Both the position numbers and the translations under genes were made by a program. Under the pieces are notes generated by a model. The model was not told where the DNA came from, did not search any database, and saw only the letters and a list, made by a program, of their open reading frames with translations. Below, in pieces: positions 1 through 64,000 of a stretch of DNA of 64,000 bases; position 1 is the stretch's first letter; each line of letters opens with the position of its first letter. The stretch is from a virus. The stretch is taken from the IMG/VR virus record IMGVR_UViG_3300031823_000002, positions 57,080 through 121,079 of that record; one strand, 5' to 3'.

Positions 1-132
1 CCCCGTCGCACGCTCGATCTGGCTGCGCACGTTCAGGAAAAGCTGATGCTGCTCTCCACTATCCGGCGCATCCGTACACGGGAGTTTTTAATTATTCAGC
101 GCGAGGACGGCGGGGAAGGCGTGGTCGCATGA
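1..132 (+). CDS. 3' end of an unidentified gene (partial)
   Basis: An open frame runs from the first base to a TGA at 130-132 and gives 43 residues with a basic middle (RTLDLAAHVQEKL, then STIRRIRTREFLIIQRE). Its start lies outside the window. It is followed after 25 nt by the next gene, whose ribosome-binding site (AGGAGA) lies in the gap, so the two are probably co-transcribed. No family is recognised. Confidence 0.55.
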   Translation, partial: PRRTLDLAAHVQEKLMLLSTIRRIRTREFLIIQREDGGEGVVA

Positions 133-157
133 AAAGCTCTTTAGGAGACAAGGCATA

Positions 158-679
158 ATGGCGCTTGAAGTGGAAATGGAACGCGGCTGGGAATGGCTGG
201 AAGATGCGGCACACGATCTGCGCCTGACTGGCAGTATCGCCATGAAGTTCATCGTGGAAAACGAGCGCAGTGTCGTCATCATGCTCGTGCCTGAGTCGGA
301 GGTCATCAACGATCCCGATCTGAAAACCTCAGTCGCCCAAAAGGTGCGTACGCTGGTGGACTCGATGGACGCGCATACCGTTTACCATCTCTCCGATGCT
401 TGGACGAGTACGGTGAATAACGCCAGCCAGAGGCCGGAGTTAATCCGCAAGATTGAGGAGCTAGGCATTCGCCGCGCCTCTGATCTGGGCCTGATCGAGC
501 GCCGCGAAGCCCTGATGTGCTCGATCAGCACCCGTAACGGCGAAGGTGCGACGCTGCGCTGGTTCTATCGCCGCGATGGGAAACAGATCACCATGGAAGA
601 GCGCGACCGTCCCGGCGGGGCCATGAAAGGCAGATTCTCCCACCTGTTCGACAAAGGGTCTGACCATGATCGGCGATGA
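158..679 (+). CDS. hypothetical protein, 173 aa
   Basis: The ATG at 158 follows TTTAGGAGACAAGGC, a good ribosome-binding site. The protein is soluble and mixed alpha/beta in appearance, with an acidic N-terminal third (GWEWLEDAAHDLRL) and a basic C-terminus. A central stretch, residues about 90-125, has the feel of a helical DNA-binding or adaptor segment (KIEELGIRRASDLGLIERRE), but I do not recognise a family. It overlaps the next small gene by 14 nt. Real by length, ribosome-binding site and tight packing. Confidence 0.75.
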   Translation: MALEVEMERGWEWLEDAAHDLRLTGSIAMKFIVENERSVVIMLVPESEVINDPDLKTSVAQKVRTLVDSMDAHTVYHLSDAWTSTVNNASQRPELIRKIEELGIRRASDLGLIERREALMCSISTRNGEGATLRWFYRRDGKQITMEERDRPGGAMKGRFSHLFDKGSDHDRR

Positions 680-773
680 TTGGTTCATACAGGCGATTGC
701 TGCTGCCATCGCGTTAGGGCTGATCTTCTGGCTGCTCGAACGGCGCGAGCGCAGACGCAGGCAAGGGAAGTAA
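666..773 (+). CDS. small single-span membrane protein, 35 aa
   Basis: ATG at 666 overlaps the end of the preceding gene, with AAAGGG just upstream. The 35-aa product has one hydrophobic segment (WFIQAIAAAIALGLIFWLL) followed by a strongly basic tail (RRERRRRQGK). This is the positive-inside pattern of a one-span inner-membrane protein with a cytoplasmic C-terminus. Function unknown; a membrane anchor, leader-like protein or small effector are all possible. Confidence 0.5.
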   Translation: MIGDDWFIQAIAAAIALGLIFWLLERRERRRRQGK

Positions 774-1273
774 GTCTGCTAATAGGTGTGCCTACCTTAG
801 TAATCTAAGTCAGTCAGGGTACTTACTGTATTACGGCATAGATGGAAATTAATTTCCTTGGAGTAATGCTCCAAGCATCTTCTCGCCGCTACGCATCTTT
901 TAAAATCCATCGCAACTCTCGCGGATTTTAAATCTCATCAAAACACTGAAAACGGTAACAACCGAACTCTGCATCTGTAACTGCTCTGGTAACTAACAGA
1001 TCAGGCGGGAAGTCTCACACACGAGGCGCAGCTTCTGAATCACACGATGCGTGCGAAGTTGAAAAATATTTACCCTGCCTGTGCAAAACCATGCGCAAGA
1101 CTCTTGACTCAGGAGGATGAGGAAGAGGAACATGACCAAAGTCAGTTAGCCACTCTCATCGTGATGTTAAGGGCCATATGCACAGCCGATCAAGCTTGAA
1201 CCCCACCCGATGAATGTTGGACCCGCAAAAAGATGTGTCACAGCCAGCTTGGCCAAAAGTTGGGAGGCTAGAA
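774..1273. other. 500-bp non-coding region rich in inverted repeats
   Basis: No convincing gene is seen here. It holds a perfect palindrome GGAAATTAATTTCC (844-857), directly followed by a 7-bp stem-loop CTTGGAG/CTCCAAG (858-876). A further 10-bp inverted repeat TTTAAAATCC/GGATTTTAAA has arms at 899-908 and 923-932, and a shorter ATCTGT/ACAGAT pair lies near 973-996. None of the hairpins is followed by a T-run, so they do not look like terminators. A TCTTGACTC box at 1102-1110 precedes a good ribosome-binding site (AGGAGGATGAGG) that leads only to a five-codon frame. Candidates are a structured RNA, an operator region or an origin. Confidence 0.5.
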
Positions 1274-1480
1274 GTGTCCGAGCAATTAAGAAAACCCGTG
1301 AAGCCAGTGAGGCCGCGCAACCACTGCAACCGTTGCGGGCTGAACTGGACGCAGCGCAAACCCGAAGACGGCAAACCGCGTGAGTGTCCCGAGTGCCACA
1401 AGCGCAACTGGAGTGATCCGCCCGACGAGCACCCCAACCCCAATCAAGAAGCGGCACCGCAGGCTCGCATGAGCGCGTAA
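1274..1480 (+). CDS. zinc-ribbon mini-protein, 68 aa
   Basis: I prefer the GTG at 1274, preceded by GGGAGG with 6-nt spacing, over the upstream ATG at 1214, which lacks a ribosome-binding site. Residues about 18-40 hold CNRCG and CPECH separated by about 17 residues, a four-cysteine zinc ribbon. The rest is proline- and charge-rich. It is the first of several such small zinc proteins in this arm. Role unknown, possibly nucleic-acid or protein binding. Confidence 0.65.
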   Translation: MSEQLRKPVKPVRPRNHCNRCGLNWTQRKPEDGKPRECPECHKRNWSDPPDEHPNPNQEAAPQARMSA

Positions 1481-1520
1481 CCTGCCGTATAACCTGTGTT
1501 ACTTCCGGGAGAGTAAGTCA

Positions 1521-1601
1521 GTGGCCGAGTTATTCGTAATTACGCGGAGCAACAAACAACCTTACCGGTTGCACCCGAGGTACGGCCATGCGCAGCCTTG
1601 A
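1521..1601 (+). CDS. possible 26-aa peptide
   Basis: A GTG at 1521 has GGGAG about 9 nt upstream and opens a 26-codon basic peptide (MAELFVITRSNKQPYRLHPR and on). It overlaps the next gene by 14 nt. It is too short to judge and is listed only because its spacing fits the packing of the arm. Confidence 0.25.
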   Translation: MAELFVITRSNKQPYRLHPRYGHAQP

Positions 1602-1767
1602 CGAACTGTACTGGGACAGCCACTGCAATGAGCGCTGTGGCTGCAAGAGCCTGAAAGAGGCGTTGGCCAAGCATCCGGAATTACGCAAGGCCAGAGACGG
1701 CGATGAAAGCGAGGCAAGTTCATGCCAGCCGAATACCTCATCCTCAAAAACCGAGTCGCACCGATAG
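1588..1767 (+). CDS. small cysteine-containing protein, 59 aa
   Basis: ATG at 1588 follows GAGG with 8-nt spacing. The product begins MRSLDELYWDSHCNERCGCK, a helix with a CxxxCxC cluster, and then has an acidic and serine-rich tail. It overlaps the next gene by 46 nt. It may bind a metal; no family is recognised. Confidence 0.5.
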   Translation: MRSLDELYWDSHCNERCGCKSLKEALAKHPELRKARDGDESEASSCQPNTSSSKTESHR

Positions 1768-1979
1768 AGCGCTGCCCCGACTGTGGGGCGTACCCCTTCG
1801 ACTGCTTCATGCGCGGCATGGTGAAGAGCTACTGGCGGGCCTTCTGGGGGCGTCCCTGCTGGTGTGTCATCTGCTCCCAGTGTAAAGAGATCGTGGGCTA
1901 CGAGTTGGCCTGCCCGCGCAACTCCCTGCGGCGCACCCTGTACGACATCTTCACCTCGTTCAGAGCAAGGCGCTCGTGA
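1722..1979 (+). CDS. zinc-ribbon protein, 85 aa
   Basis: ATG at 1722 is preceded by GCGAGG. Cysteines come as CPDCG near residue 18 and CVICSQC near residue 48, with aromatic residues between (SYWRAFWGRP), which suggests a compact metal-binding fold. The C-terminus is basic. It lies in the run of small left-arm genes. Function unknown. Confidence 0.65.
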   Translation: MPAEYLILKNRVAPIERCPDCGAYPFDCFMRGMVKSYWRAFWGRPCWCVICSQCKEIVGYELACPRNSLRRTLYDIFTSFRARRS

Positions 1980-2017
1980 TGATCCAACCCATTCACCCAA
2001 AAGAAAGGACTATCCCC

Positions 2018-2245
2018 ATGGCCTACATCCGCGAACGTTCGAACGGCACCAGTGTCGTCCATCCCCATAAACTCCGCGCCATGCTGAAAACTAAAATCTC
2101 CGAGCTACTCACCCGCTACTCACTGGACGAGGTGTTGAGCGAAGTCGCTGCCCAGCGGCCCAGCTTTGACATCCACATCTGTCCAGCCAAGACCGATACG
2201 GTCCCCGGCACCAAACCCGAAGAACAGGAAGCAGTGGAGGTCTAA
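2018..2245 (+). CDS. hypothetical protein, 75 aa
   Basis: The frame is open from 1976, but the ATG at 2018 has the better ribosome-binding site (GAAAGGAC, 8-nt spacing) and gives MAYIRERSNGTSVVHPHKLR. A helical middle (KLRAMLKTKISELLTRYSLD) is followed by an acidic tail. No family recognised. It ends 2 nt before the next ATG, so the two are translationally linked. Confidence 0.65.
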   Translation: MAYIRERSNGTSVVHPHKLRAMLKTKISELLTRYSLDEVLSEVAAQRPSFDIHICPAKTDTVPGTKPEEQEAVEV

Positions 2246-2247
2246 CG

Positions 2248-2526
2248 ATGCCCTGCGGCGGCGTGTATCCAGTCCGTATCATTCCCGACGATGGCGGCAT
2301 TCGACCCGCCACCATGACTCCCGCAGAGAAGCGCACCTGCTTCTGGTGCCGCAGACCGGGTGCAGGGCACTTCTATGAAGAGTGGGACGCGTACGTCCAC
2401 GCCGCCTGCTTCCTGCATGATCTGCGTAACCATCCGGACGGTGAAGCTGCCATCGCACTGATCCATGGGCACCAGATTTACCTCGACACCACCGCTGACC
2501 AATATCCCGTGCTGACGCCACAATGA
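2248..2526 (+). CDS. zinc-finger-like protein, 92 aa
   Basis: The start directly follows the previous stop, whose last codons carry GTGGAGG as the ribosome-binding site. Residues about 31-54 carry CFWC followed by HAAC at a spacing typical of a treble-clef or ribbon metal site. The last codons overlap the start of the next gene (ATGA). Function unknown, probably protein or nucleic-acid binding. Confidence 0.65.
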   Translation: MPCGGVYPVRIIPDDGGIRPATMTPAEKRTCFWCRRPGAGHFYEEWDAYVHAACFLHDLRNHPDGEAAIALIHGHQIYLDTTADQYPVLTPQ

Positions 2527-2768
2527 GCAGAGGGCGTGACACGTTGCTGGCGGAAATTAAAAACGGGGGTAAGGAATCGCCCTGCCCCCTGTGCGGATTA
2601 CCCCGTGTCAAGCGCAGCGACTACATTCGCTGCTGCCGGTGCGGGACCAACTGGGTAGAGGGTGATCCGCTGGACAAAGACCCACGGAATTTCCGCCAGC
2701 GCAGGTTGATCGACGATATGCAGGCCATGCAGATTAAAAAGAGGGAGGAGCCGGATGGACGAAGCTAA
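2523..2768 (+). CDS. zinc-ribbon protein, 81 aa
   Basis: Starts at an ATGA overlap with the upstream stop. CPLCG near residue 21 and CCRCG near residue 38 make a four-cysteine ribbon followed by NWVEGDPL. The C-terminal half is charged and helical. Third or fourth zinc mini-protein in this arm, with no specific function assignable. Confidence 0.65.
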   Translation: MSRGRDTLLAEIKNGGKESPCPLCGLPRVKRSDYIRCCRCGTNWVEGDPLDKDPRNFRQRRLIDDMQAMQIKKREEPDGRS

Positions 2769-2979
2769 GCAGTTCTCCGTCGATGGAGACGAGGTCGTGA
2801 TCCGCATCAGCGCCGATGACTACGACTGGCTCCTGATCATGATGGGCTTTGCCGTGGGCGCGGCCTGTGAGAAGGATCGGGGGATGGCGTACCGCTTTCT
2901 CGATCTGATCAACCGCGTGAACAGGGGAAATCCCAACTTCATACCGTACGAGATACCGCAACACCTGAAAGGAGACTAG
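2755..2979 (+). CDS. hypothetical protein, 74 aa
   Basis: ATG at 2755 overlaps the upstream gene by 14 nt and follows GGGAGGAGCCGG, a strong ribosome-binding site. The N-terminus is strand-like and acidic (VDGDEVVIRISADDYDWLL), followed by a helix. No cysteine cluster. Family unknown. Confidence 0.65.
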   Translation: MDEAKQFSVDGDEVVIRISADDYDWLLIMMGFAVGAACEKDRGMAYRFLDLINRVNRGNPNFIPYEIPQHLKGD

Positions 2980-2988
2980 GCAATCCGT

Positions 2989-3192
2989 ATGGCCCACTAT
3001 CAGGTCTATCTGCGCGGCGGCGTGACCACCGAAATACAGGTCGAGAAGAACATCATCGTCAACTCCACCAAGCTGGAGAACGCCATCGGGTTGAGCTTCG
3101 CAAGGTTCAGCGCATGGGTCAAAGAGAAGGGCGGCGAGATCGTTCTGGTCATGGAGCCACCCTCTCTGGAAAGGATCAGCAAGTTATGGTGA
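2989..3192 (+). CDS. hypothetical protein, 67 aa
   Basis: ATG at 2989 has AAAGGAGACT upstream. The protein alternates predicted strands (HYQVYLRGGVTTEIQVEKN, EIVLVMEP) with a helix around KLENAIGLSFARFSAWVKEK. It ends 7 nt inside the next gene. No family recognised. Confidence 0.65.
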   Translation: MAHYQVYLRGGVTTEIQVEKNIIVNSTKLENAIGLSFARFSAWVKEKGGEIVLVMEPPSLERISKLW

Positions 3193-3854
3193 CAACACAG
3201 AAAAAGCCCGCAGCCTCCGGCAGGGTAGAAGTTCAGGACGAATTAAAATTGCGCTGGCCCGAGGGCTGGAAGCGAACCCTGATTGAGTTGCGTAGGGGGC
3301 AAAAGCGATGGGGCAAGACCTCTTCCTACTACCACCAGAGCGTCATCAGGGAACTGACGCTGATGGGTGCCACCGCCATCCTGATCACCCATTGGCCCAA
3401 CGACAAGGAGCGCATGGACCCCGGCGTTGCCGTGTGGTTCTCGCTGGTCAAGGAAGACTACTCATGGCAGACGCTGCTCGATCTGCCGCCCGCGCCCACA
3501 CTGGACGAGATCGACCGCGCCTTCCGCGACAAGGCGAAGCCCATCCACCCCGACCGGACGGACGGCGGCGATCCCGAGATGTTCAAACGGATGGGTGAGG
3601 CCAAGAGGCGGGCCAGAGATTGGGTTCTGGGCGAGAATGCGGGCCGTCATGAGCATGTGATGGCGCTGGACCTTTACACCAGCATCCACTCCAATCTGGC
3701 CGGACTCGCGCAAGCCTTCAAGGCGTTCCGATCCTTGCAGCGTCTGGGTATGCCCACCATTCTGGAGCGCGTGCTGGAGGGAGCTTTGAAGGGCGTACTG
3801 CCTATGACGGCATCGGGAGGTGCCAATGAGCCTCGTACTGAACGTTCCGCATAA
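3186..3854 (+). CDS. J-domain (DnaJ-like) protein, 222 aa
   Basis: I use the ATG at 3186 because the longer in-frame start at 3114 would sit deep in the upstream gene. Residues about 104-147 read as a J-domain: a helix (LDEIDRAFRDKAK), the diagnostic HPD loop (IHPDRTDGG) near residue 122, then a basic helix (EMFKRMGEAKRRARDW). J-domains stimulate DnaK ATPase, so this protein may recruit the host DnaK to a phage substrate. That role is inferred from the family. Residues about 1-100 are unassigned and may be the substrate-specific part. It overlaps the next gene by 29 nt. Confidence 0.6.
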   Translation: MVTTQKKPAASGRVEVQDELKLRWPEGWKRTLIELRRGQKRWGKTSSYYHQSVIRELTLMGATAILITHWPNDKERMDPGVAVWFSLVKEDYSWQTLLDLPPAPTLDEIDRAFRDKAKPIHPDRTDGGDPEMFKRMGEAKRRARDWVLGENAGRHEHVMALDLYTSIHSNLAGLAQAFKAFRSLQRLGMPTILERVLEGALKGVLPMTASGGANEPRTERSA

Positions 3855-4299
3855 CCCGCAAGACACGATCACCTCACTTCAGCGCGAACTGCATGACCGA
3901 ATCCTGCGCATTCGCGAACTGGAAGATGAACTCGACAAAGAGAAGCTGCGCAACCGGGGCGTCGAGGTCAGCGCCGCAAGCCTGCGCAACATTCTAACCC
4001 CGCTCTACAACGCCATTGGCGGCATTCTCGGCCATATAGACGCCATGGATATCACCGCCACGGACGGACGCAGCAGCGAAGACGACAAGGTGTGGGAGTC
4101 GTGGAAACAGAAGCTGGGGGGAAAGACGGCAGCGGCCATCGACGCGCTGCGCATGCACGGCCCCATGACACAGGCACAGTTACGAATTCAGCTAGGCTGC
4201 GCGACGCGTACGGTCACCAACGTAGTCGGAGCACTGAACAAGGCCGCGCTCATCAACAAGGCCAACGGAAAGATCGCGCTCAAGGAGTTGTACAAGTGA
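3826..4299 (+). CDS. winged-helix protein with coiled-coil N-terminus, 157 aa
   Basis: ATG at 3826 has GGGAGG 5 nt upstream. Residues about 10-45 are a charged coiled coil (LQRELHDRILRIRELEDELD). The last 55 residues look like a winged helix: a helix (AIDALRMHG), a turn helix (MTQAQLRIQLGC), a recognition helix (RTVTNVVGALNKA) and a wing (INKANGKIALKE). It is probably a DNA-binding regulator. Targets unknown. Confidence 0.55.
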   Translation: MSLVLNVPHNPQDTITSLQRELHDRILRIRELEDELDKEKLRNRGVEVSAASLRNILTPLYNAIGGILGHIDAMDITATDGRSSEDDKVWESWKQKLGGKTAAAIDALRMHGPMTQAQLRIQLGCATRTVTNVVGALNKAALINKANGKIALKELYK

Positions 4300-4493
4300 C
4301 ACTCTGGACGTTGTGCAACCCACACAGCTTGTCTATGGTGATCGAAATCATAGGCGTTCAAACGGTGCGAGCTACCTTCCCGGCGATCCCCGGCTGCGAA
4401 GGAGAGGGCACCCATCTCGATCCTTGGAAAGCACGCGATATGGCGATCCTCAATTGCGCACAGTCAATTGTGGCGAAGCTGCAATCGGAGTAA
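4296..4493 (+). CDS. hypothetical protein, 65 aa
   Basis: A GTG at 4296 overlaps the previous stop (GTGA) and has AAGGAG 8 nt upstream, which is why I prefer it to the longer open frame starting at 4092. The body (VQTVRATFPAIPGCEGEG, then ARDMAILNCAQSIVAKL) resembles small HicB-like or antitoxin-like folds in layout, but no family can be claimed. Confidence 0.55.
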   Translation: MTLWTLCNPHSLSMVIEIIGVQTVRATFPAIPGCEGEGTHLDPWKARDMAILNCAQSIVAKLQSE

Positions 4494-4498
4494 ACGTC

Positions 4499-4738
4499 AT
4501 GCATATTCAGGTCGTCAGCACAGAAGGTGGAAGACACGAACTTATCACGCTCACTGAACCAGTGACGATTTTGTGCGGCGAAACATTGGACCGTTTAATC
4601 TGCGGAGCCACGGAACACTGGTTCAGGAAAGACGGCACCTACGACGGTTGGGGCATGAATCTGGCCGACACCAAGATGACTCCAGAGGAAATATCCAAGC
4701 TTGTCGATGAGGTCGAGAAGGGCCGGGTGTTCCCGTAA
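4499..4738 (+). CDS. hypothetical protein, 79 aa
   Basis: ATG at 4499 follows CGGAG with 8-nt spacing. The protein is beta-rich at the start (MHIQVVSTEGGRHELITL) and acidic-helical at the end (TPEEISKLVDEVEKGR). One CGETLDRLICG pair may be structural. Function unknown. Confidence 0.6.
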   Translation: MHIQVVSTEGGRHELITLTEPVTILCGETLDRLICGATEHWFRKDGTYDGWGMNLADTKMTPEEISKLVDEVEKGRVFP

Positions 4739-4755
4739 AGAACACGGAGGCAACG

Positions 4756-5121
4756 ATGGGTCTAAGCACACACAACTTCGACACAGAGCTTTCCATCTGG
4801 GCAAAGGTTCACAGGATTCACAACTCCCATCCGGGGAAGGTTCTCCTTGACGGTCGGGAGGTTTGCCTAGAAAAGCTCCACGGCAACTTGTCTGACACCT
4901 TCGAACCAATAGCAAGGAAGAGAAAGATAAAGCCGCCAGAGAACCGGCCCCGGTCGGCAGATTGCCTCGTTCACCGCAATGCGGAGTTTGCCCAAGCGCA
5001 TGCGGAGAGGCTGGAGCGCCTGACCGGCGACCACTGCGAGGTTAGGAAGTACGGACCTACCCTCTTCAAGGTGATCCGGTATGACGCCAGCGGCAAGTGG
5101 GTCTTGAACTGTTCTTACTGA
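4756..5121 (+). CDS. hypothetical protein, 121 aa
   Basis: ATG at 4756 is preceded by CGGAGG. The protein is basic in its middle (ARKRKIKPPENRPRS) and ends in a strand-like segment (LFKVIRYDASGKWVLNCSY). No known motif. Its stop overlaps the ribosome-binding site AGGAGAG of the next gene. Confidence 0.6.
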   Translation: MGLSTHNFDTELSIWAKVHRIHNSHPGKVLLDGREVCLEKLHGNLSDTFEPIARKRKIKPPENRPRSADCLVHRNAEFAQAHAERLERLTGDHCEVRKYGPTLFKVIRYDASGKWVLNCSY

Positions 5122-5132
5122 GGAGAGAAGCG

Positions 5133-5282
5133 ATGCGTGTTCTGTTGATAGACGAAGAAGCCAAGGAAAAAGTCGCGCAGGTGATGTCCTATGCGCGACA
5201 GCACATCTACCACCCCGGCACAGATACCAAAGTGCCGGGAGGCCCCACTGTTATGGTGCTGGCCGAGGAGTTGACGCAATGA
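5133..5282 (+). CDS. small hypothetical protein, 49 aa
   Basis: ATG at 5133 has AGGAGAG 5 nt upstream. The 49-aa product opens with a strand and helix (MRVLLIDEEAKEKVAQVMSY). Its stop overlaps the next start (ATGA), indicating translational coupling. No family. Confidence 0.5.
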   Translation: MRVLLIDEEAKEKVAQVMSYARQHIYHPGTDTKVPGGPTVMVLAEELTQ

Positions 5283-5536
5283 GTGACGATAAGGAAATTA
5301 AAACGCATACATCTGAAGACGACGAGTACTTAGAGCGGGCGAAGAAACGCGCCTTGGCCTACCTCGATCAGCTACACGATCCGGCGCAGGCATTCACGTC
5401 GATGCTCAGCGACATGACCAAGAACCCACATTTTAGGAACCATGCAGGCAACATGATCGGCACGGGGATGATGCTGATTCCCGGCTGGATCACCAACCCG
5501 GTCGAGGTGCGACGCTGGATTGAGGGCTATCGCTGA
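5279..5536 (+). CDS. hypothetical protein, 85 aa
   Basis: The ATG overlaps the upstream TGA. The N-terminal half is a charged helix (DEYLERAKKRALAYLDQLHD). The C-terminal half is more hydrophobic with glycine and methionine (GNMIGTGMMLIPGWITN). It is the last plus-strand gene before a convergent minus-strand gene whose stop is 2 nt away. Function unknown. Confidence 0.6.
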   Translation: MSDDKEIKTHTSEDDEYLERAKKRALAYLDQLHDPAQAFTSMLSDMTKNPHFRNHAGNMIGTGMMLIPGWITNPVEVRRWIEGYR

Positions 5537-5537
5537 G

Positions 5538-6215
5538 TTATTTCTTAGTCTTTTTCTTAGCTCTTGCGACCCTTGTGACTGGTTCCGGTTCTGGTTCAGG
5601 TTCCGGCTCCGGCTCTTCTTCTTCCGACTCTTCCGGTTCCTCTGGCTCTGGCTCTTCAGGCTCCGGTTCGGGTTCCGGTTCAGCCGGTGGTTCCGGCTCA
5701 GGCTCCGGCTCTGGTTCAGGTTCAGGCTCAGGCTCTGGTGTTGGCGGTTCCGGTATAGGAAGCCCAGCCAGCGTCAGCAACTGGACGTATCCCTCCTGTA
5801 CCATCGCGTCTAACTCTTCCTGTGTATGCTGGCCAACCCGCACGCGGTCGTCGCCGATGTCAACCGCTTCCCCCGGAGCCGCTTCCCCGGATTGCATACT
5901 GGGCAAGGAAACCCAGTAGAACGTTTGTTCGTTGACGCTGATCCGCCAGATGGCGCAGTAGCCAATCTCACCGTCCGGGACATGGCCAAGCTGCATCATC
6001 CCCCATTCGTCATAGCCAGCGATATCCGCCAGCCAGCCGCGAAAGCTGGCACGCTGCATCTCCAGTTGTTCACCGGGAGCCACACCTAGTGCTGTGAGAA
6101 TTGCATTGGAGTTCGGCCTGCCTTCCTCCATGCGCATGGTGGCGTCTTGAATCTTGAGCATGTCTTCGCGACGCATTGCTTCTGCGAACTCTTCCAGTGT
6201 TGCGACCTGCTGCAT
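5538..6215 (-). CDS. protein with long Pro-Glu repeat tail, 225 aa
   Basis: Encoded on the minus strand. Residues about 1-150 look globular (DIAGYDEWGMMQLGHVPDG, then YVQLLTLAGLPIPEP). From about residue 155 a run of PE/EP dipeptides extends some 55 residues and ends in a basic tip (ARAKKKTKK). Such acidic proline-rich tails usually act as rigid spacers or charge tethers. The opposite strand reads as an artefactual Gly-Ser repeat. The DNA repeat is a hot spot for length change, so the tail length may vary between relatives. Confidence 0.65.
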   Translation of the reverse strand: MQQVATLEEFAEAMRREDMLKIQDATMRMEEGRPNSNAILTALGVAPGEQLEMQRASFRGWLADIAGYDEWGMMQLGHVPDGEIGYCAIWRISVNEQTFYWVSLPSMQSGEAAPGEAVDIGDDRVRVGQHTQEELDAMVQEGYVQLLTLAGLPIPEPPTPEPEPEPEPEPEPEPEPPAEPEPEPEPEEPEPEEPEESEEEEPEPEPEPEPEPVTRVARAKKKTKK

Positions 6216-6266
6216 ATATCAACCTCCACTGCCTATAGTAGGTCTAGAAGCGAACTTATCCGACAC

Positions 6267-6467
6267 TTATTGTCCCCAGATAGATTCTTGCTCTTCACGA
6301 TGCGCGGCCAGCACGCGGCTGCGGTGCGGCGCAGGGAGATAGACCATGCCACCCATGCCACCGGGTTTAGGAGCGAGGCACTTGCCCGACACGGCTGCGT
6401 TGCACTCTGGACACCTGATAGAGAGGGTCTCGTCATCATAGTTGTCGAAGTCTAGGTGCAAGTCCAT
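6267..6467 (-). CDS. zinc-binding small protein, 66 aa
   Basis: Minus-strand gene; its leader is a purine-rich tract (repeated AGGAGG on the minus strand, 6470-6500) that gives a very strong ribosome-binding site. Residues about 19-31 hold CPEC followed by GKC, a pattern common in short phage proteins that use a CxxC..C knuckle. A glycine/methionine patch follows. It lies upstream of the Pro-Glu protein on the same strand and is probably co-transcribed with it. Confidence 0.55.
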   Translation of the reverse strand: MDLHLDFDNYDDETLSIRCPECNAAVSGKCLAPKPGGMGGMVYLPAPHRSRVLAAHREEQESIWGQ

Positions 6468-6599
6468 TGTTCCTCCTCTTCCTCCTCTTCCTCTTAACTA
6501 CTCTAGTTATCCACAAAAGTTTTCCACTTATGCACCAGCGTTCTTGACTTAAGGCGCAGCTTAGGCGCATGTTAGCAGAGTCGTGAAGGCTTATTCACC
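6468..6599. promoter_or_regulatory. divergent intergenic region with promoter-like box
   Basis: Separates the minus-strand pair from the following plus-strand genes. TTGACT at 6544-6549 could be a -35 box, with a weak CATGTT 18 nt downstream as -10. It overlaps two copies of a TTAGGCGCA-like motif (about 6550-6559 and 6561-6569). The reverse complement of that motif recurs three times at 13777-13807, so it may be an operator shared by the two regions. Confidence 0.4.
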
Positions 6600-6794
6600 A
6601 TGCCGCTGTTGGAAAAGATTTACATGCAGGAGAGAATCACTGACCTGCTCGTTCGCTTCTGGGGGTTGGGCAAAGAACTCAACGCCGAGGAGAAGGACAC
6701 GCTTCTGACGGCACTTGACGCAGAAAATAAATCCATTCGCGGGCCGATCCATGTGCGAGCACTGGAACGGCTCCGGGAGATGGGGATTGAGTAA
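6600..6794 (+). CDS. hypothetical helical protein, 64 aa
   Basis: Start at ATG 6600; an in-frame ATG at 6624 preceded by GGAAAAG is an equally good choice and would give 56 aa. The protein is almost entirely helical and charged (ITDLLVRFWGLGKELNAEEK). Family unknown. Confidence 0.55.
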   Translation: MPLLEKIYMQERITDLLVRFWGLGKELNAEEKDTLLTALDAENKSIRGPIHVRALERLREMGIE

Positions 6795-6796
6795 AC

Positions 6797-7015
6797 ATGC
6801 CAGCCGACAAGGACGCGCCCTGTGGACGCTGCCACATGCCTCTGAGCGAGCACTGTCCGGGGGATGTGGTTCACGGCGGCATCAAGTGCCGCACTCGCCA
6901 CTGCCTTGCGCCGTTGTGTGACTGCATAGACTATGTGGAGACGAGAGATGCCGCGATCCAAGCCAAGGCCGAGAGCCGAATCGCAGACCGAGGACGTAGA
7001 CCTGAAACAGCGTAG
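6797..7015 (+). CDS. cysteine-rich zinc-binding protein, 72 aa
   Basis: Starts 2 nt after the preceding stop. Cysteines occur as CGRC, EHC, KC and CLAPLCDC within the first 45 residues, enough for one or two metal sites. The C-terminus is charged. It overlaps the following regulator gene by 68 nt in another frame. Function unknown. Confidence 0.5.
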   Translation: MPADKDAPCGRCHMPLSEHCPGDVVHGGIKCRTRHCLAPLCDCIDYVETRDAAIQAKAESRIADRGRRPETA

Positions 7016-7250
7016 AAAACGCGCCAACGACTGGAAGCTATTCCGCCGTAACAACCTCTTTACACAGAAGCGGCTGGCCGAAGTGATCGGCGTGTCGCGT
7101 CGCACCATCCAACAGATCGAGGGCGGTCACATTACGCCGCGTGACGTGACGCTGCGCCGCTTCGCCGTCTTTAAACAAAAGTGCAAAGTCAACGCAGATT
7201 TAAATCTGCAACTTGTAGAAGGAGAAACTGATGGCAACGGAAGTAGATGA
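6948..7250 (+). CDS. XRE-type helix-turn-helix protein, 100 aa
   Basis: I prefer ATG 6948 (GGAG 7 nt upstream) to ATG 6933. Residues about 30-75 form a Cro/CI-type domain with the turn FTQKRLAEVIGVSRRTIQQI and the usual follow-on EGGHITPRDVTLRRF. It is probably a transcription regulator of the phage. A perfect 16-bp palindrome (GCAGATTTAAATCTGC, 7194-7209) lies inside its 3' end and could be an autoregulatory site, though it is also plain coding sequence. Confidence 0.65.
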   Translation: MPRSKPRPRAESQTEDVDLKQRRKRANDWKLFRRNNLFTQKRLAEVIGVSRRTIQQIEGGHITPRDVTLRRFAVFKQKCKVNADLNLQLVEGETDGNGSR

Positions 7251-7629
7251 GTACGTCGAACCCTTGAGTGGCGAAGAGATTGTGATCGATCTGTGCTCGC
7301 GGATCGCTGAAAAGCTGCGAGCGGATTGCAACCTGAGAGAGAGCGATGCCTACAGCGGCGGCTACATGGCCAAAGTAACTGTCCATCTGGAGGCTTACGG
7401 GATGGATACGGCCAACGTGGACGTGACAGTTGCAACCGGCAAGCCACAGGACACCCCGGATGAACTGCTCGACACCGAGTACGAGATTCCCCGCGAGGAA
7501 GCTCTGAACAAGGTGCGCGAGCGCTCCGACCAGCCGGTGCCCACGCTCACGAGCGAAGGCGGTCAGCCGGTGGTAAAGCAGCGCCGTTACGTGAGGGGCG
7601 CTGAGAAGGTGGGCGGGGGAGCAAATTAA
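7231..7629 (+). CDS. hypothetical acidic protein, 132 aa
   Basis: ATG at 7231 follows GAAGGAGAAACT and overlaps the regulator gene by 20 nt. The first 100 residues are acidic and likely folded (EEIVIDLCSRIAEKLRADCN, with strands after). The tail is basic (VVKQRRYVRGAEK). No family recognised. It sits last before the packaging genes. Confidence 0.6.
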   Translation: MATEVDEYVEPLSGEEIVIDLCSRIAEKLRADCNLRESDAYSGGYMAKVTVHLEAYGMDTANVDVTVATGKPQDTPDELLDTEYEIPREEALNKVRERSDQPVPTLTSEGGQPVVKQRRYVRGAEKVGGGAN

Positions 7630-7718
7630 AATTTTCCGCGCACTGTTACGCGGCGTGCGGCAGTCTTCGAGGGAACGGGAAGCCCAGACTGCCGCACGTA
7701 TTCCGCCGAGGTTCAGCG
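7630..7718 (+). other. intergenic hairpins before the packaging genes
   Basis: Two nested structures are visible: CCGCG/CGCGG (7636-7640 and 7649-7653), then a perfect 12-bp inverted repeat GTGCGGCAGTCT/AGACTGCCGCAC (7655-7666 and 7686-7697) with a 19-nt loop. No T-run follows, so a terminator role is unproven; an RNA processing or attenuation role is possible. Confidence 0.45.
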
Positions 7719-8054
7719 ATGACCGACGACCAGATGAATGCGTTTGTCGAACGTTTTGTGCTATCGTTCGAAAAAATAGGGACAGCGCTGGAGGGTCTGG
7801 ATGAAACCTACCGACGACACCTCGACAAGCTCTACCCGGCCCGCGCAGAGCGCCGGGAAGCGGTCGTTACGCGGGTCCAAACCGAAGAAGACCGCATCCG
7901 CGAAGCCCAAGGCTCAAGCGCGAAGCCACTCGACCAATGGCTCAGCGAAGTCGAAGACGAAGAAGAAGAGCGGGAATATATTGGAGTTCGCGAGCGGGTC
8001 TGGCTCGACGGTCAAAAGCGTAGGCAAACTGAAGAGAAACCAGCAGGGGATTGA
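7719..8054 (+). CDS. hypothetical protein overlapping the next gene, 111 aa
   Basis: ATG at 7719 has GAGG 8 nt upstream. Residues 1-35 form an amphipathic helix (AFVERFVLSFEKIGTALEGL) of a type common in small phage proteins with unknown roles. The rest is very acidic. Its last 254 nt overlap the first part of the following gene in another frame, where the product is strongly basic. Confidence 0.55.
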   Translation: MTDDQMNAFVERFVLSFEKIGTALEGLDETYRRHLDKLYPARAERREAVVTRVQTEEDRIREAQGSSAKPLDQWLSEVEDEEEEREYIGVRERVWLDGQKRRQTEEKPAGD

Positions 8055-8676
8055 TCGCTCGGCAAATGCCCTCAAGCGCATCCGCGTCTCCCCGGAACAA
8101 CTGGCGCTCGCCCCCCAGATCACGCCCCTGCTGAAGCAGGCCGCAGGTGGACTGCAACAGGTCATTACGGCACTGCGCTTCTCCGCCGATACTCTCGCGC
8201 TGGCGTTCCTTGAAAAGTACGACTCTATCCCGACTGGAGATCGCGAGTACCTGTCGATTGAGTCCATCGCTCTGGCGGCGGGAATCGACATCACCCACCT
8301 ACTGGGATCGATCATGGTCTCCCTTCAGCAGCACGCGGTCAACGCGACACGGATTATCGCCATGACGAATCACCCCAAGATTACGGAGGCCAGAGTTGCG
8401 TACGGCATGCTTCCGCTGGGTGAACGCGACCGCACGGCGCTGGATACGGCGATGGGATTCCTGCCCAGCCCCAAGGGGCCGACCTTCATCGGCAAAGCCA
8501 TTTTCGGTTCCGGCAAAAATACGATGGATCAGCAGCGGAGTGATGAGGACGACGATCCGGGAGACGATGGTGATGGCCCCGATCTGGACAAGCTCTTTCC
8601 ACCTGCAAACACGATGCAGAATAAATTAACCGCGATCCGGCAGAGAGCGTTACCGCCTCCCCCGAATCAGCAATGA
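7801..8676 (+). CDS. putative small terminase-like DNA-binding protein, 291 aa
   Basis: ATG at 7801 follows GGAGGG. The first 85 residues are a disordered, Lys/Ser/Ala-rich basic tail. Residues about 120-235 are a helical domain (LALAFLEKYDSIPTGDREYL, then IALAAGIDITHLLGSIM) ending in a conserved-looking TAMGFLPSPKGPTFIGKA segment. Small helical proteins of this kind immediately upstream of a large terminase are usually the small terminase subunit, which recognises the packaging site; that assignment rests on position and fold impression. The C-terminus is acidic then proline-rich. Confidence 0.5.
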   Translation: MKPTDDTSTSSTRPAQSAGKRSLRGSKPKKTASAKPKAQARSHSTNGSAKSKTKKKSGNILEFASGSGSTVKSVGKLKRNQQGIDRSANALKRIRVSPEQLALAPQITPLLKQAAGGLQQVITALRFSADTLALAFLEKYDSIPTGDREYLSIESIALAAGIDITHLLGSIMVSLQQHAVNATRIIAMTNHPKITEARVAYGMLPLGERDRTALDTAMGFLPSPKGPTFIGKAIFGSGKNTMDQQRSDEDDDPGDDGDGPDLDKLFPPANTMQNKLTAIRQRALPPPPNQQ

Positions 8677-8704
8677 ATTTTTTAATTGCGGCAGCGTTTC
8701 CTTC

Positions 8705-8733
8705 TTGACGCCTGCCGAAAACAAGCTTAAGTA
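8705..8733 (+). promoter_or_regulatory. possible promoter upstream of terminase
   Basis: TTGACG (8705-8710), then 17 nt, then TAAGTA (8728-8733), which is a poor -10. The surrounding pattern TCTTGACG followed by GCTTARG is shared with the intergenic region near 13861 and partly with 6542, which argues for a common promoter-like element more than the -10 does. A GGGACACAGGC block follows at 8745-8755. Confidence 0.35.
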
Positions 8734-8781
8734 TTGATTCGATAGGGACACAGGCTCCTCTTCTCAGAGAAGGGACAGGCA

Positions 8782-8809
8782 ATGGCTCTGGCGACAACGC
8801 CAGAGCCAT
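8782..8809 (+). terminator. 12-bp hairpin with tetraloop before terminase
   Basis: ATGGCTCTGGCG (8782-8793), loop ACAA, then CGCCAGAGCCAT (8798-8809), followed by TTCTATTT. This is a perfect stem of terminator type. It lies only 15 nt before the terminase start, so it could terminate upstream transcription or act as a 5' UTR stabiliser of the terminase message. The same left arm recurs at 13945. Confidence 0.65.
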
Positions 8810-8824
8810 TTCTATTTGCGGCTC

Positions 8825-10978
8825 ATGTACTCCAACAGAACCATCGTCGATAACTTGGAGCAGTTCGAAGCGCAGGAACGGTGGATGCCTATCTACCACA
8901 CCTACGACGAAGTGCGCGAGTTCATCGCCTACATCGACTCGCTGACCAAGATCGAGTCGAACTCCAAGACCAGCTATATCTCCGTGGTGAAGCCGATCAG
9001 CAGCCAGCGCCAGAAGGACATCGCCCGCTGGGTGGAAAACGAGCAGGTGTTATGCGGCTTCGACAGCAGCTACTGGGAGCAGAACTACGCGTGGGTCTGC
9101 GACGAAAAAGGGCAGATTTTTAAATTTCATAATCGCAAATCGCAGGATGTGTTCGACGCTGTCATCGCCGACTTCGATGAGCGGCAAGTCTCCATCGAAT
9201 TACTGATCCTGAAGGCGCGGCAGGTGGGCATCTCCACCAAGACGGCGCTGAAATTTATTCACCGGCTGATGTTCATTCCGCACACGCAGGCGGTGATGGC
9301 GTCGGTGATGAAGGAAAAGTCGGAACTGATCGGGCGCATCCTCGATACCGCATACAATCGTTCGCCATGGTGGCTGGTGCCGCGCCGCATGCCGAAGCGG
9401 TCGTTCGACAACGGCTCCATCCTTTCCATTCAATCCGGCATGCAGGCCACGGGACTGGCGCAAGGCTGGACTCCCACCTGCGTCCATGTTTCCGAGCTTG
9501 CCGACGTTCCGAATCCTAAGGTCACCATCGAGGAAGGATTGTTCCGCGCCGCGCACTCATCCAGAAACCTGTTCATGGTTCTCGAAGGAACGGGTGGCGG
9601 CAACACCGGATGGCTGGCGGAGACATGGAGAGCGGCGAAAGCGGATTGGCCCAAGGGGCTGGCTCGTCTGTTTCCCATGTTCATCCCTTGGCCTATGTGC
9701 CCGGACATCTATCCGGAGCCGGACTGGCTCAGAAAATTCCCCGTGCCCGCCGAGTTCGAGAGCCGCCAGATGCATGACATCACCCGGAAGCACGTAATCA
9801 AGTGCGAGTCGTACATCCGTAACACGCCCTACCTCGCCAAAATCGCTGGCACTGGCTGGCGCATGCCGGTCGAGCAGAAGTGGTTCTGGCAGTTCTATTA
9901 CGACGCGGCCTGCAAGAACCACACGCAGAAGACGTGGTCTGCGCAGATGCCCGCCGACGATTATGAGGCGCTGACCGGCGTGCATGACACTGTCTTCGAT
10001 CCCGAAGTGCTGGCCGAGGTAGAAGACCGCATCTACGAAGTCGAATCCGACGACTACAAGCGCAAGCGCAAACAGCCGGTCGAGATATACGCCATCACCG
10101 GCCACGATGTGGACGAGGTCTTCTACCCGCCAGAAGAGCGCATTGACTGGGAAAAAGAAGTGGTACGCGTCGAGTGGGACTCGTATCGCGGCCACCACTA
10201 CGAGTGGGACATGATTCCGCTGCTCACGCTGGACGAAGACAACGAGCGGAACACTCTGGACTACCTGCTGATCTATGAGTGGCCCAAGAGGGGACAGCGC
10301 TACTCCTGCGGGATCGACACGGCAGACGGGCTGGGCAAAGAAGACGAAGAGCGCACCTGCCTGTCGGTGGCCAAAAACCGCTTTGGGGGAGACTGCGACC
10401 AGCAAGTCGCTGAGCTTACGTCGAATCGTATTAACTCCGCGCAGGTCGTCGCCTTTGCCGCCTGCGTAGGAGCGCTGTACGGGCCAGCCTGCCCGGATGC
10501 GAGGGGTATGAAGTACTGCATCGAGCAGATTCAGGGGCCGGGAGACACCTGCCAACACCAGTTGAAGATGATGGGCTTCTTCAACCACCATATCCCACGC
10601 CGCTACGACTCGAAAAAGATCAGAGACGAGTCATCGAGAAAAGAAGGCTTCTATGCCAGCACGTGGTCCATCCCCCTGCTCATGACGCGATTCGTCGAGG
10701 CAGTGAATGGCGGCTGGTACGAGCCACGGTCGAAGTGGCTCATCGAGGAATTGCGCACGCTGGAGCGCCACGTCACTACCAACAAATCAAAAATGGAGCA
10801 CCAGACCGGCAAGTTTGATGATCGCGTGCGCGGCGCGGCGATGTCGTACTTCACCGCGCACGACATGGACGTGCTGACGGATCGGGCACAGAAACGCTAC
10901 GCGCTGCCGGTGAACAAGCGGCCCGTGGCCTACAAAGCGGCGTGTAGCGCCAGTCGGGCATCCGTGGGGAATTGGTGA
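8825..10978 (+). CDS. terL: terminase large subunit, 717 aa
   Basis: The packaging motor ATPase and headful or cos nuclease. Near residue 130 a Walker-A variant ARQVGIST is visible, followed by ATPase-core sequence (AVMASVMKEKSELIGRIL; SELADVPNPKVTIEEG). Near residue 494 the RuvC-like nuclease begins (CGIDTADG), and a late DDRVRG near residue 665 fits the last catalytic acid. The start is uncertain: ATG 8825 or an in-frame TTG at 8816; neither has a clear ribosome-binding site, though the hairpin just upstream may matter. The stop overlaps the next start. Confidence 0.85.
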   Translation: MYSNRTIVDNLEQFEAQERWMPIYHTYDEVREFIAYIDSLTKIESNSKTSYISVVKPISSQRQKDIARWVENEQVLCGFDSSYWEQNYAWVCDEKGQIFKFHNRKSQDVFDAVIADFDERQVSIELLILKARQVGISTKTALKFIHRLMFIPHTQAVMASVMKEKSELIGRILDTAYNRSPWWLVPRRMPKRSFDNGSILSIQSGMQATGLAQGWTPTCVHVSELADVPNPKVTIEEGLFRAAHSSRNLFMVLEGTGGGNTGWLAETWRAAKADWPKGLARLFPMFIPWPMCPDIYPEPDWLRKFPVPAEFESRQMHDITRKHVIKCESYIRNTPYLAKIAGTGWRMPVEQKWFWQFYYDAACKNHTQKTWSAQMPADDYEALTGVHDTVFDPEVLAEVEDRIYEVESDDYKRKRKQPVEIYAITGHDVDEVFYPPEERIDWEKEVVRVEWDSYRGHHYEWDMIPLLTLDEDNERNTLDYLLIYEWPKRGQRYSCGIDTADGLGKEDEERTCLSVAKNRFGGDCDQQVAELTSNRINSAQVVAFAACVGALYGPACPDARGMKYCIEQIQGPGDTCQHQLKMMGFFNHHIPRRYDSKKIRDESSRKEGFYASTWSIPLLMTRFVEAVNGGWYEPRSKWLIEELRTLERHVTTNKSKMEHQTGKFDDRVRGAAMSYFTAHDMDVLTDRAQKRYALPVNKRPVAYKAACSASRASVGNW

Positions 10979-11367
10979 TGAAAAATACGCAGCTAAGAAA
11001 TAAGGTCGTGTACTGGGTGGACCGGAACCAGCAGCTTTACATGGGCCTGCCGGAACAGTTTCCCGCGCCGTTCGGGATGGAAAGAATCATCTGCGTCACT
11101 GCCCAGCAGGCCGAGTACTGGTCGAAGCGTATGCGCGAGCAGGAGCGGGTCAGAGAAGAGGCGAAGGACGAGGAGCGCGAGAAGGTCGAGGGGCCGATCC
11201 GCAAAAACCTGCGCAGCCACATCCTGCATCTGGCCGGGAATGCCCGCAACAACATGAACCGCGATTTTCTTCTGATGCACCTTCGCCAGTACGACCAGCG
11301 TGCGGACCTCACGAAGACAAGGCGGACCAGCTATCTGCACAGCGAAGCGTTTGAGCAAGGGCGTTAA
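10978..11367 (+). CDS. hypothetical protein between terminase and portal, 129 aa
   Basis: ATG at 10978 overlaps the terminase stop (TGATG). The protein has a strand-rich beginning (KVVYWVDRNQQLYMGLPEQF) and a strongly charged helical middle (AEYWSKRMREQERVREEAKD). It ends 2 nt before the portal gene. Position suggests a head-assembly accessory role, which is inference. Confidence 0.6.
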   Translation: MKNTQLRNKVVYWVDRNQQLYMGLPEQFPAPFGMERIICVTAQQAEYWSKRMREQERVREEAKDEEREKVEGPIRKNLRSHILHLAGNARNNMNRDFLLMHLRQYDQRADLTKTRRTSYLHSEAFEQGR

Positions 11368-11369
11368 TT

Positions 11370-13469
11370 ATGCCGGTCATTCTCGAAAGCACGGGATACG
11401 TAAATTCGGCCAGTGATCGGACGTACTGGGCTGCGCCGAAATTCGAATCGCATCCCAGCGCTATCTTCGGTTGGGTCGAGGAGCAGATTCAGGAAGGCGA
11501 AGGCTTTTTGGAGGGCCAGCAATGCTATCGGGAATGGGCCTCCAACCTGCGCGTGTTTAATGCGATCTTCCGCGATACCACCAAATCGAAGCTGGTCACC
11601 AACGAGCTTAAGTACGACATCCGCAAGTTCTGCGAGACGCTGGCGCAGGTAAGAGAGATCGCCGGGTATGCCTCCGACTTCCCCGGATTTAAAAAGATGG
11701 CCGACATGCTGACGAGAGTCTCCAAGGCCGTCTATCACGAATCCGATTTCCCTTTTCAAATCCTCAAGGCTCTCCAGTACGCCAGCGTGATGGGTATCGG
11801 CTACCTGTGGCCCAAGGTGCGAGCCGACGAGTACGGCTATGGCGAAAGGAAGATGGAGTTCGACGCGCTGGGATTGCTGGATGTGGTTCCGGTGCAGATA
11901 CCGCCACGCACCAATAACGTACAGGACGCATACGCGATCACCCTGTACGACTACATGCCCATCGCGGAGGCGTGTACAAGATTCCCACTGTTTCAGGGTG
12001 ATATTCAAACGGTCGGCCCGCGTAACTTCAGTACACGCTTGCAGGCCCGCCGCCTCGACTTTGCGGAGCGCACCCGCTACGGTCAGCAGGGCAGGAGCTT
12101 CGGTGATCTGTACGCGGAAATCCGTTGGACGTTCATTCGTGACACCCGCATCAACACCACCGGCTACGAGCTTCCCATGGGGGATTTGGGAACGACGTGG
12201 TTCTACAAGGTGCCCTTTGTCGGCCAGCAGATTCTCGGCGGCGTCTTCAACGGACAGCCCTACATGCGCTCCGCCACTCCGGAAGACTGCCGCGTCTATC
12301 CCAACCTGCGGCTGATCATCACTTCGTCCGGCATGAACAAGCCGATGTACGACGGCCCCGGATTCGACTGGGATTCGAAGATGCCGGTCATTCAGTACAC
12401 CGTGGACGACTGGGCATGGGAGCCGCTGGGCCGCTCGCTGGTGGGTGATGTTTCCACGATTGAAGTCACTACGCGCAAGATCGAGCGCAAGATGGACGCG
12501 GTCATCACCGTCACGCTCAATCCGCCGCTGGGCTACAACAATACGGAAACCGGTGGCCCGAAGATCGAGCACTTCGACATCTTTGAAGAGGATGTTCGTC
12601 TGGGCGTGGATGGCAAGCCGCGTGAGACGTTGCAGTCGGTGCTACCCGACAGCGTGCGCGTCGAGGGCGAACATTTTAATTTCCTGAAGTACCTGAAGGA
12701 AGCCAAGCAGAGCCAGCTTGGCCTGACCGATCTCGGCAACCTTCAGAATATGAAGATGAATCTCGCCAACGACACCGCAGATAAGATGCTGGAGTCGATT
12801 GGACCCATTGCCAAAGGCATCGCGGCCCGCATCGAGCGCGGCAACAAGGCGGTTGGCCAGCGGATGAAATTCCTGATCCTTCAGTGGTTCGACGTACGCA
12901 GGATCATGGAGTACGTAGGTCCGGAGAACGTGGCTCCGGAAACCTTCGATTACAACCCGGACGATCTTGTTCCCAGCCACATGCCCAACGAGATGGTCTA
13001 CGGGAATTATCCGGAGGGCGCGTCGCAGTATTCGCAGCTTGATCGAGCGCGGTGGTTCGCCCGGAATATCCGGCTCATCTCCGCACCCAGCACATTGCTG
13101 AAGATTACCCAGATGCAGCGTCAGTTGATGATGCTGCAACTGAAGCGCGGTGGTGCGCCGCTCTCATGGCTCACAGTGTTCCAGAATATGGACATCGCGA
13201 ATCCGGAACGGGAGATCGAGAACAGCTTCAAGGAAGATGCCAAGCTGCAAGAGATGAAGATCATGGAGCAAATTTCCATCATGGCGAAGCTGAAAGCCAT
13301 GGGTATTGACCCGCAGGCACTGGGCGGCGGCGAAGGCGGTGGTGGCGGTGGAGCAGCCAAGGGACAAGGCAAGGGCGGCGGGAGACCATCGAGTGCGCAG
13401 AGAGCGCCGCGACTGGGAACCAAAGGTGCTGCCGGTGGTCAGCCACGCACCGTAGTGAAAGAGTCGTAA
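11370..13469 (+). CDS. portal protein, 699 aa
   Basis: The dodecameric DNA gate of the head, identified from its size, its place after terminase and a body typical of podovirus-type portals (GIGYLWPKVRADEYGYGERK; a wing-like central region; long helices near SIGPIAKGIAARIERGNKAV). Residues about 640-699 form a Gly-rich, then basic, tail (after QALGGGEGGGGGG) that is probably disordered. No protease or fused domain is seen. Confidence 0.75.
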   Translation: MPVILESTGYVNSASDRTYWAAPKFESHPSAIFGWVEEQIQEGEGFLEGQQCYREWASNLRVFNAIFRDTTKSKLVTNELKYDIRKFCETLAQVREIAGYASDFPGFKKMADMLTRVSKAVYHESDFPFQILKALQYASVMGIGYLWPKVRADEYGYGERKMEFDALGLLDVVPVQIPPRTNNVQDAYAITLYDYMPIAEACTRFPLFQGDIQTVGPRNFSTRLQARRLDFAERTRYGQQGRSFGDLYAEIRWTFIRDTRINTTGYELPMGDLGTTWFYKVPFVGQQILGGVFNGQPYMRSATPEDCRVYPNLRLIITSSGMNKPMYDGPGFDWDSKMPVIQYTVDDWAWEPLGRSLVGDVSTIEVTTRKIERKMDAVITVTLNPPLGYNNTETGGPKIEHFDIFEEDVRLGVDGKPRETLQSVLPDSVRVEGEHFNFLKYLKEAKQSQLGLTDLGNLQNMKMNLANDTADKMLESIGPIAKGIAARIERGNKAVGQRMKFLILQWFDVRRIMEYVGPENVAPETFDYNPDDLVPSHMPNEMVYGNYPEGASQYSQLDRARWFARNIRLISAPSTLLKITQMQRQLMMLQLKRGGAPLSWLTVFQNMDIANPEREIENSFKEDAKLQEMKIMEQISIMAKLKAMGIDPQALGGGEGGGGGGAAKGQGKGGGRPSSAQRAPRLGTKGAAGGQPRTVVKES

Positions 13470-13493
13470 GATTAAACTTCCGGGAGAATGGTC

Positions 13494-13772
13494 ATGGCAA
13501 TAAAGCTCCAGACGCAGAACGATTACCTGCTTACCGAAGTAGTTATCGATATACCTCCTGACCGAACGGAGCAAAATAAGCTGCTGAGCGAGATTGATGC
13601 CCTGATGAGGGCGTCGCGTGGCACAGGTAAAGTGGTTGCACAGTACTCCAGCGGCGGATTAAACGGAATTAACGTGGAGCAGCGATCAAAAATTCGCGGC
13701 GCAGTCGCAGATAGAGTGCGCGACCTCGTTGGTATCGAGAGCGTAGAAATTAATAATGGCTACCATAAGTAA
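13494..13772 (+). CDS. hypothetical protein after portal, 92 aa
   Basis: ATG at 13494 is 7 nt downstream of GGGAGA and is preferred over ATG 13488, which abuts the ribosome-binding site. The sequence alternates strand and helix (YLLTEVVIDIPPDRTEQNKL; VADRVRDLVGIESVEINN), giving a small alpha/beta fold. No family known. Confidence 0.6.
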   Translation: MAIKLQTQNDYLLTEVVIDIPPDRTEQNKLLSEIDALMRASRGTGKVVAQYSSGGLNGINVEQRSKIRGAVADRVRDLVGIESVEINNGYHK

Positions 13773-14011
13773 GATGCTGCGCCTAACTGCGCCTAATCTG
13801 CGCCTATCTTCCATACCTTTGAGTTAAGCTCGCAAGTATTGCAGATTCTGCAAAATAAAATCTTGACGACAGGGAATAGTTAGGCTTAGGTTTTTATGAA
13901 GATAAGTTGAGACGCAGACTCCTCAGTAGGTACTGGGATAGGTCATGGCTCTGGCGGAAACGCTAGGGCCATTTTCATTTGACCTAGCCCCAACCGAAAA
14001 AGGAGACTACC
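13773..14011 (+). promoter_or_regulatory. regulatory intergenic region: triple repeat, promoter-like box, hairpin
   Basis: Three tandem copies of CTGCGCCTAA (13777-13786, 13787-13796, and 13798-13807 ending in T) open the region. A near-palindrome TTGCAGATTCTGCAA lies at 13838-13852. TCTTGACG at 13861-13868 starts a promoter-like element (17 nt, then TTAGGT). A 12-bp GNRA-tetraloop hairpin with two wobble pairs (ATGGCTCTGGCG 13945-13956, GAAA, CGCTAGGGCCAT 13961-13972) is followed by TTTTCATTT and then AAAAAGGAG for the next gene. Confidence 0.5.
13945..13980 (+). terminator. GNRA-tetraloop terminator-like hairpin
   Basis: Stem ATGGCTCTGGCG/CGCTAGGGCCAT closed by GAAA, with TTTTCATTT after it. 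The left arm is identical to that of the hairpin at 8782, although the right arm has drifted with compensating G-T pairs. That suggests the structure is under selection. Confidence 0.6.
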
Positions 14012-14116
14012 ATGGCCGGTCGTCGTCGTCACACCGCTGCTGTAACCCACATCAGGAAAGTCACCCGCAAGCGCCGCACCCGTCGTAGCGGCAAGCGGTC
14101 AGCCATCAAGGCGTAG
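14012..14116 (+). CDS. 34-aa very basic peptide
   Basis: ATG at 14012 has AAAAAGGAG 7 nt upstream. Of 34 residues, 13 are Arg or Lys (MAGRRRHTAAVTHIRKVTRK, then RRTRRSGKRSAIKA). It may bind DNA or RNA, or be a packaged condensing peptide. It is one of several tiny basic genes that follow hairpins in the late region. Confidence 0.6.
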   Translation: MAGRRRHTAAVTHIRKVTRKRRTRRSGKRSAIKA

Positions 14117-14143
14117 TTGTAGCCCACCGTTCGAGGTCAATCG

Positions 14144-14464
14144 ATGGCTACAGCACCGCCAATGCCGGATCAAGGAGCGCAGGGAGCGCCGCCACCCCCG
14201 CAGGGTGGTGGTGCCCCTCCTCCTCCTCCCGACCAGAATGGGCAACAGCCCGGTCAGGGAGATCAGCCGCAGTCTTCGTTTCAAGCTCCCGCAAATCCTA
14301 TCCAGATACTCCTCGCGAAGTGGTCCAAGGTGGCCGAGCAAATGGCCGGTGCCGATCCTCGTCTCGCGGCGGGTGCGCAGAAGGTGCGCGAGGGCATTCG
14401 GGACATGCAGCAGGCCATGATCACGCCACAGCAACCGACGCCACTGGGGCAGCAGCCTCAGTGA
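14144..14464 (+). CDS. Pro/Gln-rich protein before the scaffold gene, 106 aa
   Basis: Residues 1-50 are a low-complexity Pro/Gly/Gln segment. Residues about 52-90 are a helix-rich module (IQILLAKWSKVAEQMAGADP, then AAGAQKVREGIRDM). The layout suggests a head-assembly accessory or part of the scaffold system. No catalytic motif is seen. Confidence 0.6.
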   Translation: MATAPPMPDQGAQGAPPPPQGGGAPPPPPDQNGQQPGQGDQPQSSFQAPANPIQILLAKWSKVAEQMAGADPRLAAGAQKVREGIRDMQQAMITPQQPTPLGQQPQ

Positions 14465-14502
14465 TCAACCAACCACCTGTTTATTTCCGGGAGAAATAAC
14501 AT

Positions 14503-15483
14503 ATGCCAACCGTTGAAGAGGTTTTGAGACAAAGCGGATTCACCAATGAGCAGATTGCGGCGCTCGATCAGCGGGCAGTCACCGCCTTCTCCGGGGTTCT
14601 CACTGAAGCCACTAAGGCGCAGAGCGCAGCGGAGCAGCAGCGGGCGGAAGCCAAGGCCGCGCAGGACGCAGCCGAACTGGCACAGCGTAGCAATATCGAT
14701 TTTTATGAGAATCGCATCGCGCCTTCGTTGACCGCATGGGAAGAAGAAAAGCAGCGGCTCGAAAACGACCGCGCCAAGGCGAACGCGGAAGCAGCCTTCT
14801 ATCGCGTGCAGGCCGAAGAGGCCAAGAAGACCGGCTTTATCCCTGCCGAAGCTCCCGGATTCGATCCCGCCAAGTTCGCTCCTCCTGCAAATGGCAATGG
14901 TCAGGTCCGCGACCCGAATAACGGTCGCTACGTGGCTGGCGTACCCGGTGCGACCCCCGGTTCCCCAACTTTCAATGTGAATGAGTTTGCTGCCAAAGCA
15001 GGTGATGCCATGGGCATCATCGCGGATATCAACTGGAACTACCAAACATTGTTCGGCAAGCCGCTCCCCGTTTCCCCAACGGAATTAATTAGAAAGGCCG
15101 ATGAACAAAAGCTCGATCCGATGACGTACGCGTCCCGGATATTTAATTTCGACGCCCGCCGACAGGAGCTTCAGAAGCAGGAACAGGAAGCCCGCGATCA
15201 GAAGCTTCGCGAGGAAGCAATAGCTCCGTACGAGCAAAAGCTCAAAGAGAAGGACGAGGAGTCCAAGAAGGCTTTGGCTAACAAGGATCGCGAGTGGGCG
15301 GAGCGCACCGGCAACAACCCCGATATCCGCAGGCCGCAGGACAACGCCCAGATGTCATCCATTGCCAAGGCGGCGAAAACCGACCCCGCGAATTTCGATC
15401 CCTTGTTATTGAACGATCAGCAGCGCAGGTCGCTGACCGCGCAGATGATCCGCAAGGACATGGAAGCCAATACAGCCGCGTGA
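14503..15483 (+). CDS. putative scaffolding / head assembly protein, 326 aa
   Basis: Lies immediately before the major capsid gene. The N-terminal 110 residues are coiled-coil rich (Ala/Glu/Gln helices), and a proline-glycine linker follows. A second helical charged segment spans about residues 220-280 (RRQELQKQEQEARDQKLREE), and the C-terminus is basic. This layout is typical of scaffolding proteins, which chaperone capsid assembly and then leave the prohead. Assignment is by position and composition, not a signature motif. Confidence 0.6.
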   Translation: MPTVEEVLRQSGFTNEQIAALDQRAVTAFSGVLTEATKAQSAAEQQRAEAKAAQDAAELAQRSNIDFYENRIAPSLTAWEEEKQRLENDRAKANAEAAFYRVQAEEAKKTGFIPAEAPGFDPAKFAPPANGNGQVRDPNNGRYVAGVPGATPGSPTFNVNEFAAKAGDAMGIIADINWNYQTLFGKPLPVSPTELIRKADEQKLDPMTYASRIFNFDARRQELQKQEQEARDQKLREEAIAPYEQKLKEKDEESKKALANKDREWAERTGNNPDIRRPQDNAQMSSIAKAAKTDPANFDPLLLNDQQRRSLTAQMIRKDMEANTAA

Positions 15484-15532
15484 CCTGCGGCGGACGAAGT
15501 TTTGAAGTTACCGACGATAGGAGATATCAGCC

Positions 15533-16774
15533 ATGCCGACCGATCCGCTTTACAACGAGATAGACGCCAGTAACTTAGAGTCTGTCCGGCGCAATGTGGT
15601 ATTCAACAACCTATTCGTCGGCACCCCTTTTCAGGCGAAGCTGCGACGCGCTGGCGTATGGGACGAGTTCCTTGGCGGCGCGGGCATGATGGAAGGCATC
15701 CTGTACGGTCGCACCCAAGGCGCGGCTGTCAATCCCGGCCAGACCATCACGGTCACCCGTCAGCAGATCAACACCGGAATTAAATTCCTGCCGAAGGCGT
15801 ATGCCACGTGGTATCCGCTCGACGACTGGGAGATGGATGACGGCTCGGGCACGGGCGGAGTGATCAACTCCGGCCCATCGTTGATCGTTGACTCGTACCA
15901 GCTATACATGGAGAACCTTGTCCTGACCATGAACACCATGCAGGAGATGGACTCCTTCCGGCACGGTCAGGCGTCATCGGCATTCATCACCGATAACCGG
16001 ACCAAGACTATCAACGGTCTGGACGAGGCGCTGAACAACGGGATCGATCCGTCGGTCTACGGCAACGTCTACAAGTCCTACGGCGGACAGCAGCGCAACG
16101 GCAACGTCGGCGTCGCGCTGAACTCGACACCCATCTACTGCGGCACTCCAACCGGAGGCACCGGCCAGATCGACTTTGCGGTGCTGATGCAACTGTGGTC
16201 GCAGTGCAAGGTGACGGGCGGCTCTCCCTCTCTGGGTATCACCAACGTGTTCGGCTTTAAGGCGGTCGCTATCGCACTCGATGCGCAGCGCCGCGATATT
16301 TCGAACACGCGTCACGATATCAAGTGGGATGGGCTGAACTTTAACGGTGTGGATATCTACGCCGATCCTCTGGCTCCTTCGGCGCAGGCACAGAACTACA
16401 TCGCGCTTGGGTCGGCGGTCGGAGGTGGACAGGGTAACGCCAGTCTGGTGGATGGTGTTGGATCGAGCACCACGACCGTCGCTTTCACTACGCCGCAGTT
16501 CGTCAACCCGACGACTGGCGCACCGATGCCGGTATCGCCGACAGGATCGGGATTGCCGTCCAACCAAGCCATTTCACCGGGTGAGGTTCTCTACTTCTTA
16601 GAGCCGGAGTCATTCAAGATCAGGCCGACTAATAAGAAGGGCTGGAACTTCGGACTGCGCCGTGCGCCGATGCCGAACAACGTAAGCATCGATGCCTTGT
16701 TTATGAGGCTGGGTATCAACCTCTACAACACGCAGCCGCGCCACAATTGCTACGCATTCAGCTTCTCCGCATAA
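15533..16774 (+). CDS. major capsid protein, 413 aa
   Basis: ATG at 15533 follows AGGAGATATCAGCC. Size and place after the scaffold-like gene fit an HK97-fold capsid protein. Strand-rich body segments (GAAVNPGQTITVTRQQINTG; TYATWYPLDDWEMDDG in this style) and a central glycine-rich insertion near residues 295-345 can be seen. The exact fold is an inference. It is followed by three tandem paralogues that may decorate the capsid. Confidence 0.7.
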   Translation: MPTDPLYNEIDASNLESVRRNVVFNNLFVGTPFQAKLRRAGVWDEFLGGAGMMEGILYGRTQGAAVNPGQTITVTRQQINTGIKFLPKAYATWYPLDDWEMDDGSGTGGVINSGPSLIVDSYQLYMENLVLTMNTMQEMDSFRHGQASSAFITDNRTKTINGLDEALNNGIDPSVYGNVYKSYGGQQRNGNVGVALNSTPIYCGTPTGGTGQIDFAVLMQLWSQCKVTGGSPSLGITNVFGFKAVAIALDAQRRDISNTRHDIKWDGLNFNGVDIYADPLAPSAQAQNYIALGSAVGGGQGNASLVDGVGSSTTTVAFTTPQFVNPTTGAPMPVSPTGSGLPSNQAISPGEVLYFLEPESFKIRPTNKKGWNFGLRRAPMPNNVSIDALFMRLGINLYNTQPRHNCYAFSFSA

Positions 16775-16804
16775 CGCAAGTAAGAGGGTTCTTAGAAGGA
16801 AACG

Positions 16805-17644
16805 ATGCCGCAGCAGCAGATCATCCCGACATGGTTGGCATGGAACAACGCTAACTTTGCCACCGAGTCCGGCATTCAGGACTTTCGTACAGGGCAGAAC
16901 TTCCCTGCCGGTGGACTAGGTCTGGGTGACTACTTCGATGCGACGGAAAAGGAAGCCAACACCGCATCCTTCCTTCAGAATGGCCTACTTCACGCGGGTC
17001 GATACCGTCTCGTTCAGGTGGATTCCGGTGCCACGGTTGCCAATGTAAAGACCGGTACGGTCGGTTTTATACGTCCCGGTTCTTTTTTGCAGGCGATAGC
17101 GATTGCCGTTCCCGGCACGGGCGGGACTCCCGGTACTTACAACATCCTAGCGACACCGGGCAGCGGCGCAGGCGTGGGCGCGGCGATTCAAGTGGTCGTC
17201 GGGCCGACAGGCGGCATTCAGTCAGCAAGCGTACTTAAGGGCGGATTTAATTATGTATACGCCGCTCCTCAATTTGACCTGACGATCACTGGTGTCACGG
17301 GTGCGGTCTTGTTATCGCGCCTGAATTCTTCGCCCAATATCGTGACCAGTTCAGAAGCGGGACTTGAGCCACGTCCGGTCGTGTTTCTGAATGCAATCAC
17401 GCCGGGGAGCTTCGGCTTCGTACAGGAACTAGGTCTGGCCACTGTGTTGTGCGGCCCGACTGCTGGCTCTGGTGGTAATGGTCAGGGCGACTGGGTGAAC
17501 GTCACCCTCGCCAGCGGAACTGTAACGGCCACTGCCCTGACCGGGTCGCCGACTGGGCTGACTGTCGGGAAAGCGTTGGAGCCGGTTTGGGCCAACACGA
17601 TGTTGAAAATCTATTTGACCAATGTTCCGGTGGTTCAGGACTAA
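16805..17644 (+). CDS. virion protein, paralogue 1 of 3, 279 aa
   Basis: Starts at ATG 16805. Shares with the next two genes the opening QQQIIPTWLAWNNA, the motif GGLGLGDYFDATEKEANT, RYRLVQVDSGATVANVKTG and the C-terminal NAITPGSFGFVQELGLAT. A glycine-rich beta module (GTPGTY... to ...SVLKGGFNY) sits at residues about 105-145. Being directly downstream of the capsid gene and triplicated, it is a candidate capsid decoration or head-fibre protein. Confidence 0.65.
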   Translation: MPQQQIIPTWLAWNNANFATESGIQDFRTGQNFPAGGLGLGDYFDATEKEANTASFLQNGLLHAGRYRLVQVDSGATVANVKTGTVGFIRPGSFLQAIAIAVPGTGGTPGTYNILATPGSGAGVGAAIQVVVGPTGGIQSASVLKGGFNYVYAAPQFDLTITGVTGAVLLSRLNSSPNIVTSSEAGLEPRPVVFLNAITPGSFGFVQELGLATVLCGPTAGSGGNGQGDWVNVTLASGTVTATALTGSPTGLTVGKALEPVWANTMLKIYLTNVPVVQD

Positions 17645-17654
17645 GGAGCAAGTT

Positions 17655-18482
17655 ATGCCACAGCAACAAATCATCCCGACTTGGTTAGCTTGGAATAATG
17701 CCAACTTCGCGACTGAGTCTGGCCTTCAGGATTTAAGAACTGGGGCGAACTTCCCCGCTGGCGGCTTAGGTCTGGGCGATTACTTTGACGCGACGGAGAA
17801 GGAAGCGAACGCTGCATCCTTTGCCGCAAACGGCTTACTCCATGCGGGCCGGTATCGTCTCGTGCAGGTTGATTCGGGAGCGACAGTCGCCAACGTCAAG
17901 ACTGGCACGGTCGGCTACGCACGTGTTGGCTCGTTCGTTCAGAGCGTACTTGTCTCTGTTCCCGGCACAGGCGGAACCCCCGGCACGTATAACATCCCGG
18001 CTACACCGGGAAGTGGTGGCGGCAGCGGCGCGGTACTCACGGTCGTCGTCGGATCGACCGGCGCGATCCAGTCTGCCAGCGTGGCTCAGGGTGGATTTAA
18101 TTATGTCTCTCTGCCTACTTTCCCGCTGACTCTCACAGGTGTGACCGGCGCTACGCTGTCAGCGCAATTAAATTCTTCAGGCAATATCGTAACCAGCCAA
18201 GACAAGGGTGTCCCAGCGCGTCCCGTGGTCTTCCTGAATGCGATCACGCCGGGAAATTTTGGATTCGTGCAGGAGTTGGGTCTGGCCAATGTGCTGGCTG
18301 GCGCGGCTGCTGGCAGCGCCGGTGTCGGTGACTGGGTGAATGTCGGCGCAGGCGGAACGGTAACGACCACTGCGGCGACTGGGTCGGCGATTGGAAGCAC
18401 TATCGGGAGCGCGGTCGATGTGGCGGTTGCGAACTCGACGTTCAAAGCCTACCTGTCTGAGGTTCCGGTAGTTCAAGACTAG
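17655..18482 (+). CDS. virion protein, paralogue 2 of 3, 275 aa
   Basis: ATG at 17655 with AAGGAGCAAGTT upstream; the longer frame at 17622 would overlap the previous gene. The architecture matches its neighbour: QQQIIPTWLAWNNA start, DYFDATEKEANAASF, a GTPGTYNIPATPGSGGG module and NAITPGNFGFVQELGLAN. It diverges mostly in the module and C-terminal third. Tandem duplication is the simplest origin. Confidence 0.65.
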   Translation: MPQQQIIPTWLAWNNANFATESGLQDLRTGANFPAGGLGLGDYFDATEKEANAASFAANGLLHAGRYRLVQVDSGATVANVKTGTVGYARVGSFVQSVLVSVPGTGGTPGTYNIPATPGSGGGSGAVLTVVVGSTGAIQSASVAQGGFNYVSLPTFPLTLTGVTGATLSAQLNSSGNIVTSQDKGVPARPVVFLNAITPGNFGFVQELGLANVLAGAAAGSAGVGDWVNVGAGGTVTTTAATGSAIGSTIGSAVDVAVANSTFKAYLSEVPVVQD

Positions 18483-18495
18483 GGAGCGAGTAAAG

Positions 18496-19353
18496 GTGCC
18501 GCAGCAGCAAATCATTCCGACTTGGTTGGCGTGGAATAATGCCGACTTTAGCACGGCATCGGGCGTTGGCGACCGACGCACAGGAGAGAACTTTTCTGCT
18601 GGCGGCTTGGGTCTTGGGGACTATTTTGATGCTACGGAGAAAGAGGCGAATGCCGGTTCCTATTTGCCGACCGGTCTTTTGCACTGGGGAAGATATCGGC
18701 TTGTACAGGTGGATTCCGGCGCGACTGCGGCGAATGTAAAAACGGGTACGCCCGGTTTTATACGTCAAGGCTCTTTCTTGCAGGGTATACAAGTTTTCAA
18801 TGCCGGTTCAGGCGGCACTCCCGGCACCTACACGATCCCCTTCCCAGCGGGTTTGCAGTTTGGCTCGGGCGGCGTCATCCAAGTGGTTGTTGGAGCGGCG
18901 GGAAGCATAACTTCAGCCAGCGTGCTTCAAGGTGGGCAGAACTACGTAGGAGCCTTCCTGATCCCTGCGACACTCCTGACCGCCGCCATACCGGGACTGA
19001 CTGGACAGGTTTTATACACCCAAATGGGTGGCTTTTCTCCCAATCTTCTGACCAGCTTCGACCAGCTTCTCAATGTACCGGGACAATCGTTTCCCCAGAC
19101 TCGTCCATTCGTCTTTTTAAATTCGATCACTCCGGGCAACTTCGGTTTTGTTCAGGAGCTTGGCTTGGCTACCTGCTTAGCTGGTTCAGTGTTTCCATTT
19201 GCTGCACCCAGCGCCCAAGTCGTAGCGTCCTCAACGGGATTCGGCACGGGCGCTGTGTTGGGCGTTTATCACATGGGCGCATCTCTCGATTGGGCGCAGC
19301 CCGGACAGCTATTCAGAATGATTATTCAATTTATGCCCCCATGTCAGGACTAA
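18496..19353 (+). CDS. virion protein, paralogue 3 of 3, 285 aa
   Basis: GTG start at 18496 with GGGAG 9 nt upstream, unlike the ATG of the other two copies. Shares the N-terminal block and NSITPGNFGFVQELGLAT, but its middle is more diverged and longer (VFNAGSGGTPGTYTIPFPAG). The ending differs (RMIIQFMPPCQD against a VPVVQD type). It is the most divergent of the three. Confidence 0.65.
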   Translation: MPQQQIIPTWLAWNNADFSTASGVGDRRTGENFSAGGLGLGDYFDATEKEANAGSYLPTGLLHWGRYRLVQVDSGATAANVKTGTPGFIRQGSFLQGIQVFNAGSGGTPGTYTIPFPAGLQFGSGGVIQVVVGAAGSITSASVLQGGQNYVGAFLIPATLLTAAIPGLTGQVLYTQMGGFSPNLLTSFDQLLNVPGQSFPQTRPFVFLNSITPGNFGFVQELGLATCLAGSVFPFAAPSAQVVASSTGFGTGAVLGVYHMGASLDWAQPGQLFRMIIQFMPPCQD

Positions 19354-19365
19354 AGGAGCGGGTTT

Positions 19366-19707
19366 ATGCAACTTACATTACTTAGAGGCTACCCCGATTT
19401 TGTCGGCAAGCGGGCGACGTTTGTCGGGTGGGAAAACGGACCCGCTTCGTATAACCAGACGACTGGCGATGTAATCAGCCTGCCGCAACGAAACTACTAC
19501 ATCGATGCGGTTGCAGGCGGGGTCAACAGCATAAACCTGACCACGGGTGTGATGGGCGGCTTCTATGTCAGGGCGCAACCCTCCGGGGTGGGGCCGCGAA
19601 TGACGTGGGCGCTGTTCTGGTTCACGCCAGCGGGGGTGCCGGTCGCAAACGGCGTCAACCTCTCAGGCGAGCAGGTACAGATCGGCGGAAATTGCGGCCA
19701 GTACTAA
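19366..19707 (+). CDS. small beta-rich virion-associated protein, 113 aa
   Basis: ATG at 19366 has AAAGGAGCGGGTTT upstream. The sequence is strand-rich (KRATFVGWENGPASYNQTTG; MTWALFWFTPAGVPVANG) and ends NCGQY. It closes the capsid-proximal block before a hairpin. Probably structural, without a recognised family. Confidence 0.55.
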   Translation: MQLTLLRGYPDFVGKRATFVGWENGPASYNQTTGDVISLPQRNYYIDAVAGGVNSINLTTGVMGGFYVRAQPSGVGPRMTWALFWFTPAGVPVANGVNLSGEQVQIGGNCGQY

Positions 19708-19737
19708 GGCGCAACACGAAGTCTCGACCCCTCCCGG

Positions 19738-19789
19738 AAGAGACACAGGCAAACGCCCTTGCGGGGGAGCAATCTTCGCAGGGGCGTTT
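19738..19789 (+). terminator. GACAC block plus hairpin
   Basis: AAGAGACACAGGC (19738-19750) runs directly into AAACGCCCTTGCG (19751-19763). The matching right arm CGCAGGGGCGTTT is at 19777-19789, with a 13-nt loop and one mismatch. No long T-run follows. A good AAAGGAG for the next small gene begins 14 nt later. Fits a recurring late-gene leader layout in this genome. Confidence 0.5.
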
Positions 19790-19816
19790 GAGTTATAGGG
19801 GCAAAGGAGAAACGTT

Positions 19817-19933
19817 ATGGCGAGACGCAAGAAGGTATCGGTCCAGTGCGATAGCGATATGGGGCAGGGTGAAGAAGCTCCGGTGAAAAAGACCACGCGG
19901 AAGAAGACACGCAAGCGGGTGTCGAAGAAATAA
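19817..19933 (+). CDS. 38-aa basic peptide
   Basis: ATG at 19817, AAAGGAG 7 nt upstream. The ends are basic (MARRKKV, then KKTTRKKTRKRVSKK) around a short acidic middle. No fold is predictable. Its stop runs into AAAGGAG for the next gene, so the pair is coupled. Possible nucleic-acid binding or virion component. Confidence 0.5.
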   Translation: MARRKKVSVQCDSDMGQGEEAPVKKTTRKKTRKRVSKK

Positions 19934-19942
19934 AGGAGCGCA

Positions 19943-21181
19943 ATGTCTCTGGGGTCCATGCGGCAAGAGTTACTCGGCATACCGGGTTCGAACTTCGGTC
20001 TTGTGACCACTCGAATCAATGAGGCTCTTGCTGCGATTCAAAATGAGAACGTGTTCTCCTTCCAGCTTCAGGTCAACGGGTGGCTTACTCCCGGCCTGTT
20101 GGGCGGGCCGACGACTACCTTTCTCAGCCCCGGCCTGATCACGATCAAACCGTACACCAACACGGTTACTGGCGATCCGGTAGCCTCGCAGATTTGGCAG
20201 GCCACCATTTTTAATCCGCCCTTATTGACCCAGCAGCAAATTCGCGTGCCTTACTACTCGCTGTACAACATCATCGCGCTGGGAAATAACGGCACCGTTT
20301 CTTATGCGAACATCATCAGCCCCGGCTCCGGGCAGACGCCGGGGACTTATGCGGTCCCGGTGATCGACGGGGCAGGCGTGGGCGGCGGCGGCATGGTTTC
20401 GATCACCGTAGGGTCGGACGGGACGGTAAGCATTCCTCCGGTGGTGCTGGCTGCGGGAAGCGCGTACATCATGCCGATCATCGACTTTTCCCAAGGCGGA
20501 AATCCAGCAGCCTTCAATGTCGGCTTGCAGGCAGTGCTGACGCTGGATCGGCCATGGACGGACCCGAATCAGTTAAACGCGGGCTACCTGATCTATCAGG
20601 CTTACTTTCCCGCGCCGCCCGGATTTAAACGTTGGTACTACATTCTCGACACCACGAATAACAACTGGTTGGACTGGTGGTCGTACACACAGGTCAATCT
20701 CTCGGAGAAGGATGCGCAGCGAGTTAATTTTCTACAGCCCACCAATGTGGTTCCGTATGGCATGGATACGCGGCAGGGAAGCGCAACTCTCGGGCAAATG
20801 CTGTACGAGTTATGGCCACATCCGATTATGCAGTTACCGTACACCTTCGGTTGTCAGACGAACTGGCCCGCGCTCCAAGCTCCGGGCGACACGGTCCCGT
20901 TCCCGCTGACCGACGAACTGGTCAAGATGCGGGCTTACGAAATGATGTACCTCTGGAAGGAATCCCAGAAGGGCGATGAGATGGAGCGCGGATCGGGAGC
21001 CAATTGGCAGTTTCTGGTGCAGGCGATGCGGGCGGAATACACAGATCGGCTCAAGAGAATTCGCATCATGGATCGCCATTTGGTCGATCTCTACTTTACG
21101 AAGATGCGCAGAATGCCAATGAGTCAGCAGGTGTGGGGCACGGTGACAGGTCAAGCCAACGTAGGCGGCTGGAACAGCTAA
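19943..21181 (+). CDS. neck / tail-adaptor-like structural protein, 412 aa
   Basis: Residues 1-90 and 215-412 look like one domain of a head-to-tail connector (SMRQELLGIPGSNFGLVTTR at the start; DELVKMRAYEMMYLWKESQK; AMRAEYTDRLKRIRIMDRHL near the end). Between them, residues about 118-185 hold the inserted glycine-rich beta module (SPGSGQTPGTYAVPVIDGAG). A protein with the same general plan, but no insert, is encoded at 32966. Confidence 0.55.
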   Translation: MSLGSMRQELLGIPGSNFGLVTTRINEALAAIQNENVFSFQLQVNGWLTPGLLGGPTTTFLSPGLITIKPYTNTVTGDPVASQIWQATIFNPPLLTQQQIRVPYYSLYNIIALGNNGTVSYANIISPGSGQTPGTYAVPVIDGAGVGGGGMVSITVGSDGTVSIPPVVLAAGSAYIMPIIDFSQGGNPAAFNVGLQAVLTLDRPWTDPNQLNAGYLIYQAYFPAPPGFKRWYYILDTTNNNWLDWWSYTQVNLSEKDAQRVNFLQPTNVVPYGMDTRQGSATLGQMLYELWPHPIMQLPYTFGCQTNWPALQAPGDTVPFPLTDELVKMRAYEMMYLWKESQKGDEMERGSGANWQFLVQAMRAEYTDRLKRIRIMDRHLVDLYFTKMRRMPMSQQVWGTVTGQANVGGWNS

Positions 21182-21227
21182 GGGATCACATGAAAACCTC
21201 TTTAGGTGAGAAGAACGGAGAAGCGGC

Positions 21228-23612
21228 ATGAGCGGCGGCTATGGCGGCACCGGACAAGCAGCACTTCTGCGCCAGAATCAGCAGGTAGCTCTGTTCCAGC
21301 AGGCGACAAATATTGTTGGTAGGGCGAGCATTGCCATCCAGCCGGAGCGTCTTTCGTTTCCGACCTCGTTATCCGTCCAGATTTATTTCACCGACGTAAA
21401 CGGCAATCCGTCCAGCCCCGGCGCGTTTGAGGTGGATGTCCAAGCATCGGACCTCGATCAGGATTCGCAGTATTACACCGCCAGCACATGGACCGGCCCT
21501 CTGAACGCAGGAGATGTGGGCCGAATTGAACTAGGCTCGATCCTCGCCAGATATGTCCGCATCGTAGTGAAGTCGCTGACCAATGCTGTCTACACGACCG
21601 CATACCTCACCAGCTTCGCAGGTGGCGGTGGCGGCGGCAGCAATGGCGGTGGCGGAGGCAGCGGCCCTGCATTGCAGGTCAACGGAACACCGACTGCGGA
21701 TCAGGCACTTTTAAATCTGGTGGCCGGTCCCAATGTGACCATCGCCGACAACGGAGGCGGTGCTGTTCAGATTTCTGCTGCTGGTGGCGGAGCGCCCTCC
21801 GGCCCTGCTGGCGGCGATCTGACGGGCACGTATCCCAACCCAACTGTGAATGGGATTGCTGGCGCTGCCTTGCCAGCCAACTTCTTAGCGAGCGGCGCAG
21901 CCAGTCTACCCGCTGTCACGATGACGGGCGCACCGTTCGTAGGGACCGCCATCACCGCCACGCCGCTCCTTCTTCTTAGCCCAAGCGGCACACCTGCTGC
22001 TTCGACGTGGATTGCAGCCGGAACTTTCCTTGGCATCAACTCACCGACTGGCTTCTCAGGAAATTTAATCGATACCAAGCTCAACGGTGTTACCGTCTTC
22101 AGCGTAGGACAGGCGGGCGGGGGAAATGTCCAACTCAGCACAACGTTTCAGGTCATTCCGAATCTCTTCACAGCGACTTCAAACTCGCTTCTCGCGTGGT
22201 TTAGCGCCACAACGATAACAGGCGCTCGCGACACGACCCTTGGCCGCGCAGCGGCAGGCATACTGCAACTGAACGCCGGATCGACGGCAGGGAATACAGG
22301 CCAGCTTAACCTTGGTGCAATTCAGTTGATCGGTGGGACGGCTGCTGCATCGGTATCGCAGTTGCTCTGCACCACTCCGCCGTTTACGGCAGGTACGGCC
22401 ACGACTAACTTGCCGGTTCTTTATCTCAATAGCAGCGCGATCTTACCGACATGGAGCACTCTTGGCACCATACTCGGCATCAATGCTCCAGCCGGGTTTG
22501 CCGGGAACTTTATCGACCTCCGTCTCAATGGAGGTGCCTCTGGTTTCGCTGTCGCTAACAACGGAACAACGAGCGTTGCGAATTTAAATATCGGCACATT
22601 CTTCACCGGGCTGGCTTCTCTCTCAAGAATGGGGATGAACAACGCGACGTATCTGGCGTGGTCGTCCACCACCGGTACGTCGGCAGGGATGGATACAACT
22701 CTCTCCCGCGCCAATCCCGGCGTACTGCAACTCGCCAGCAGCGCGACGCAAGGGAATAACGGTGAACTTGATCTCGGCTCCCTTCAGGTGATTGGCGGCA
22801 CCGCTGCGGCGTCCGTGTCACAGATGTATTGCACCACGCCACCGTTTACAGGTGGCACCGGCACGACAAATTTCCCAGTGTTGTACCTGAATAGCGGTAC
22901 GACACAGCCGACAACCTTCAGCGTGAGCGGCACAGTCCTTGGGATCAACGCTCCCGCTGGATTTACCGGGAACCTCGCGGATTTCCGCGTCAACGGAGGA
23001 GCAGCAGTACTTAGCGTGAACGCAGCCGGAGGCGTCACAACCCCTAGCTCTGTCTCGGCTACTGGCGGCTTCGGTGTTACTTCTACCGTAACGATAAATT
23101 CCACACTTACCCGATTCCAAAATGCTTACGTTTTGGGATGGTCGTCCACCACTTCCATCGTATCGGCATCGGACATAACTCTCTCCCGTGTTGCTGCTGG
23201 CATCCTTGGCGTAGGTGCGGTAAATGGAGCCGGAGTCCAAGGTACGATTCAGTTGGGCCAGATCATGGGCGGCGGCGGTACGCCCAGTATTGCGGCAGGT
23301 GCAGCCGCTGGGACAGCCCCAACGGTCACCATCGTCTCCAATAGCTCCAATCTGGCGGGCAGTGTCAGCGTCACGATTGGCACGGCACCCGTTGGTGGTG
23401 CGCCGATCCTGACCATCACCTTCGCAAACGCCTTCACCTTCGCCAACGCTCCTTTTAGCATGCTCACACCCGGCAACGCCAATAGCGCCGCACTGACCGG
23501 CCCGACACAGGTCTACACAACAGAGACTACGACCACGATTGTCATCAACGCTGGAGCAACCGCGCTGACAGCGGGCACGCAATACGTCTGGAAGTATCAC
23601 GTAGTCGGGTAG
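21228..23612 (+). CDS. large glycine-rich fibre protein, 794 aa
   Basis: The N-terminal 150 residues (MSGGYGGTGQAALLRQNQQV; YFTDVNGNPSSPGAFEVDVQ) are shared with the next gene and are likely the virion-attachment part. After a GGGGG linker, about 450 residues carry two imperfect repeats (QLLCTTPPFTAGTATTNLPV and QMYCTTPPFTGGTGTTNFPV), typical of trimeric beta fibres. The C-terminus may be a baseplate or receptor-contact domain. Host-binding function is inferred. Confidence 0.6.
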   Translation: MSGGYGGTGQAALLRQNQQVALFQQATNIVGRASIAIQPERLSFPTSLSVQIYFTDVNGNPSSPGAFEVDVQASDLDQDSQYYTASTWTGPLNAGDVGRIELGSILARYVRIVVKSLTNAVYTTAYLTSFAGGGGGGSNGGGGGSGPALQVNGTPTADQALLNLVAGPNVTIADNGGGAVQISAAGGGAPSGPAGGDLTGTYPNPTVNGIAGAALPANFLASGAASLPAVTMTGAPFVGTAITATPLLLLSPSGTPAASTWIAAGTFLGINSPTGFSGNLIDTKLNGVTVFSVGQAGGGNVQLSTTFQVIPNLFTATSNSLLAWFSATTITGARDTTLGRAAAGILQLNAGSTAGNTGQLNLGAIQLIGGTAAASVSQLLCTTPPFTAGTATTNLPVLYLNSSAILPTWSTLGTILGINAPAGFAGNFIDLRLNGGASGFAVANNGTTSVANLNIGTFFTGLASLSRMGMNNATYLAWSSTTGTSAGMDTTLSRANPGVLQLASSATQGNNGELDLGSLQVIGGTAAASVSQMYCTTPPFTGGTGTTNFPVLYLNSGTTQPTTFSVSGTVLGINAPAGFTGNLADFRVNGGAAVLSVNAAGGVTTPSSVSATGGFGVTSTVTINSTLTRFQNAYVLGWSSTTSIVSASDITLSRVAAGILGVGAVNGAGVQGTIQLGQIMGGGGTPSIAAGAAAGTAPTVTIVSNSSNLAGSVSVTIGTAPVGGAPILTITFANAFTFANAPFSMLTPGNANSAALTGPTQVYTTETTTTIVINAGATALTAGTQYVWKYHVVG

Positions 23613-23626
23613 GTAAGGGAGGACTT

Positions 23627-25000
23627 ATGAGTGGTGGCTATGCCGGAACAGGACAATCGACGCTTTTGCGCCAGAACCATCAAATAGCCCTGTTCCAGCA
23701 AATGACAGGCATTGTTGGCGCGGCGAGTATTGCCGTGCAACTGGAGCGCGTTCGCCTTGCGGCCCCCACCTCAGTTGCTGTCCAAATTTATTTCACCGAC
23801 GCGCAGGGAAATTCATCCAGCCCCGGTGCCTTTGAAGTCGATATTCAAACCTCCGACCTCGATCAGGACTTGCAATACTGCACTGCTAGCACATGGACTG
23901 GTCCTTTGAACGGTGGCAACGCGGGCCGGGTTGTGCTGGGGCCGGTCTTTGCCAAATACGTCCGGATATTTGTGAAATCGCTGGCCAACGCCTCCGTGTA
24001 TACAACTGCCTATCTCACCAGCTTTGCAGGCGCAGGGAGTGGCAGTAATGGTGGCGGCGGAGGTGGAGGAGGTGGTCCTGTGTTACAAGTCAATGGCACG
24101 CCGACCGCAGATCAGGCGCTACTCAATCTGGTGAATGGCCCCAACATAACCATCACCGATGAAGGCGCAGGAGCCGTTCAGATATCAGGCACGGGCAGTC
24201 TCAGCGGAAATGCTCCTCCGTTCTTCCGGTATTTTGGCGACGGCTCCGACGGCTCATGGACGGACCTTGTTCCCGCTATCGGCCTCTTTGAAAACTGGTA
24301 TACGACTTTCACCCTCAATGCTGGAGTCACGCTCACTGCCGGATCGGGTGGGCAGTATCCGATGGTCATCCGTGCCACACAGAAAATTACCATCGCGGGG
24401 ACCATTACGATGCCCGCATTGCGGCCTTTCCCGATGGGCTTGGGCGGAGGCACGGGTGGTGGTGGTGGTGGTGGCGCTGCGGCGGGTACGGCGGGCACAT
24501 TCATGGGCTACGCGGGATCAAATGCTGGCACGGGCGGGGCGGCGGGCGGCATCGGGCTTGTGGGTGCGGTCGGCAATACGATGCCTCCCAATACGTTGCG
24601 CTTTGTACTCACGACGATGGGTTTCCCCGGTTCTCCGGCCAGCGTCCCAAATACACAAATTGGTGCATACGGTGGAACCGGAGGAGGGCAGGGCGGATCG
24701 AGCGGTGGGGCTGGCGGCGGTGGCGGGGGCGCGGTGTTCCTGATTGCCCCGATCATCGATTTTCAATCGACAGCCGTCATCAACGCTCCCGGCGCTGCTG
24801 GGACGGCAGCTTCCGGCGCTAGTATCGGCGGCGGTGGCGGTGGCGGTGGCGGACTTGTCATTCTCGCGGCTGCGACTTTCCTGAATCAGGCGGGCACGAT
24901 CAACCTCCAAGGCGGTGCTGGCGGAGCGAGCGGTGGCACCGGCTCCGGTGCTGGCGGTGCTGGCGGAGTTGGCAACTTTAGATTCATGACCATCAGTTGA
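23627..25000 (+). CDS. glycine-rich fibre protein, 457 aa
   Basis: Paralogue of the preceding fibre in residues 1-150 (MSGGYAGTGQSTLLRQNHQI; YFTDAQGNSSSPGAFEVDIQ). The C-terminal 250 residues differ and contain several poly-glycine segments, in the style of glycine-rich adhesin tips where loops emerge from a polyglycine bundle. That structural reading is an inference. It precedes the lysis genes. Confidence 0.6.
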   Translation: MSGGYAGTGQSTLLRQNHQIALFQQMTGIVGAASIAVQLERVRLAAPTSVAVQIYFTDAQGNSSSPGAFEVDIQTSDLDQDLQYCTASTWTGPLNGGNAGRVVLGPVFAKYVRIFVKSLANASVYTTAYLTSFAGAGSGSNGGGGGGGGGPVLQVNGTPTADQALLNLVNGPNITITDEGAGAVQISGTGSLSGNAPPFFRYFGDGSDGSWTDLVPAIGLFENWYTTFTLNAGVTLTAGSGGQYPMVIRATQKITIAGTITMPALRPFPMGLGGGTGGGGGGGAAAGTAGTFMGYAGSNAGTGGAAGGIGLVGAVGNTMPPNTLRFVLTTMGFPGSPASVPNTQIGAYGGTGGGQGGSSGGAGGGGGGAVFLIAPIIDFQSTAVINAPGAAGTAASGASIGGGGGGGGGLVILAAATFLNQAGTINLQGGAGGASGGTGSGAGGAGGVGNFRFMTIS

Positions 25001-25012
25001 GTCGATGACTTT

Positions 25013-25495
25013 ATGGATAAAGAGCGGGCGCGAAAGCTGATCGAACAACACGAAGGGCGGCGGAACCGGGCCTATGCCGATACCAAGGGAATTATGACGA
25101 TTGGCATCGGATTTAATTTAGAGCAACTGAGTGCCCGTGCCCGTATCGAAGCGCTCTTGGTGGATTACGACGCACTGTTCGACCGGCGCTGTGCGCTGAC
25201 CGATCCGCAGATCGACCAACTGTTCGGCAGCGATCTCGATACTGCTCTCACGGAAGCGGCAAAACTGGTGCCGGATTTCTGGAATCATCCGGAAGATGTG
25301 CAACTCGCCGTCGTGGACATGATTTTTAATTTGGGCGGGCCGCGCTTCTCCGGGTTTGTGAAGTTCATCGCGGCACTGAAGGCGAAGGACTATCTGACGG
25401 CAGCGGCGGAGATGGCTGATTCCAAGTGGGCGCTGGTCGATGTTCCCAACCGTGCTGCCAACGACATCGCACTGGTACGCGGGTGCGCGACGTGA
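25013..25495 (+). CDS. GH24 lysozyme (endolysin), 160 aa
   Basis: Cleaves peptidoglycan glycan strands for lysis. The catalytic triad spacing of T4 lysozyme is kept: E14 in QHEGRRNRAY, D23 in ADTKG and T29 in IMTIGIGF. The later VDMIFNLGGPRFSGF block is also diagnostic. There is no signal peptide, so it needs a holin; the next two genes are candidates. ATG at 25013. Confidence 0.85.
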   Translation: MDKERARKLIEQHEGRRNRAYADTKGIMTIGIGFNLEQLSARARIEALLVDYDALFDRRCALTDPQIDQLFGSDLDTALTEAAKLVPDFWNHPEDVQLAVVDMIFNLGGPRFSGFVKFIAALKAKDYLTAAAEMADSKWALVDVPNRAANDIALVRGCAT

Positions 25496-25502
25496 GGAGC
25501 TT

Positions 25503-25766
25503 ATGAACCCGGTAGATAGACTCAAAATGGTATTCGGCATTCTCTTACTGATGAGTCTTGTCACCCTCGCTATCGCCTTCGGCATTGGGCGGGTAGAAGA
25601 GAAAACCAGTTATGGCCTGATGCCTATCATCACCACCCTGTCCACCTTAGCCGGTCTATTTGGTGGCTGGGCGTTCCGCGAGACCAACGATAATCCGCCA
25701 CCGCGACTGAAACAGCCGCCGAAGGACAAAGGAGAATCAGATGACTCCCGCAATGGAGAAGGCTAA
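25503..25766 (+). CDS. two-span membrane protein, holin candidate, 87 aa
   Basis: ATG 25503 follows GAGGAG. Two hydrophobic helices are visible (VFGILLLMSLVTLAIAFGIG and LMPIITTLSTLAGLFGGWAF), then a charged proline-rich tail. Placement directly after the lysozyme makes a holin or antiholin likely. It overlaps the next gene by 26 nt. Confidence 0.6.
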   Translation: MNPVDRLKMVFGILLLMSLVTLAIAFGIGRVEEKTSYGLMPIITTLSTLAGLFGGWAFRETNDNPPPRLKQPPKDKGESDDSRNGEG

Positions 25767-26079
25767 GCACTGGATCGTAACCACCGCCGTAGCCATGCTG
25801 GGCGGCGGCGCTGCGGCTGGATTTTCTGCCGCGATGGACCCGACAAAGTACCACTTTCCGCAGGACTTCGGCTCCGGGAAGCTGTGGAAATACGTCTTCA
25901 TGGGCTGGGCGCTGACCTTCGGTGGCGTCCTCATCCACTCCCCGCTTGGCCAGAAAGTAATCGCCATTTCCAAGCAGAGTAAGGAACAACTGGATCAGAC
26001 GCAAAAAGACTTGGATCAGGCCAAGGCGGATTTAAAATCTGCCGCCGCTGCGAAGCCAGCGGACAGCGCTAAATCTTGA
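25741..26079 (+). CDS. membrane protein with coiled-coil tail, lysis cassette, 112 aa
   Basis: Hydrophobic stretches at residues about 11-29 (VTTAVAMLGGGAAAGFSAA) and 48-64 (KYVFMGWALTFGGVLIHS) are followed by a helical charged tail (SKEQLDQTQKDLDQAKADLK). It could be a second holin-like protein or a spanin-type component. Lysis context is the main evidence. Confidence 0.5.
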   Translation: MTPAMEKAKHWIVTTAVAMLGGGAAAGFSAAMDPTKYHFPQDFGSGKLWKYVFMGWALTFGGVLIHSPLGQKVIAISKQSKEQLDQTQKDLDQAKADLKSAAAAKPADSAKS

Positions 26080-26090
26080 TGACACCGTAG

Positions 26091-26192
26091 TTGGAAGCGG
26101 TGTATAAATGCCGGTAAGACACGCGCTCTGCGAGATATCGACGAGCAATAGGCGGCGGCTTCCCGGTGAAACATCAACCCGGAAGCCGCCGC
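26091..26192 (+). promoter_or_regulatory. late-gene leader element and 12-bp hairpin
   Basis: TTGGAAGCGGTGTATAAATG (26091-26110) and TAAGACACGCG (26115-26125) match a leader at 38447-38482. Then GCGGCGGCTTCC (26152-26163) pairs perfectly with GGAAGCCGCCGC (26181-26192), followed by TTTTCGTTTT, a standard terminator tail. It separates the lysis cassette from the next late block. Confidence 0.55.
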
Positions 26193-26223
26193 TTTTCGTT
26201 TTGCGGCAAAGGAGAACTCACTC

Positions 26224-26448
26224 ATGAAGCGGAAAAGACATTCAACTGAAGGGTCAAAGGCGGGGCAGGCTGCTGATTTCGGAAATCTGCCCACTCACCC
26301 GAACGCGCCAGAGAAGGCGACCTCCAGAAGGGATGTGGCGAATTCCTTCGTGAGTGGAGGCGGTAGGGAAGGGCACGTCGGACACCGTAAGGGCATCGGC
26401 AAAGGCAAGGCCAGCCGTCGCAGGAAGGCCGTAATCGCGAAGAAGTAG
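26224..26448 (+). CDS. small basic protein, 74 aa
   Basis: ATG at 26224 with AAAGGAGAACTCACTC upstream. The 74-aa product is basic at both ends, ending HRKGIGKGKASRRRKAVIAK K, and mostly disordered. It belongs to the set of tiny basic late proteins placed directly after hairpins. Function unknown. Confidence 0.55.
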   Translation: MKRKRHSTEGSKAGQAADFGNLPTHPNAPEKATSRRDVANSFVSGGGREGHVGHRKGIGKGKASRRRKAVIAKK

Positions 26449-26449
26449 A

Positions 26450-26613
26450 TGCCTGTCGAGAGCTTCAGCAGTCCGGAAAAGTATCGCAAGTACCGGGCAT
26501 TCGTGCATATCCACGGCATACCCACGCACGCAAAGCGCGTGTGCATTCAGGGCAAGTGCCACACGGTGAAGCACTCGACGAAACGCAAACACGGACGAAA
26601 GAGGCTGTCGTGA
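26450..26613 (+). CDS. 54-aa basic peptide
   Basis: An ATG one base after the preceding TAG opens 54 codons (MPVESFSSPEKYRKYRAFVH, then IPTHAKRVCIQGKCHTVKHS). There is a CxxxxC pair and a Lys/Arg-rich tail. Its TGA overlaps the GTG start of the large fibre gene, so translational coupling is likely. Confidence 0.55.
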
Positions 26614-29555
26614 AATGGCTGCTAGCAGCGCTTCTATCCCTGTTGTCGTTTCCTCTGGTGCGGGCGCAGACGCAGAGCGCTCTCCCGGTCATCGGCTTCT
26701 GCGTGAATGGCGCGAAGCCCGCCATCACCAGCGGGCTGGCCTCCAGTAACTTCAATCAAAATTTAATTCCGAAATGTACGGTATCTGTATTTTTGGCCGG
26801 GACCACCTCCCCGGCCACGATCTACGCTGATCCAAGTCAAACTCCACTCACGAACCCGTTCACCGCCAACCAAGATGCTTCGTGGCAATTTTACGTAGCG
26901 CCAAGTGCTCCGGGTCAGGCTTACGACATTACTCTTTCAGGCGGCATTCCGCCGAATACTTACACTTCGCCACGAACGCTGGTGAACTGGCTCCCCGTGG
27001 GTGGCGGCGGCGGCGGAGGTGGCGGGGGCGGTCCAACCGTTCCCATGAACCTGATGGCGTTCGGTGCAGTGCCGGATGAACGCGATATCTATGATGCCGG
27101 GGTTTCGGGAGCAGCACTTACTTCGAACACGGCCCAATTTACGCCCTTGGACAACAAGCGTATCTTCCTAGTTCCCGATGGAGCGCAGGGCGTGCTCTAT
27201 GCGACCTATGTCTCTGGGGGAACGCCAACGGGAACCACCGGACAGACCTGTGCAGTCACCGGCTTCAATGGCGGCGGCTCCAACACGTCGGGCGTGATCT
27301 ATCTCAATGGCACAAACACCTTCGCTGCCAATGCCACCATCTACACCAGCCCAAGCTACGGAACCGGGTTCACCAGCGCACCCACTTCCGCCACGCTGAG
27401 CGCGGGTGGTCCGAATCCCGCTACGTCCTGTTCAGGCGCGATCACAATTACCTCGACCATGGTCACTTATCCGATGCTGACCACGGCAACTTATGTCAAC
27501 GCAACCACGATGGCATTGGCAGCACCGGCCACGACGAATGGCACAAATCTGCACGTGAGCATCGGAACCGACAACGCGGGGGCAATTCACAACTGGATCA
27601 CTGCCTGCCAAGCGGCTGCACAGTCCGTATCCTGCTACGCACCCGCTGGTCAGTATCTAACGACACAGACAGCAACGGTCACGCATCCGATACGCCTTCA
27701 GGGTGACGGGGCATATGCGCAATTTGGCTCTGGATCGACCTTCAGCCAATTCTATCCGGTGACGCCTCCATTCCTGACGGGGTCGATCTTTGTGGAAGCT
27801 GGTTTAGGCATTGACGCCTTCGATATCGATTCGCAGGCTGCTGCGGTAAACATCTTCGATATCGGTGTACGCTTTGCCCCTGCCATTGCTTTCTGGAATA
27901 CAGGGCACGGCTTTAACTCTTCGCCATCGGCTACCTTCGGCGGCTTCCCGGTTTGGGGTGTGATGAGCTTCTCGTGGGAGCGCGATTCGGTCTGGGGGCA
28001 GGATGGCAATCACTATGCATGGATGATCACCAACTCTGAAGCGGGAAGGCTGATCGGCCTTAGCTCGTGGGGCGGCGGTGGTTTGTTCTGGACTGCGAAT
28101 ACAAATCAATGCTGTCCCGGCAATTCGACCGTCGATCAATTTGTAGCGGGAGTCGGCGTGGGTGGTGCGGCTGGCACGACTCCGACAGGCGGTGCTGGCG
28201 GTATCGTGCTCTATAACCAGCCGACCACGTCTGCGAATAATAACCTGATGTGGATCATGCGCCCGAACATCGGCGTCTATCCGATTACCGGCTTCTCCCC
28301 GGCTGGGAACGTCGTCCTGAGCTTCAATCTGCCTCCAGTATCGCCATCGCAGCCGCAATATTACCTCGACGACAATCAAAGAAATATCTATATGGCGGCG
28401 ACTGACTTCGAAGGCAGCGCTGGTGGCGGATCACGCTTTCCTGTGCGGCCTTACGACTTCGCCATCTTTGGAGAAAGTACCGGCTTTAGTTTCATTCCGC
28501 TGCAATTTGCGATTGCCCCGAACACTCTGAACGGGGCAGCGTATGCCTACAATGCAAATCATCACAGCCCTACGGTTCCCATCATGCAGGTTGGAGATAC
28601 CGGCAGAGGAATTGGAACCAACTTCGAACTCGGACTCCTGCAACCTTTAGCAGGCCCGACCAGCGTACAGGGATTAGGGATCGGGCAGAGTCTTGCGCGA
28701 GGAGATTCGCTTGCGCTGCTCTTCAATTACGAAGGCGACAACTCACCGAATAGCTGGATTCAGTTGGGCATCTATGACGATAGTCCTCTGCTCATTTCGC
28801 CTGCGGGATGGCTGGGGATTATGACTGGCCCTCCCTCAACTACAGCGTTGCCGACTACGCCTCTTCAGGTGGGCACGAACGCAGGGAACCCGATCCCGGC
28901 GAATACAACCGCTGCGAGATTCTATGCCAACAACTCATCGATCAGCACTCCGGTTGTCGGGGTAGAGACGGATTCGGTGATCAATGCTCCAGCGGTCTTA
29001 GAAACATTTCTGGCCCCGGATGCTTCACCCTCAGCGGGCGCATTTCCTTTTACCTGTACCGGCGTGGATATTGCTACAGCCGGGGACTGCCTGATCTTTG
29101 GCATACACTACGTCGGCCCCGGAGACCCCGGAAACTATGGCGATATTCATCTGTTTAACAGCCCCGGCGACATCGTTATCGATTCATCTGGGCATGTCGG
29201 GATCAACACCGGGGAAACACCATTGACCTACACGATGAGCGTGAATGGCCCTCTCGAATTTGGTCAGCTTGTGAGCGGAGGACACCCGAGTATCACGGGT
29301 TGCAACCTCAATAGCGCAGTCGGCACTCAGGTAGCAGGCACGTTCGCTTCCGGGACTTCCGGAACATGCACGGTCACGGTCACTCTGAGTATCGCAGCGC
29401 CCAACGGATGGTCGTGTGGCAGGCCCAGCGACTTGACGACGCCAGCGGATACATCAAGCTGGCAGCAGACAGCCACCACAACCACAACGGCAACACTGGC
29501 AGGAACCACGGCCTTAGGAGACGACATGATCTGGGGACCGTGCGTGGCGTATTAA
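26610..29555 (+). CDS. very large exported fibre-like protein, 981 aa
   Basis: I use the GTG at 26610 (GAAAGAGG 5 nt upstream, overlapping the previous stop). From it the protein begins with a textbook signal peptide: a charged start, hydrophobic WLLAALLSLLSFPLV, and cleavage after RAQ or AQT. The first 130 residues (FCVNGAKPAITSGL; FNQNLIPKC; PLTNPFTANQDASWQFYV) are shared with the next gene. A Gly-rich linker leads into a long strand-rich body like a beta-helix fibre. A signal peptide is unusual on a virion fibre. Confidence 0.65.
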   Translation: MKWLLAALLSLLSFPLVRAQTQSALPVIGFCVNGAKPAITSGLASSNFNQNLIPKCTVSVFLAGTTSPATIYADPSQTPLTNPFTANQDASWQFYVAPSAPGQAYDITLSGGIPPNTYTSPRTLVNWLPVGGGGGGGGGGGPTVPMNLMAFGAVPDERDIYDAGVSGAALTSNTAQFTPLDNKRIFLVPDGAQGVLYATYVSGGTPTGTTGQTCAVTGFNGGGSNTSGVIYLNGTNTFAANATIYTSPSYGTGFTSAPTSATLSAGGPNPATSCSGAITITSTMVTYPMLTTATYVNATTMALAAPATTNGTNLHVSIGTDNAGAIHNWITACQAAAQSVSCYAPAGQYLTTQTATVTHPIRLQGDGAYAQFGSGSTFSQFYPVTPPFLTGSIFVEAGLGIDAFDIDSQAAAVNIFDIGVRFAPAIAFWNTGHGFNSSPSATFGGFPVWGVMSFSWERDSVWGQDGNHYAWMITNSEAGRLIGLSSWGGGGLFWTANTNQCCPGNSTVDQFVAGVGVGGAAGTTPTGGAGGIVLYNQPTTSANNNLMWIMRPNIGVYPITGFSPAGNVVLSFNLPPVSPSQPQYYLDDNQRNIYMAATDFEGSAGGGSRFPVRPYDFAIFGESTGFSFIPLQFAIAPNTLNGAAYAYNANHHSPTVPIMQVGDTGRGIGTNFELGLLQPLAGPTSVQGLGIGQSLARGDSLALLFNYEGDNSPNSWIQLGIYDDSPLLISPAGWLGIMTGPPSTTALPTTPLQVGTNAGNPIPANTTAARFYANNSSISTPVVGVETDSVINAPAVLETFLAPDASPSAGAFPFTCTGVDIATAGDCLIFGIHYVGPGDPGNYGDIHLFNSPGDIVIDSSGHVGINTGETPLTYTMSVNGPLEFGQLVSGGHPSITGCNLNSAVGTQVAGTFASGTSGTCTVTVTLSIAAPNGWSCGRPSDLTTPADTSSWQQTATTTTTATLAGTTALGDDMIWGPCVAY

Positions 29556-29567
29556 CGGGGATTTTGT

Positions 29568-32144
29568 ATGACAAAAGAAGCTGTCGCGAATTGGTTGAGA
29601 GTCGTACTTTTATTGCTGTTCCTGTCTCCAATACTGGTGCAGGCGCAGACGCCGCCGAGCGTTCTCCCTCTCTCCGGTTACTGCATCAACGGCTCGAAAC
29701 CTTCCATCACCAGCGGTCTGCCTTCCAGCAACTTCAACCAGAATTTAATTCCAAAATGTACAGTGGCAGTATTTTTAACTGGGACCACAACTCTGGCCAC
29801 CATCTACGCTGATCCGAACCAGACTCCACTCACCAACCCGTTTACCGCTAATCAGGACGGGTCGTGGAAATTTTATGTGACTCCGGCGACGCCGGGTGAG
29901 ACCTATGACGTGACTCTCTCCGGTGGCACTGCGCCGAATACTTACAGTCCATCGCGCACTCTGGCTGGTATGTATTCCCCACTGAATCGCGCAGGTGACC
30001 AAGCGACCGGGCCGCTCTACTTTATGAACACCGGTTACGCACCGGATGGGTTGATCGATCTACGCTCAAAACAATGCGGCGCAGTGGGAAATTTCGTCTC
30101 ACTCACACCAACAGCCACCATTACTCTCGCCACTCCGACGACTCTGACTTTAAGCTCTGCCATCTTGACCCCGGCAGTGACAGGGCAAACCGTAGTGGTT
30201 CACGGCGCAGGAGCTTCGGGTGGGCCGCTTATCTCAACGATCACCTACGTAAGCCCGAACAGCGCCACGCTGACCACCGCCGCACAGACCGCCGTTTCCA
30301 ACGCATTCCTCGGGATGGGGACCGATGACAGCACAGCCGTTCAAAGATGCACGACCGCAGCGGGCCAGCAGTCTAAAGGCGTAAAAGTATCAACCTCTGC
30401 AACTCCAAACGGCTGCTATCTGGTAACGAAGTCTATCGACGCGGGCATGCTAGGAGGGTTTTACTATGTGGGCGATTCGCCGACATGGGGATTCGGTCGC
30501 TCCACGATCTGCCACGCGCTCACTGAGCCATATCCGGTATTGGACTTCACCGGCTCGTCCCGCAGCGGGCTGAACAATGTGAATGTAGGAGCAGTCGGCG
30601 GTGATCCCTCTAACTCGCTGGCGACCTTCGGGTATCTTCAAGCACCGGCAGTAGGGGGAAATTCTCCCCTAGTCGCACGACTGCTGGGAAGCACTATACA
30701 GGCAGGAAATACTCCCGGCTCAGGGGCATGCGGGATAGCAGGCGGCTTTGACCTAATCGCCCTAGTCAACACGCAATGCAGCAGCAACTATGTGGGCGCA
30801 GTGCTGGGCAACGGATTCGGAACGACGACTCCAACCTCAAAATTCCACACGATTGGTCCGGGCTACGGAGCCACGCTCATCCAGATCATGAACTCATCCA
30901 TCATGGGTTCGCTGGACTCGCCGCTGGAACTGGAAGGCTCATCCGCTTGGGACGTTGGCTCAAACACATATGTCACAACCGTCAAGCCTATAAACAACAC
31001 CGGCACGTGGTCGAATGGCGCGATCATTCGCGTGGATCAGCCGGGAAACTATGAACAAAATCGGCTAACCATGCACGCTCTACGCACGGAAAACCAAGCC
31101 GGGTGGCCGGGGATGACTTCCCTGATGCTGAACGCTTACGGCTTGAAAGAGTGTTCGATTGAAGCGAGCCTTAACAGCAACCCGAATGGCTACGCGATTG
31201 GCGGGGGACCGAACGCGCAGATTGGTTTCTGCTCGATCAACGTCGATACGAACAATTCCACTGCCTTCAATCTTCCGGGAGGAATGATCAATTCCACGGT
31301 GAGGTTGAGTTATGGAGAGGGCAGTTTCGGCACCATCGGCCCCGGAGGACAAGGCTTTACCGGGAATTCGATCTATAGCTGGTTCACGTTTGCTCAGGTG
31401 GTGGCGGGCCTGTCACCGGTTCATCAGTCGAACATGATATGCACTGTCGCCAGTGGGGGAGGCGCTTGCCAGTGGGATGGCGGCTTCCAGATGACGGGAG
31501 GACTGATTGCAGGGGGCGACATTACTACCGCAGGCGGACTTTCTACAGTTGGCAATGTGCTCATCGCGGGTGTAGTGGGCGCGGGCATGATGTCGAATCT
31601 GGTGCGCAATTCATATGACTTGTCCCAACCGAACTGGGTAGTCACGACAGGCACTTGCACCGTCGCCAGCGGATGCATGACGCTCAACCAGCCAGACGGA
31701 TTCGGCACCAATACCGCTGTAGAGATCACGACCACAGCGCCGGTAACGTTTGAAGATACCAACACCGCGAACCCGCTGAACAGTGCCTATACCTATCTTG
31801 CCTGCGCTCACCTGAAAGGCGCGACCGGGACGGAGACGGTGGCTGTCAACGCTTTTGAATTGGGCATCGCGTTCAATCTGACACCGACTTGGGCATGGTA
31901 TTGCTCACGAGACTCGCGGTCCATTAACTATCAGGCCGTTTTTAACCTTGGGGTGAACGCGGCAGCGGGCGAAAAGATTTGGGTCGATGCAATGCTCACC
32001 GTTTTCTACGACACGACATTTCGTGGAAATTCAGTCCCGTGGACAGGAGCCACGCCCGCTTACTATCCGACGGGAGCGGTTGCGCAGTCTACAGGCATAC
32101 CCGCTGTCGTGGCCGGAAATAGTGTGCTGAGCGCGAGTCACTAA
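29568..32144 (+). CDS. second exported fibre-like protein, 858 aa
   Basis: ATG at 29568 with GGGGATTTTGT upstream. Has the same plan as its neighbour: signal peptide (VANWLRVVLLLLFLSPILVQ, cleavage near AQA|Q), the shared 130-residue domain (YCINGSKPSITSGL; PLTNPFTANQDGSWKFYV), then a different beta-rich body, probably a beta-helix (DFTGSSRSGLNNVNVGAVGG) and a terminal carbohydrate-binding-like domain. Probably an alternative or partner fibre tip. Confidence 0.65.
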   Translation: MTKEAVANWLRVVLLLLFLSPILVQAQTPPSVLPLSGYCINGSKPSITSGLPSSNFNQNLIPKCTVAVFLTGTTTLATIYADPNQTPLTNPFTANQDGSWKFYVTPATPGETYDVTLSGGTAPNTYSPSRTLAGMYSPLNRAGDQATGPLYFMNTGYAPDGLIDLRSKQCGAVGNFVSLTPTATITLATPTTLTLSSAILTPAVTGQTVVVHGAGASGGPLISTITYVSPNSATLTTAAQTAVSNAFLGMGTDDSTAVQRCTTAAGQQSKGVKVSTSATPNGCYLVTKSIDAGMLGGFYYVGDSPTWGFGRSTICHALTEPYPVLDFTGSSRSGLNNVNVGAVGGDPSNSLATFGYLQAPAVGGNSPLVARLLGSTIQAGNTPGSGACGIAGGFDLIALVNTQCSSNYVGAVLGNGFGTTTPTSKFHTIGPGYGATLIQIMNSSIMGSLDSPLELEGSSAWDVGSNTYVTTVKPINNTGTWSNGAIIRVDQPGNYEQNRLTMHALRTENQAGWPGMTSLMLNAYGLKECSIEASLNSNPNGYAIGGGPNAQIGFCSINVDTNNSTAFNLPGGMINSTVRLSYGEGSFGTIGPGGQGFTGNSIYSWFTFAQVVAGLSPVHQSNMICTVASGGGACQWDGGFQMTGGLIAGGDITTAGGLSTVGNVLIAGVVGAGMMSNLVRNSYDLSQPNWVVTTGTCTVASGCMTLNQPDGFGTNTAVEITTTAPVTFEDTNTANPLNSAYTYLACAHLKGATGTETVAVNAFELGIAFNLTPTWAWYCSRDSRSINYQAVFNLGVNAAAGEKIWVDAMLTVFYDTTFRGNSVPWTGATPAYYPTGAVAQSTGIPAVVAGNSVLSASH

Positions 32145-32179
32145 AGTGAGCGAATTTTATTTTTGTGCGGAGGTGAAGA

Positions 32180-32434
32180 ATGGCGGCACTTACCACAAAG
32201 CAGCGTAACCGGCTTCCGAGCAAAGTCTTCGCTCTGCCGGGGCGGCACTATCCGCTTGATACCGCCAATCGCGCCCGCAGCGCGTTGTCCCGTATTTCCG
32301 CACACGGTACGCCGCAGCAGAAAGCTATCGTGCGCAGGAAAGTGCATGCGCGTTATCCGGGCATCGCGGTGAGCGGGCTACAGAAGGGCAACAGAAAACA
32401 TGGACAGCGCAAGCGCGTCAGCGCACGGAGGTGA
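32180..32434 (+). CDS. small basic phage protein of a common type, 84 aa
   Basis: ATG at 32180 follows GGAGGTGAAGA. The motif LPSKVFALPGRHYPLDTANR ... ARSALSRISAHGTPQQKAIV matches a widespread short phage protein pattern (an LP..FALP..R.YP start followed by HARNA-like helices), of uncertain role in heads. The C-terminus is very basic. Family impression is from memory, without a search. Confidence 0.55.
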   Translation: MAALTTKQRNRLPSKVFALPGRHYPLDTANRARSALSRISAHGTPQQKAIVRRKVHARYPGIAVSGLQKGNRKHGQRKRVSARR

Positions 32435-32436
32435 AT

Positions 32437-32640
32437 GTGGCTAGCAACGAAGTGAATGTAAACAATCAGGAGTCGGTGTCATGGGATACCGATCCCGACA
32501 GACGGGGAGGGAGCCGCGATCCGCAGCATTCGCCTAGCCCCGGCACCAAGCGTCTCAGGATAGTGACCAGCGTCGATCCGACCGTCGCGGCCAGACCGAA
32601 GCTGAAGTACACCAAGAAACCTCCCTACAAGCGGGATTGA
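32437..32640 (+). CDS. hypothetical protein, 67 aa
   Basis: I choose GTG at 32437, five bases after GGAGG, over GTG 32431, which overlaps the ribosome-binding site itself. The N-terminus is acidic and Asn-rich, and the C-terminus basic (RPKLKYTKKPPYKRD). Probably disordered. It is coupled to the upstream gene through the overlap of stop and ribosome-binding site. Confidence 0.5.
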   Translation: MASNEVNVNNQESVSWDTDPDRRGGSRDPQHSPSPGTKRLRIVTSVDPTVAARPKLKYTKKPPYKRD

Positions 32641-32653
32641 AAGGCGGCAGACC

Positions 32654-32947
32654 ATGGCAAGGAAGAAGAAAGGTGCGAGCGTGATGCAGAGTCAGCCCGC
32701 CTCGATTGGTGGCGGCAGCGACCGGATGAGCACGGACATCTCCTCGGCGGAGAACGGATTCATCGTCAATGTTTCCGGCGAAACAGGCGGGAAGACTCCC
32801 AGCTACTTCAGTAAACGGTTCATTGCCACCAGCCGTCCGGCAGCGCTGCGGATCGCGAATCACCACATGGCCGGTGCCGGTTCCGCGAAGGGCAAAGGTG
32901 GCAGGAAGAAGGGCAGAGGCGGCTTGCTCAAAAAGAGTCTGGCCTAG
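32654..32947 (+). CDS. small basic protein, 97 aa
   Basis: ATG at 32654, GGCGGCAGACC upstream. Basic ends (MARKKKGASV; GGRKKGRGGLLKKS) flank a middle that may fold (ENGFIVNVSGETGGKTPSYF). Same style as the other tiny basic late proteins. Function unknown. Confidence 0.55.
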   Translation: MARKKKGASVMQSQPASIGGGSDRMSTDISSAENGFIVNVSGETGGKTPSYFSKRFIATSRPAALRIANHHMAGAGSAKGKGGRKKGRGGLLKKSLA

Positions 32948-32965
32948 CCTCGCTGGTGCGTAGCG

Positions 32966-34288
32966 ATGCCGAACTATCAGTGGATTAATTTCGTCACGGG
33001 CCGGGGTGAGCTAGCTCAGCGGCTGTACGACGAGAACAAGGTCTGGACGACCGATCCGGAGTTGGGGATTTATATCCAGCAGGCGCTGCGCATGTTCAAT
33101 GCGCTGACCTACACATGGAAAGTGGATTATGTCTTCAATCCCAGCACGCTGTGGAATTCGCTGGGCACACTGCCAGATTCACCGCGAGTGCGCACGCTGA
33201 CCGATACCGACTGCTATACGCAGATGGAGTACATGCTCTTGGAGCCGCCTTCAGGTGGCTTTTGGACCGGCACTCCGCAATTCGCTATCGCTGATTTCGC
33301 GCAGGCGCTGCAAGGACGCAGAGATGAAGTGTTGCAGGTATCGAACTGCAACCAGCAACTCATGGCGAACATCGCGCTGACGCCGGGTACGCGGCGCACC
33401 GTGCTGTCTGACAATGTGATCGAAGTCGCCAGAGTGCGCTATCTACCGATCCCGTCATTAGGATCACCAGCCACGCTCTTCCGCGACGACACCGTTGCGC
33501 AGGAGTTTTACGAATACGGCTTCATGCAGGCGCAGCCGAATACACCGCAGACGTTCATGCTTTCGTCCGAGCCGCCGCTGTCTTGGGATGTCGATATCCC
33601 GCCCAATCTGCCGGGAACGTACGAGGCCGTTACCCTCCTGTCGGGTCAGGCATTCGTTCCACCAGCAAGTACGCCGCTGAATATTCCTGACGACTTCATG
33701 TGGATGCTGATCTGGGGAGCGATGTCCGACCTGCTGGGCCGGGAGTCGGAAGCGGTAGACAGGCAACGCGCCGACTACTGTCTGAAGCGCTACTTGGACG
33801 GGATGAAGTTAATGCTCAAGTCGCCATGGATCATGCTGGCGAATGTTACAGGCGTGCCTGTGACCACGCAATCCATCGTGGCGGCTGATCGTTATACGCC
33901 GGAGTGGGATTCCAGCCCGACGACCTTCGGCCCCTTCATCGTGACGGGTGGCATCGATTTCTTTGCCTCGCCGCAGGGCACCAGTATCGGTTTAACCGTG
34001 TTAGGAAATGCGCCTGTACCGGTCGCGGATACCGATTTTATTCAGGTGTCGCGCAGCAACTGGAACACCATCCTTGATCTGGCGCAGTGCTTCGCCTGCT
34101 TCAAGATGGGCGGCGAAGAATTTCAAGCAGCACTGGAACTGGAAGCGCGGGCGGTACAGGCGTGCGCTGCGGAGAACTCGCGGCTGAAGAGCACGGGAGC
34201 CTTCGCCGACATTCTGGTCCAGCGCGGTCTGATGCAAGAGGTCGATCAGGAGCGGTACGCAACGGCAGCACCGGCTCCGACGAGGTAG
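32966..34288 (+). CDS. neck / tail-adaptor-like structural protein, 440 aa
   Basis: Plan like the protein at 19943 but without the glycine-rich insert: an N-terminal helical part (YQWINFVTGRGELAQRLYDE), a strand-rich centre, then helical C-terminal segments (DDFMWMLIWGAMSDLLGRES; RADYCLKRYLDGMKLMLKSP). Likely a connector or tail-tube-level protein of a short-tailed virion; the exact position is unresolved. Confidence 0.55.
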   Translation: MPNYQWINFVTGRGELAQRLYDENKVWTTDPELGIYIQQALRMFNALTYTWKVDYVFNPSTLWNSLGTLPDSPRVRTLTDTDCYTQMEYMLLEPPSGGFWTGTPQFAIADFAQALQGRRDEVLQVSNCNQQLMANIALTPGTRRTVLSDNVIEVARVRYLPIPSLGSPATLFRDDTVAQEFYEYGFMQAQPNTPQTFMLSSEPPLSWDVDIPPNLPGTYEAVTLLSGQAFVPPASTPLNIPDDFMWMLIWGAMSDLLGRESEAVDRQRADYCLKRYLDGMKLMLKSPWIMLANVTGVPVTTQSIVAADRYTPEWDSSPTTFGPFIVTGGIDFFASPQGTSIGLTVLGNAPVPVADTDFIQVSRSNWNTILDLAQCFACFKMGGEEFQAALELEARAVQACAAENSRLKSTGAFADILVQRGLMQEVDQERYATAAPAPTR

Positions 34289-34297
34289 CGAGGGTCT

Positions 34298-37200
34298 ATG
34301 CCTCCACAAAATTACGGACGGGACAAAAACGGCGCTCGCTTCGATCTGATCAGCGGCATGACCACGATGATCCCCGCAGATTTAATACAGCAAGGGCAGG
34401 GGTTCCCCTATCTTCAGAACGTAAGGCGCAATCTTGCCGGACGTACCGTCTCACGGCCTACCCTCTCTGGCAATTTTCTTACCGGCACCATCTTACCGCC
34501 CACCTCCATGATTCTCATGGACGACCCTTATATGGTGACGCCGCCAGCGCTGGGGCCGACTACGTATGTGCTCGTCCTCGGCGCGTCGGGATTTTTGTAT
34601 GTCAACACGACGCAGTTAGTGTCCGGGCTGACCGGCCTGCCGCTGAGCTTCATCATCTTCGGGCCGAACACTACGCCGCAGCCATGGTGCTATGTAGCCG
34701 ATGGGTCCATGGCGGTCACCATCCCGAATTATCCGGCCACGATTTATGGGAACCCTATTGCCGGAATGGTGAAGGTGCGTTCCGACAAGACTGTCTACAA
34801 GACGGGGATCGCGGAGCCGCAGGTTGCGCCGAATGTCACACTGACCCAAGGGGCGGGTCCGAACTGGACGATCTATCGGTACGTCTACCGCTCCTCCGTC
34901 ACAGGAGCTATTTCCAATCCGTCTCCGGAATCCGGAGCGCTGGTGGCGGAGCAAGGTACGGATATCGGTGGTCCGGTCAATGCAACAGCTACCGGGGTCA
35001 CGTACAACGCCTCTCAGTATGAGCCGAATCCAGAAGATGCCGATCAGCTTCGAACCAGCGGGAATGTGGGTGGAGGCGTCCTGACGGATTTCATCATCGT
35101 GACCGGCTTCGGCCTAGACGTTCCGGAGAATGTGCCCATCCAAGGCGTGACTGTTTCGATGAATTGGTATGGACAGAACGCCGGAGCGGGCCTGCTGTTC
35201 AATGTGTCCCTCTACTATCAGGGCAATCAGTTTGGGACACCGAAATCTCCGGGCATATCCAACACTGGGCCGGATGACACAACGGCCACCACGACGCAGG
35301 GAAGCAACATTGATAGCTGGGGCGCAACTCTGAGTCCGGGAGTGGTCAACGATCCCACCTTTGGCTTCGGCGTGCAGATCGAGGCGGTCGTTGCCGACAG
35401 CACAAACAGGTCGTTCATCAACAGCTTCACGATCACGGTGTACTACGCCGACCAGAATGCCACGGTCACTGCAACTTCTTCTCCTGACCCGCAGGTGGAT
35501 AAGATCGACTTCTACCGCAGCGATCCGGGCTTGGATGACTTCACCTACGTAGGGACGATTTTAAATAGTGGCGCTGCGGCTGGACTGAGCGACACTCTGA
35601 GCGATCTGGCGGTTGCCGCCAATCCCACCTTGGAGTTCGATAACTACGAGCCGTTCCCATCTATCGACCTGCCGCGTTCGGGAATCTGTAATGTGGCGGC
35701 AGTGAGTCAGTTTGTGAGCGGCGTCCAGATCGCCTCTCCGGGCAGCGGGCAGATAGATGGAACCTACACAATCCCGGCAACCGGTGGTGGCGGGACAGGA
35801 GCGACGGTCCAGATCACGATTCTAGGCGGAGTCATCACAACAGCCGCAGTACACACTGCTGGTTCCGACTACACCTCAACGCCGACATTCCTAGTCCCGA
35901 CGACTACCGGCACGACGGGAACTCTGGCCGCTAGCATTAGCCCGGTCAATCCGGGAGCACCGAACGTAACGTGGGTATCAGGGGATCACTTCAATGTGCG
36001 CTGGCTCCCCGGCGATATCCTTCTTCTGGGCGGTTATCCCGGCTCCACGCAACAGATTGCTTGGACGCTCTACGCCCGCCCTATCTCGACGACGCAGTTG
36101 CAGGTGTATCAAAGCATCATTGATCCAACCACCGGCATCCCCAGCTTCAATTTTCCTGCGGCAGGAAGCAACCTGACCTTTGAGATCAGCGCAGCGACAC
36201 TGGCAGCGCAACCCAGTCCTGTCATCTGGGGGCCGACGCCGGAAAATCAGGGATCATTTTATTTCGGCGTGGACCTGCTGAATCCCGGTGATCTTGTGTG
36301 GTCGAAGGGAAATAATTTCGACTCCGCTCCCGACACCAACCGCATGATCGTTACTTCGCCTTCTGAAGTGCTGATGAATGGAACGATCACGTCGGAGCTG
36401 AGCACGGTGTTCTCGACCGAACGCTTCTGGCTCATTTATCCGAACTTCGCCAACGCCATTGCCACCGTGACCGGGACAACAGGCCCGCAGTGGACGCTAA
36501 CGCAGGCGCAGGCAAAGCGTGGGCTGTATATGCGCTATGCGATTTTCGCTCTTGGTTCGATGATTGCGTACCGAGCGAAGGATTGCATTGCGGTGTCGAT
36601 GGGCGGAGGCCCGGAAGAATCGATCACCGACGCTATCTATAACCTGTTTCCCCATGGTGGAGCCGTCCCTCAGCCGGTCGTGATCGCCGGGATTACCGTG
36701 TATCCGCCCGATGACACCAAGCCAGCGGCACAGACCATCACCATGACGCCGAGTTACCTGTTTTATAACTACCAAGATACGACCGGCACGCCAAGGACAT
36801 TGGTCTACGACCTTGAAGCGAAGGGCTGGAGCGTAGACGTTTACACTCCGACCGTCAATTGCCATCTATCCACTGTAGCCGGATCGAATGCCCGACTTCT
36901 GACCGGCTGTTCCGATGGCACTGTGCGCGTGATCGGCGAAGGTCTGCCCACTACGGAGACAGGTACGTCGATCCTCCTGACCCGCGCAGAAAATGGTGGT
37001 GATGCACGAGCGCTGAAGCGCATAGGAGACATATTTTTTAAGGCGGAGCTTTTCTCCAGCGCCCCGGTAAGTTTGCAGTTCTGGGAGTCACAGTTTGTAC
37101 GGCAAATTGCGTCAGGGTTTGCTCCGACCACTCTCACTGGAACGACGGGCATTGTGACGTATTACACCGTCGATTTCACATCGGGCCTTGCTTTCGACGT

Positions 37201-37951
37201 AGACAATATCGGCGCAGTACTTTCGTGGCCCCTTGGCAGTAATAACATTCTCGACTTATGGCAACCCAGTTGGACAGAGTTACCGGAAGTTACGCAGGAC
37301 CGGCCATCGGACTGGGACGATGGCGGGACTTCAGGCAATAAATATGTACAGGGCTTGCTGCTCGAATGCGACACGTTCGGCTTCTCCAAAACCTTTCAGG
37401 TGGAGTCCGACGACGGCGTAATGCACACGCCTGTGCCCATGCCTTTCACGCAGAATGGGCAGGCGATACGGTCGTTTACCTTCAATCCTCCGTTCACCGC
37501 GCACATGATCCGCATTGTTTCGACCGATGGGGTGGCGTGGAGGTTTGCGCCGTCTGGAGGCTGGTCGGCTTCATGGATCACCCAGCCCTATCCAGAGGCT
37601 AGCTCTTCGTGGACAACGCAGATGTCGAGCTTGGGGCTTCTGGGCTGGAACCATATTTACCAGATCAATCTGGCCTACATTTCAGCCACGCCGGTTACGC
37701 TGACGGTTAGCACCGATCAGGGACCGTTTACGCTCACTTACCCTCCCAGCACGGGGAATGTACCGTCGAAGATTCTGCTGAAGTGCCCAAGGAATAAGTG
37801 GAAAGTCGTCTCCTTTACCGCCACATCGACCGCCGCATTTTCGCTCTGGAAAGACCTGACGGAAGTGTGGGTAAAATCGTGGGGAAGTACGAGTGAGTAC
37901 CAGAAATTAAATCCCTTCGGCGGTGACTCATCGCCTGCTGCTCCAATTTAA
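34298..37951 (+). CDS. large structural protein, 1,217 aa
   Basis: ATG at 34298. The first 120 residues (LISGMTTMIPADLIQQGQGF; LQNVRRNLAGRTVSRPTLSG) introduce a long beta-rich protein with repeating hydrophobic-glycine strands. It contains one copy of the shuffled beta module at about residues 478-530 (SPGSGQIDGTYTIPATGGGG). Such proteins in this position usually form the tail nozzle or a hub around the connector. Assignment by size and context only. Confidence 0.5.
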   Translation: MPPQNYGRDKNGARFDLISGMTTMIPADLIQQGQGFPYLQNVRRNLAGRTVSRPTLSGNFLTGTILPPTSMILMDDPYMVTPPALGPTTYVLVLGASGFLYVNTTQLVSGLTGLPLSFIIFGPNTTPQPWCYVADGSMAVTIPNYPATIYGNPIAGMVKVRSDKTVYKTGIAEPQVAPNVTLTQGAGPNWTIYRYVYRSSVTGAISNPSPESGALVAEQGTDIGGPVNATATGVTYNASQYEPNPEDADQLRTSGNVGGGVLTDFIIVTGFGLDVPENVPIQGVTVSMNWYGQNAGAGLLFNVSLYYQGNQFGTPKSPGISNTGPDDTTATTTQGSNIDSWGATLSPGVVNDPTFGFGVQIEAVVADSTNRSFINSFTITVYYADQNATVTATSSPDPQVDKIDFYRSDPGLDDFTYVGTILNSGAAAGLSDTLSDLAVAANPTLEFDNYEPFPSIDLPRSGICNVAAVSQFVSGVQIASPGSGQIDGTYTIPATGGGGTGATVQITILGGVITTAAVHTAGSDYTSTPTFLVPTTTGTTGTLAASISPVNPGAPNVTWVSGDHFNVRWLPGDILLLGGYPGSTQQIAWTLYARPISTTQLQVYQSIIDPTTGIPSFNFPAAGSNLTFEISAATLAAQPSPVIWGPTPENQGSFYFGVDLLNPGDLVWSKGNNFDSAPDTNRMIVTSPSEVLMNGTITSELSTVFSTERFWLIYPNFANAIATVTGTTGPQWTLTQAQAKRGLYMRYAIFALGSMIAYRAKDCIAVSMGGGPEESITDAIYNLFPHGGAVPQPVVIAGITVYPPDDTKPAAQTITMTPSYLFYNYQDTTGTPRTLVYDLEAKGWSVDVYTPTVNCHLSTVAGSNARLLTGCSDGTVRVIGEGLPTTETGTSILLTRAENGGDARALKRIGDIFFKAELFSSAPVSLQFWESQFVRQIASGFAPTTLTGTTGIVTYYTVDFTSGLAFDVDNIGAVLSWPLGSNNILDLWQPSWTELPEVTQDRPSDWDDGGTSGNKYVQGLLLECDTFGFSKTFQVESDDGVMHTPVPMPFTQNGQAIRSFTFNPPFTAHMIRIVSTDGVAWRFAPSGGWSASWITQPYPEASSSWTTQMSSLGLLGWNHIYQINLAYISATPVTLTVSTDQGPFTLTYPPSTGNVPSKILLKCPRNKWKVVSFTATSTAAFSLWKDLTEVWVKSWGSTSEYQKLNPFGGDSSPAAPI

Positions 37952-37956
37952 ATTTT

Positions 37957-38418
37957 ATGAGTACAAGCAGCACAACGTCGCCTACCTTCGCTCCCAAGAT
38001 CGAACCGTCGATCCCCCGCGACGTGCAGCGCCATCTGCAACTGATTTACCAGACGCTCAGCGATCATACGGCAGCATTTCAGGCGCTACCCAAGGCGACC
38101 AGTACCGCGCCGGTCACCCATCAAACGTTTTTCCCAAGGGTCTCGCCGAATATTCCCCGTGATGTGCAGCGGCATCTGCAATTAATTTACGGTGCGATCA
38201 ATAATCATGCCGCCGCATTCAGCCAGCTTCCGAAAGTACCGACGACGGCCCAGCAGGCAGCCGCGCTCCAAGCAGAATCGACCTCAAAAACATTCTTTCC
38301 GCGCATCGAGACGACGATTCCGCCCGAAGTACAACTGCACCTGCAACTTATCTACGGGAAACTCGGCAACCACGCGCAGGCATTCGCGTTCTATAAGCAG
38401 AACATGCCCACGAGCTAA
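37957..38418 (+). CDS. triplicated small protein, 153 aa
   Basis: Three tandem copies of an about 45-residue unit make up nearly all of it: IPRDVQRHLQLIYQTLSDHT, IPRDVQRHLQLIYGAINNHA and IPPEVQLHLQLIYGKLGNHA. Each is preceded by a TFFPR- or TFAPK-type stretch. Each unit looks like a single amphipathic helix plus linker, suggesting a trimer-like pseudo-symmetric protein. No family is recognised. Confidence 0.6.
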   Translation: MSTSSTTSPTFAPKIEPSIPRDVQRHLQLIYQTLSDHTAAFQALPKATSTAPVTHQTFFPRVSPNIPRDVQRHLQLIYGAINNHAAAFSQLPKVPTTAQQAAALQAESTSKTFFPRIETTIPPEVQLHLQLIYGKLGNHAQAFAFYKQNMPTS

Positions 38419-38446
38419 GGAATGAATTCTCCGTTGCTTAACCGGC

Positions 38447-38526
38447 TGGAAGCGGCGTATTATCGGCGCAAAGAGACACGCGATCCCCGTGCGGACAGTC
38501 GGCGGCTCAACCTAACTGGTTGAGCC
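38447..38526 (+). promoter_or_regulatory. late-gene leader element and hairpin
   Basis: TGGAAGCGGCGTATTATCGG (38448-38467) and AAGAGACACGCG (38471-38482) match the leader at 26091-26125. A 9-bp perfect hairpin follows, GGCTCAACC (38504-38512), loop TAACT, GGTTGAGCC (38518-38526), then ATTTGTCGTTT. It stands between the triplicated gene and the internal-protein genes. Confidence 0.55.
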
Positions 38527-38549
38527 ATTTGTCGTTTATGGAGGAATAA

Positions 38550-39059
38550 ATGAGCTTCTGGTCTTCCATGTTCGGTGGTTCGAATCCGACTTTAAATTCC
38601 GGGATCAACCAAGCGGGTCAGGTTGCCGGATTCGGCACCAGTCAAGGCGAGGGGTTGCTCAGCAGCGCCGGGAACTTTTTCCAGACGCTGCTGGGCGGTA
38701 ATCCGGCGCAGACAGCGAAGCTGCTGGCCCCGCAGATTCAGGCAAACAGCCAGCAGGCGCAGCAGGCCAAGCAAACCATGGCGCAGTTCGGAAGCCGCTC
38801 AGGCGGGACCAACGCTTCAGCCCAGACGATTGACGACAAGACCCGCTCCAACATCAACGACATGATTTCGAAGCTCACTGGACAGGCGGCGACGGGCGCG
38901 GCGAGCACCGGATCGAACCTGCTCAGCACCGGAATAGAAGCGCTAAATCAGCAGGTCGGTTTCAGTCAGGACCAGATGCAGAACTGGGCGAATTCCATCT
39001 TCGGGCAGGGCATGGCAGGCGCGGCTGGCTTTGGCGAGTCGGCAGCGCTGGGCGCTTAA
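38550..39059 (+). CDS. DNA-ejection-type protein, 169 aa
   Basis: ATG at 38550 follows GGAGGAATAA. Gln/Ala/Gly/Ser-rich and helical (SRSGGTNASAQTIDDKTRSN; INDMISKLTGQAATGAAS). The size and the IDDKTRSNINDMI-type segment resemble small internal ejection proteins of short-tailed phages. It heads a run of internal virion genes ending in the giant gene. Confidence 0.55.
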   Translation: MSFWSSMFGGSNPTLNSGINQAGQVAGFGTSQGEGLLSSAGNFFQTLLGGNPAQTAKLLAPQIQANSQQAQQAKQTMAQFGSRSGGTNASAQTIDDKTRSNINDMISKLTGQAATGAASTGSNLLSTGIEALNQQVGFSQDQMQNWANSIFGQGMAGAAGFGESAALGA

Positions 39060-39080
39060 GCAAGCAGGAAGGGACGCACC

Positions 39081-39467
39081 ATGGCAACCAACGCGTTTAT
39101 GGCAGGCTTCAACCTGAGGAAGAACAAGACGGGCGACGACAGCCAGACTCCCGGTACTGGAGCCAGTGGGGCGAGAGGGAAGGCCAGCGGTGGCGGGATT
39201 CCGGGCCTGATCAGCGGAGCCATCCAGAAACGTCAGCAAACCAAACAGCAAACCAAGCGGTCCCAGAGCACGCTGAAGGGGGCGCAGTCTCCAAGCGACG
39301 TTTCTACGACTACACCAGACCTTTCAAGCGCCACGATTCCTTCTTTCAAAAAAGGTGGGCGCGTGAAAAGGACCGGCTTAGCGTTCGTGCATCGCGGGGA
39401 GCGGGTCATCCCTGCCAAGCGTTCCCGTACGAAGAGGTCCAGCAAACGGACAGTCACCAAGCCCTAA
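39081..39467 (+). CDS. small virion-associated protein with GLAFVHRGERVIP tail, 128 aa
   Basis: ATG at 39081. The middle is Gln/Lys-rich. The end (KRTGLAFVHRGERVIPAKRS) matches a short motif (GLA.VH.GE.VIPA) often seen at the ends of phage tail or internal virion proteins. Otherwise disordered and basic. Confidence 0.5.
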   Translation: MATNAFMAGFNLRKNKTGDDSQTPGTGASGARGKASGGGIPGLISGAIQKRQQTKQQTKRSQSTLKGAQSPSDVSTTTPDLSSATIPSFKKGGRVKRTGLAFVHRGERVIPAKRSRTKRSSKRTVTKP

Positions 39468-39482
39468 TATGCGGAGCGCACA

Positions 39483-41828
39483 ATGGCCAGTTCGGCATTT
39501 CAACTCGGCTGGGAAGCCGGGCATCAGAAGAACGTGGAGAAGCGCCAGCGCAAGCAGGCGCTGAGTGATGAGGAGCGTCGGGCTACGGTCGCCACCCTAT
39601 ACGATCAGGGGGATAAACTCTCAAAGCTGGCGTACTCGCTCCCGGAAGGCAGCGCGGATCGCGAAAAGGCGATGAAGCAGTTAACCGATGTCGAGCAAAG
39701 CATCCAGCAGATTTATCACCCTGACAATAATCCCGGCGCGATCCAGAAAGACTGGCACCTGCTCACCAGTTTAGTTACCGGGAAGAAGTCCGCCCCAACC
39801 GTTGCTCCGCAGGGTCAGGAGAGCACAACTACGACCTCTGACATGACCCTTCCGTCCGGAACCGCCACTGCACCTGCTGGGCGGAGCAGTGATTCTCTGG
39901 CCACTGCCGACTTATCAGAAATCTCTTTACCCACCGGGCCGGTAACCATTCCGGGAACTGGCAGCACTACCAAAGTCACGACCCCGGCTCTGGCCACTTC
40001 GGAAGCAATGGCAATTCCTACGCCAAAAATAAAGGGGCTGGTCGCGCCCGGAAACGTGCCTATCTGGAATCGCCCCACCGTCAAGAATGACGATGGCACG
40101 GTCAGCAGTGAATTCTCTACTTCCTTCATCGATGAAAATAAAAACAGCCCCTACTTTGGCAAAGAAGTTCTGGTGCCGACGGTTGTGGATGGCAAGTTCC
40201 TGACGCCGGATGGCAAGAAGCCACCTGTGGGCAGTCAGGCTGAACACGACATGACGGAAAGAGCCAGAACTCATTACGAGCAGACAGGACAACATCTGGG
40301 TGTTTTCGATAGTCCCCAAAGTGCCGATAAGTATGCAGCACAGCTTCATAGCCGTGGAGAGAGAGCCAGACCGGATGCCGCCGCCTATCAAACGCCCGCC
40401 CAGCGCAAGCAGCAGGCGCAGCAGGACGCCGCAAGAAAGAAGGCGGAACTGGCGGTAGCGGCAGCGGGCGAACCTCCCACCGCAGACCCAAAGAAACTTT
40501 TGGCCGATGCGCGTGCGCAGGTAGCAGCACAGAGAGCCAGAATCGACGCGTACATGGAGGATTGGAATCGGAATCATCCGGACGCGACAGAGGAACAGCA
40601 GAACGCGGCAAGGCAGCGCATCTTTGAAGGCGTAGCCGGATTTAAAACGACAAACGCCAAGATGCTATGGAAGACAGGGAGGTTTGGACCTAAGGGCGAA
40701 CTTACTACCGTTCTGGTCAATTCGGCGGACCCCGATGCCGTTATGCAATACACAGACGGAACTCCGGTTCCGCCAGAGTTGGCGCGAACATTTGTCGAGC
40801 AGAAAGGCTCCGCGAAGGGCCTGACCTTCCTTAAGCTAACGGGACAAGTGAAAGACGCGGACAGTGGGCACGTGTACGACCGGGACAACCCCGATAATCC
40901 ACCAGAAGTGACCGCGATGTTCAAGGGGTACGACAGAACGGACGCCATCCAGAAGGCGTTCGCCATCCAGTTAGCCGCAGAAAGAGGTAAGGGATACAAC
41001 GATTCGAGGTGGGTGAATGTCTTAGACCAGCAGACGGGCCAGACGACCTCAGTGCAATATTCCGAATTCAGAAAAGACCCTTCCCGCTACGTCATCGCAA
41101 GCGAATACGACAAGTGGTCGCCACGCGTCAATATGCTGGAAGACCTGCGCGGATCGTCGCGGATCGTGCGCGACTCCATTAAGAAGTTGCAAGCTGAAGG
41201 CGGCTTTAACTGGCAGAGCGACGCGGTGGTAGCACTTCAGCAAGCGCTCAGCGAGGAGCATCCGCAAGGGGCGATTCAGAAGTTGATCGCTACAAATGCT
41301 CTCGGCACTCTGACCCCAGACCAGCAGCACTATTTAATTTCAACCGCTGCGCTGATCGAACAGGCGATGGGCATGCGGTCCATTCTTGGCGCGGGGGCTG
41401 GTTCGGACGATGTGCGTAGGGCGATTACAAACACGATTCCCGGACTGCTGACGCCCAGTGCCGACTTCGCTATCAACCAGATGGATGTTTTCGATGGAAC
41501 GCTGGAGCGCGTACATCGCATGATCCCTGCCAATATCAAGCTGCAATACAACCTTGGCGATGCGGAGTGGACGGTGCAAAACAAGCCGTCTCCATACTCG
41601 GAAATCGAACAGGGTGGTGGCGGTGGTACAGCGCGGCCAGCGACAGGCAGGGGTGGCGGGGGCGGCGGAGCGGCTACTACAGGCGGTGGAGCGCCGCTTC
41701 CAGACACCTTCAGAGGAGCGAAAGGGTCGAGAAGTCTTCAGGGAGCCATAGGGGCGATGCCGGGTAAGTCGCAGGCGGAAGTAATAAAGACCTTACACGA
41801 CAATCAGTACAGTTACACGTTGCCATAA
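39483..41828 (+). CDS. internal virion protein, 781 aa
   Basis: Long, mostly helical, Gln/Ala-rich protein. Residues about 180-295 hold a domain I know from other phage proteins, with a VPIWNRPTVKNDDGTVSSEF stretch, VLVPTVVDGKFL and YEQTGQHLGVFDSPQSADKY. The rest is coiled-coil-like, and the end is glycine-rich (GRGGGGGGAA). Likely packaged in the head and ejected with DNA. Function of the domain unknown. Confidence 0.55.
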   Translation: MASSAFQLGWEAGHQKNVEKRQRKQALSDEERRATVATLYDQGDKLSKLAYSLPEGSADREKAMKQLTDVEQSIQQIYHPDNNPGAIQKDWHLLTSLVTGKKSAPTVAPQGQESTTTTSDMTLPSGTATAPAGRSSDSLATADLSEISLPTGPVTIPGTGSTTKVTTPALATSEAMAIPTPKIKGLVAPGNVPIWNRPTVKNDDGTVSSEFSTSFIDENKNSPYFGKEVLVPTVVDGKFLTPDGKKPPVGSQAEHDMTERARTHYEQTGQHLGVFDSPQSADKYAAQLHSRGERARPDAAAYQTPAQRKQQAQQDAARKKAELAVAAAGEPPTADPKKLLADARAQVAAQRARIDAYMEDWNRNHPDATEEQQNAARQRIFEGVAGFKTTNAKMLWKTGRFGPKGELTTVLVNSADPDAVMQYTDGTPVPPELARTFVEQKGSAKGLTFLKLTGQVKDADSGHVYDRDNPDNPPEVTAMFKGYDRTDAIQKAFAIQLAAERGKGYNDSRWVNVLDQQTGQTTSVQYSEFRKDPSRYVIASEYDKWSPRVNMLEDLRGSSRIVRDSIKKLQAEGGFNWQSDAVVALQQALSEEHPQGAIQKLIATNALGTLTPDQQHYLISTAALIEQAMGMRSILGAGAGSDDVRRAITNTIPGLLTPSADFAINQMDVFDGTLERVHRMIPANIKLQYNLGDAEWTVQNKPSPYSEIEQGGGGGTARPATGRGGGGGGAATTGGGAPLPDTFRGAKGSRSLQGAIGAMPGKSQAEVIKTLHDNQYSYTLP

Positions 41829-41829
41829 A

Positions 41830-44262
41830 ATGCCAGCCACGAACAAAACCGATCCCTTCGCGGCTCTGCCGGACACTTCGGTAAAGGTGGATAACTACAA
41901 TCCCGCCGCCCCAATGCCTGCGGCTGGGAACACCGACCCGTTTGCTCATCTGCCCGACACCAGCCCCATGGAGGACAATCCCGCGAACGAAGGCACTTAC
42001 TGGATGCGGGATAAGTCAGGTAAGCAGACCAAGATCGCTTACAGCAGGGTGCCGCGAGCTACTAAGGCCGGTTACCAGCTAGTGGATACAAAGTCCTATC
42101 TTGGCGACCTGTCGCATGATCCCAAGTTGACTAAAGGGGGAGTCCTCGTTGTCGGCCTGAACGCGGATAACGCACCGATATTTGCCCCCGTAGAAGGGCC
42201 GGAGTCCGGCGCGTGGGGCCGATTCGGATCAAGCATGTGGCAGCAGGTTAAAAGCGTGCCCCAAGGCGTCTACCGCGCATTTGCCGACAAGCCACAGGAT
42301 GCCGAGGAAGCAGAATTCTTGAATCAGCCGGGAAACACTCGCGCCGATCTGGCACTCAGGCGGTTACTTATTCAACCGCAGGTGGCGCAAGGGAAAAAGG
42401 CTTACGAAGCGTGGAAGCAGGTGAAGAACCCTGTGTCGTCGCTGGCGACCCTCATGACGTATGGGCCAAGCGATGATCCGGATGACGATGTCAACCGCGC
42501 ATCACTGGCGCTGGGGCGCACGATAGCAGCCGCGCTTCCGGGGATTGGACCCATGTGGGCGGGAATCGCGGAGAAGGCTGGCCAGCAGGCCGGGATGGGC
42601 GATTGGGCTGGCGCAGCGGGTAGTGTAGCCGGTGGCGCTGCCGTTGAAGAAGCTCCGAAAGTATTCGGCAAAGCCGTGCGCAGCGAGTACGTCACGCGCA
42701 AACTGCCTAAGGGCAGCATTAACCGGATGATCAGGACTGGAGCGGGTGATGTGAAGTTCGGCAAAGACCCCGCCGAGGGAATCCTCTCTGAAGGGATCAC
42801 CGGCAACAGCCTTAAGTCGGTAAGCGATCAGGTTTCACAAAGGCTTAAAACGGTGGGTCAGCGTATCGATACCCTAGCTCAGAGTCAGGCGTACGCGGGA
42901 AAGACCGTGGATACAGCATCGGCGCTTCAGCCGCTGGATGAGGCGATAGCTAAAGCCGCCAAGGAAGGCCCGGACGCGCTGTACGAAAGATTGAAAGAAG
43001 CCAAGCACGATATCACTTCTGAGTGGACGCAGACTCCAAACCCTAAAGCTGTTGGAGGTATGGAGCGGACTCGTGTCGGTCCCAAAAATATGACGATGTC
43101 TCCGTATGACGCCCTGAAGTTTAAGCGGCTGGTTGGGGACAGAGTCAAGTGGGATGCGTCCCTGCCGTATCAGGATGATGTCAACAAGGCGATGGCCAAG
43201 GTGTACGGGGCGGTCGATGACAAGCTGGATGCCACTCTCGGGAAAGAGTTCGAGAATTTAAATCAGACATACTCCAATTTGGTTGGCGCAGCCAAGGCGC
43301 TCCAGCGCAGAATCCCGGTGGCTGAACGGAACGCGAACTGGAATCTGTCTGACATTGCGCTTGCGGGAACCGGGCACCTCCCGATAGCGGTGGTAAGGAA
43401 AATCGCCATGTATCCGGCGATCAGAACGCGCTGGACGCAGGGTGCGTACAGGATGCAGGACTTCCCGAAGGTAAGGGGAGCGGGAGCGGTAGCCAGCGCG
43501 GCGGCGGCGAGTCAGCCGCAGCAACTGGACGAGAAATACTGGCGGCAGTACCCGCAGTTTCGCGAGAAGGAAGCAGCGGAGACACCAGCGGCAGCGGCAG
43601 CGGCAGATGATGGACGCGACCCCTTTGCGACGCTGGCCGACACTTCAGACCAAAACCTCTTTAACCGTGCCGCCACGGCGTACGATCTCGATCCAAATCT
43701 CATCTACGCAGTGATGGGTCAGGAGAGTGGCGGCAAGTCTGGAGCCGTCAGCGTTTCAGGAGCTACCGGCCTGATGCAGCTTATGCCGGATACGGCCCGG
43801 AAGTATGGGGTGACCGACGCCACAGACCCTGAGCAGAATGTGATGGGAGGCGCTCACTATCTTCGCGATCTCCTAGACAGACATAACGGCAACGTCGCGG
43901 AGGCTCTGAAGGATTATTACGGACGCGGTACTCCGCCTCCCGGTTTCCCGTCTACCGATGAATACGCGCAGTCGGTCTTACGGCGATACGATTCGTTCTC
44001 ACAGCCGCCGCCAGAACCCGCTCCTCTCCCAGTTGTAAGGGCAGAAGCCGCAAAGCGGAAGCCGTCTCCGATGATACCGGCACCACCGACACCAGTACCG
44101 ATACCGGGTGCGACACCTGAAGAAGTCGCGAAGGCGCAAGCGATGCTTGGAATGCGCAAAACTTATTCGTACACCGCTACCGGTCCCAACAACCACAAGA
44201 TCGGCAGCGATGACGGCGTGACGTGGTTCGATATTCAATCCGGGCAGCAAATAGGACAGTGA
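41830..44262 (+). CDS. internal virion protein with lytic transglycosylase domain, 810 aa
   Basis: Near residue 630 the sequence IYAVMGQESGG ... TGLMQLMPDTARKYG ... NVMGGAHYLRDLL ... ALKDYYGRG shows a soluble lytic transglycosylase (SLT) domain with the catalytic Glu in QES. It probably opens peptidoglycan during DNA entry. A short motif DPFA.L.DTS occurs three times (residues about 7, 37 and 597), perhaps domain boundaries. The rest is helical. ATG at 41830, two bases after the previous stop. Confidence 0.75.
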   Translation: MPATNKTDPFAALPDTSVKVDNYNPAAPMPAAGNTDPFAHLPDTSPMEDNPANEGTYWMRDKSGKQTKIAYSRVPRATKAGYQLVDTKSYLGDLSHDPKLTKGGVLVVGLNADNAPIFAPVEGPESGAWGRFGSSMWQQVKSVPQGVYRAFADKPQDAEEAEFLNQPGNTRADLALRRLLIQPQVAQGKKAYEAWKQVKNPVSSLATLMTYGPSDDPDDDVNRASLALGRTIAAALPGIGPMWAGIAEKAGQQAGMGDWAGAAGSVAGGAAVEEAPKVFGKAVRSEYVTRKLPKGSINRMIRTGAGDVKFGKDPAEGILSEGITGNSLKSVSDQVSQRLKTVGQRIDTLAQSQAYAGKTVDTASALQPLDEAIAKAAKEGPDALYERLKEAKHDITSEWTQTPNPKAVGGMERTRVGPKNMTMSPYDALKFKRLVGDRVKWDASLPYQDDVNKAMAKVYGAVDDKLDATLGKEFENLNQTYSNLVGAAKALQRRIPVAERNANWNLSDIALAGTGHLPIAVVRKIAMYPAIRTRWTQGAYRMQDFPKVRGAGAVASAAAASQPQQLDEKYWRQYPQFREKEAAETPAAAAAADDGRDPFATLADTSDQNLFNRAATAYDLDPNLIYAVMGQESGGKSGAVSVSGATGLMQLMPDTARKYGVTDATDPEQNVMGGAHYLRDLLDRHNGNVAEALKDYYGRGTPPPGFPSTDEYAQSVLRRYDSFSQPPPEPAPLPVVRAEAAKRKPSPMIPAPPTPVPIPGATPEEVAKAQAMLGMRKTYSYTATGPNNHKIGSDDGVTWFDIQSGQQIGQ

Positions 44263-44263
44263 G

Positions 44264-47200
44264 ATGGCTCCAGTAACCGCTTTCGACAATATGGACGACG
44301 AGCCAAGAGGGCCGGGAACGGCTGATCCGCTGGGCATCAGCCCGCTCTCTCTTGTCAAGAGAGCACCCGCCAAGGCAGATGATCCGCTGGGCATTTACCC
44401 TCTCCGCGTCCTGAAGCAAGAGGCGGCTCTGCGCAAGCCTAAGCCTATCGCACTGTCTGCAAAAAAGATCGTGCTTCCGCAGGGGTACACGCTGGATACC
44501 CCGGCAACACAGGGAAAGACGTTTACGGCAAAGGCGGCAACGCCCACTCCTGCGGCTGCGGCTACTACGGCGTCTACTCCGCCGCCAGCATCTTCTCCGC
44601 TTGAATGGCTGAGTCAGGCCGGAACGTCAGTGCTTCACGGCGTCGGCTTGCCCACGCCCAGCGAAGCAGCCAGAAAGCTGGGCGAGCATCCAGTCAAAGA
44701 AGGGTTGAGCTATATCCCCCTCATTGGTGGCCCCCAGCGGATCGTCGAAGGGGCCAAGGCGCTGTGGAGTGAGGCGCAGAGAGTCAAGGGAGAAGAGGAC
44801 GAAGCAACCAAGGCGCTGAACACTCCGGGAATACCGGCTCCGCAAAGAGCGGCGGCTTTTGCTTCCCATGAACTCTCAGCGCTTCCTTTTGTTGGCCGCT
44901 TAAAAGACGAAGCTCTGGACGCAGCTATAAAAGCGGGCGCGGAACCGGTCACTCCTACGGAAGACATCACCGATCCCAAAAAGTATCTCAGGAATTTAAA
45001 AATCGTGGCCACTAGCCCGGTAGTACTGGGCACAACAGCGGCTGCGGCGGCGCAGGCGGGTTTAGCGGCAGTGGATGGCTACAGGGCACTCAGTGACGCC
45101 TACGCGCATAAAGCCAGCAGCATGCAGCCTGAGATTCTTGATCCGCAGCAGCGTGCCTTACCCGCCAGTGCGGAGCCGCCGACCATTGAGGGGCGTGTTG
45201 CCCCACCTGCTGTACCGCCATCGGGTGCGCCGCGTGCAGCGCTGCCCGCACCGACCGAAGGCTTGTCGCCTGCGGAACAGCAAGTAGAGCAGGGAATTCT
45301 AGATCGCATTAAGGAACACCCCGAAACAGAAGCACAGGTGCGGAGTGATCTACAGGAAGTTCCACCGGAAAACAGACAGGCGGTTCTAGACGCGATCAAT
45401 CGAGAAGGGGTCGAGGCGTACCAGAGGGGCGACAAGAAAGCTGCGGAAAGAGCAGTGCAGCACGCGTGGATTCTCAAAGGGATCATGCAGGCAGAAGCGC
45501 GTGCGGCGCGTGCTGCACGTGCGACGGCTGCGGCGGTTACGCCTGCTGCGGAAGCCGCTCCAGTAACACCGGCTACGCCCATCGTTTCTTCCGACCCGCG
45601 CCTCGCTCGCCGGACCACAGAGCCAGCGACAGAAGAGCCGCAGGGGACGCTCTTTGCTACCCCCGAAACAGGCGTCACTCCTGAGGTATCACCTGCGCCA
45701 ACGCGTAGACGTGCTCCGGTCGCGACCGCTGAAGCAGAACCGGCGCAGGGAGCGCTGTTCGACACTTCGGAAGCAGAGTCCGCGATCACGCCAGCACCGG
45801 TTACTACGGAAACTGCGCCAGCGGAGGAGCCGGAAGCTACCACGACGCCCGCCCCGGAGACAGCGGCAGAACCTAAGTCGGGATATGTCCGTGAGGTTGC
45901 AAAGAAAGTTAGAGGGGCGAAAGCGGCGACTGCTGCGGTGGCTAGGCCCAGCGCCGAGGTGGAGCCGGACGAAAAGGAAAAGACAATTGGGATAACTGCA
46001 CCAGTGGGCTATGTAGGCCCGCAGGGCGAACGTGCGTGGGTTGCGGAGTACGGAAAGGGAAAAGAATTTAAAACTAAGGCGGAGGCAAAGCAGGCTGTCG
46101 CCAAATGGGAAGCCGGGTTGATGCCGATTGAGGAGTTCCATGCGCAATCTACCGCAGAGCCGCCTGCGACTCCAACAGCCGTCGCGCCAGTGATGGAACC
46201 GGAAGCGTCTGCGGCTGAACAACCGGCCACGCCATCGCCAAATCTACGCAGACAGCGTTGGTTGTACGAAGATGCAAATCGCAAGCTGGAGGAATTGAGA
46301 AAGCAGAATCCGAACACGCCATCCGCCTACCGTGCGCAGGCGGGCGCAGTTAAGAAAGCCTTCAATCGTCTTGCCAAGCAATACACAAACGAGTTTCCAC
46401 AAGATACGGAGCGGCAAGGATTGGCGGACTGGCTCAGGAAAAAGCCGGAAGACTCTATCGTGCCGCCAGTACCAGAAGAGGCCGTAGCCGCCGAACCCGA
46501 GACTCCTGCGCCTACACCGCCTACCCCCGCGCCAACTGCTAAGCCAATCACAGTAAACCGTCTTTCAGGGATGGTGTGGGAAGTTCCGGGCACGGATTAC
46601 ACCATCCACTATCTCGGTGATGACAAGTTCGATGTCCGCAAGGGCGGTGAACATATCGGTACAGCGCCGAGTGTGGGCGATGCTAAGGCTCAGATACAGG
46701 CACATCAAGCGTCAGCTTGGGAAGCACCGACGCCCGGTGAACTCGGGGCCACGGCGAGGACGAATAAAGCACGCCGCGAAGCTCTCACAGCCGCGCCGCC
46801 AACGGGTCCGAATACGGCGGTGGTGAAAGGCGCTCTCACGAACGCCGGTCTGTACGACCCGGCCACTGCGCGAGTTGTCAATCGCGCCGTCCAACAAAAT
46901 TTAATCCCGTCGCCTGAGAAGCTGGACGAGGTACTCCGGATTGCTAAGACGATTAAGGGGCTGAATCCGAAAACCACGAATACGGCGGCGGCGATTGAGG
47001 CCAGTAAATATGGCAGCATGGCAGCGCTGGGAGATTTGGCTGCGGCCAGTGAAACGGATCATCCAGCGGGTGTCGTTGCACGGGCGAGGGAGGTCAAAAC
47101 TGCGACGTTGGATACGCCTGCCGATTCGTACGTGTCGATGGCCCGCGTCACCGGAGGCAAAGTCAAGATCGGTGCTGATCCGAAAGCGCTGGCCGAAGTG

Positions 47201-50200
47201 CTTGGCTCCAGCCTCTACGGGAAAAAGCCGGTTGAAGTTGTCACCAAGGAACTGCTCCAGAACGCATGGGACGCGATCCGGCCTGAAGCTTGGCATCCCG
47301 GCAAACCTCCGAAGGATTTTGTGGGGGAAGTCACCGTCGATTTTGATCAATGGAACCGCAGCATCACGATCAGCGATAACGGCTCCGGCATGACCCGCAA
47401 GGAACTGGAAACTGTTTTCACTAACCTTGGAGCCACGGGGAAGCTCTCTCAGGCGGGGGCATCTGGCGGCTTTGGGATCGCAAAAGCGGCACCGTTCATG
47501 ATGTCGAAGAAGCTGACGGTCACCACGGTCACCAAAGAGGGCGGGAAATTCGTCGAGCACTCGTTCACGTCCACTCCGGACGAGATCGTCGGCAAAGGCG
47601 TGGAGGTCAGCACCAGAGAACTGCCGGAATGGCTGGACGATAAAAAGACCGGCACCGTCATCACGGCGCAGTTCGACGAGGATAACTGGGAGCCATGGGT
47701 GGCGGAGAGGTTTGCCCGTAAGTCGCAGCGTTCGCTTAGCGCACCGGGAACGCTGCGCGTGAACGGCGACGAATACGGCGGCACTTCAGGCGCGAAGCCG
47801 GTTGCAGCGCTGGAGCCGTCTCCCGTGGGCAGCATGACGAGGCCCGGAGCCGATATCGACCTGTTCGCCAGTTCGGAAACGGAAGTGCCTAGCTGGGGTG
47901 CGGTTTCCGTCGAGGTAAATAACAACGGAATCTACCAGTTCGACATGGAGGTATATGCGCCCGTCGAAGGGATGCAGGTGCCCAAGCGTGTCGCGGTGAA
48001 CGTGAAGGCGAATGTTAAGGAGCGCGATCCGGATTATCCGTTTCAGGCGAACCGCGAGGCGTTTCGCGATGAGCAAACAGGCAGGGACTTGAAGGAACTC
48101 ATCACGCAGAAGATTTTTGCACCGCAGGCTTCCAAGCATAGGCAGGAGATTTCCGATGCAATACGCGACCTGCCCACCATCAAAGTCGGTGCGACAGAAA
48201 TTCCGGTCTTCGATTCAGGCAGGCGGCTTACGCCCGACGAGATGCAGCAGTTGCAGTCCGACCCGGCATTCATCGATCTCGCGCACACCATCAATCAGGT
48301 CACGCAGGATGCAATCGCCAAGCTCGCGACCGCTGACCTTCCCAGCAACCTGAAGGGGCTGGGAGGAAAAATTAAAAAGATTGGCATCGTGCTCTCCGAC
48401 AAGCTGCACGGAGTTCACATCACCAATCCTGTGGACGAAAGCGATACCTACCTGTTCGTGAACCCGTTCCAGAGCCTGAAGGATGATGCGGAGCGTGCCG
48501 CCAGCCAAGTCTGGCATACGATTAAACATGAGATCGTCCACGACAAGGTGAAGGGCCATCACGAGACTTTCACCAGTACTGAGGCGGTGGTAGCTGGGGC
48601 GCTGGGAAGTAAGAGCGAACTGGCCGGAATCCAGCAACTGGAGGATGTATATGCCAACCCCGATGACCCCGAAAGAATACGCCCAGACCTTGGTTCAGCG
48701 ATACAACTCTATGAGGACTCACGTAAGCGACCAGAAGTTACAAAAGATATTTTTGGGGGCGAGGGACTCGCTGGCGGCGCTGCCCCCGCAGATGCAGGAC
48801 GAGATGAAAGTCGCCTACGACCTAGCCCAGAGGGAACTCTTCCCGGATATGTCCAGCCTCTGAAGGCGAGAGAGTCGGGGAAGCCCACAGAGGTCAAAAC
48901 CGAAGAGCGCAAGCCTGAGCCGGAATGGCTGAAGCGCAGTGCGCAGCAATACATCTCTCGACGCGGGAGTCCTCACCACGAAGCACCTGCCGGGACTCGC
49001 GACGCCCGCGCTATGGACATCGCCGACGCCTACGAGGCAATGGAGCATAATCCAAACGACCCGGCAGTGAAGGCTTCCTACGACGCCTTCAAAAAGGACA
49101 TCGACAAGCAGTGGGATTTTGCCGTCAAATCCGGCGTTGATTTCGAGCCGTGGACGAAGCCGGGACAGCCCTACGCCGACTCCGCTGCGATGAAGGCCGA
49201 CGTAGACGATAACGCCCACCTGTTCTTCTTCACTGGTGGAGAGATGCCTGCGGACCATCCGCTGGCAGCGGTCGATCCTAAGACCGGGTACACGTACAAC
49301 GACAAGCTGCGTGCGATTCACGACCTGTACGGTCACGCGGTGCATGGCTGGCAGTTCGGTGAGCGTGGCGAAGAGAACGCATGGATCACGCATTCGCAGA
49401 TGTTCTCGCGGCAGGCGATCCCGGCCTTGACCAGCGAAACGAAGGGGCAAAACAACTGGGTCAACTTCGGGCCGCACATGCGCCGCGCAGACGGCACGCT
49501 GATTAAGAAAGGCGAGGAGGGTTGGCTCGACCGTCCTCAGCGGCCCTTCGCGGAGCAGAAAGCAGGACTGCTGCCGAGGCGCTACCACTACCGCATCGAT
49601 GCGCCGCTGTCCTTTATCAGCCCGAACACTCTGAACATCCCCGGCGTCACCGAAGCACAGCGTCAATTTAAGTCAGACATCCACAACCGGTTCATCGATC
49701 AGGCGCACACCTTGGCCGACGACATGGGCATGAATGTTGTCGTCGAATCAGCGCTGGGATCGTGGAAGGGTGGAGCCGAAAACTCCATTGCGATTCGTTA
49801 CCCGTTCGGCGCTGACCCCGATCTGGTGAAGTACTACGAGGCGAACCTTGGGCGCTTGGGTTACCAGTACGCGACGGCGCGATTTACTCCGGATGTAAAC
49901 GGGAAAGATACGCTCCATCAGTTCTGGGTACAGAGTGCAAATGCCGATGCGAGCAAGATAGCGAGCTTACTCTTAGGGAATAGCATCGAAAATAGTACAA
50001 TAATTCCAGCAGAGGACGGTTACATCGTCACGCTGATCGACCCCAACGATGGGCTGCGTGAATCTGTCAGGAACCTAAAGAACGAACTGGGAGTAAAAAG
50101 TGTTGAAAATAACCGAGGTGCTGCGGAATTTCCCGGCAACTACACAGACCGAGACGCCGCAGGAAGAGACTTTCAATCAGCGATTGAAGAGATTGAGCGT

Positions 50201-51640
50201 AGAAGGCCATCCCTCCGGAGACTTCGTAGAGGGTTCGAGTCAAGGCCCGGTTACAATCTTCTCCACCGAGCCATCCGGGAAGCCCAAGAGCTAGTTCCTG
50301 CCGAGCCAGCGCCGGTTTCGGGACCGGGCACGCTGGAAGAAATTAAAAAAGAAACAAAACGGCTGCAAGGCCCACGCGGTTCGACTGTGCCGCTGATGCG
50401 CTCTGTGCTGTTGCCGCGCTACAAGATGATTGAAGATATCGCGGCGCATCTTGAAGACAACACCCGCAAAACTCTGGACCAACTGTATCCCGGTGGAACA
50501 ACCGCCGAGCACAGGGCCATGGTGAATCGGGCAGTGCGGATCGCCAAGGACGAATTAAAATACCAACTCGCTCAGGAGAACAGCGGCGCGGACTGGTACA
50601 AGGACGACATCAGAGGCCCCGCGAACTCCCTGATGTCGGAAATGAAATTACTGCATCCTGAACTCAGCGATCCGGTGAACGAGCGAATGTTTTTACTCCA
50701 CGTCGCGGCCACTTCGCCGGGTAAGACTGCGGCCTTCGATAACGTCAACGTCGCCGAGCAGGCGTACAACCTCTACAAGAAAAGGGGCGAGATACCGCTA
50801 CGGCAGGAAGACGGGACGCCGTGGGGAGCTTACGGACATGCTCCGCTCAAGACCGCTCAGGGCCTGCTGAGGTATTTCGATGGCGACGTAGGCAAGGCAA
50901 TGGAGTGGATGCTCACCAAGCACCCGCTGAAAGAAGTTGAGAATGTGAAGGCGAGGTCTGGCTACAGCAGGGACACTGTGAAAAATGCGCTGCCGCCAGA
51001 TTACGACCCGGATGCGGTGTACGGCGCGTACATTCTCGGCGAGAAGGTCGGCCCCTTCTTCATGAACCTGAACGGCATCTCCACGGAGTTGACCGTGGAT
51101 CGCTGGTTTATGCGGACATGGAACCGGCTGATGGGCACGCTGATCAATAGTGAAGGAAAGCTCCAAGACGTACCACGGGGCAAGAACGAGCGGGCTGCTA
51201 TGGTCGATGCCATCGACAAGCTGGGCAAGGAATTTGGCCTTGAAACCAGTCAGGTGCAAGCCGCACTCTGGTACTACGAGCAGGGACTTTACTCGCGGTT
51301 AGGACAGAGGGGAACCTTCGGAGGAACTTATGCCAGCGCAGCGAAAGATGTCTTCAACCTTCGATCTGAAGGTTTTACAAGCCAAGGCGAGAGAGATGCT
51401 GCGCAACGGGACGATGCCCTCCGAGGGAGCGCTGGAGGCGGCGCTGGCCCGCCTGCGGAAGGAGTACGGCCCGAAGATACTGAAGGCGAGGGAGTTGGAT
51501 CAACGGGAGAACTCTTCGGAGACACCTCCTTCGACTTCGGAGAGCCAAAAGTGATCCCGATTCAGGAAGCAAAGAGGATAGCTGAGCGGCAAAAGCCACG
51601 TGAGAAGCTTGCTGCCAGTCGAAAAGACAGGAGTCAGTGA
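44264..51640 (+). CDS. giant polyvalent protein with GHKL ATPase and HExxH motif, 2,458 aa
   Basis: Residues 1-900 are mostly low-complexity Ala/Pro/Glu with short folded islands. At about residues 980-1110 a Bergerat (GHKL) ATPase is clear: N-box ELLQNAWDA, G1 ISDNGSGM, G2 GGFGIAKAA, then GTVI. Near 1422 a HEIVH (HExxH) suggests a zinc metallopeptidase. Near 1686 RAIHDLYGHAVHGWQF marks another conserved phage domain. The C-terminal part (SPGKTAAFDNVNVAEQAYNL) is also conserved-looking. Fits the polyvalent proteins packaged and injected by some phages. Three small genes appear nested out of frame. Confidence 0.7.
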   Translation: MAPVTAFDNMDDEPRGPGTADPLGISPLSLVKRAPAKADDPLGIYPLRVLKQEAALRKPKPIALSAKKIVLPQGYTLDTPATQGKTFTAKAATPTPAAAATTASTPPPASSPLEWLSQAGTSVLHGVGLPTPSEAARKLGEHPVKEGLSYIPLIGGPQRIVEGAKALWSEAQRVKGEEDEATKALNTPGIPAPQRAAAFASHELSALPFVGRLKDEALDAAIKAGAEPVTPTEDITDPKKYLRNLKIVATSPVVLGTTAAAAAQAGLAAVDGYRALSDAYAHKASSMQPEILDPQQRALPASAEPPTIEGRVAPPAVPPSGAPRAALPAPTEGLSPAEQQVEQGILDRIKEHPETEAQVRSDLQEVPPENRQAVLDAINREGVEAYQRGDKKAAERAVQHAWILKGIMQAEARAARAARATAAAVTPAAEAAPVTPATPIVSSDPRLARRTTEPATEEPQGTLFATPETGVTPEVSPAPTRRRAPVATAEAEPAQGALFDTSEAESAITPAPVTTETAPAEEPEATTTPAPETAAEPKSGYVREVAKKVRGAKAATAAVARPSAEVEPDEKEKTIGITAPVGYVGPQGERAWVAEYGKGKEFKTKAEAKQAVAKWEAGLMPIEEFHAQSTAEPPATPTAVAPVMEPEASAAEQPATPSPNLRRQRWLYEDANRKLEELRKQNPNTPSAYRAQAGAVKKAFNRLAKQYTNEFPQDTERQGLADWLRKKPEDSIVPPVPEEAVAAEPETPAPTPPTPAPTAKPITVNRLSGMVWEVPGTDYTIHYLGDDKFDVRKGGEHIGTAPSVGDAKAQIQAHQASAWEAPTPGELGATARTNKARREALTAAPPTGPNTAVVKGALTNAGLYDPATARVVNRAVQQNLIPSPEKLDEVLRIAKTIKGLNPKTTNTAAAIEASKYGSMAALGDLAAASETDHPAGVVARAREVKTATLDTPADSYVSMARVTGGKVKIGADPKALAEVLGSSLYGKKPVEVVTKELLQNAWDAIRPEAWHPGKPPKDFVGEVTVDFDQWNRSITISDNGSGMTRKELETVFTNLGATGKLSQAGASGGFGIAKAAPFMMSKKLTVTTVTKEGGKFVEHSFTSTPDEIVGKGVEVSTRELPEWLDDKKTGTVITAQFDEDNWEPWVAERFARKSQRSLSAPGTLRVNGDEYGGTSGAKPVAALEPSPVGSMTRPGADIDLFASSETEVPSWGAVSVEVNNNGIYQFDMEVYAPVEGMQVPKRVAVNVKANVKERDPDYPFQANREAFRDEQTGRDLKELITQKIFAPQASKHRQEISDAIRDLPTIKVGATEIPVFDSGRRLTPDEMQQLQSDPAFIDLAHTINQVTQDAIAKLATADLPSNLKGLGGKIKKIGIVLSDKLHGVHITNPVDESDTYLFVNPFQSLKDDAERAASQVWHTIKHEIVHDKVKGHHETFTSTEAVVAGALGSKSELAGIQQLEDVYANPDDPERIRPDLGSAIQLYEDSRKRPEVTKDIFGGEGLAGGAAPADAGRDESRLRPSPEGTLPGYVQPLKARESGKPTEVKTEERKPEPEWLKRSAQQYISRRGSPHHEAPAGTRDARAMDIADAYEAMEHNPNDPAVKASYDAFKKDIDKQWDFAVKSGVDFEPWTKPGQPYADSAAMKADVDDNAHLFFFTGGEMPADHPLAAVDPKTGYTYNDKLRAIHDLYGHAVHGWQFGERGEENAWITHSQMFSRQAIPALTSETKGQNNWVNFGPHMRRADGTLIKKGEEGWLDRPQRPFAEQKAGLLPRRYHYRIDAPLSFISPNTLNIPGVTEAQRQFKSDIHNRFIDQAHTLADDMGMNVVVESALGSWKGGAENSIAIRYPFGADPDLVKYYEANLGRLGYQYATARFTPDVNGKDTLHQFWVQSANADASKIASLLLGNSIENSTIIPAEDGYIVTLIDPNDGLRESVRNLKNELGVKSVENNRGAAEFPGNYTDRDAAGRDFQSAIEEIERRRPSLRRLRRGFESRPGYNLLHRAIREAQELVPAEPAPVSGPGTLEEIKKETKRLQGPRGSTVPLMRSVLLPRYKMIEDIAAHLEDNTRKTLDQLYPGGTTAEHRAMVNRAVRIAKDELKYQLAQENSGADWYKDDIRGPANSLMSEMKLLHPELSDPVNERMFLLHVAATSPGKTAAFDNVNVAEQAYNLYKKRGEIPLRQEDGTPWGAYGHAPLKTAQGLLRYFDGDVGKAMEWMLTKHPLKEVENVKARSGYSRDTVKNALPPDYDPDAVYGAYILGEKVGPFFMNLNGISTELTVDRWFMRTWNRLMGTLINSEGKLQDVPRGKNERAAMVDAIDKLGKEFGLETSQVQAALWYYEQGLYSRLGQRGTFGGTYASAAKDVFNLRSEGFTSQGERDAAQRDDALRGSAGGGAGPPAEGVRPEDTEGEGVGSTGELFGDTSFDFGEPKVIPIQEAKRIAERQKPREKLAASRKDRSQ
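48651..48863 (+). CDS. nested +1-frame gene inside the giant gene, 70 aa
   Basis: ATG at 48651 has a perfect GGAGG (48640-48644) six bases upstream. The product (MPTPMTPKEYAQTLVQRYNS; MQDEMKVAYDLAQREL) is a compact charged helical protein that looks natural. The overlapping giant frame here is a low-complexity linker between the HExxH and HDLYGHAVH domains. Real translation is inferred. Confidence 0.5.
   Translation: MPTPMTPKEYAQTLVQRYNSMRTHVSDQKLQKIFLGARDSLAALPPQMQDEMKVAYDLAQRELFPDMSSL
50100..50294 (+). CDS. nested +1-frame gene inside the giant gene, 64 aa
   Basis: GTG at 50100, GGGAG at 50089-50093. Product MLKITEVLRNFPATTQTETP ... FNQRLKRLSVEGHPSGDFVE is a plausible folded small protein, and the giant frame here is a linker. 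Same relative frame (+1) as the other two nested candidates. TTG 50103 is a possible alternative start. Confidence 0.45.
   Translation: MLKITEVLRNFPATTQTETPQEETFNQRLKRLSVEGHPSGDFVEGSSQGPVTIFSTEPSGKPKS
51330..51554 (+). CDS. nested +1-frame gene at the end of the giant gene, 74 aa
   Basis: ATG at 51330 with GGAGGA (51320-51325) just upstream. The amphipathic body FDLKVLQAKAREMLRNGTMP then EGALEAALARLRKEYGPKIL is a convincing helical protein, while the giant frame over the same DNA is Gly/Ala/Arg low complexity. Best supported of the three nested genes. Confidence 0.55.
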   Translation: MPAQRKMSSTFDLKVLQAKAREMLRNGTMPSEGALEAALARLRKEYGPKILKARELDQRENSSETPPSTSESQK

Positions 51641-51797
51641 ACCCAGCGCGACGTGCCCGCCCCACGTCAACAGGGAAGGCCAGCAGTCCAACCCGGAAGC
51701 AGTGGAGCGAGAGCGCCTGCGCCTTTCCTATTATTGCTTAGGTGCGGTTTTAAGCATCCAATGTTTCTGCCGGGAGGGGTTGAGATCGAGGTGTCGC

Positions 51798-51986
51798 ATG
51801 ATCTCAATTCTCATCACGATTATTATCGTCGCGCTTGTACTGGGACTGCTGTTCTGGGCGTTGTCGTTTCTGCCGATCCCGCAGCCGTTTCTCAATATCA
51901 TCAAGTTTGCGATTGTGCTGGTGTTCGTTATCTGGCTGCTGTACACGCTGCTGCCGCTGGCTGGGGCGCATCCGATGCTGCGCTAA
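51798..51986 (+). CDS. two-span small membrane protein, 62 aa
   Basis: I use ATG 51798 (GAGG at 51788-51791) rather than the longer frame from 51600. Two hydrophobic helices (ILITIIIVALVLGLLFWALS and FAIVLVFVIWLLYTLLPLAG) around a proline turn match the small Thivi_2564-type membrane protein pattern seen in bacteria and phages. Might be a holin-like or superinfection protein. The preceding 157 bases hold no other gene. Confidence 0.6.
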   Translation: MISILITIIIVALVLGLLFWALSFLPIPQPFLNIIKFAIVLVFVIWLLYTLLPLAGAHPMLR

Positions 51987-51995
51987 AATTATGTC

Positions 51996-52904
51996 GTGAA
52001 CTCCCCGGAACTGTTAACCGGCTTTGAGCGCTGCGGACGCATCCCGTACTGGGGTAAGAGTTGGAAGTTCCGCAAATTGAAGCCGGTGGAAATACTGGAG
52101 GCCGGGGTCCATGCCGGACTCACGGAACTCACCAGAAGTGATTATGGTGAGTTAGCCGGGGAAGAGGTCTACGGCTTTGGCTCCGATCCCGGCATCGATT
52201 CCAAGCAATACGACCAGCACACCGAGGTCGTACATCTGGCCTGCATCGCCGATATCGTCACGTCCGCGATCCGCCGACCCGCTGGCGATCCATGGGTGCC
52301 AGCGCCGCCAGTCGATCACTGGAAGTCAGGCTGCTACCTTTCGCCTCAGCGAAATTACCTGCGCCGGATCGTCTTCGTCACAAGCTGGAGCGACGACAAG
52401 CATTACAGCCTCTGCCGCTCGTGGGAGAGCCTCGCTGAAACCTGTTTTCACAACCTGCCTATGCAGTTGGTGGTTGTGCATCTGGGCAAGCACCTAAACG
52501 GGAAGTATCACTCCTACTGGTCGCACGGCCTGCGCCACCCGGCCAACAAAGTACTGCGCTTCCGCAAGCGGAATAACACCGCTGAGCCGTTCAAGGAATC
52601 GTGGATCGAGGTCTGGCGCGAGGACTACGACGATATCTCCACACACGACTGGCTACAGGGAATGCTGGCAGACGGCGTGCTTCAGGATTGCTTAAAGAGG
52701 TACGACATCCCGGTGCCGAAAGAGGAAGCGCGGGAGCGCATCAAAGCGCTGGCGCTGAAGAAGCTGGAAATGATCCGCAATACGACCGAATTGCCGGATC
52801 AGCAGATGAGTACCTGCGATTGGCCCGCGCCTTGTGTTTTCCGCACGCCCTGTCACGCCCAGCAGGAGCCGGGTCCGGCGTATGGGTTCATCCGGATCAG
52901 CTAG
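51996..52904 (+). CDS. possible Cas4-like / PD-(D/E)XK nuclease, 302 aa
   Basis: GTG start at 51996. One cysteine lies near the N-terminus (TGFERCGRIPYW), and three lie in the last 35 residues as CDWPAPCVFRTPC. This is the layout of the iron-sulfur cluster in Cas4/AddB-type PD-(D/E)XK nucleases. A central charged body (YDQHTEVVHLACIADIVTSA; IVFVTSWSDDKHYSLCRSWE) may hold the D and E-K residues, but I could not fix them. Stop overlaps the convergent minus-strand gene by 4 nt. Confidence 0.4.
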   Translation: MNSPELLTGFERCGRIPYWGKSWKFRKLKPVEILEAGVHAGLTELTRSDYGELAGEEVYGFGSDPGIDSKQYDQHTEVVHLACIADIVTSAIRRPAGDPWVPAPPVDHWKSGCYLSPQRNYLRRIVFVTSWSDDKHYSLCRSWESLAETCFHNLPMQLVVVHLGKHLNGKYHSYWSHGLRHPANKVLRFRKRNNTAEPFKESWIEVWREDYDDISTHDWLQGMLADGVLQDCLKRYDIPVPKEEARERIKALALKKLEMIRNTTELPDQQMSTCDWPAPCVFRTPCHAQQEPGPAYGFIRIS

Positions 52905-53533
52905 TGCCACGCACCGCCCGCGACCGTACTCTCATTCAGGAACTTGTTCTCGTCTTCCTCAGCGCCCCCATCGCCTTCTACCGGAAGCTCGACCCCGATA
53001 GCGCCACCCCCTCCGCGAGAACTCAAGGTATTGGCCGGGTGAAGCTCCTGCGGGACAGGCATTCGCGGCACCTGTGGCGGTGGCGGCTGCGCCGGGATGT
53101 CATACCGGGGCGGATTGGCGTACGACAGCGGCTGATCGCCCACGATCTGTTCCAGCGTCGGCGCGGAAACGACTCCGTACGAGGGTGCGCCGGGGAACTC
53201 CATCATTCCCATTGGATTCTTGAGGGCTAGGATGATGCGCTGAAGCGACGGAATCTCCGCGCTCACGACCGCGTACTTGGCAGCAGCTTCGGCGCGTTCA
53301 AGGATGGCCTTTGCCAGCCGCTTCTCTGCCGTTTTAAGGGCCGAGGAGAACTCCCGTGGGCCTGAGACCCCTTTCCTGCTCCGCGAGGGCTTAGAAGCGG
53401 CCTTGGCGGCTTTTGCCTTGGCCTTGCGCTCCCTCTCCCAGCGCTCTTTAGCCGCAGCGCTCAAAATCTTGGACCGCTCTTCCTTGGTCAGCTTCGAAGG
53501 TGCCTGTTTTTCGGGGGTCTGTTCGTCCGCCAT
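52901..53533 (-). CDS. hypothetical charged protein, 210 aa
   Basis: Minus strand, AGGAG 8 nt before the ATG. Residues 1-60 are a Lys/Ala-rich helix (SKILSAAAKERWERERKAKA), residues about 60-100 another helix, then a proline-rich segment and an acidic C-terminus. Reads like an assembly or scaffold-like helper, but no motif supports a function. Confidence 0.6.
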   Translation of the reverse strand: MADEQTPEKQAPSKLTKEERSKILSAAAKERWERERKAKAKAAKAASKPSRSRKGVSGPREFSSALKTAEKRLAKAILERAEAAAKYAVVSAEIPSLQRIILALKNPMGMMEFPGAPSYGVVSAPTLEQIVGDQPLSYANPPRYDIPAQPPPPQVPRMPVPQELHPANTLSSRGGGGAIGVELPVEGDGGAEEDENKFLNESTVAGGAWH

Positions 53534-53602
53534 GGCTGAATTCTCCTGTGAGTGGGACTTATGGCGCAGTTAGACGGAATTTAATTCCCACTTACTCACA
53601 AG

Positions 53603-54340
53603 TCAAGGGGTTTTAGCCAGCTTCCACTCTTTGGGTAGCACGCCGAAGGGGTGAGTAAATTGTTCTTCTCCGACTACACCGCCCCACTTGGCGCGGTAAT
53701 ACTCACGATACAGCGGGAAAGTAACACTGTTCAGGTGGCGCAGATAGGCATCACTGTTGATCGTCTGGCTCCCATGCCCCTCCGGGCCGTGTTTTACCAC
53801 GATTCCCGAACTGATACGCTCCCAGCCAGCGAGGTCCATGCGCCGAAAATAGTCATTGTCGGAAAAGTAGGCGGCAAAGGTGGTGTCGTAACCGCCTATC
53901 GCCCCATAGACTTTTGGGTTATAGACGCATAGTACGTCGTGCAGGGTGTAGATAACTCCCCATTTAGGATGAGGAAGAGGAGGAAGAGGATTATTGATAG
54001 CGCGAGCATACTCCAGCAGCTTCTCGCATGCACCTTCCGGGATAACTGCATCGTTATGCATGTGTATGCAATAAGACTTGCCCCGGCGCAGCGTCTCTTC
54101 GAGTTCCCAGTTCATGCTCTGGGTGAATGACAGCGGAACAGGCGGACGAAAGACTTTGACCGGGGGCAACCATCTCGCATATGCGCCGTTCTCGGTCGGA
54201 ACCATGATGTTTGCGACCATGCCGTCCGGGGAATTGTCGATGATGGTCAGATCGTCGTGCAGGCAGGTGACCGAATTTACCGCGTTTATCAGCAGGTCAG
54301 GCCGGTTTACGACAGGAATAAAGGCCGCAAAGTCAGACAT
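53603..54340 (-). CDS. family 2-like glycosyltransferase, 245 aa
   Basis: GT-A fold cues: N-terminal strand-helix with FIPVVNRPDLLINAVNS, an acidic IHMHNDAVIPEGA in place of the usual DxD, and later GGYDTTFAAYFSDNDYFRRM, the acceptor ED-type region. It would transfer a sugar from a nucleotide sugar to phage or host glycans or to DNA. First of four sugar-related genes on the minus strand. Confidence 0.65.
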   Translation of the reverse strand: MSDFAAFIPVVNRPDLLINAVNSVTCLHDDLTIIDNSPDGMVANIMVPTENGAYARWLPPVKVFRPPVPLSFTQSMNWELEETLRRGKSYCIHMHNDAVIPEGACEKLLEYARAINNPLPPLPHPKWGVIYTLHDVLCVYNPKVYGAIGGYDTTFAAYFSDNDYFRRMDLAGWERISSGIVVKHGPEGHGSQTINSDAYLRHLNSVTFPLYREYYRAKWGGVVGEEQFTHPFGVLPKEWKLAKTP

Positions 54341-54388
54341 GGTGAGATTCTAAAATTTAATTTCAGTCGCTACCAGAGTCTTTCCGAA

Positions 54389-54904
54389 TCATGGCGCGAT
54401 CCAGATGGTGTCCACTACTTCGACGCCGGGAATCAATTCATCGACGATGCGCTTCACATCCGGCCAGCCCGCGAAGCCGTAATCGTGGCCGCAGAAGGTT
54501 CCGCCTTCGGCCAGCAGCGGTTGCCATGCCATGATGTCCTGCCGCACGTTGTATTCATCATGGGCAGCGTCGATAAAAATCAGGTCGAAACGCCGACTGA
54601 GCTTGACCGCCTTGCGAGCGGCCCAGATCGAAGCGTGGTTCATGGGGCGCACGTTGGTTAGATGGGCGGTGTTGGCGCAAAACACGTCGTAGTACCAGCC
54701 ATCCGTACCGCATTCGGACCAGATATCGACGGAGTAGACTCGCGCCTCCGTGTTCTCGGCCAGAGCGCATGTACTGCGCCCTTTGTAGCTTCCGATCTCC
54801 ACGATGCTGCCGCCCTTGGGAACCTTCGCTGCCGCTTGCGCCAGCCAGAGCAACTCGGTTTCGCTCATCCAACCCGGAATCGTCAACGCCTTCTCGATGT
54901 TCAT
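54389..54904 (-). CDS. SAM-dependent methyltransferase-like, 171 aa
   Basis: Rossmann motif I IVEIGSYKGRST near residue 35, then a VYSVDIW strand (motif II) and FDLIFIDAAHDEYNVRQDIM (motif III-IV). Fits the class I family that includes sugar O-methyltransferases (Methyltransf_24 type). Likely methylates a glycan built by the neighbouring transferases. It overlaps the next upstream gene by 4 nt. Confidence 0.65.
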   Translation of the reverse strand: MNIEKALTIPGWMSETELLWLAQAAAKVPKGGSIVEIGSYKGRSTCALAENTEARVYSVDIWSECGTDGWYYDVFCANTAHLTNVRPMNHASIWAARKAVKLSRRFDLIFIDAAHDEYNVRQDIMAWQPLLAEGGTFCGHDYGFAGWPDVKRIVDELIPGVEVVDTIWIAP

Positions 54905-55470
54905 ACGCCCATCCCACTCGTCGGTACGTTAATAATAGGGGCAATCTCCGGGAAAGCGATATAGGAATAACGCTCTTTGAGGGCATCACAAAAGATGCCG
55001 TCCAGCGTGTACTCATCCCGGTTGGGCCACTCCGCGATCTCCCGCTTGATGACCATGTTGGCGGTATCGACATGGCAGCAGCGCGGGTCTTCGGAGAAGA
55101 AAATCCGGCCATGGCGCAGGATGGGGAAGACGGCCCAGTCAGGACGCGCCTGATCGAGAGCGCGGTAGATATCGGTGAGCGCGTCGGAGCGCTGGAAGAA
55201 GTTGTCGTCGTCCAGATAGATGCAGTAGTCGCCGGTCGCCAGCCGCCAGCCGATCCCACGGGGCGTGTTCCCGAAATTGCCGTAACGCTTGCCCAGACAG
55301 ACGATCTGGCGGTCGGGGTGCCGGATGGAATTCAGGAGATCGGAATTAAGGGGACCGCCGTCCACGACGACGATGTGTTGCCACAGGTCCAGTTGGGTTT
55401 CGATGGACTGGCAGCAACGAAAGAGACTGTCACGCTGAAGCGTGGCGGTGATAATGCTGAACATCGGCAT
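54901..55470 (-). CDS. family 2 glycosyltransferase, 189 aa
   Basis: Classic GT2 start MPMFSIITATLQRDSLFRCC, the nucleotide-sugar helix, and YLDDDNFF as the metal-binding DxD near residue 90. At 189 aa it is a compact domain with no membrane segment. Stop overlaps the methyltransferase start, so they are one transcript. Confidence 0.7.
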   Translation of the reverse strand: MPMFSIITATLQRDSLFRCCQSIETQLDLWQHIVVVDGGPLNSDLLNSIRHPDRQIVCLGKRYGNFGNTPRGIGWRLATGDYCIYLDDDNFFQRSDALTDIYRALDQARPDWAVFPILRHGRIFFSEDPRCCHVDTANMVIKREIAEWPNRDEYTLDGIFCDALKERYSYIAFPEIAPIINVPTSGMGV

Positions 55471-55485
55471 AACAGCCTCATTGTC

Positions 55486-55788
55486 TCATTCCTTTTTGAG
55501 ATCGCCGCTTGGTTCAGCGGCTTGCTCTATGAACGTCATCATGGCCTCTGCCGCCTCCGTCCGACTGGCATTGGACGTGACATAAAACGTATCCGCGCCG
55601 CGATCAGGAAAGATCAGCAAGACGAAGCCGTAAGTGGGGAATGCTTCGGTGAGGGTGGCGGTTAGTTTTCCGCCAACCTCCTTCAGCGCGGCTGCTAGCT
55701 CAGGATCAGGACTATCACCTATGCGCATGCGAAGCTTACCTTCTCCCGAGATCGCCTTCGTGAACTTCGAAGTCTTGGGGCGTGTCAC
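55486..55788 (-). CDS. hypothetical protein, 100 aa
   Basis: Starts at a GTG and overlaps the next upstream gene by 53 nt. Short alpha/beta protein (LTEAFPTYGFVLLIFPDRGA; RTEAAEAMMTFIEQAAEPS). No motif. Reading is helped by the tight minus-strand packing. Confidence 0.55.
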   Translation of the reverse strand: MTRPKTSKFTKAISGEGKLRMRIGDSPDPELAAALKEVGGKLTATLTEAFPTYGFVLLIFPDRGADTFYVTSNASRTEAAEAMMTFIEQAAEPSGDLKKE

Positions 55789-56128
55789 CTTTCTTGATAT
55801 GCATCGCTAGGTGTAACGCCTGCCAGCGCCGCCGCAAGTCGGTGCGGTGCATTTCCTTCGGTGGCACAGCTTCGCAAAACATGCAAAAGGTTGGAACCCC
55901 GAAGCCGCGTCCGCTACGACGAATAATGCTGGCCAAGAGCGAGAATGACCCTGCGGGCAAACTGGCGTGGAGCGACATCATGCTCGTCCGCAGCATGGCT
56001 GAGGAAACCTTTGATGTTTCCGACTGCATCAGCGACTGCAATCGTTTCGGCAAACGAGGCATCATGGGAATTACCGTGCCGCTCGGTTGCGTGGACTGTG
56101 TGGGCTGCTGTTCTTTGCGTGCTGCCAT
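55736..56128 (-). CDS. hypothetical protein with CxxC ... HxxxH end, 130 aa
   Basis: ATG at 56128 has AGGAG 12 nt upstream on the minus strand. The C-terminal part (FCMFCEAVPPKEMHRTDLRR; ALHLAMHIKKG) holds a CxxC and a late HxxxH that could bind zinc. The first 70 residues overlap, in another frame, the end of the zinc-finger gene by 215 nt. Part of the overlap may be only one of the two frames; the C-terminal part is the better supported. Confidence 0.45.
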   Translation of the reverse strand: MAARKEQQPTQSTQPSGTVIPMMPRLPKRLQSLMQSETSKVSSAMLRTSMMSLHASLPAGSFSLLASIIRRSGRGFGVPTFCMFCEAVPPKEMHRTDLRRRWQALHLAMHIKKGDTPQDFEVHEGDLGRR

Positions 56129-56813
56129 TGGCGTGTATTAGCTCCTCAGTGGTGGCTGGAAGGATTTGAAGTCCGCGTGGATCGACCTGATGTTTGCGCT
56201 TAAGGTGAGCCGCCAAGAATTTCAATGCCTTAAAAGTGTTGGGGCATTGCGGACACTGAACCCTGCCGTTCGAATTCACGGCTACCTTCGGATTCACGAT
56301 GACCCCATTGGTTCGTTGTTCGATCCGTTGTTCTTGGCGACGCTCCAGCGCAACTTGAGTCTTGAGGTGATTGCGCCCAAGAACGCCATGCTTGAAACGG
56401 CGGTGCTTCCCAAGTTCGGTTGCCGTAGGAAAGTCAATCTTTCGGTGTAGGCTTTGCATGCATTCCGGACAACGAAAGATACCTTGCTGAGCAAGAGCCG
56501 CGTAGTGTCTGGCAGCTTTATCGGAAGAGACGTTTACGGTTGCCTTGTCAATCGCCGTGTTGAGCTTTTTCTTTTTTGCATAACTGGCTTTGATCGCTAC
56601 CTTGGCTTTCTTCCGTGCTTCGGGCGAATGCCAGCCGCTATCGGAGCGCCTCTTTAGCTGCGACGCTTTAATGTTTTCCTTACGTTTCTCAATAGCCTCT
56701 GGGGGCAGCGGCTCTCCGTTTCGCAAGAGATTGTGAGCCATCGCCATGTGGGACGATAAGCCAGAGTTACTCTTGAACTCTTTCTCGCATTCAGGAACTG
56801 GACATTTTGTCAT
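55914..56813 (-). CDS. protein with three C2H2 zinc fingers, 299 aa
   Basis: Finger 1 (residues 4-27): C-x4-C-x3-F-x5-L-x2-H-x4-H. Finger 3 (starting VQCPQCPNTF): C-x2-C-x3-F-x5-L-x2-H-x4-H. Both are textbook C2H2 fingers with the core Phe and Leu. The middle finger (CPECMQSLHR ... ELGKHRRFKH) has a longer loop. A basic helical region (KKAKVAIKASYAKKKKLN) lies between. Probably DNA or RNA binding. AAAGGAGAG precedes the ATG. The last 215 nt overlap the gene at 55736. The family is rare in phages. Confidence 0.7.
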   Translation of the reverse strand: MTKCPVPECEKEFKSNSGLSSHMAMAHNLLRNGEPLPPEAIEKRKENIKASQLKRRSDSGWHSPEARKKAKVAIKASYAKKKKLNTAIDKATVNVSSDKAARHYAALAQQGIFRCPECMQSLHRKIDFPTATELGKHRRFKHGVLGRNHLKTQVALERRQEQRIEQRTNGVIVNPKVAVNSNGRVQCPQCPNTFKALKFLAAHLKRKHQVDPRGLQILPATTEELIHANGSTQRTAAHTVHATERHGNSHDASFAETIAVADAVGNIKGFLSHAADEHDVAPRQFARRVILALGQHYSS

Positions 56814-56901
56814 TAACTCTCCTTTACTTCAATTCAGTCTGTTTACTTGTTTTTGTTCTAAATTAAATTCAAATTTTCTCAGTTTGAAGGGGAACAAGGT
56901 G

Positions 56902-58122
56902 TTACTGCTTTGCGAGTGCTTTTCGAAACCACGCGTCAAAGCGGGGCCAAACGTTACTCCAGTCGAGTTGACTAGGCTGATTCACCCTCTTCCCTAGAAA
57001 ATACTCTATCCTGCCCACCCAGTCCTTAGCGTCAAAGATCGGGCGGTAGCAGTTGTACACGCCTTCCAAATGAAGACGAACTGGATTTATTAACAGGTCT
57101 TGGTCTACAAAATCAACTGCGCCTGCGTATTTTCCGTGAATGCAGGGTGTGCCACAAAACAAGCTCTCGGCTATCGGATAGCCAAAACCCTCACCCGCTC
57201 CGATCCCAAGGGTGACATCGCAAGCCGAGTAAGCTTGGGCCATTTCGTCATCGTCCAGATAGCCCAGCGAGAACATGGCAGTGTCAGCGAGTCCGAAGTC
57301 CACCAGCAGGGCAAAGAGCGACCAGTAGTTCTCCATCTTGTCGGTATGAATCCAGAATCTCGCCTTGGGGTGATGACGATGGAGGAGCATCTCGCAAATC
57401 TCCGCCCACAGTCCCCAGTCCTTGCGGGCCTGATTGGTGGCGACCGCGCCGATCAGGATTTCGTCCTCCCGAATCGGTGGCGGCGTTGTGCCACGCAGGT
57501 TGCCGCAGCCAGTCAGCGACGTGAAGTTCTTACGCGCCTCGCTCCGGTCGCGGGGGTAGAAGATCGCAGGGTCGATGCCGTGCGGGATCGATCCTAAGTC
57601 TCTTTCCTGTGAACGCTCGTTCCCCAGAGAGCGGCGGATGATGTCTTCGCTCCACTGTCCGTAGGCCAGAATACGGTCGAAGCCTAGAAGGCTCTGGACG
57701 AGCGGGTAGGAGAGCGTGTCATGCGGCCCTTCAGCATCGACCGGATTGTAAATCCAGCGCTCGATCTTGGCGGAGGTGAGAAATTGCTTCAGAGGTTCGA
57801 CCCCGCACATTACGTTGGGCCGCGAGAACCAGCCGAGACGACCGGCGTCCCAGACAAAGAGAATGACGCCCGCCTGTTTACCGGCCCAGTCCGCCCAGAC
57901 CTCGGGAAGCGTAGGGAGGACAAAGTCGGCCATGCCTTCAACTGCGTACTGGGGAAATTTAAATCTCTGTGATCCGGGGCCACCATAGCCAAAGCTGGCG
58001 ATGCGGCAAACGTCTTTAAGATTCGCGTCAGCTCGTATAGCGATTTCGCCAGCAATTCGGCCCAATCCTGTTCCTGCGGACACAGCGTCGCTAACGATCA
58101 GCACAGGGGTTGGTGCGACCAT
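56902..58122 (-). CDS. family 4-like glycosyltransferase, 406 aa
   Basis: GT-B fold with the donor-site signature GIGAGEGFGYPIAESLFCGT near residues 303-322 and an N-terminal Rossmann-like start. Uses nucleotide sugars to extend glycans. It is the largest of the four sugar enzymes and lies at the head of the minus-strand cluster, next to the divergent XRE promoter region. Confidence 0.75.
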   Translation of the reverse strand: MVAPTPVLIVSDAVSAGTGLGRIAGEIAIRADANLKDVCRIASFGYGGPGSQRFKFPQYAVEGMADFVLPTLPEVWADWAGKQAGVILFVWDAGRLGWFSRPNVMCGVEPLKQFLTSAKIERWIYNPVDAEGPHDTLSYPLVQSLLGFDRILAYGQWSEDIIRRSLGNERSQERDLGSIPHGIDPAIFYPRDRSEARKNFTSLTGCGNLRGTTPPPIREDEILIGAVATNQARKDWGLWAEICEMLLHRHHPKARFWIHTDKMENYWSLFALLVDFGLADTAMFSLGYLDDDEMAQAYSACDVTLGIGAGEGFGYPIAESLFCGTPCIHGKYAGAVDFVDQDLLINPVRLHLEGVYNCYRPIFDAKDWVGRIEYFLGKRVNQPSQLDWSNVWPRFDAWFRKALAKQ

Positions 58123-58156
58123 GCAGGCCAGTCTAGGACGGCGTCCCTAACATGTC

Positions 58157-58218
58157 AAGCGTATTTACGCATCCATACGCTTACTTGTGTTGACACTGAA
58201 ACCGGGTGGTTTTATTCT
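58157..58218 (+). promoter_or_regulatory. strong promoter with operator-like inverted repeat
   Basis: TTGACA at 58190-58195, exactly 17 nt, then TATTCT at 58213-58218: a near-consensus sigma70-type promoter. Just upstream, AAGCGTA (58157-58163) and TACGCTT (58176-58182) form an inverted repeat 19 bp centre to centre, a likely repressor operator. The -10 ends 6 nt before the ATG at 58225, so transcription should start at or next to the start codon, giving a leaderless or nearly leaderless message. It also faces the divergent glycosyltransferase gene. Confidence 0.65.
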
Positions 58219-58224
58219 TGAAGT

Positions 58225-58497
58225 ATGGGACAAACGGCGGTAGTAAGAAAACAGCAAACGAGGGCGACAAAAGTGGCCAACACCTTAACCGAGGCTGAGG
58301 TACTCAACATCATGAAGGCCGAACAGGGGGCACAGTCCCTCCGTGAATTCGCGGCCACGATTGGCGTCACCCCGGCATACATTTCGGACATCTACAACGG
58401 CAGGCGTCACCCCGGCGCGAAGGTTCTGGATCATTTCGGCATTGGCAAAACGAGCCAGATTATCGTAGAGTACGTATTCTTCAGAAAGAAGAAATAG
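58225..58497 (+). CDS. XRE-type regulator, probably leaderless, 90 aa
   Basis: The turn SLREFAATIGVTPAYISDIY (residues about 38-57) plus GRRHPG is a Cro/CI-type helix-turn-helix. No ribosome-binding site precedes ATG 58225, and the promoter places the transcript start at that codon, as for lambda CI from PRM. It probably controls itself through the inverted repeat at 58157-58182, and with it the array operon. Targets are inferred. Confidence 0.65.
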   Translation: MGQTAVVRKQQTRATKVANTLTEAEVLNIMKAEQGAQSLREFAATIGVTPAYISDIYNGRRHPGAKVLDHFGIGKTSQIIVEYVFFRKKK

Positions 58498-58515
58498 CCG
58501 GGAGGGCAATCCCCC

Positions 58516-58740
58516 ATGCCCATGATCGAACTGCATGAAGGCTTCTACGTCCGTATTGGCAGCGACATCGCATTTGCGGTAGTCAAGGCAAGCGAGGACG
58601 GAAAAGCGTGCTCTGCGTTTACCGATGGCCAGTCAGCCGTGGATGGAGGCTTCCTCATCCCCTACAAGGCGTCCGAGGTTTGCGAGCAACTGAACGACGC
58701 CGAGGAAGAGCTTTACGGCGAAGAAGGGGACGAAAAGTAG
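58516..58740 (+). CDS. hypothetical acidic protein, 74 aa
   Basis: ATG at 58516, GGGAGGGCAATCCCCC upstream. Acidic, mixed strand/helix, ending EEELYGEEGDEK. No family. Lies between the regulator and the zinc protein in the array operon. Confidence 0.55.
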   Translation: MPMIELHEGFYVRIGSDIAFAVVKASEDGKACSAFTDGQSAVDGGFLIPYKASEVCEQLNDAEEELYGEEGDEK

Positions 58741-58741
58741 G

Positions 58742-59080
58742 ATGCCGCGTCACGTCTTCGTTGGGGACGCCGTACATCTGAAGCAGTCTCCCTGTCCCGT
58801 CTGCGGCCACAAGCTCGACGGCCTCACCCCCGCCAAATTTGACACCCCTCCTGCCAAGCAGGACGACTGGGTTCCGACCAACACCTCTTTCAGTATCTGC
58901 ATCTACTGCGCATCCATGCTCCGTTTTGAGGGTGAACGCAAACTGCGCAAAGTCACCCCTGAAGACCTCGTGGAACTGCTCAACGCTGAGCCGGAACTCT
59001 TCAGCCTGCTGCATAAGATGGCCGACTTCGCGAACGGGATGATCCGGGATCGGCAGCGCAAGAACTACAGGAAAAACTGA
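58742..59080 (+). CDS. zinc-binding protein, 112 aa
   Basis: ATG directly after the upstream stop. CPVCGHKL near residue 18 and CIYCASML near residue 53 form a four-cysteine zinc site. The rest is helical (DLVELLNAEPELFSLLHKMA). Directly upstream of the gene abutting the array, so it could be an array-related accessory; that is guilt by association only. Confidence 0.55.
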   Translation: MPRHVFVGDAVHLKQSPCPVCGHKLDGLTPAKFDTPPAKQDDWVPTNTSFSICIYCASMLRFEGERKLRKVTPEDLVELLNAEPELFSLLHKMADFANGMIRDRQRKNYRKN

Positions 59081-59403
59081 TGCAGGCCAGCGACAGGCTC
59101 AAAACGGTGCTGGGGCTGGGAGACGTGGTCGCCCTGTTCCCGGTGCTTAAGGATTGGAGCACGGATGAGCTACGGGCACTCCTTCGGGATATTGAGGAGT
59201 ACGCCTCTGTGAGTCACAAGGCCATCGATAGAGCGTGGGAAACGGTCGCGTTGTCGCCCAACATTTTCCTGAGTGAAGCGTTGTCGAAGACGGTTGACGA
59301 GTATCGCGACGAAAAGAAGATAGAAGTGATGCAGATTATGTCGGAAATTAGTTCGGTGGCGATGTTCTATTTGAACCAACGTGGAATTAAAATTCCCGAG
59401 TGA
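59080..59403 (+). CDS. helical protein ending inside the first array repeat, 107 aa
   Basis: Starts at an overlap with the upstream stop. Almost all helix (VVALFPVLKDWSTDELRALL; KIEVMQIMSEISSVAMFYLN). Its last codons GAG TGA are the first bases of the first array repeat (59398-59407), so the array begins exactly at this gene's end. No family. Confidence 0.6.
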   Translation: MQASDRLKTVLGLGDVVALFPVLKDWSTDELRALLRDIEEYASVSHKAIDRAWETVALSPNIFLSEALSKTVDEYRDEKKIEVMQIMSEISSVAMFYLNQRGIKIPE

Positions 59404-61327
59404 ACCAATGGGTATGAGAGCGCCAGAGCCTGAGAGTGAAAACCAATAGTTGTGAGCGTGCCAAAGTTTGGGAGTGAACCATACTAATTGCGAGTGCCAT
59501 GATCAATGAGTGAACCGGGCAGGACGAGCGTGCCATGAAGGACGAGTGAACCACATCCAGCGCGAGTGCCATGATTGAAGAGTGAACCAATAATTGGGAG
59601 AGCACCAGAAAGAGGGAAGTGAACCAACGCTGGGAAGAGTGCCAAAGTACGGGAGTGCCAACCATATCCTCTGAGGGTGCCAAATATCGAGCGTGAACCA
59701 AATACGACGTGCGTGCCAATGTAGATGAGTGGGAACCAATATGTGGGAGCGTGCCATGAAACAAGAGTGGGAAAACCAAGTCTGCTGAGAGGGCCAAGAA
59801 AGGTGAGTGCAGCCAAATCTGATGAGAGTGCCAAAGGTGGTGAGCGAAAACCAGAGTGCTTGAGCGTGCCCGGAAAAGTGAGTGAAACCGACTCTACAGA
59901 GGGTGCCAAAATACGGGAGTGAAACCGACTACGGCGTGAGCACCAAAACCCATGAGTGAACCGGAGTTTGTGAGGGTGCCATATCCGGGGAGTGAACCAA
60001 GTGCAAGGAGAGTGCCAAGGTTCATGAGTGAACCACAAACAGCGAGAGCACCATAGGAGTTGAGTGCAACCACGAAGGCTGAGAGTGCCATGAACTCCGA
60101 GTGGAAACCAAATTACGGGAGCGTGCCATATCCGGCGAGTGAACCAGCGAGTAGCGCGAGCGCCAAAGTCTGGGAGTGAACCGATGAGCATGAGCGTGCC
60201 AGAGGTGAGGAGTGAAAACCAATGATGTTGCGAGTGCCGAAAGTCAAGAGTGCAACCCATGTCAAGTGATAGCGCCAAGGGTTGAGAGTGAAACCATATT
60301 TGCCGCGAGTGCCACGCATCGAGAGTGAACCATACATGATGCGAGCACCATGTAATGTGGAGTGAGCCGAAGTAATTGCGAGCGCCAACTACTCAGAGCG
60401 AACCGAATCAGGAGAGAGTGCCAAGAGACGAGTGTGAACCAAATTCATGGAGAGTGCCAAGGGTCGGGAGTGTCCAGCCAGACATTCCGCGAGCGCCAAA
60501 GTCTGGGAGCGGAAATACAACCATGAGCTATGCGAGTACCGGGAGTCCCGAGTGAACCAATGAAGAATGAGAGTGCCATGATTAAGGAGTACCAACCAAA
60601 GGAAGTGAGAGTGCCATTTAGCTGGAGTGAGCCATACGTGACGCGAGTGCCATAGTACCTGAGCGAACCAATGAAACGGAAAGCACCAAAAGGACAGAGT
60701 GAACCAGTTCTTGCGCGAGCACCAAAATCGATGAGTGAACCAGATAACCGGCGAGTGCCAGAAGATGAAGAGTGAACCATCATCGAGGAGTGTGCCAAGG
60801 TTAATGAGTGAACCGTACAGAGGAGAGCACCATAGTTGAGGAGTGAACCAGCGTCAGTGAGCCGCACCACAGTGGAAGAGTGAACCGAGAAAGCGGAGGA
60901 GCACCAACGGAGTGGGAGTGAACCAACGTCAAGGAGAGTGCCAATGTGCCAGAGTGCAACCATGATCGTGGAGAGCGCCACTGAACTGGAGTGAACCAAT
61001 CATGCCGCGAGCACCAAGACGAGTGAGTGAACCATCAACAAAGCGAGTGCCAGAAGTAGGGAGTGAACCGATACTGAAGAGTGCGCCCAGAGATGCGAGT
61101 GAACCACAAGGTATGCGAGCACCATAGGCTAAGAGTGAACCAAACATAGCGGAGAGCACCATGAAAAGGGCGTGAACCATCAAATCGGAGAAGCACCAGA
61201 AGACGAGAGTGAACCAGAAATCCAGAGAGCACCATATGATGAGAGTCGAACCAAGCTGTGAGGGAGCACCAGAGCGGAGAAGTGAATCAAAATCGTAGAG
61301 AGCACCATCGTTCAGGAGTGAAAATCA
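59398..61327 (+). repeat. TIGR-like guide array, first block
   Basis: Alternating 10-nt repeats A (GAGTGAACCA and variants) and B (GAGAGCACCA, GAGCGTGCCA, GCGAGTGCCA and variants) are separated by unique 8-nt spacers. For example, A 59408 edge: repeat 59398-59407, spacer ATGGGTAT, B 59416-59425, spacer GAGCCTGA, next A from 59434. The period is 36 bp (10+8+10+8). By eye I count 53 A repeats. A repeats vary in length by insertion of bases after GAGTG (10 to 17 nt), while B repeats stay at 10-11. No coding frame is conserved. Matches the tandem interspaced guide RNA (TIGR) layout. Likely transcribed from the + strand with the upstream operon. Confidence 0.85.
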
Positions 61328-61328
61328 G

Positions 61329-62222
61329 ATGAGCACCACGCCGATCATTGAAGCCATGGAGCCGCTCAAACGGCTCACGAAAGATTTAGCCAAAGCAGCC
61401 GTCACCCTGTCACCCCACGAAGCGCGGTTTCTGGTAGACGCGTATTACATCATGCAGCACAACCGTATTTCCGCTGCGCATCAGGTACGCACGCTGGACA
61501 AAGGCGATGAGCCGCACAGCGTGATTGACTGGTTCGCAGTACAGAGCGAGATGCTGGAGAATCAGGTCAAACGCGCTCTGGATAAGTGGACCGACGGCCA
61601 GCCGGTCGCGGTCTGGGCGAAGTCGATCTGCGGAATCGGGCCGGTGATCGCGGCAGGGCTGGAAGCCAACATCGATATCAGCCGCTGCGAAACGGCAGGA
61701 CATATCTGGTCGTTTGCTGGACTGAACCCGGATATGAAGTGGGAGAAGAAAACCAAGCGGCCTTACAACGCTTCACTCAAAACCCTGTGCGCCTTTAAGC
61801 TGGGCGAGTCGTTCGTCAAGGTGCAGTCCAACGACAACGACATCTACGGCAGAGTCTTCGTCACCAGAAAGAAACAGGAAGCAGAGTGGAATGAAGCCCT
61901 GAAGTTTGCCGATCTGGCCAAAGAGAGAGCCACCAGCGTTAACAAGAAAACCGATGCCTACAAGGCGTACAGCGTGGGCAAGCTGCCCCCGGCCCACATC
62001 CATGCGCGGGCACGGCGCTACGCGGTAAAACTGTTTTTAGCGCATTACCATATGGTGGCCTACTTCGTGCATCACCAGAAGCTGCCGCCCTTTCCCTACG
62101 CCTTCTCGCACCTCGAAGGACACATCCACTTCATCGCGCCACCCCACGCCGATCTGGTGGATGGCCTGCTGCCTGCGCTCAAAAAGTACGAAGACGAACT
62201 GCGCAAGCGCGGGGAAAAATAA
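61329..62222 (+). CDS. Tas-like RNA-guide-associated protein (IS110-C/Nop-like domain, no nuclease), 297 aa
   Basis: Residues about 98-134 carry a Transposase_20 / IS110 C-terminal signature (CGIGPVIAAGLEANIDISRC, then AGHIWSFAGLNP), a domain related to the Nop domain of box C/D RNP proteins. Residues 1-95 are helical. Residues 135-297 are helical and basic, suited to RNA (RRYAVKLFLAHYHMVAYFVH). The IS110 N-terminal DEDD nuclease is absent, as are HNH and RuvC motifs. The gene is embedded in the guide array. By the TIGR-Tas scheme this would be a nuclease-less TasA-like protein that binds tigRNA. Start ATG with AGGAG (61314-61318), both formed by array sequence. Confidence 0.7.
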   Translation: MSTTPIIEAMEPLKRLTKDLAKAAVTLSPHEARFLVDAYYIMQHNRISAAHQVRTLDKGDEPHSVIDWFAVQSEMLENQVKRALDKWTDGQPVAVWAKSICGIGPVIAAGLEANIDISRCETAGHIWSFAGLNPDMKWEKKTKRPYNASLKTLCAFKLGESFVKVQSNDNDIYGRVFVTRKKQEAEWNEALKFADLAKERATSVNKKTDAYKAYSVGKLPPAHIHARARRYAVKLFLAHYHMVAYFVHHQKLPPFPYAFSHLEGHIHFIAPPHADLVDGLLPALKKYEDELRKRGEK

Positions 62223-62237
62223 AAATCCAAGCGACTG

Positions 62238-63310
62238 GAGAGCACTATAAAGAGGGAGTGAATCATAAATTGGGAGAGTGCCAGACATGGTGAGTGAACC
62301 ATGATTGCGGAGAGCACCATAAAAGAAGAGTGAACCAGAGTTCGAGTGAGCACCAAGAGTCCAGAGTTCGAGTGAACACCAAGAGTAGAGAGTGAAACCA
62401 GAAATCCGGAGAGTGCCAAGAATAAAGAGTGAACCCAGTGGTGGGAGCGTACCAATGATCTGGAGTGAATCCAACATCGCTGCGAGTGCCAGAGTACAAG
62501 AGTGAACCATCATCGGAGAGAGGACCATCTTACGGGAGTGAAAACCAAACATCGCGAGAGCACCCAGATCAGTGAGTGAACCAAGAAGCGTGGGAGTACC
62601 AGTGTCACTGAGTGAACCTAGTGGTGGGAGAGCGCCAATGTGTTGGAGTGAACCAGACAACCGGCGAGCACCATAGTGCAGGAGTGAACCACGGTCGAAG
62701 AGAGTGCCAAAAAGAGCAGAGTGAGCCATACGTGAAGCGGGTGCCATAGTACCTGAGCGAACCAACTAGGCATGCGAGTACCAATTCAAGGGAGTGAGCC
62801 AAGTCCCAAGAGAGCGCCACGAGGCAGGAGTTGAACCAGAATTGTTGCGAGCACCACATTAAGCGAGTGAACCAGCTTTAATGCGAGTACCAAAGCCAGC
62901 GAGTGAACCTGTGTACCAGAGGGCACCCAGATGAGTGAGTGAACCAATTATCACGCGAGCACCAGCGTCAAGGAGTGAACCATCATCAAAGCGAGCACCA
63001 CCGCACGGGAGTGAACCATACATCGAGAGAAGCACCAGAGAATCGGCGTGAAACCAAATTTGAGGAGAGTACCAGAGTTTGGGAGTGAGCCATTCAAAGA
63101 GAGCGTACCAAAGTGTAGGAGTGAACCGCACCACGGGAGAGTACCAGAATCAGGGAGTGAAACCATCTCCAACGCGAGCACCAATGTGCCTGAGTGAACC
63201 AGCGATCACGGCGAGCACCAAGACCAGAGAGTGAACCATCAATGAAGCGAGTGCCCAAACGAGAGAGTGAACCATCTCCCATGAGAGTGCCAGAAGTAGG
63301 GAGTGAGCCA
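62238..63310 (+). repeat. TIGR-like guide array, second block
   Basis: Same alternating A/B repeats and 8-nt spacers after the tas-like gene. It begins with B repeat GAGAGCACTA (62238-62247) and ends with A repeat GAGTGAGCCA (63301-63310), giving by eye 30 A repeats. A degenerate repeat end (AATCCA, then spacer AGCGACTG at 62230-62237) reaches back to the tas stop. The next gene's ribosome-binding site starts 11 nt after the last repeat. Includes a 26-bp tandem duplication at 62335-62386. Confidence 0.85.
62335..62386 (+). repeat. 26-bp tandem duplication inside the array
   Basis: 62335-62360 and 62361-62386 are the same 26-bp sequence apart from one G-to-A change. The unit breaks the normal 36-bp phase and contains parts of an A-type and a B-type repeat. 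It shows one way in which the array changes length. Confidence 0.8.
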
Positions 63311-63332
63311 AAGAAGTATCCCGGAGAAGAGA

Positions 63333-63572
63333 ATGGTTAAGATCGTTTTTGCCGCAACTTTGCCCAACGAATTGTTGCAGTCATTTTTGCAAACGATTCG
63401 CGATTTTGATATGGAGCACGACCCCAACCATGAGGGCAAGGTCCAGATTGAAATGTTGACCGAGTCTGACTGGCCGGTGGACAAGATGGCCGAGGTTCTG
63501 AGTTCGTTCACCCCCAAGCCGCAATTTATGTACGTCGAAAAATTCGATAAAACAGGCGAGTCTAAAAAATGA
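63333..63572 (+). CDS. hypothetical protein, 79 aa
   Basis: I choose ATG 63333 (CCGGAGAAGAG upstream) rather than the GTG at 63303, which lies in the last array repeat. Alpha/beta in look (MVKIVFAATLPNELLQSFLQ; MAEVLSSFTPKPQFMYVEKF). Its stop overlaps the next start. No family. Confidence 0.55.
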   Translation: MVKIVFAATLPNELLQSFLQTIRDFDMEHDPNHEGKVQIEMLTESDWPVDKMAEVLSSFTPKPQFMYVEKFDKTGESKK

Positions 63573-63901
63573 TCCACATGTTACAAGTCCTGTGCGGTCC
63601 AAAGCGGCACGCAATCTACGGCATCATGTACGACGACAAGGACATATCTCCAGCGGACGCGATGAAGGGGCTGGAGCTTATGGTCGAGGAAGATATAGCC
63701 CTTGGCAAACTCAATCGCCGCTGCGAAGTTTGCGACAAGCCTGTATTTAAATTCTTATACGAAGACGGCATCAGCAAAGAACAGGACTGGGCGAAGGCAA
63801 AAGCAATTTCTGAGCGGTTACAGGCCGAACAGATGGTGGCACGAGAATTCGCGCTGCGTTGGAAAGGGAGATGCACGTGGTCTGCGTGGATTGCTTCGTA
63901 A
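63569..63901 (+). CDS. hypothetical protein with CxxC pair, 110 aa
   Basis: ATGA overlap with the upstream stop. Contains a CEVC near residue 52 and helical segments (DAMKGLELMVEEDIALGKLN). Closely coupled with its neighbour. Function unknown. Confidence 0.5.
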   Translation: MIHMLQVLCGPKRHAIYGIMYDDKDISPADAMKGLELMVEEDIALGKLNRRCEVCDKPVFKFLYEDGISKEQDWAKAKAISERLQAEQMVAREFALRWKGRCTWSAWIAS

Positions 63902-63966
63902 AGCTCGTTCAGGAGCACACCGTCATACTCGGCGGATCGATACGGCACGGAGTGGTGATCGAATGA
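63871..63966 (+). CDS. possible 31-aa peptide
   Basis: ATG at 63871 within the end of the upstream gene (GGAAAGGGAG just before it) reads MHVVCVDCFVKLVQEHTVIL and ends at a TGA that overlaps the next ATG. Small but properly coupled; could be a zinc-type peptide (CVDC) or chance. Confidence 0.35.
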   Translation: MHVVCVDCFVKLVQEHTVILGGSIRHGVVIE

Positions 63967-64000
63967 GCATGATGTGGTTTGGGAAATGGCACCCTGCACC
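63963..64000 (+). CDS. start of a gene cut by the window end
   Basis: ATG at 63963 overlaps the preceding TGA and has GGAG about 11 nt upstream. Only 12 complete codons (MSMMWFGKWHPA) are in the window. Nothing can be said about the product. Confidence 0.4.
   Translation, partial: MSMMWFGKWHPA

Follow-up and report, generated by a model that had tools for sequence, protein, structure and literature searches.

A tailed phage carries a TIGR-TasA locus with about 82 dual-spacer units and a third array far from tas

The window analysed here, a 64,000-nt stretch (positions 57,080 to 121,079) of the 121,079-base virus record IMGVR_UViG_3300031823_000002, contains two arrays of alternating short repeats and spacers on either side of a single gene. 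On the plus strand, TIGR array 1 (59398..61327) consists of 52 complete units and a final partial edge repeat, tas follows at 61329..62222, and TIGR array 2 (62223..63310) runs from the tas stop codon, starting with the truncated edge repeat TAAAAATCCA and comprising approx. 30 units. They belong to a co-directional run in the order HTH gene, three small genes, array 1, tas, array 2. At the head of this run lies a gene for a small helix-turn-helix (Cro/repressor-like) protein (58225..58497, plus strand; Pfam HTH_3, E 7e-6; PHROG HTH/repressor families), whose tie to the array is one of position only. A possible promoter, TTGACA-17 nt-TATTCT (58190..58218, plus strand), is a consensus match only, of a kind found 5 times against 2.8 expected by chance. 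A divergent promoter-like site is present at 58158-58130. No terminator-like site was found on the plus strand from the possible promoter (58190) to the end of array 2.

In both arrays, the unit is composed of an edge repeat, GAGTGAACCA (10 nt), spacer A (8 nt), a loop repeat, GMGMGYRCCA (10 nt), and spacer B (8 nt). The period is mostly 36 nt and otherwise 35-40 nt, owing to small insertions in the edge repeat; of 312 spacers scored across this phage and its sister phage, 283 are 8 nt long, and the stretch 62328-62389 of array 2 is scrambled. Both repeats follow the pattern G-N-G...CCA, with positions 1, 3, 5, 8, and 9 each 96-100% identical and position 10 mostly an A (97% of the loop repeats, 80% of the edge repeats). 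By analogy to TasR, these shared conserved ends may be boxes D and C. The parser scored array 1 at 1038 and array 2 at 591, far above dinucleotide shuffles of the array stretches (max 15.7) and other stretches of the window (max 10.0), and the counts of the sequence-only reading (two arrays around one gene, 53 and 30 periods, approx. 165 spacers) were right. The arrays abut coding sequence closely: the TGA stop codon of the ORF at 59080-59403 lies within the first edge repeat of array 1, and the last edge repeat of that array, GGAGTGAAAATCAG, extends to the start codon of tas, for which it provides a Shine-Dalgarno-like GGAG. A search of the array against Rfam gave no family match. Long minus-strand ORFs run through the array because no stops occur in the repeat antisense; the frame is shifted, however, by the varying unit lengths (35-40 nt), and the array was rejected as coding DNA.

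The gene between the arrays encodes a protein of 297 amino acids, which sequence and model together identify as a Tas protein. It scores 184.9 bits against the NCBIfam profile TIGR_Tas_endo (NF052498.1; cut-off 100), its only Pfam domain is Transposase_20 (PF02371, E 7.6e-5), and its PDB sequence matches are TasR (9mty, the best, E 8e-15) and TasH (21kl, E 1e-6). The AlphaFold2 model (pLDDT 81.5, pTM 0.79) is all-helical. In Foldseek, its nine best PDB matches are all TasH or TasR (E about 1e-5), followed by IS110-family recombinases, among them 8wt6, 8wt9, and 9t56; the link to Tas and IS110-C domains on which the sequence-only reading depended therefore holds, and the profile, sequence, and fold matches bear out its assignment of a TIGR-Tas system in a phage. 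Residue 62 aligns with TasR residue 140 and residue 90 with TasH residue 136. Neither a RuvC nor an HNH domain was found by Pfam or NCBIfam, and no N-terminal DEDD catalytic domain was found. As the protein carries the Nop/IS110-C domain with no N-terminal nuclease, the system is of the TIGR-TasA type. An IS110 transposase was considered and rejected, the protein reaching 23 bits against a cut-off of 140 for NCBIfam transpos_IS110 and showing Transposase_20 alone in Pfam. CRISPR-Cas systems have 25-36-nt repeats, spacers of similar size, and cas genes; with 10-nt repeats, 8-nt spacers, and no PADLOC match for tas, the locus was not assigned to them. In INPHARED, no relative of the Tas protein was found.

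A third array of 13 units lies at bases 54132-54618 of the virus record, in the same orientation as the others and 62 kb from tas (57 kb round the circle); since it lies outside the window, it was absent from the first description of the locus. With approx. 82 units at the tas locus, it brings the genome to 95 units, among which no guide (spacer pair) is duplicated, though a few single spacers appear more than once. Array and tas go together across genomes. A blind IMG/VR scan with the repeats alone returned 12 further contigs, 11 of which carry a Tas gene, and tas is found with these repeats in phages that are for the most part unrelated.

TIGR-Tas systems, described only recently, are RNA-guided and bind DNA; their arrays alternate two repeats of 8-12 nt with spacers of 8-12 nt beside tas, ranges that the present arrays fit. 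TIGR-TasA is a known kind of system, in which dual-repeat arrays accompany a solo-Nop Tas, e.g., in the Flavonifractor plautii locus (Faure et al. 2025, PMC12045711). The present locus shares with published TIGR-TasA the solo Nop/IS110-C protein without a nuclease, the phage setting, the 36-nt period, the arrays on both sides of the gene, in which edge and loop repeats alternate and are separated by short spacers, and the truncated terminal edge repeats. It differs in spacer length (8 rather than 9 nt), in its box D (GAG/GNG rather than UG), in having a third array 62 kb away, and in its arrays being packed between genes, with start and stop codons in or beside the terminal edge repeats and no terminator found. 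Moreover, published TIGR arrays most often have 5 to 15 units (PMC12045711), compared with approx. 82 at this locus and 95 in the genome, so the number of spacers is indeed unusual, as had been remarked from the sequence. The nearest solved fold is that of TIGR-TasH from Salicola phage CGphi29 (PDB 21kl, 9w04, 9vzx, and others), which is likewise phage-borne and has 16 nt of total spacer per guide; TasH, however, has an N-terminal HNH nuclease, and TIGR-TasR (9mty), the best PDB sequence match with the same Nop domain, has an N-terminal RuvC nuclease (residues before about 140), both lacking in the Tas protein described here. The IS110/IS621 bridge-RNA recombinases have in common with it the Transposase_20 domain and the next-best folds, but they use a bridge RNA in place of a guide array, and their DEDD domain was not detected here.

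The sister phage is approx. 97% identical to the window phage, and the 2 kb upstream are 98.4% identical between the two. The tas genes differ at 15 nucleotides and no amino acids; tas is, judging from sequence comparison, under strong purifying selection. The phage has 93 distinct guides and its sister 90, of which 31 are identical, 9 nearly so, and 7 have one half in common; the 31 identical guides all occur in the same order in both. By this comparison, about half of the guides appear to have been replaced between near-identical sisters, and the differences include block replacement and reassortment of half-guides. The repertoire would change as units within the arrays recombine, are lost, or are replaced in blocks, half-guide swaps included, and new units would not be added at one array end.

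Targets in the phage's own genome were sought with the published spacer arrangement and three other geometries, at gaps from -2 to +4. No perfect bipartite match was found there, in its sister, or in 14 other TIGR records, and one-mismatch sites in these 16 records (18) were at the chance level given by permuted spacer pairs (14.6, sd 3.7). Matches of all guides were also at chance level in terminase-related phages and Tas-bearing contigs from cellular genomes, and the same was true of 36 loci related to the KBS 96 satellite capsid (see below), where no target was found. In an IMG/VR scan, two shared guides matched 90 and 71 stretches, which were discarded as targets because they look like chance (scattered genes, low G+C). 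In Halomonas NO4, no perfect match was found in the 0.6 Mb examined; there are two one-mismatch sites, and the one examined is in a core (cytidylate kinase-like) gene. The guide at 62901 has one perfect match, in a tail-fibre-like gene of IMGVR_UViG_3300050821_000966, from the same metagenome as the relative G011; this gene is a weak candidate lead. One guide of G011 and one of an otherwise largely unrelated TIGR phage agree in 15 of their 16 positions, and the repeats that flank them differ; counting a second shared guide, two pairs lie within 2 edits where 0.05 were expected. These near-identical guides point to common targets and are counted as support for them.

A candidate target was found for a related TIGR-TasA in a prophage of the soil isolate Acidobacteriaceae KBS 96, which has six guides. 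One of these, TAAAAGCA/TTCGATTC, matches at 16 of 16 positions and without a gap codons 9-14 of an excisionase/regulator-like gene (PHROG 66 and 575, Pfam HTH_17). The gene sits elsewhere on the same chromosome in a satellite-like element (6.323-6.332 Mb) with the order integrase, repressor, regulator, replication, capsid, protease. For six guides, three gaps, and the whole genome, 0.06 perfect matches are expected, and reversed-pattern controls gave 0; the site is of the tandem form (spacer A followed by the reverse complement of spacer B), of which KBS 96 has this single perfect case and the window phage none. For the other five guides, the 6.7 Mb genome of their host contains no exact target. 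The satellite gene is a candidate, unreplicated TIGR target: it is a single match, a chance origin at an expectation of 0.06 cannot be neglected, and the judgement on its mobile-element setting came post hoc.

The most likely function is RNA-guided, cleavage-free silencing of other mobile elements. By what is known of the solved TasR and TasH systems, the arrays would be transcribed and cut into approx. 36-nt tigRNAs, each bound by a TasA dimer, with spacers A and B pairing with opposite strands of an adjoining 16-bp DNA site. Since TasA has no nuclease, it is proposed to bind, unwind, and bend the site rather than cut it, which would block transcription or replication there. The hosts are probably soil bacteria of the Acidobacteriota; less securely, the targets would be satellites, prophages, and competing phages in the shared host, not the phage itself. 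Use against competing elements, one of the roles suggested from the sequence, is favoured on indirect evidence, with one candidate target in a related system and none for the guides of the window phage. We consider it reasonably probable, though far from certain, that this is the TIGR-TasA of an approx. 121 kb tailed phage whose guides target other mobile elements by cleavage-free binding and turn over by recombination within arrays. Against this reading stands the observation that TasR in E. coli did not stop plasmid or phage entry and affected only plasmid maintenance (PMC12045711).

Silencing of host chromosomal genes, in which TasA and tigRNAs would act on many host promoters or genes during takeover or lysogeny maintenance, is an unlikely alternative. 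A nuclease-less TasA would spare the host, the large guide number suits many genes, and the one perfect match in a lysogen is on the host chromosome, though within an integrated element; yet five of the six KBS 96 guides lack an exact target in the host genome, and replacement of half of the guides between sisters is fast for conserved host genes. Considerably more improbable is that TasA with its tigRNA assists recombination or integration by RNA-guided bending of DNA, a role suggested for TasA by Faure et al. (PMC12045711). TasR bends its target DNA by approx. 180 degrees (PMC12045711), the kinship to IS110 is clear, and the phage has a serine recombinase gene, but that gene is remote from the arrays, and integration sites need one or few guides, so that approx. 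95 changing ones would be unexpected.

Regulation of the phage's own genes (e.g., late genes, lysogeny) was also proposed from the sequence, and TasA could serve as a programmable repressor; with no perfect site in its own genome in any of the four geometries and one-mismatch sites at chance, this proposal was dropped as highly improbable. Least credible is a decaying or neutral minisatellite beside an IS110-like gene. Variable repeats, uneven unit lengths of 35 to 40 nt, and the scrambled stretch in array 2 would fit such an origin, but the spacers are unique and held at 8 nt, the repeats are kept and recur in the trans arrays and, with tas, in largely unrelated phages, and selection on tas is strong.

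Faure et al. (PMC12045711) leave as questions the natural targets of TIGR guides, the role of the nuclease-less TasA, and the growth of arrays. New here are the approx. 95 guides in one phage, the third array in trans, the guide turnover between sister phages, the lack of targets in the phage itself, its sister, and TIGR records, and the candidate target in KBS 96. As the phage and its sister are near-isogenic and have very large guide sets, guide gain, loss, and shuffling can be read directly, and self-regulation can be set aside. In the discovery paper, the search was confined to the 5 kb around tas (Faure et al. 2025, PMC12045711), and arrays in trans mean that such searches undercount guides. 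It may be, tentatively, that the arrays are fast-turning, cleavage-free repertoires against rival mobile elements, notably the regulator/excisionase genes of capsid-carrying satellites; the arrays would then evolve through recombination, whole units and half-guides being exchanged in a population of arrays, those in trans included, and not by leader-end acquisition. If the reading of rival elements as targets is true, KBS 96 would hold the first natural TIGR target, and its prophage and satellite offer a natural pair of guide and target that can be tested in an isolate.

The product of tas (61329..62222, + strand), the 297-aa protein P0001, scores 184.9 bits against the curated TIGR-Tas profile NF052498.1 (NCBIfam; cut-off 100), and by sequence it matches TasR and TasH chains of the PDB. 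TasH and TasR chains are also the best nine structural matches of its AlphaFold2 model (pLDDT 81.5, pTM 0.79), with IS110 recombinases next; the Tas protein proposed in the sequence-only reading is thus borne out by both profile and model. Because domain-profile searches (Pfam and NCBIfam) found no RuvC, HNH or DEDD domain in P0001, it is classed, on its sequence, as TasA, which by analogy would bind DNA under RNA guidance without cleaving it. The system is a TIGR-TasA system, a kind already known (2025). The name 'endonuclease' of NF052498.1 extends to nuclease-less TasA, and PHROG 4285, named 'transposase', matches both P0001 and, at 1e-54, the Tas protein of the Acidobacteriaceae isolate KBS 96; either name would mislabel P0001.

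On the two sides of tas, array 1 (59398-61327) comprises 52 complete units and array 2 (62223-63310) about 30, as delimited by a dynamic-programming parser. The two arrays score 1038 and 591, respectively, against at most 15.7 for dinucleotide shuffles and at most 10.0 for other stretches of the window, which upholds the earlier claim of a large dual-repeat array. The spacers are 8 nt long and alternate with an edge repeat, GAGTGAACCA, in which A or other bases are often inserted ahead of CCA, and a loop repeat, GMGMGYRCCA. Variation of the loop repeat is structured in both arrays: a non-A base occurs at position 2 or 4, rarely at both, and positions 6-7 are TG or CA in most copies. Spacers are A- and G-rich, with position-specific biases in base composition and a G+C content of 0.43 versus 0.57 for the genome. 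Array 3, with 13 units, lies 62 kb from tas (record positions 54132-54618; L007:14132-14618 in a stretch of the same record) and is also present in the sister phage. At least five separate arrays are found in G013 and four in G011, both TIGR-bearing virus records. Several phages have TIGR arrays in trans, at distances of tens of kb from tas. The window-phage system is exceptional for how large it is and for the remote position of array 3.

The arrays occupy intergenic spaces. The stop codon of the ORF at 59080-59403 is a TGA within the first edge repeat of array 1, array 2 starts at the stop codon of tas, and the gene following array 3 starts 3 nt beyond its last edge repeat. Array 1 ends in an edge repeat directly ahead of tas (GGAGTGAAAATCAG-ATG, with a Shine-Dalgarno-like stretch; 61300-61335). 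The layout at the tas start is similar in G011, and arrays begin at the tas stop codon in G011, in a further virus record (G006) and in another tas-bearing locus (L003). Since the Shine-Dalgarno-like stretch of tas belongs to an edge repeat, which Tas binds, one idea is that Tas might control its own translation via this repeat, a possible autoregulation. The tas start codon also lies inside a loop-repeat-like sequence, ATGAGCACCA (61300-61335), as it does in G011.

A repeats-only scan of 2.9 million viral contigs returned 12 contigs besides the sister phage, 11 of which carry a Tas gene; the one without a Tas match, of 30.8 kb, may be a fragment. G011 has a terminase 84% identical to that of the window phage, and the other repeat-positive phages have little beyond Tas in common with it. 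Because the carriers, G011 apart, share so little else, array type and Tas travel together.

Across most aligned blocks, identity between the window phage and its sister G001 (IMGVR_UViG_3300045012_000066) is about 97%, and over the 2 kb that precede array 1 it is 98.4%; 15 of the 894 bases of tas differ between the two, and none of these differences alters an amino acid. Of 93 distinct guides in the window phage and 90 in its sister, 31 are identical in both, nine further guides have differences at no more than 3 of their 16 bases, seven have one half in common, and the remainder are private. Alignment by unit gives 46 aligned units and 49 private ones per side. Common guides keep their order, and private guides form blocks scattered across the arrays. 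In spacers common to both phages, substitutions amount to 1.4% for A and 7.3% for B, the latter inflated by swapped halves, and are otherwise near genome divergence. About a dozen spacers have two clearly different partners in the pair, where chance would give about 0.5. Guide sets thus change through the loss of units, the replacement of blocks and reassortment at the repeats, and not through mutation of spacers or polar addition, as read from two metagenome assemblies.

The window covers positions 57080-121079 of a 121,079-base virus record. Because the two ends of this record overlap, it probably represents a whole genome that is circularly permuted. With genes for a terminase, major head protein, DnaB helicase and tRNAs, the virus is a tailed phage. 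Its hosts are likely Acidobacteriota, because the cellular genomes carrying close Tas relatives are mostly of this phylum and the nearest terminases of sequenced phages (30% identity) are those of Tunturiibacter (Acidobacteriota) phages. Next to the TIGR region, the opposite strand carries a block (53603-58122, - strand) with three genes resembling glycosyltransferases, a methyltransferase and a protein that has C2H2-type zinc-finger motifs, and an ORF of 2458 aa at 44264-51640 (+) contains long runs of low-complexity Pro/Ala/Glu sequence. ParB-like genes adjoin some TasA loci (Faure et al., PMC12045711); here, a ParB-HTH-like protein (L007:1278-2252, - strand; a weak match, under the Pfam cut-off) is encoded far from tas. 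Elsewhere in the record, the phage encodes a Ro60-like protein with TROVE and vWA domains (L005:10793-12184, +). Two tRNA-like Rfam matches 0.7-1.7 kb upstream of it (L005:9125-9186 and 10034-10095) may be tRNA-like Y RNAs, since ARAGORN calls neither as a tRNA.

According to the published rule, spacer A lies on one strand and B on the other, and cleavage leaves 8-nt 3' overhangs (PMC12045711); from this rule and the overhang geometry, targets were taken to have the form A + 0-2 nt + rc(B) along a single strand. No guide has a perfect site in the phage's own genome, in that of its sister or in the remaining TIGR records, where sites with one mismatch are at the level of permuted spacer pairs. 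Self-regulation, one form of the gene control suggested earlier, is therefore disfavoured. Rival mobile elements are favoured as putative targets. A comparison of guides across groups of TIGR phages gave two pairs that agree to within 2 edits over 16 nt, where permutation predicts 0.05: one joins G011 to the virus record G009, with differing flanking repeats, and the other joins the window unit at 62901 to a G011 unit. One reading is that such guides reflect common targets; scans for targets of the two gave chance-like matches.

A candidate target comes from a relative of the window's system. The KBS 96 prophage, which has an integrase, exonuclease VIII and a replication initiator, encodes a TasA 56% identical to the window Tas and six guides between GAGCGAGCCA/GAGAGAACCA repeats. 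An exact search of these guides in its own 6.7 Mb genome gave one match, TAAAAGCA|GAATCGAA with gap 0, at 6,329,962 (first-order Markov expectation 0.062 for the six guides and 0.014 for the matching guide alone). The site lies 26 nt inside the gene for an 86-aa HTH_17 protein resembling excisionases and regulators, within an element of about 9 kb (L270:3000-12054, 6.323-6.332 Mb) that carries a tyrosine integrase, an XRE repressor, this excisionase-like regulator, a replication-O-like gene, an HK97-type capsid and a prohead protease. We take this gene make-up to be that of a capsid-carrying phage satellite (cf-PICI); relatives of the capsid are encoded at 36 loci of soil viruses. For a second guide, the replication-like gene of this element holds a gap-free 14/16 site, weak taken alone. 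In this single case, the candidate site fits a prophage that would keep a resident satellite in check by blocking the satellite's early regulator.
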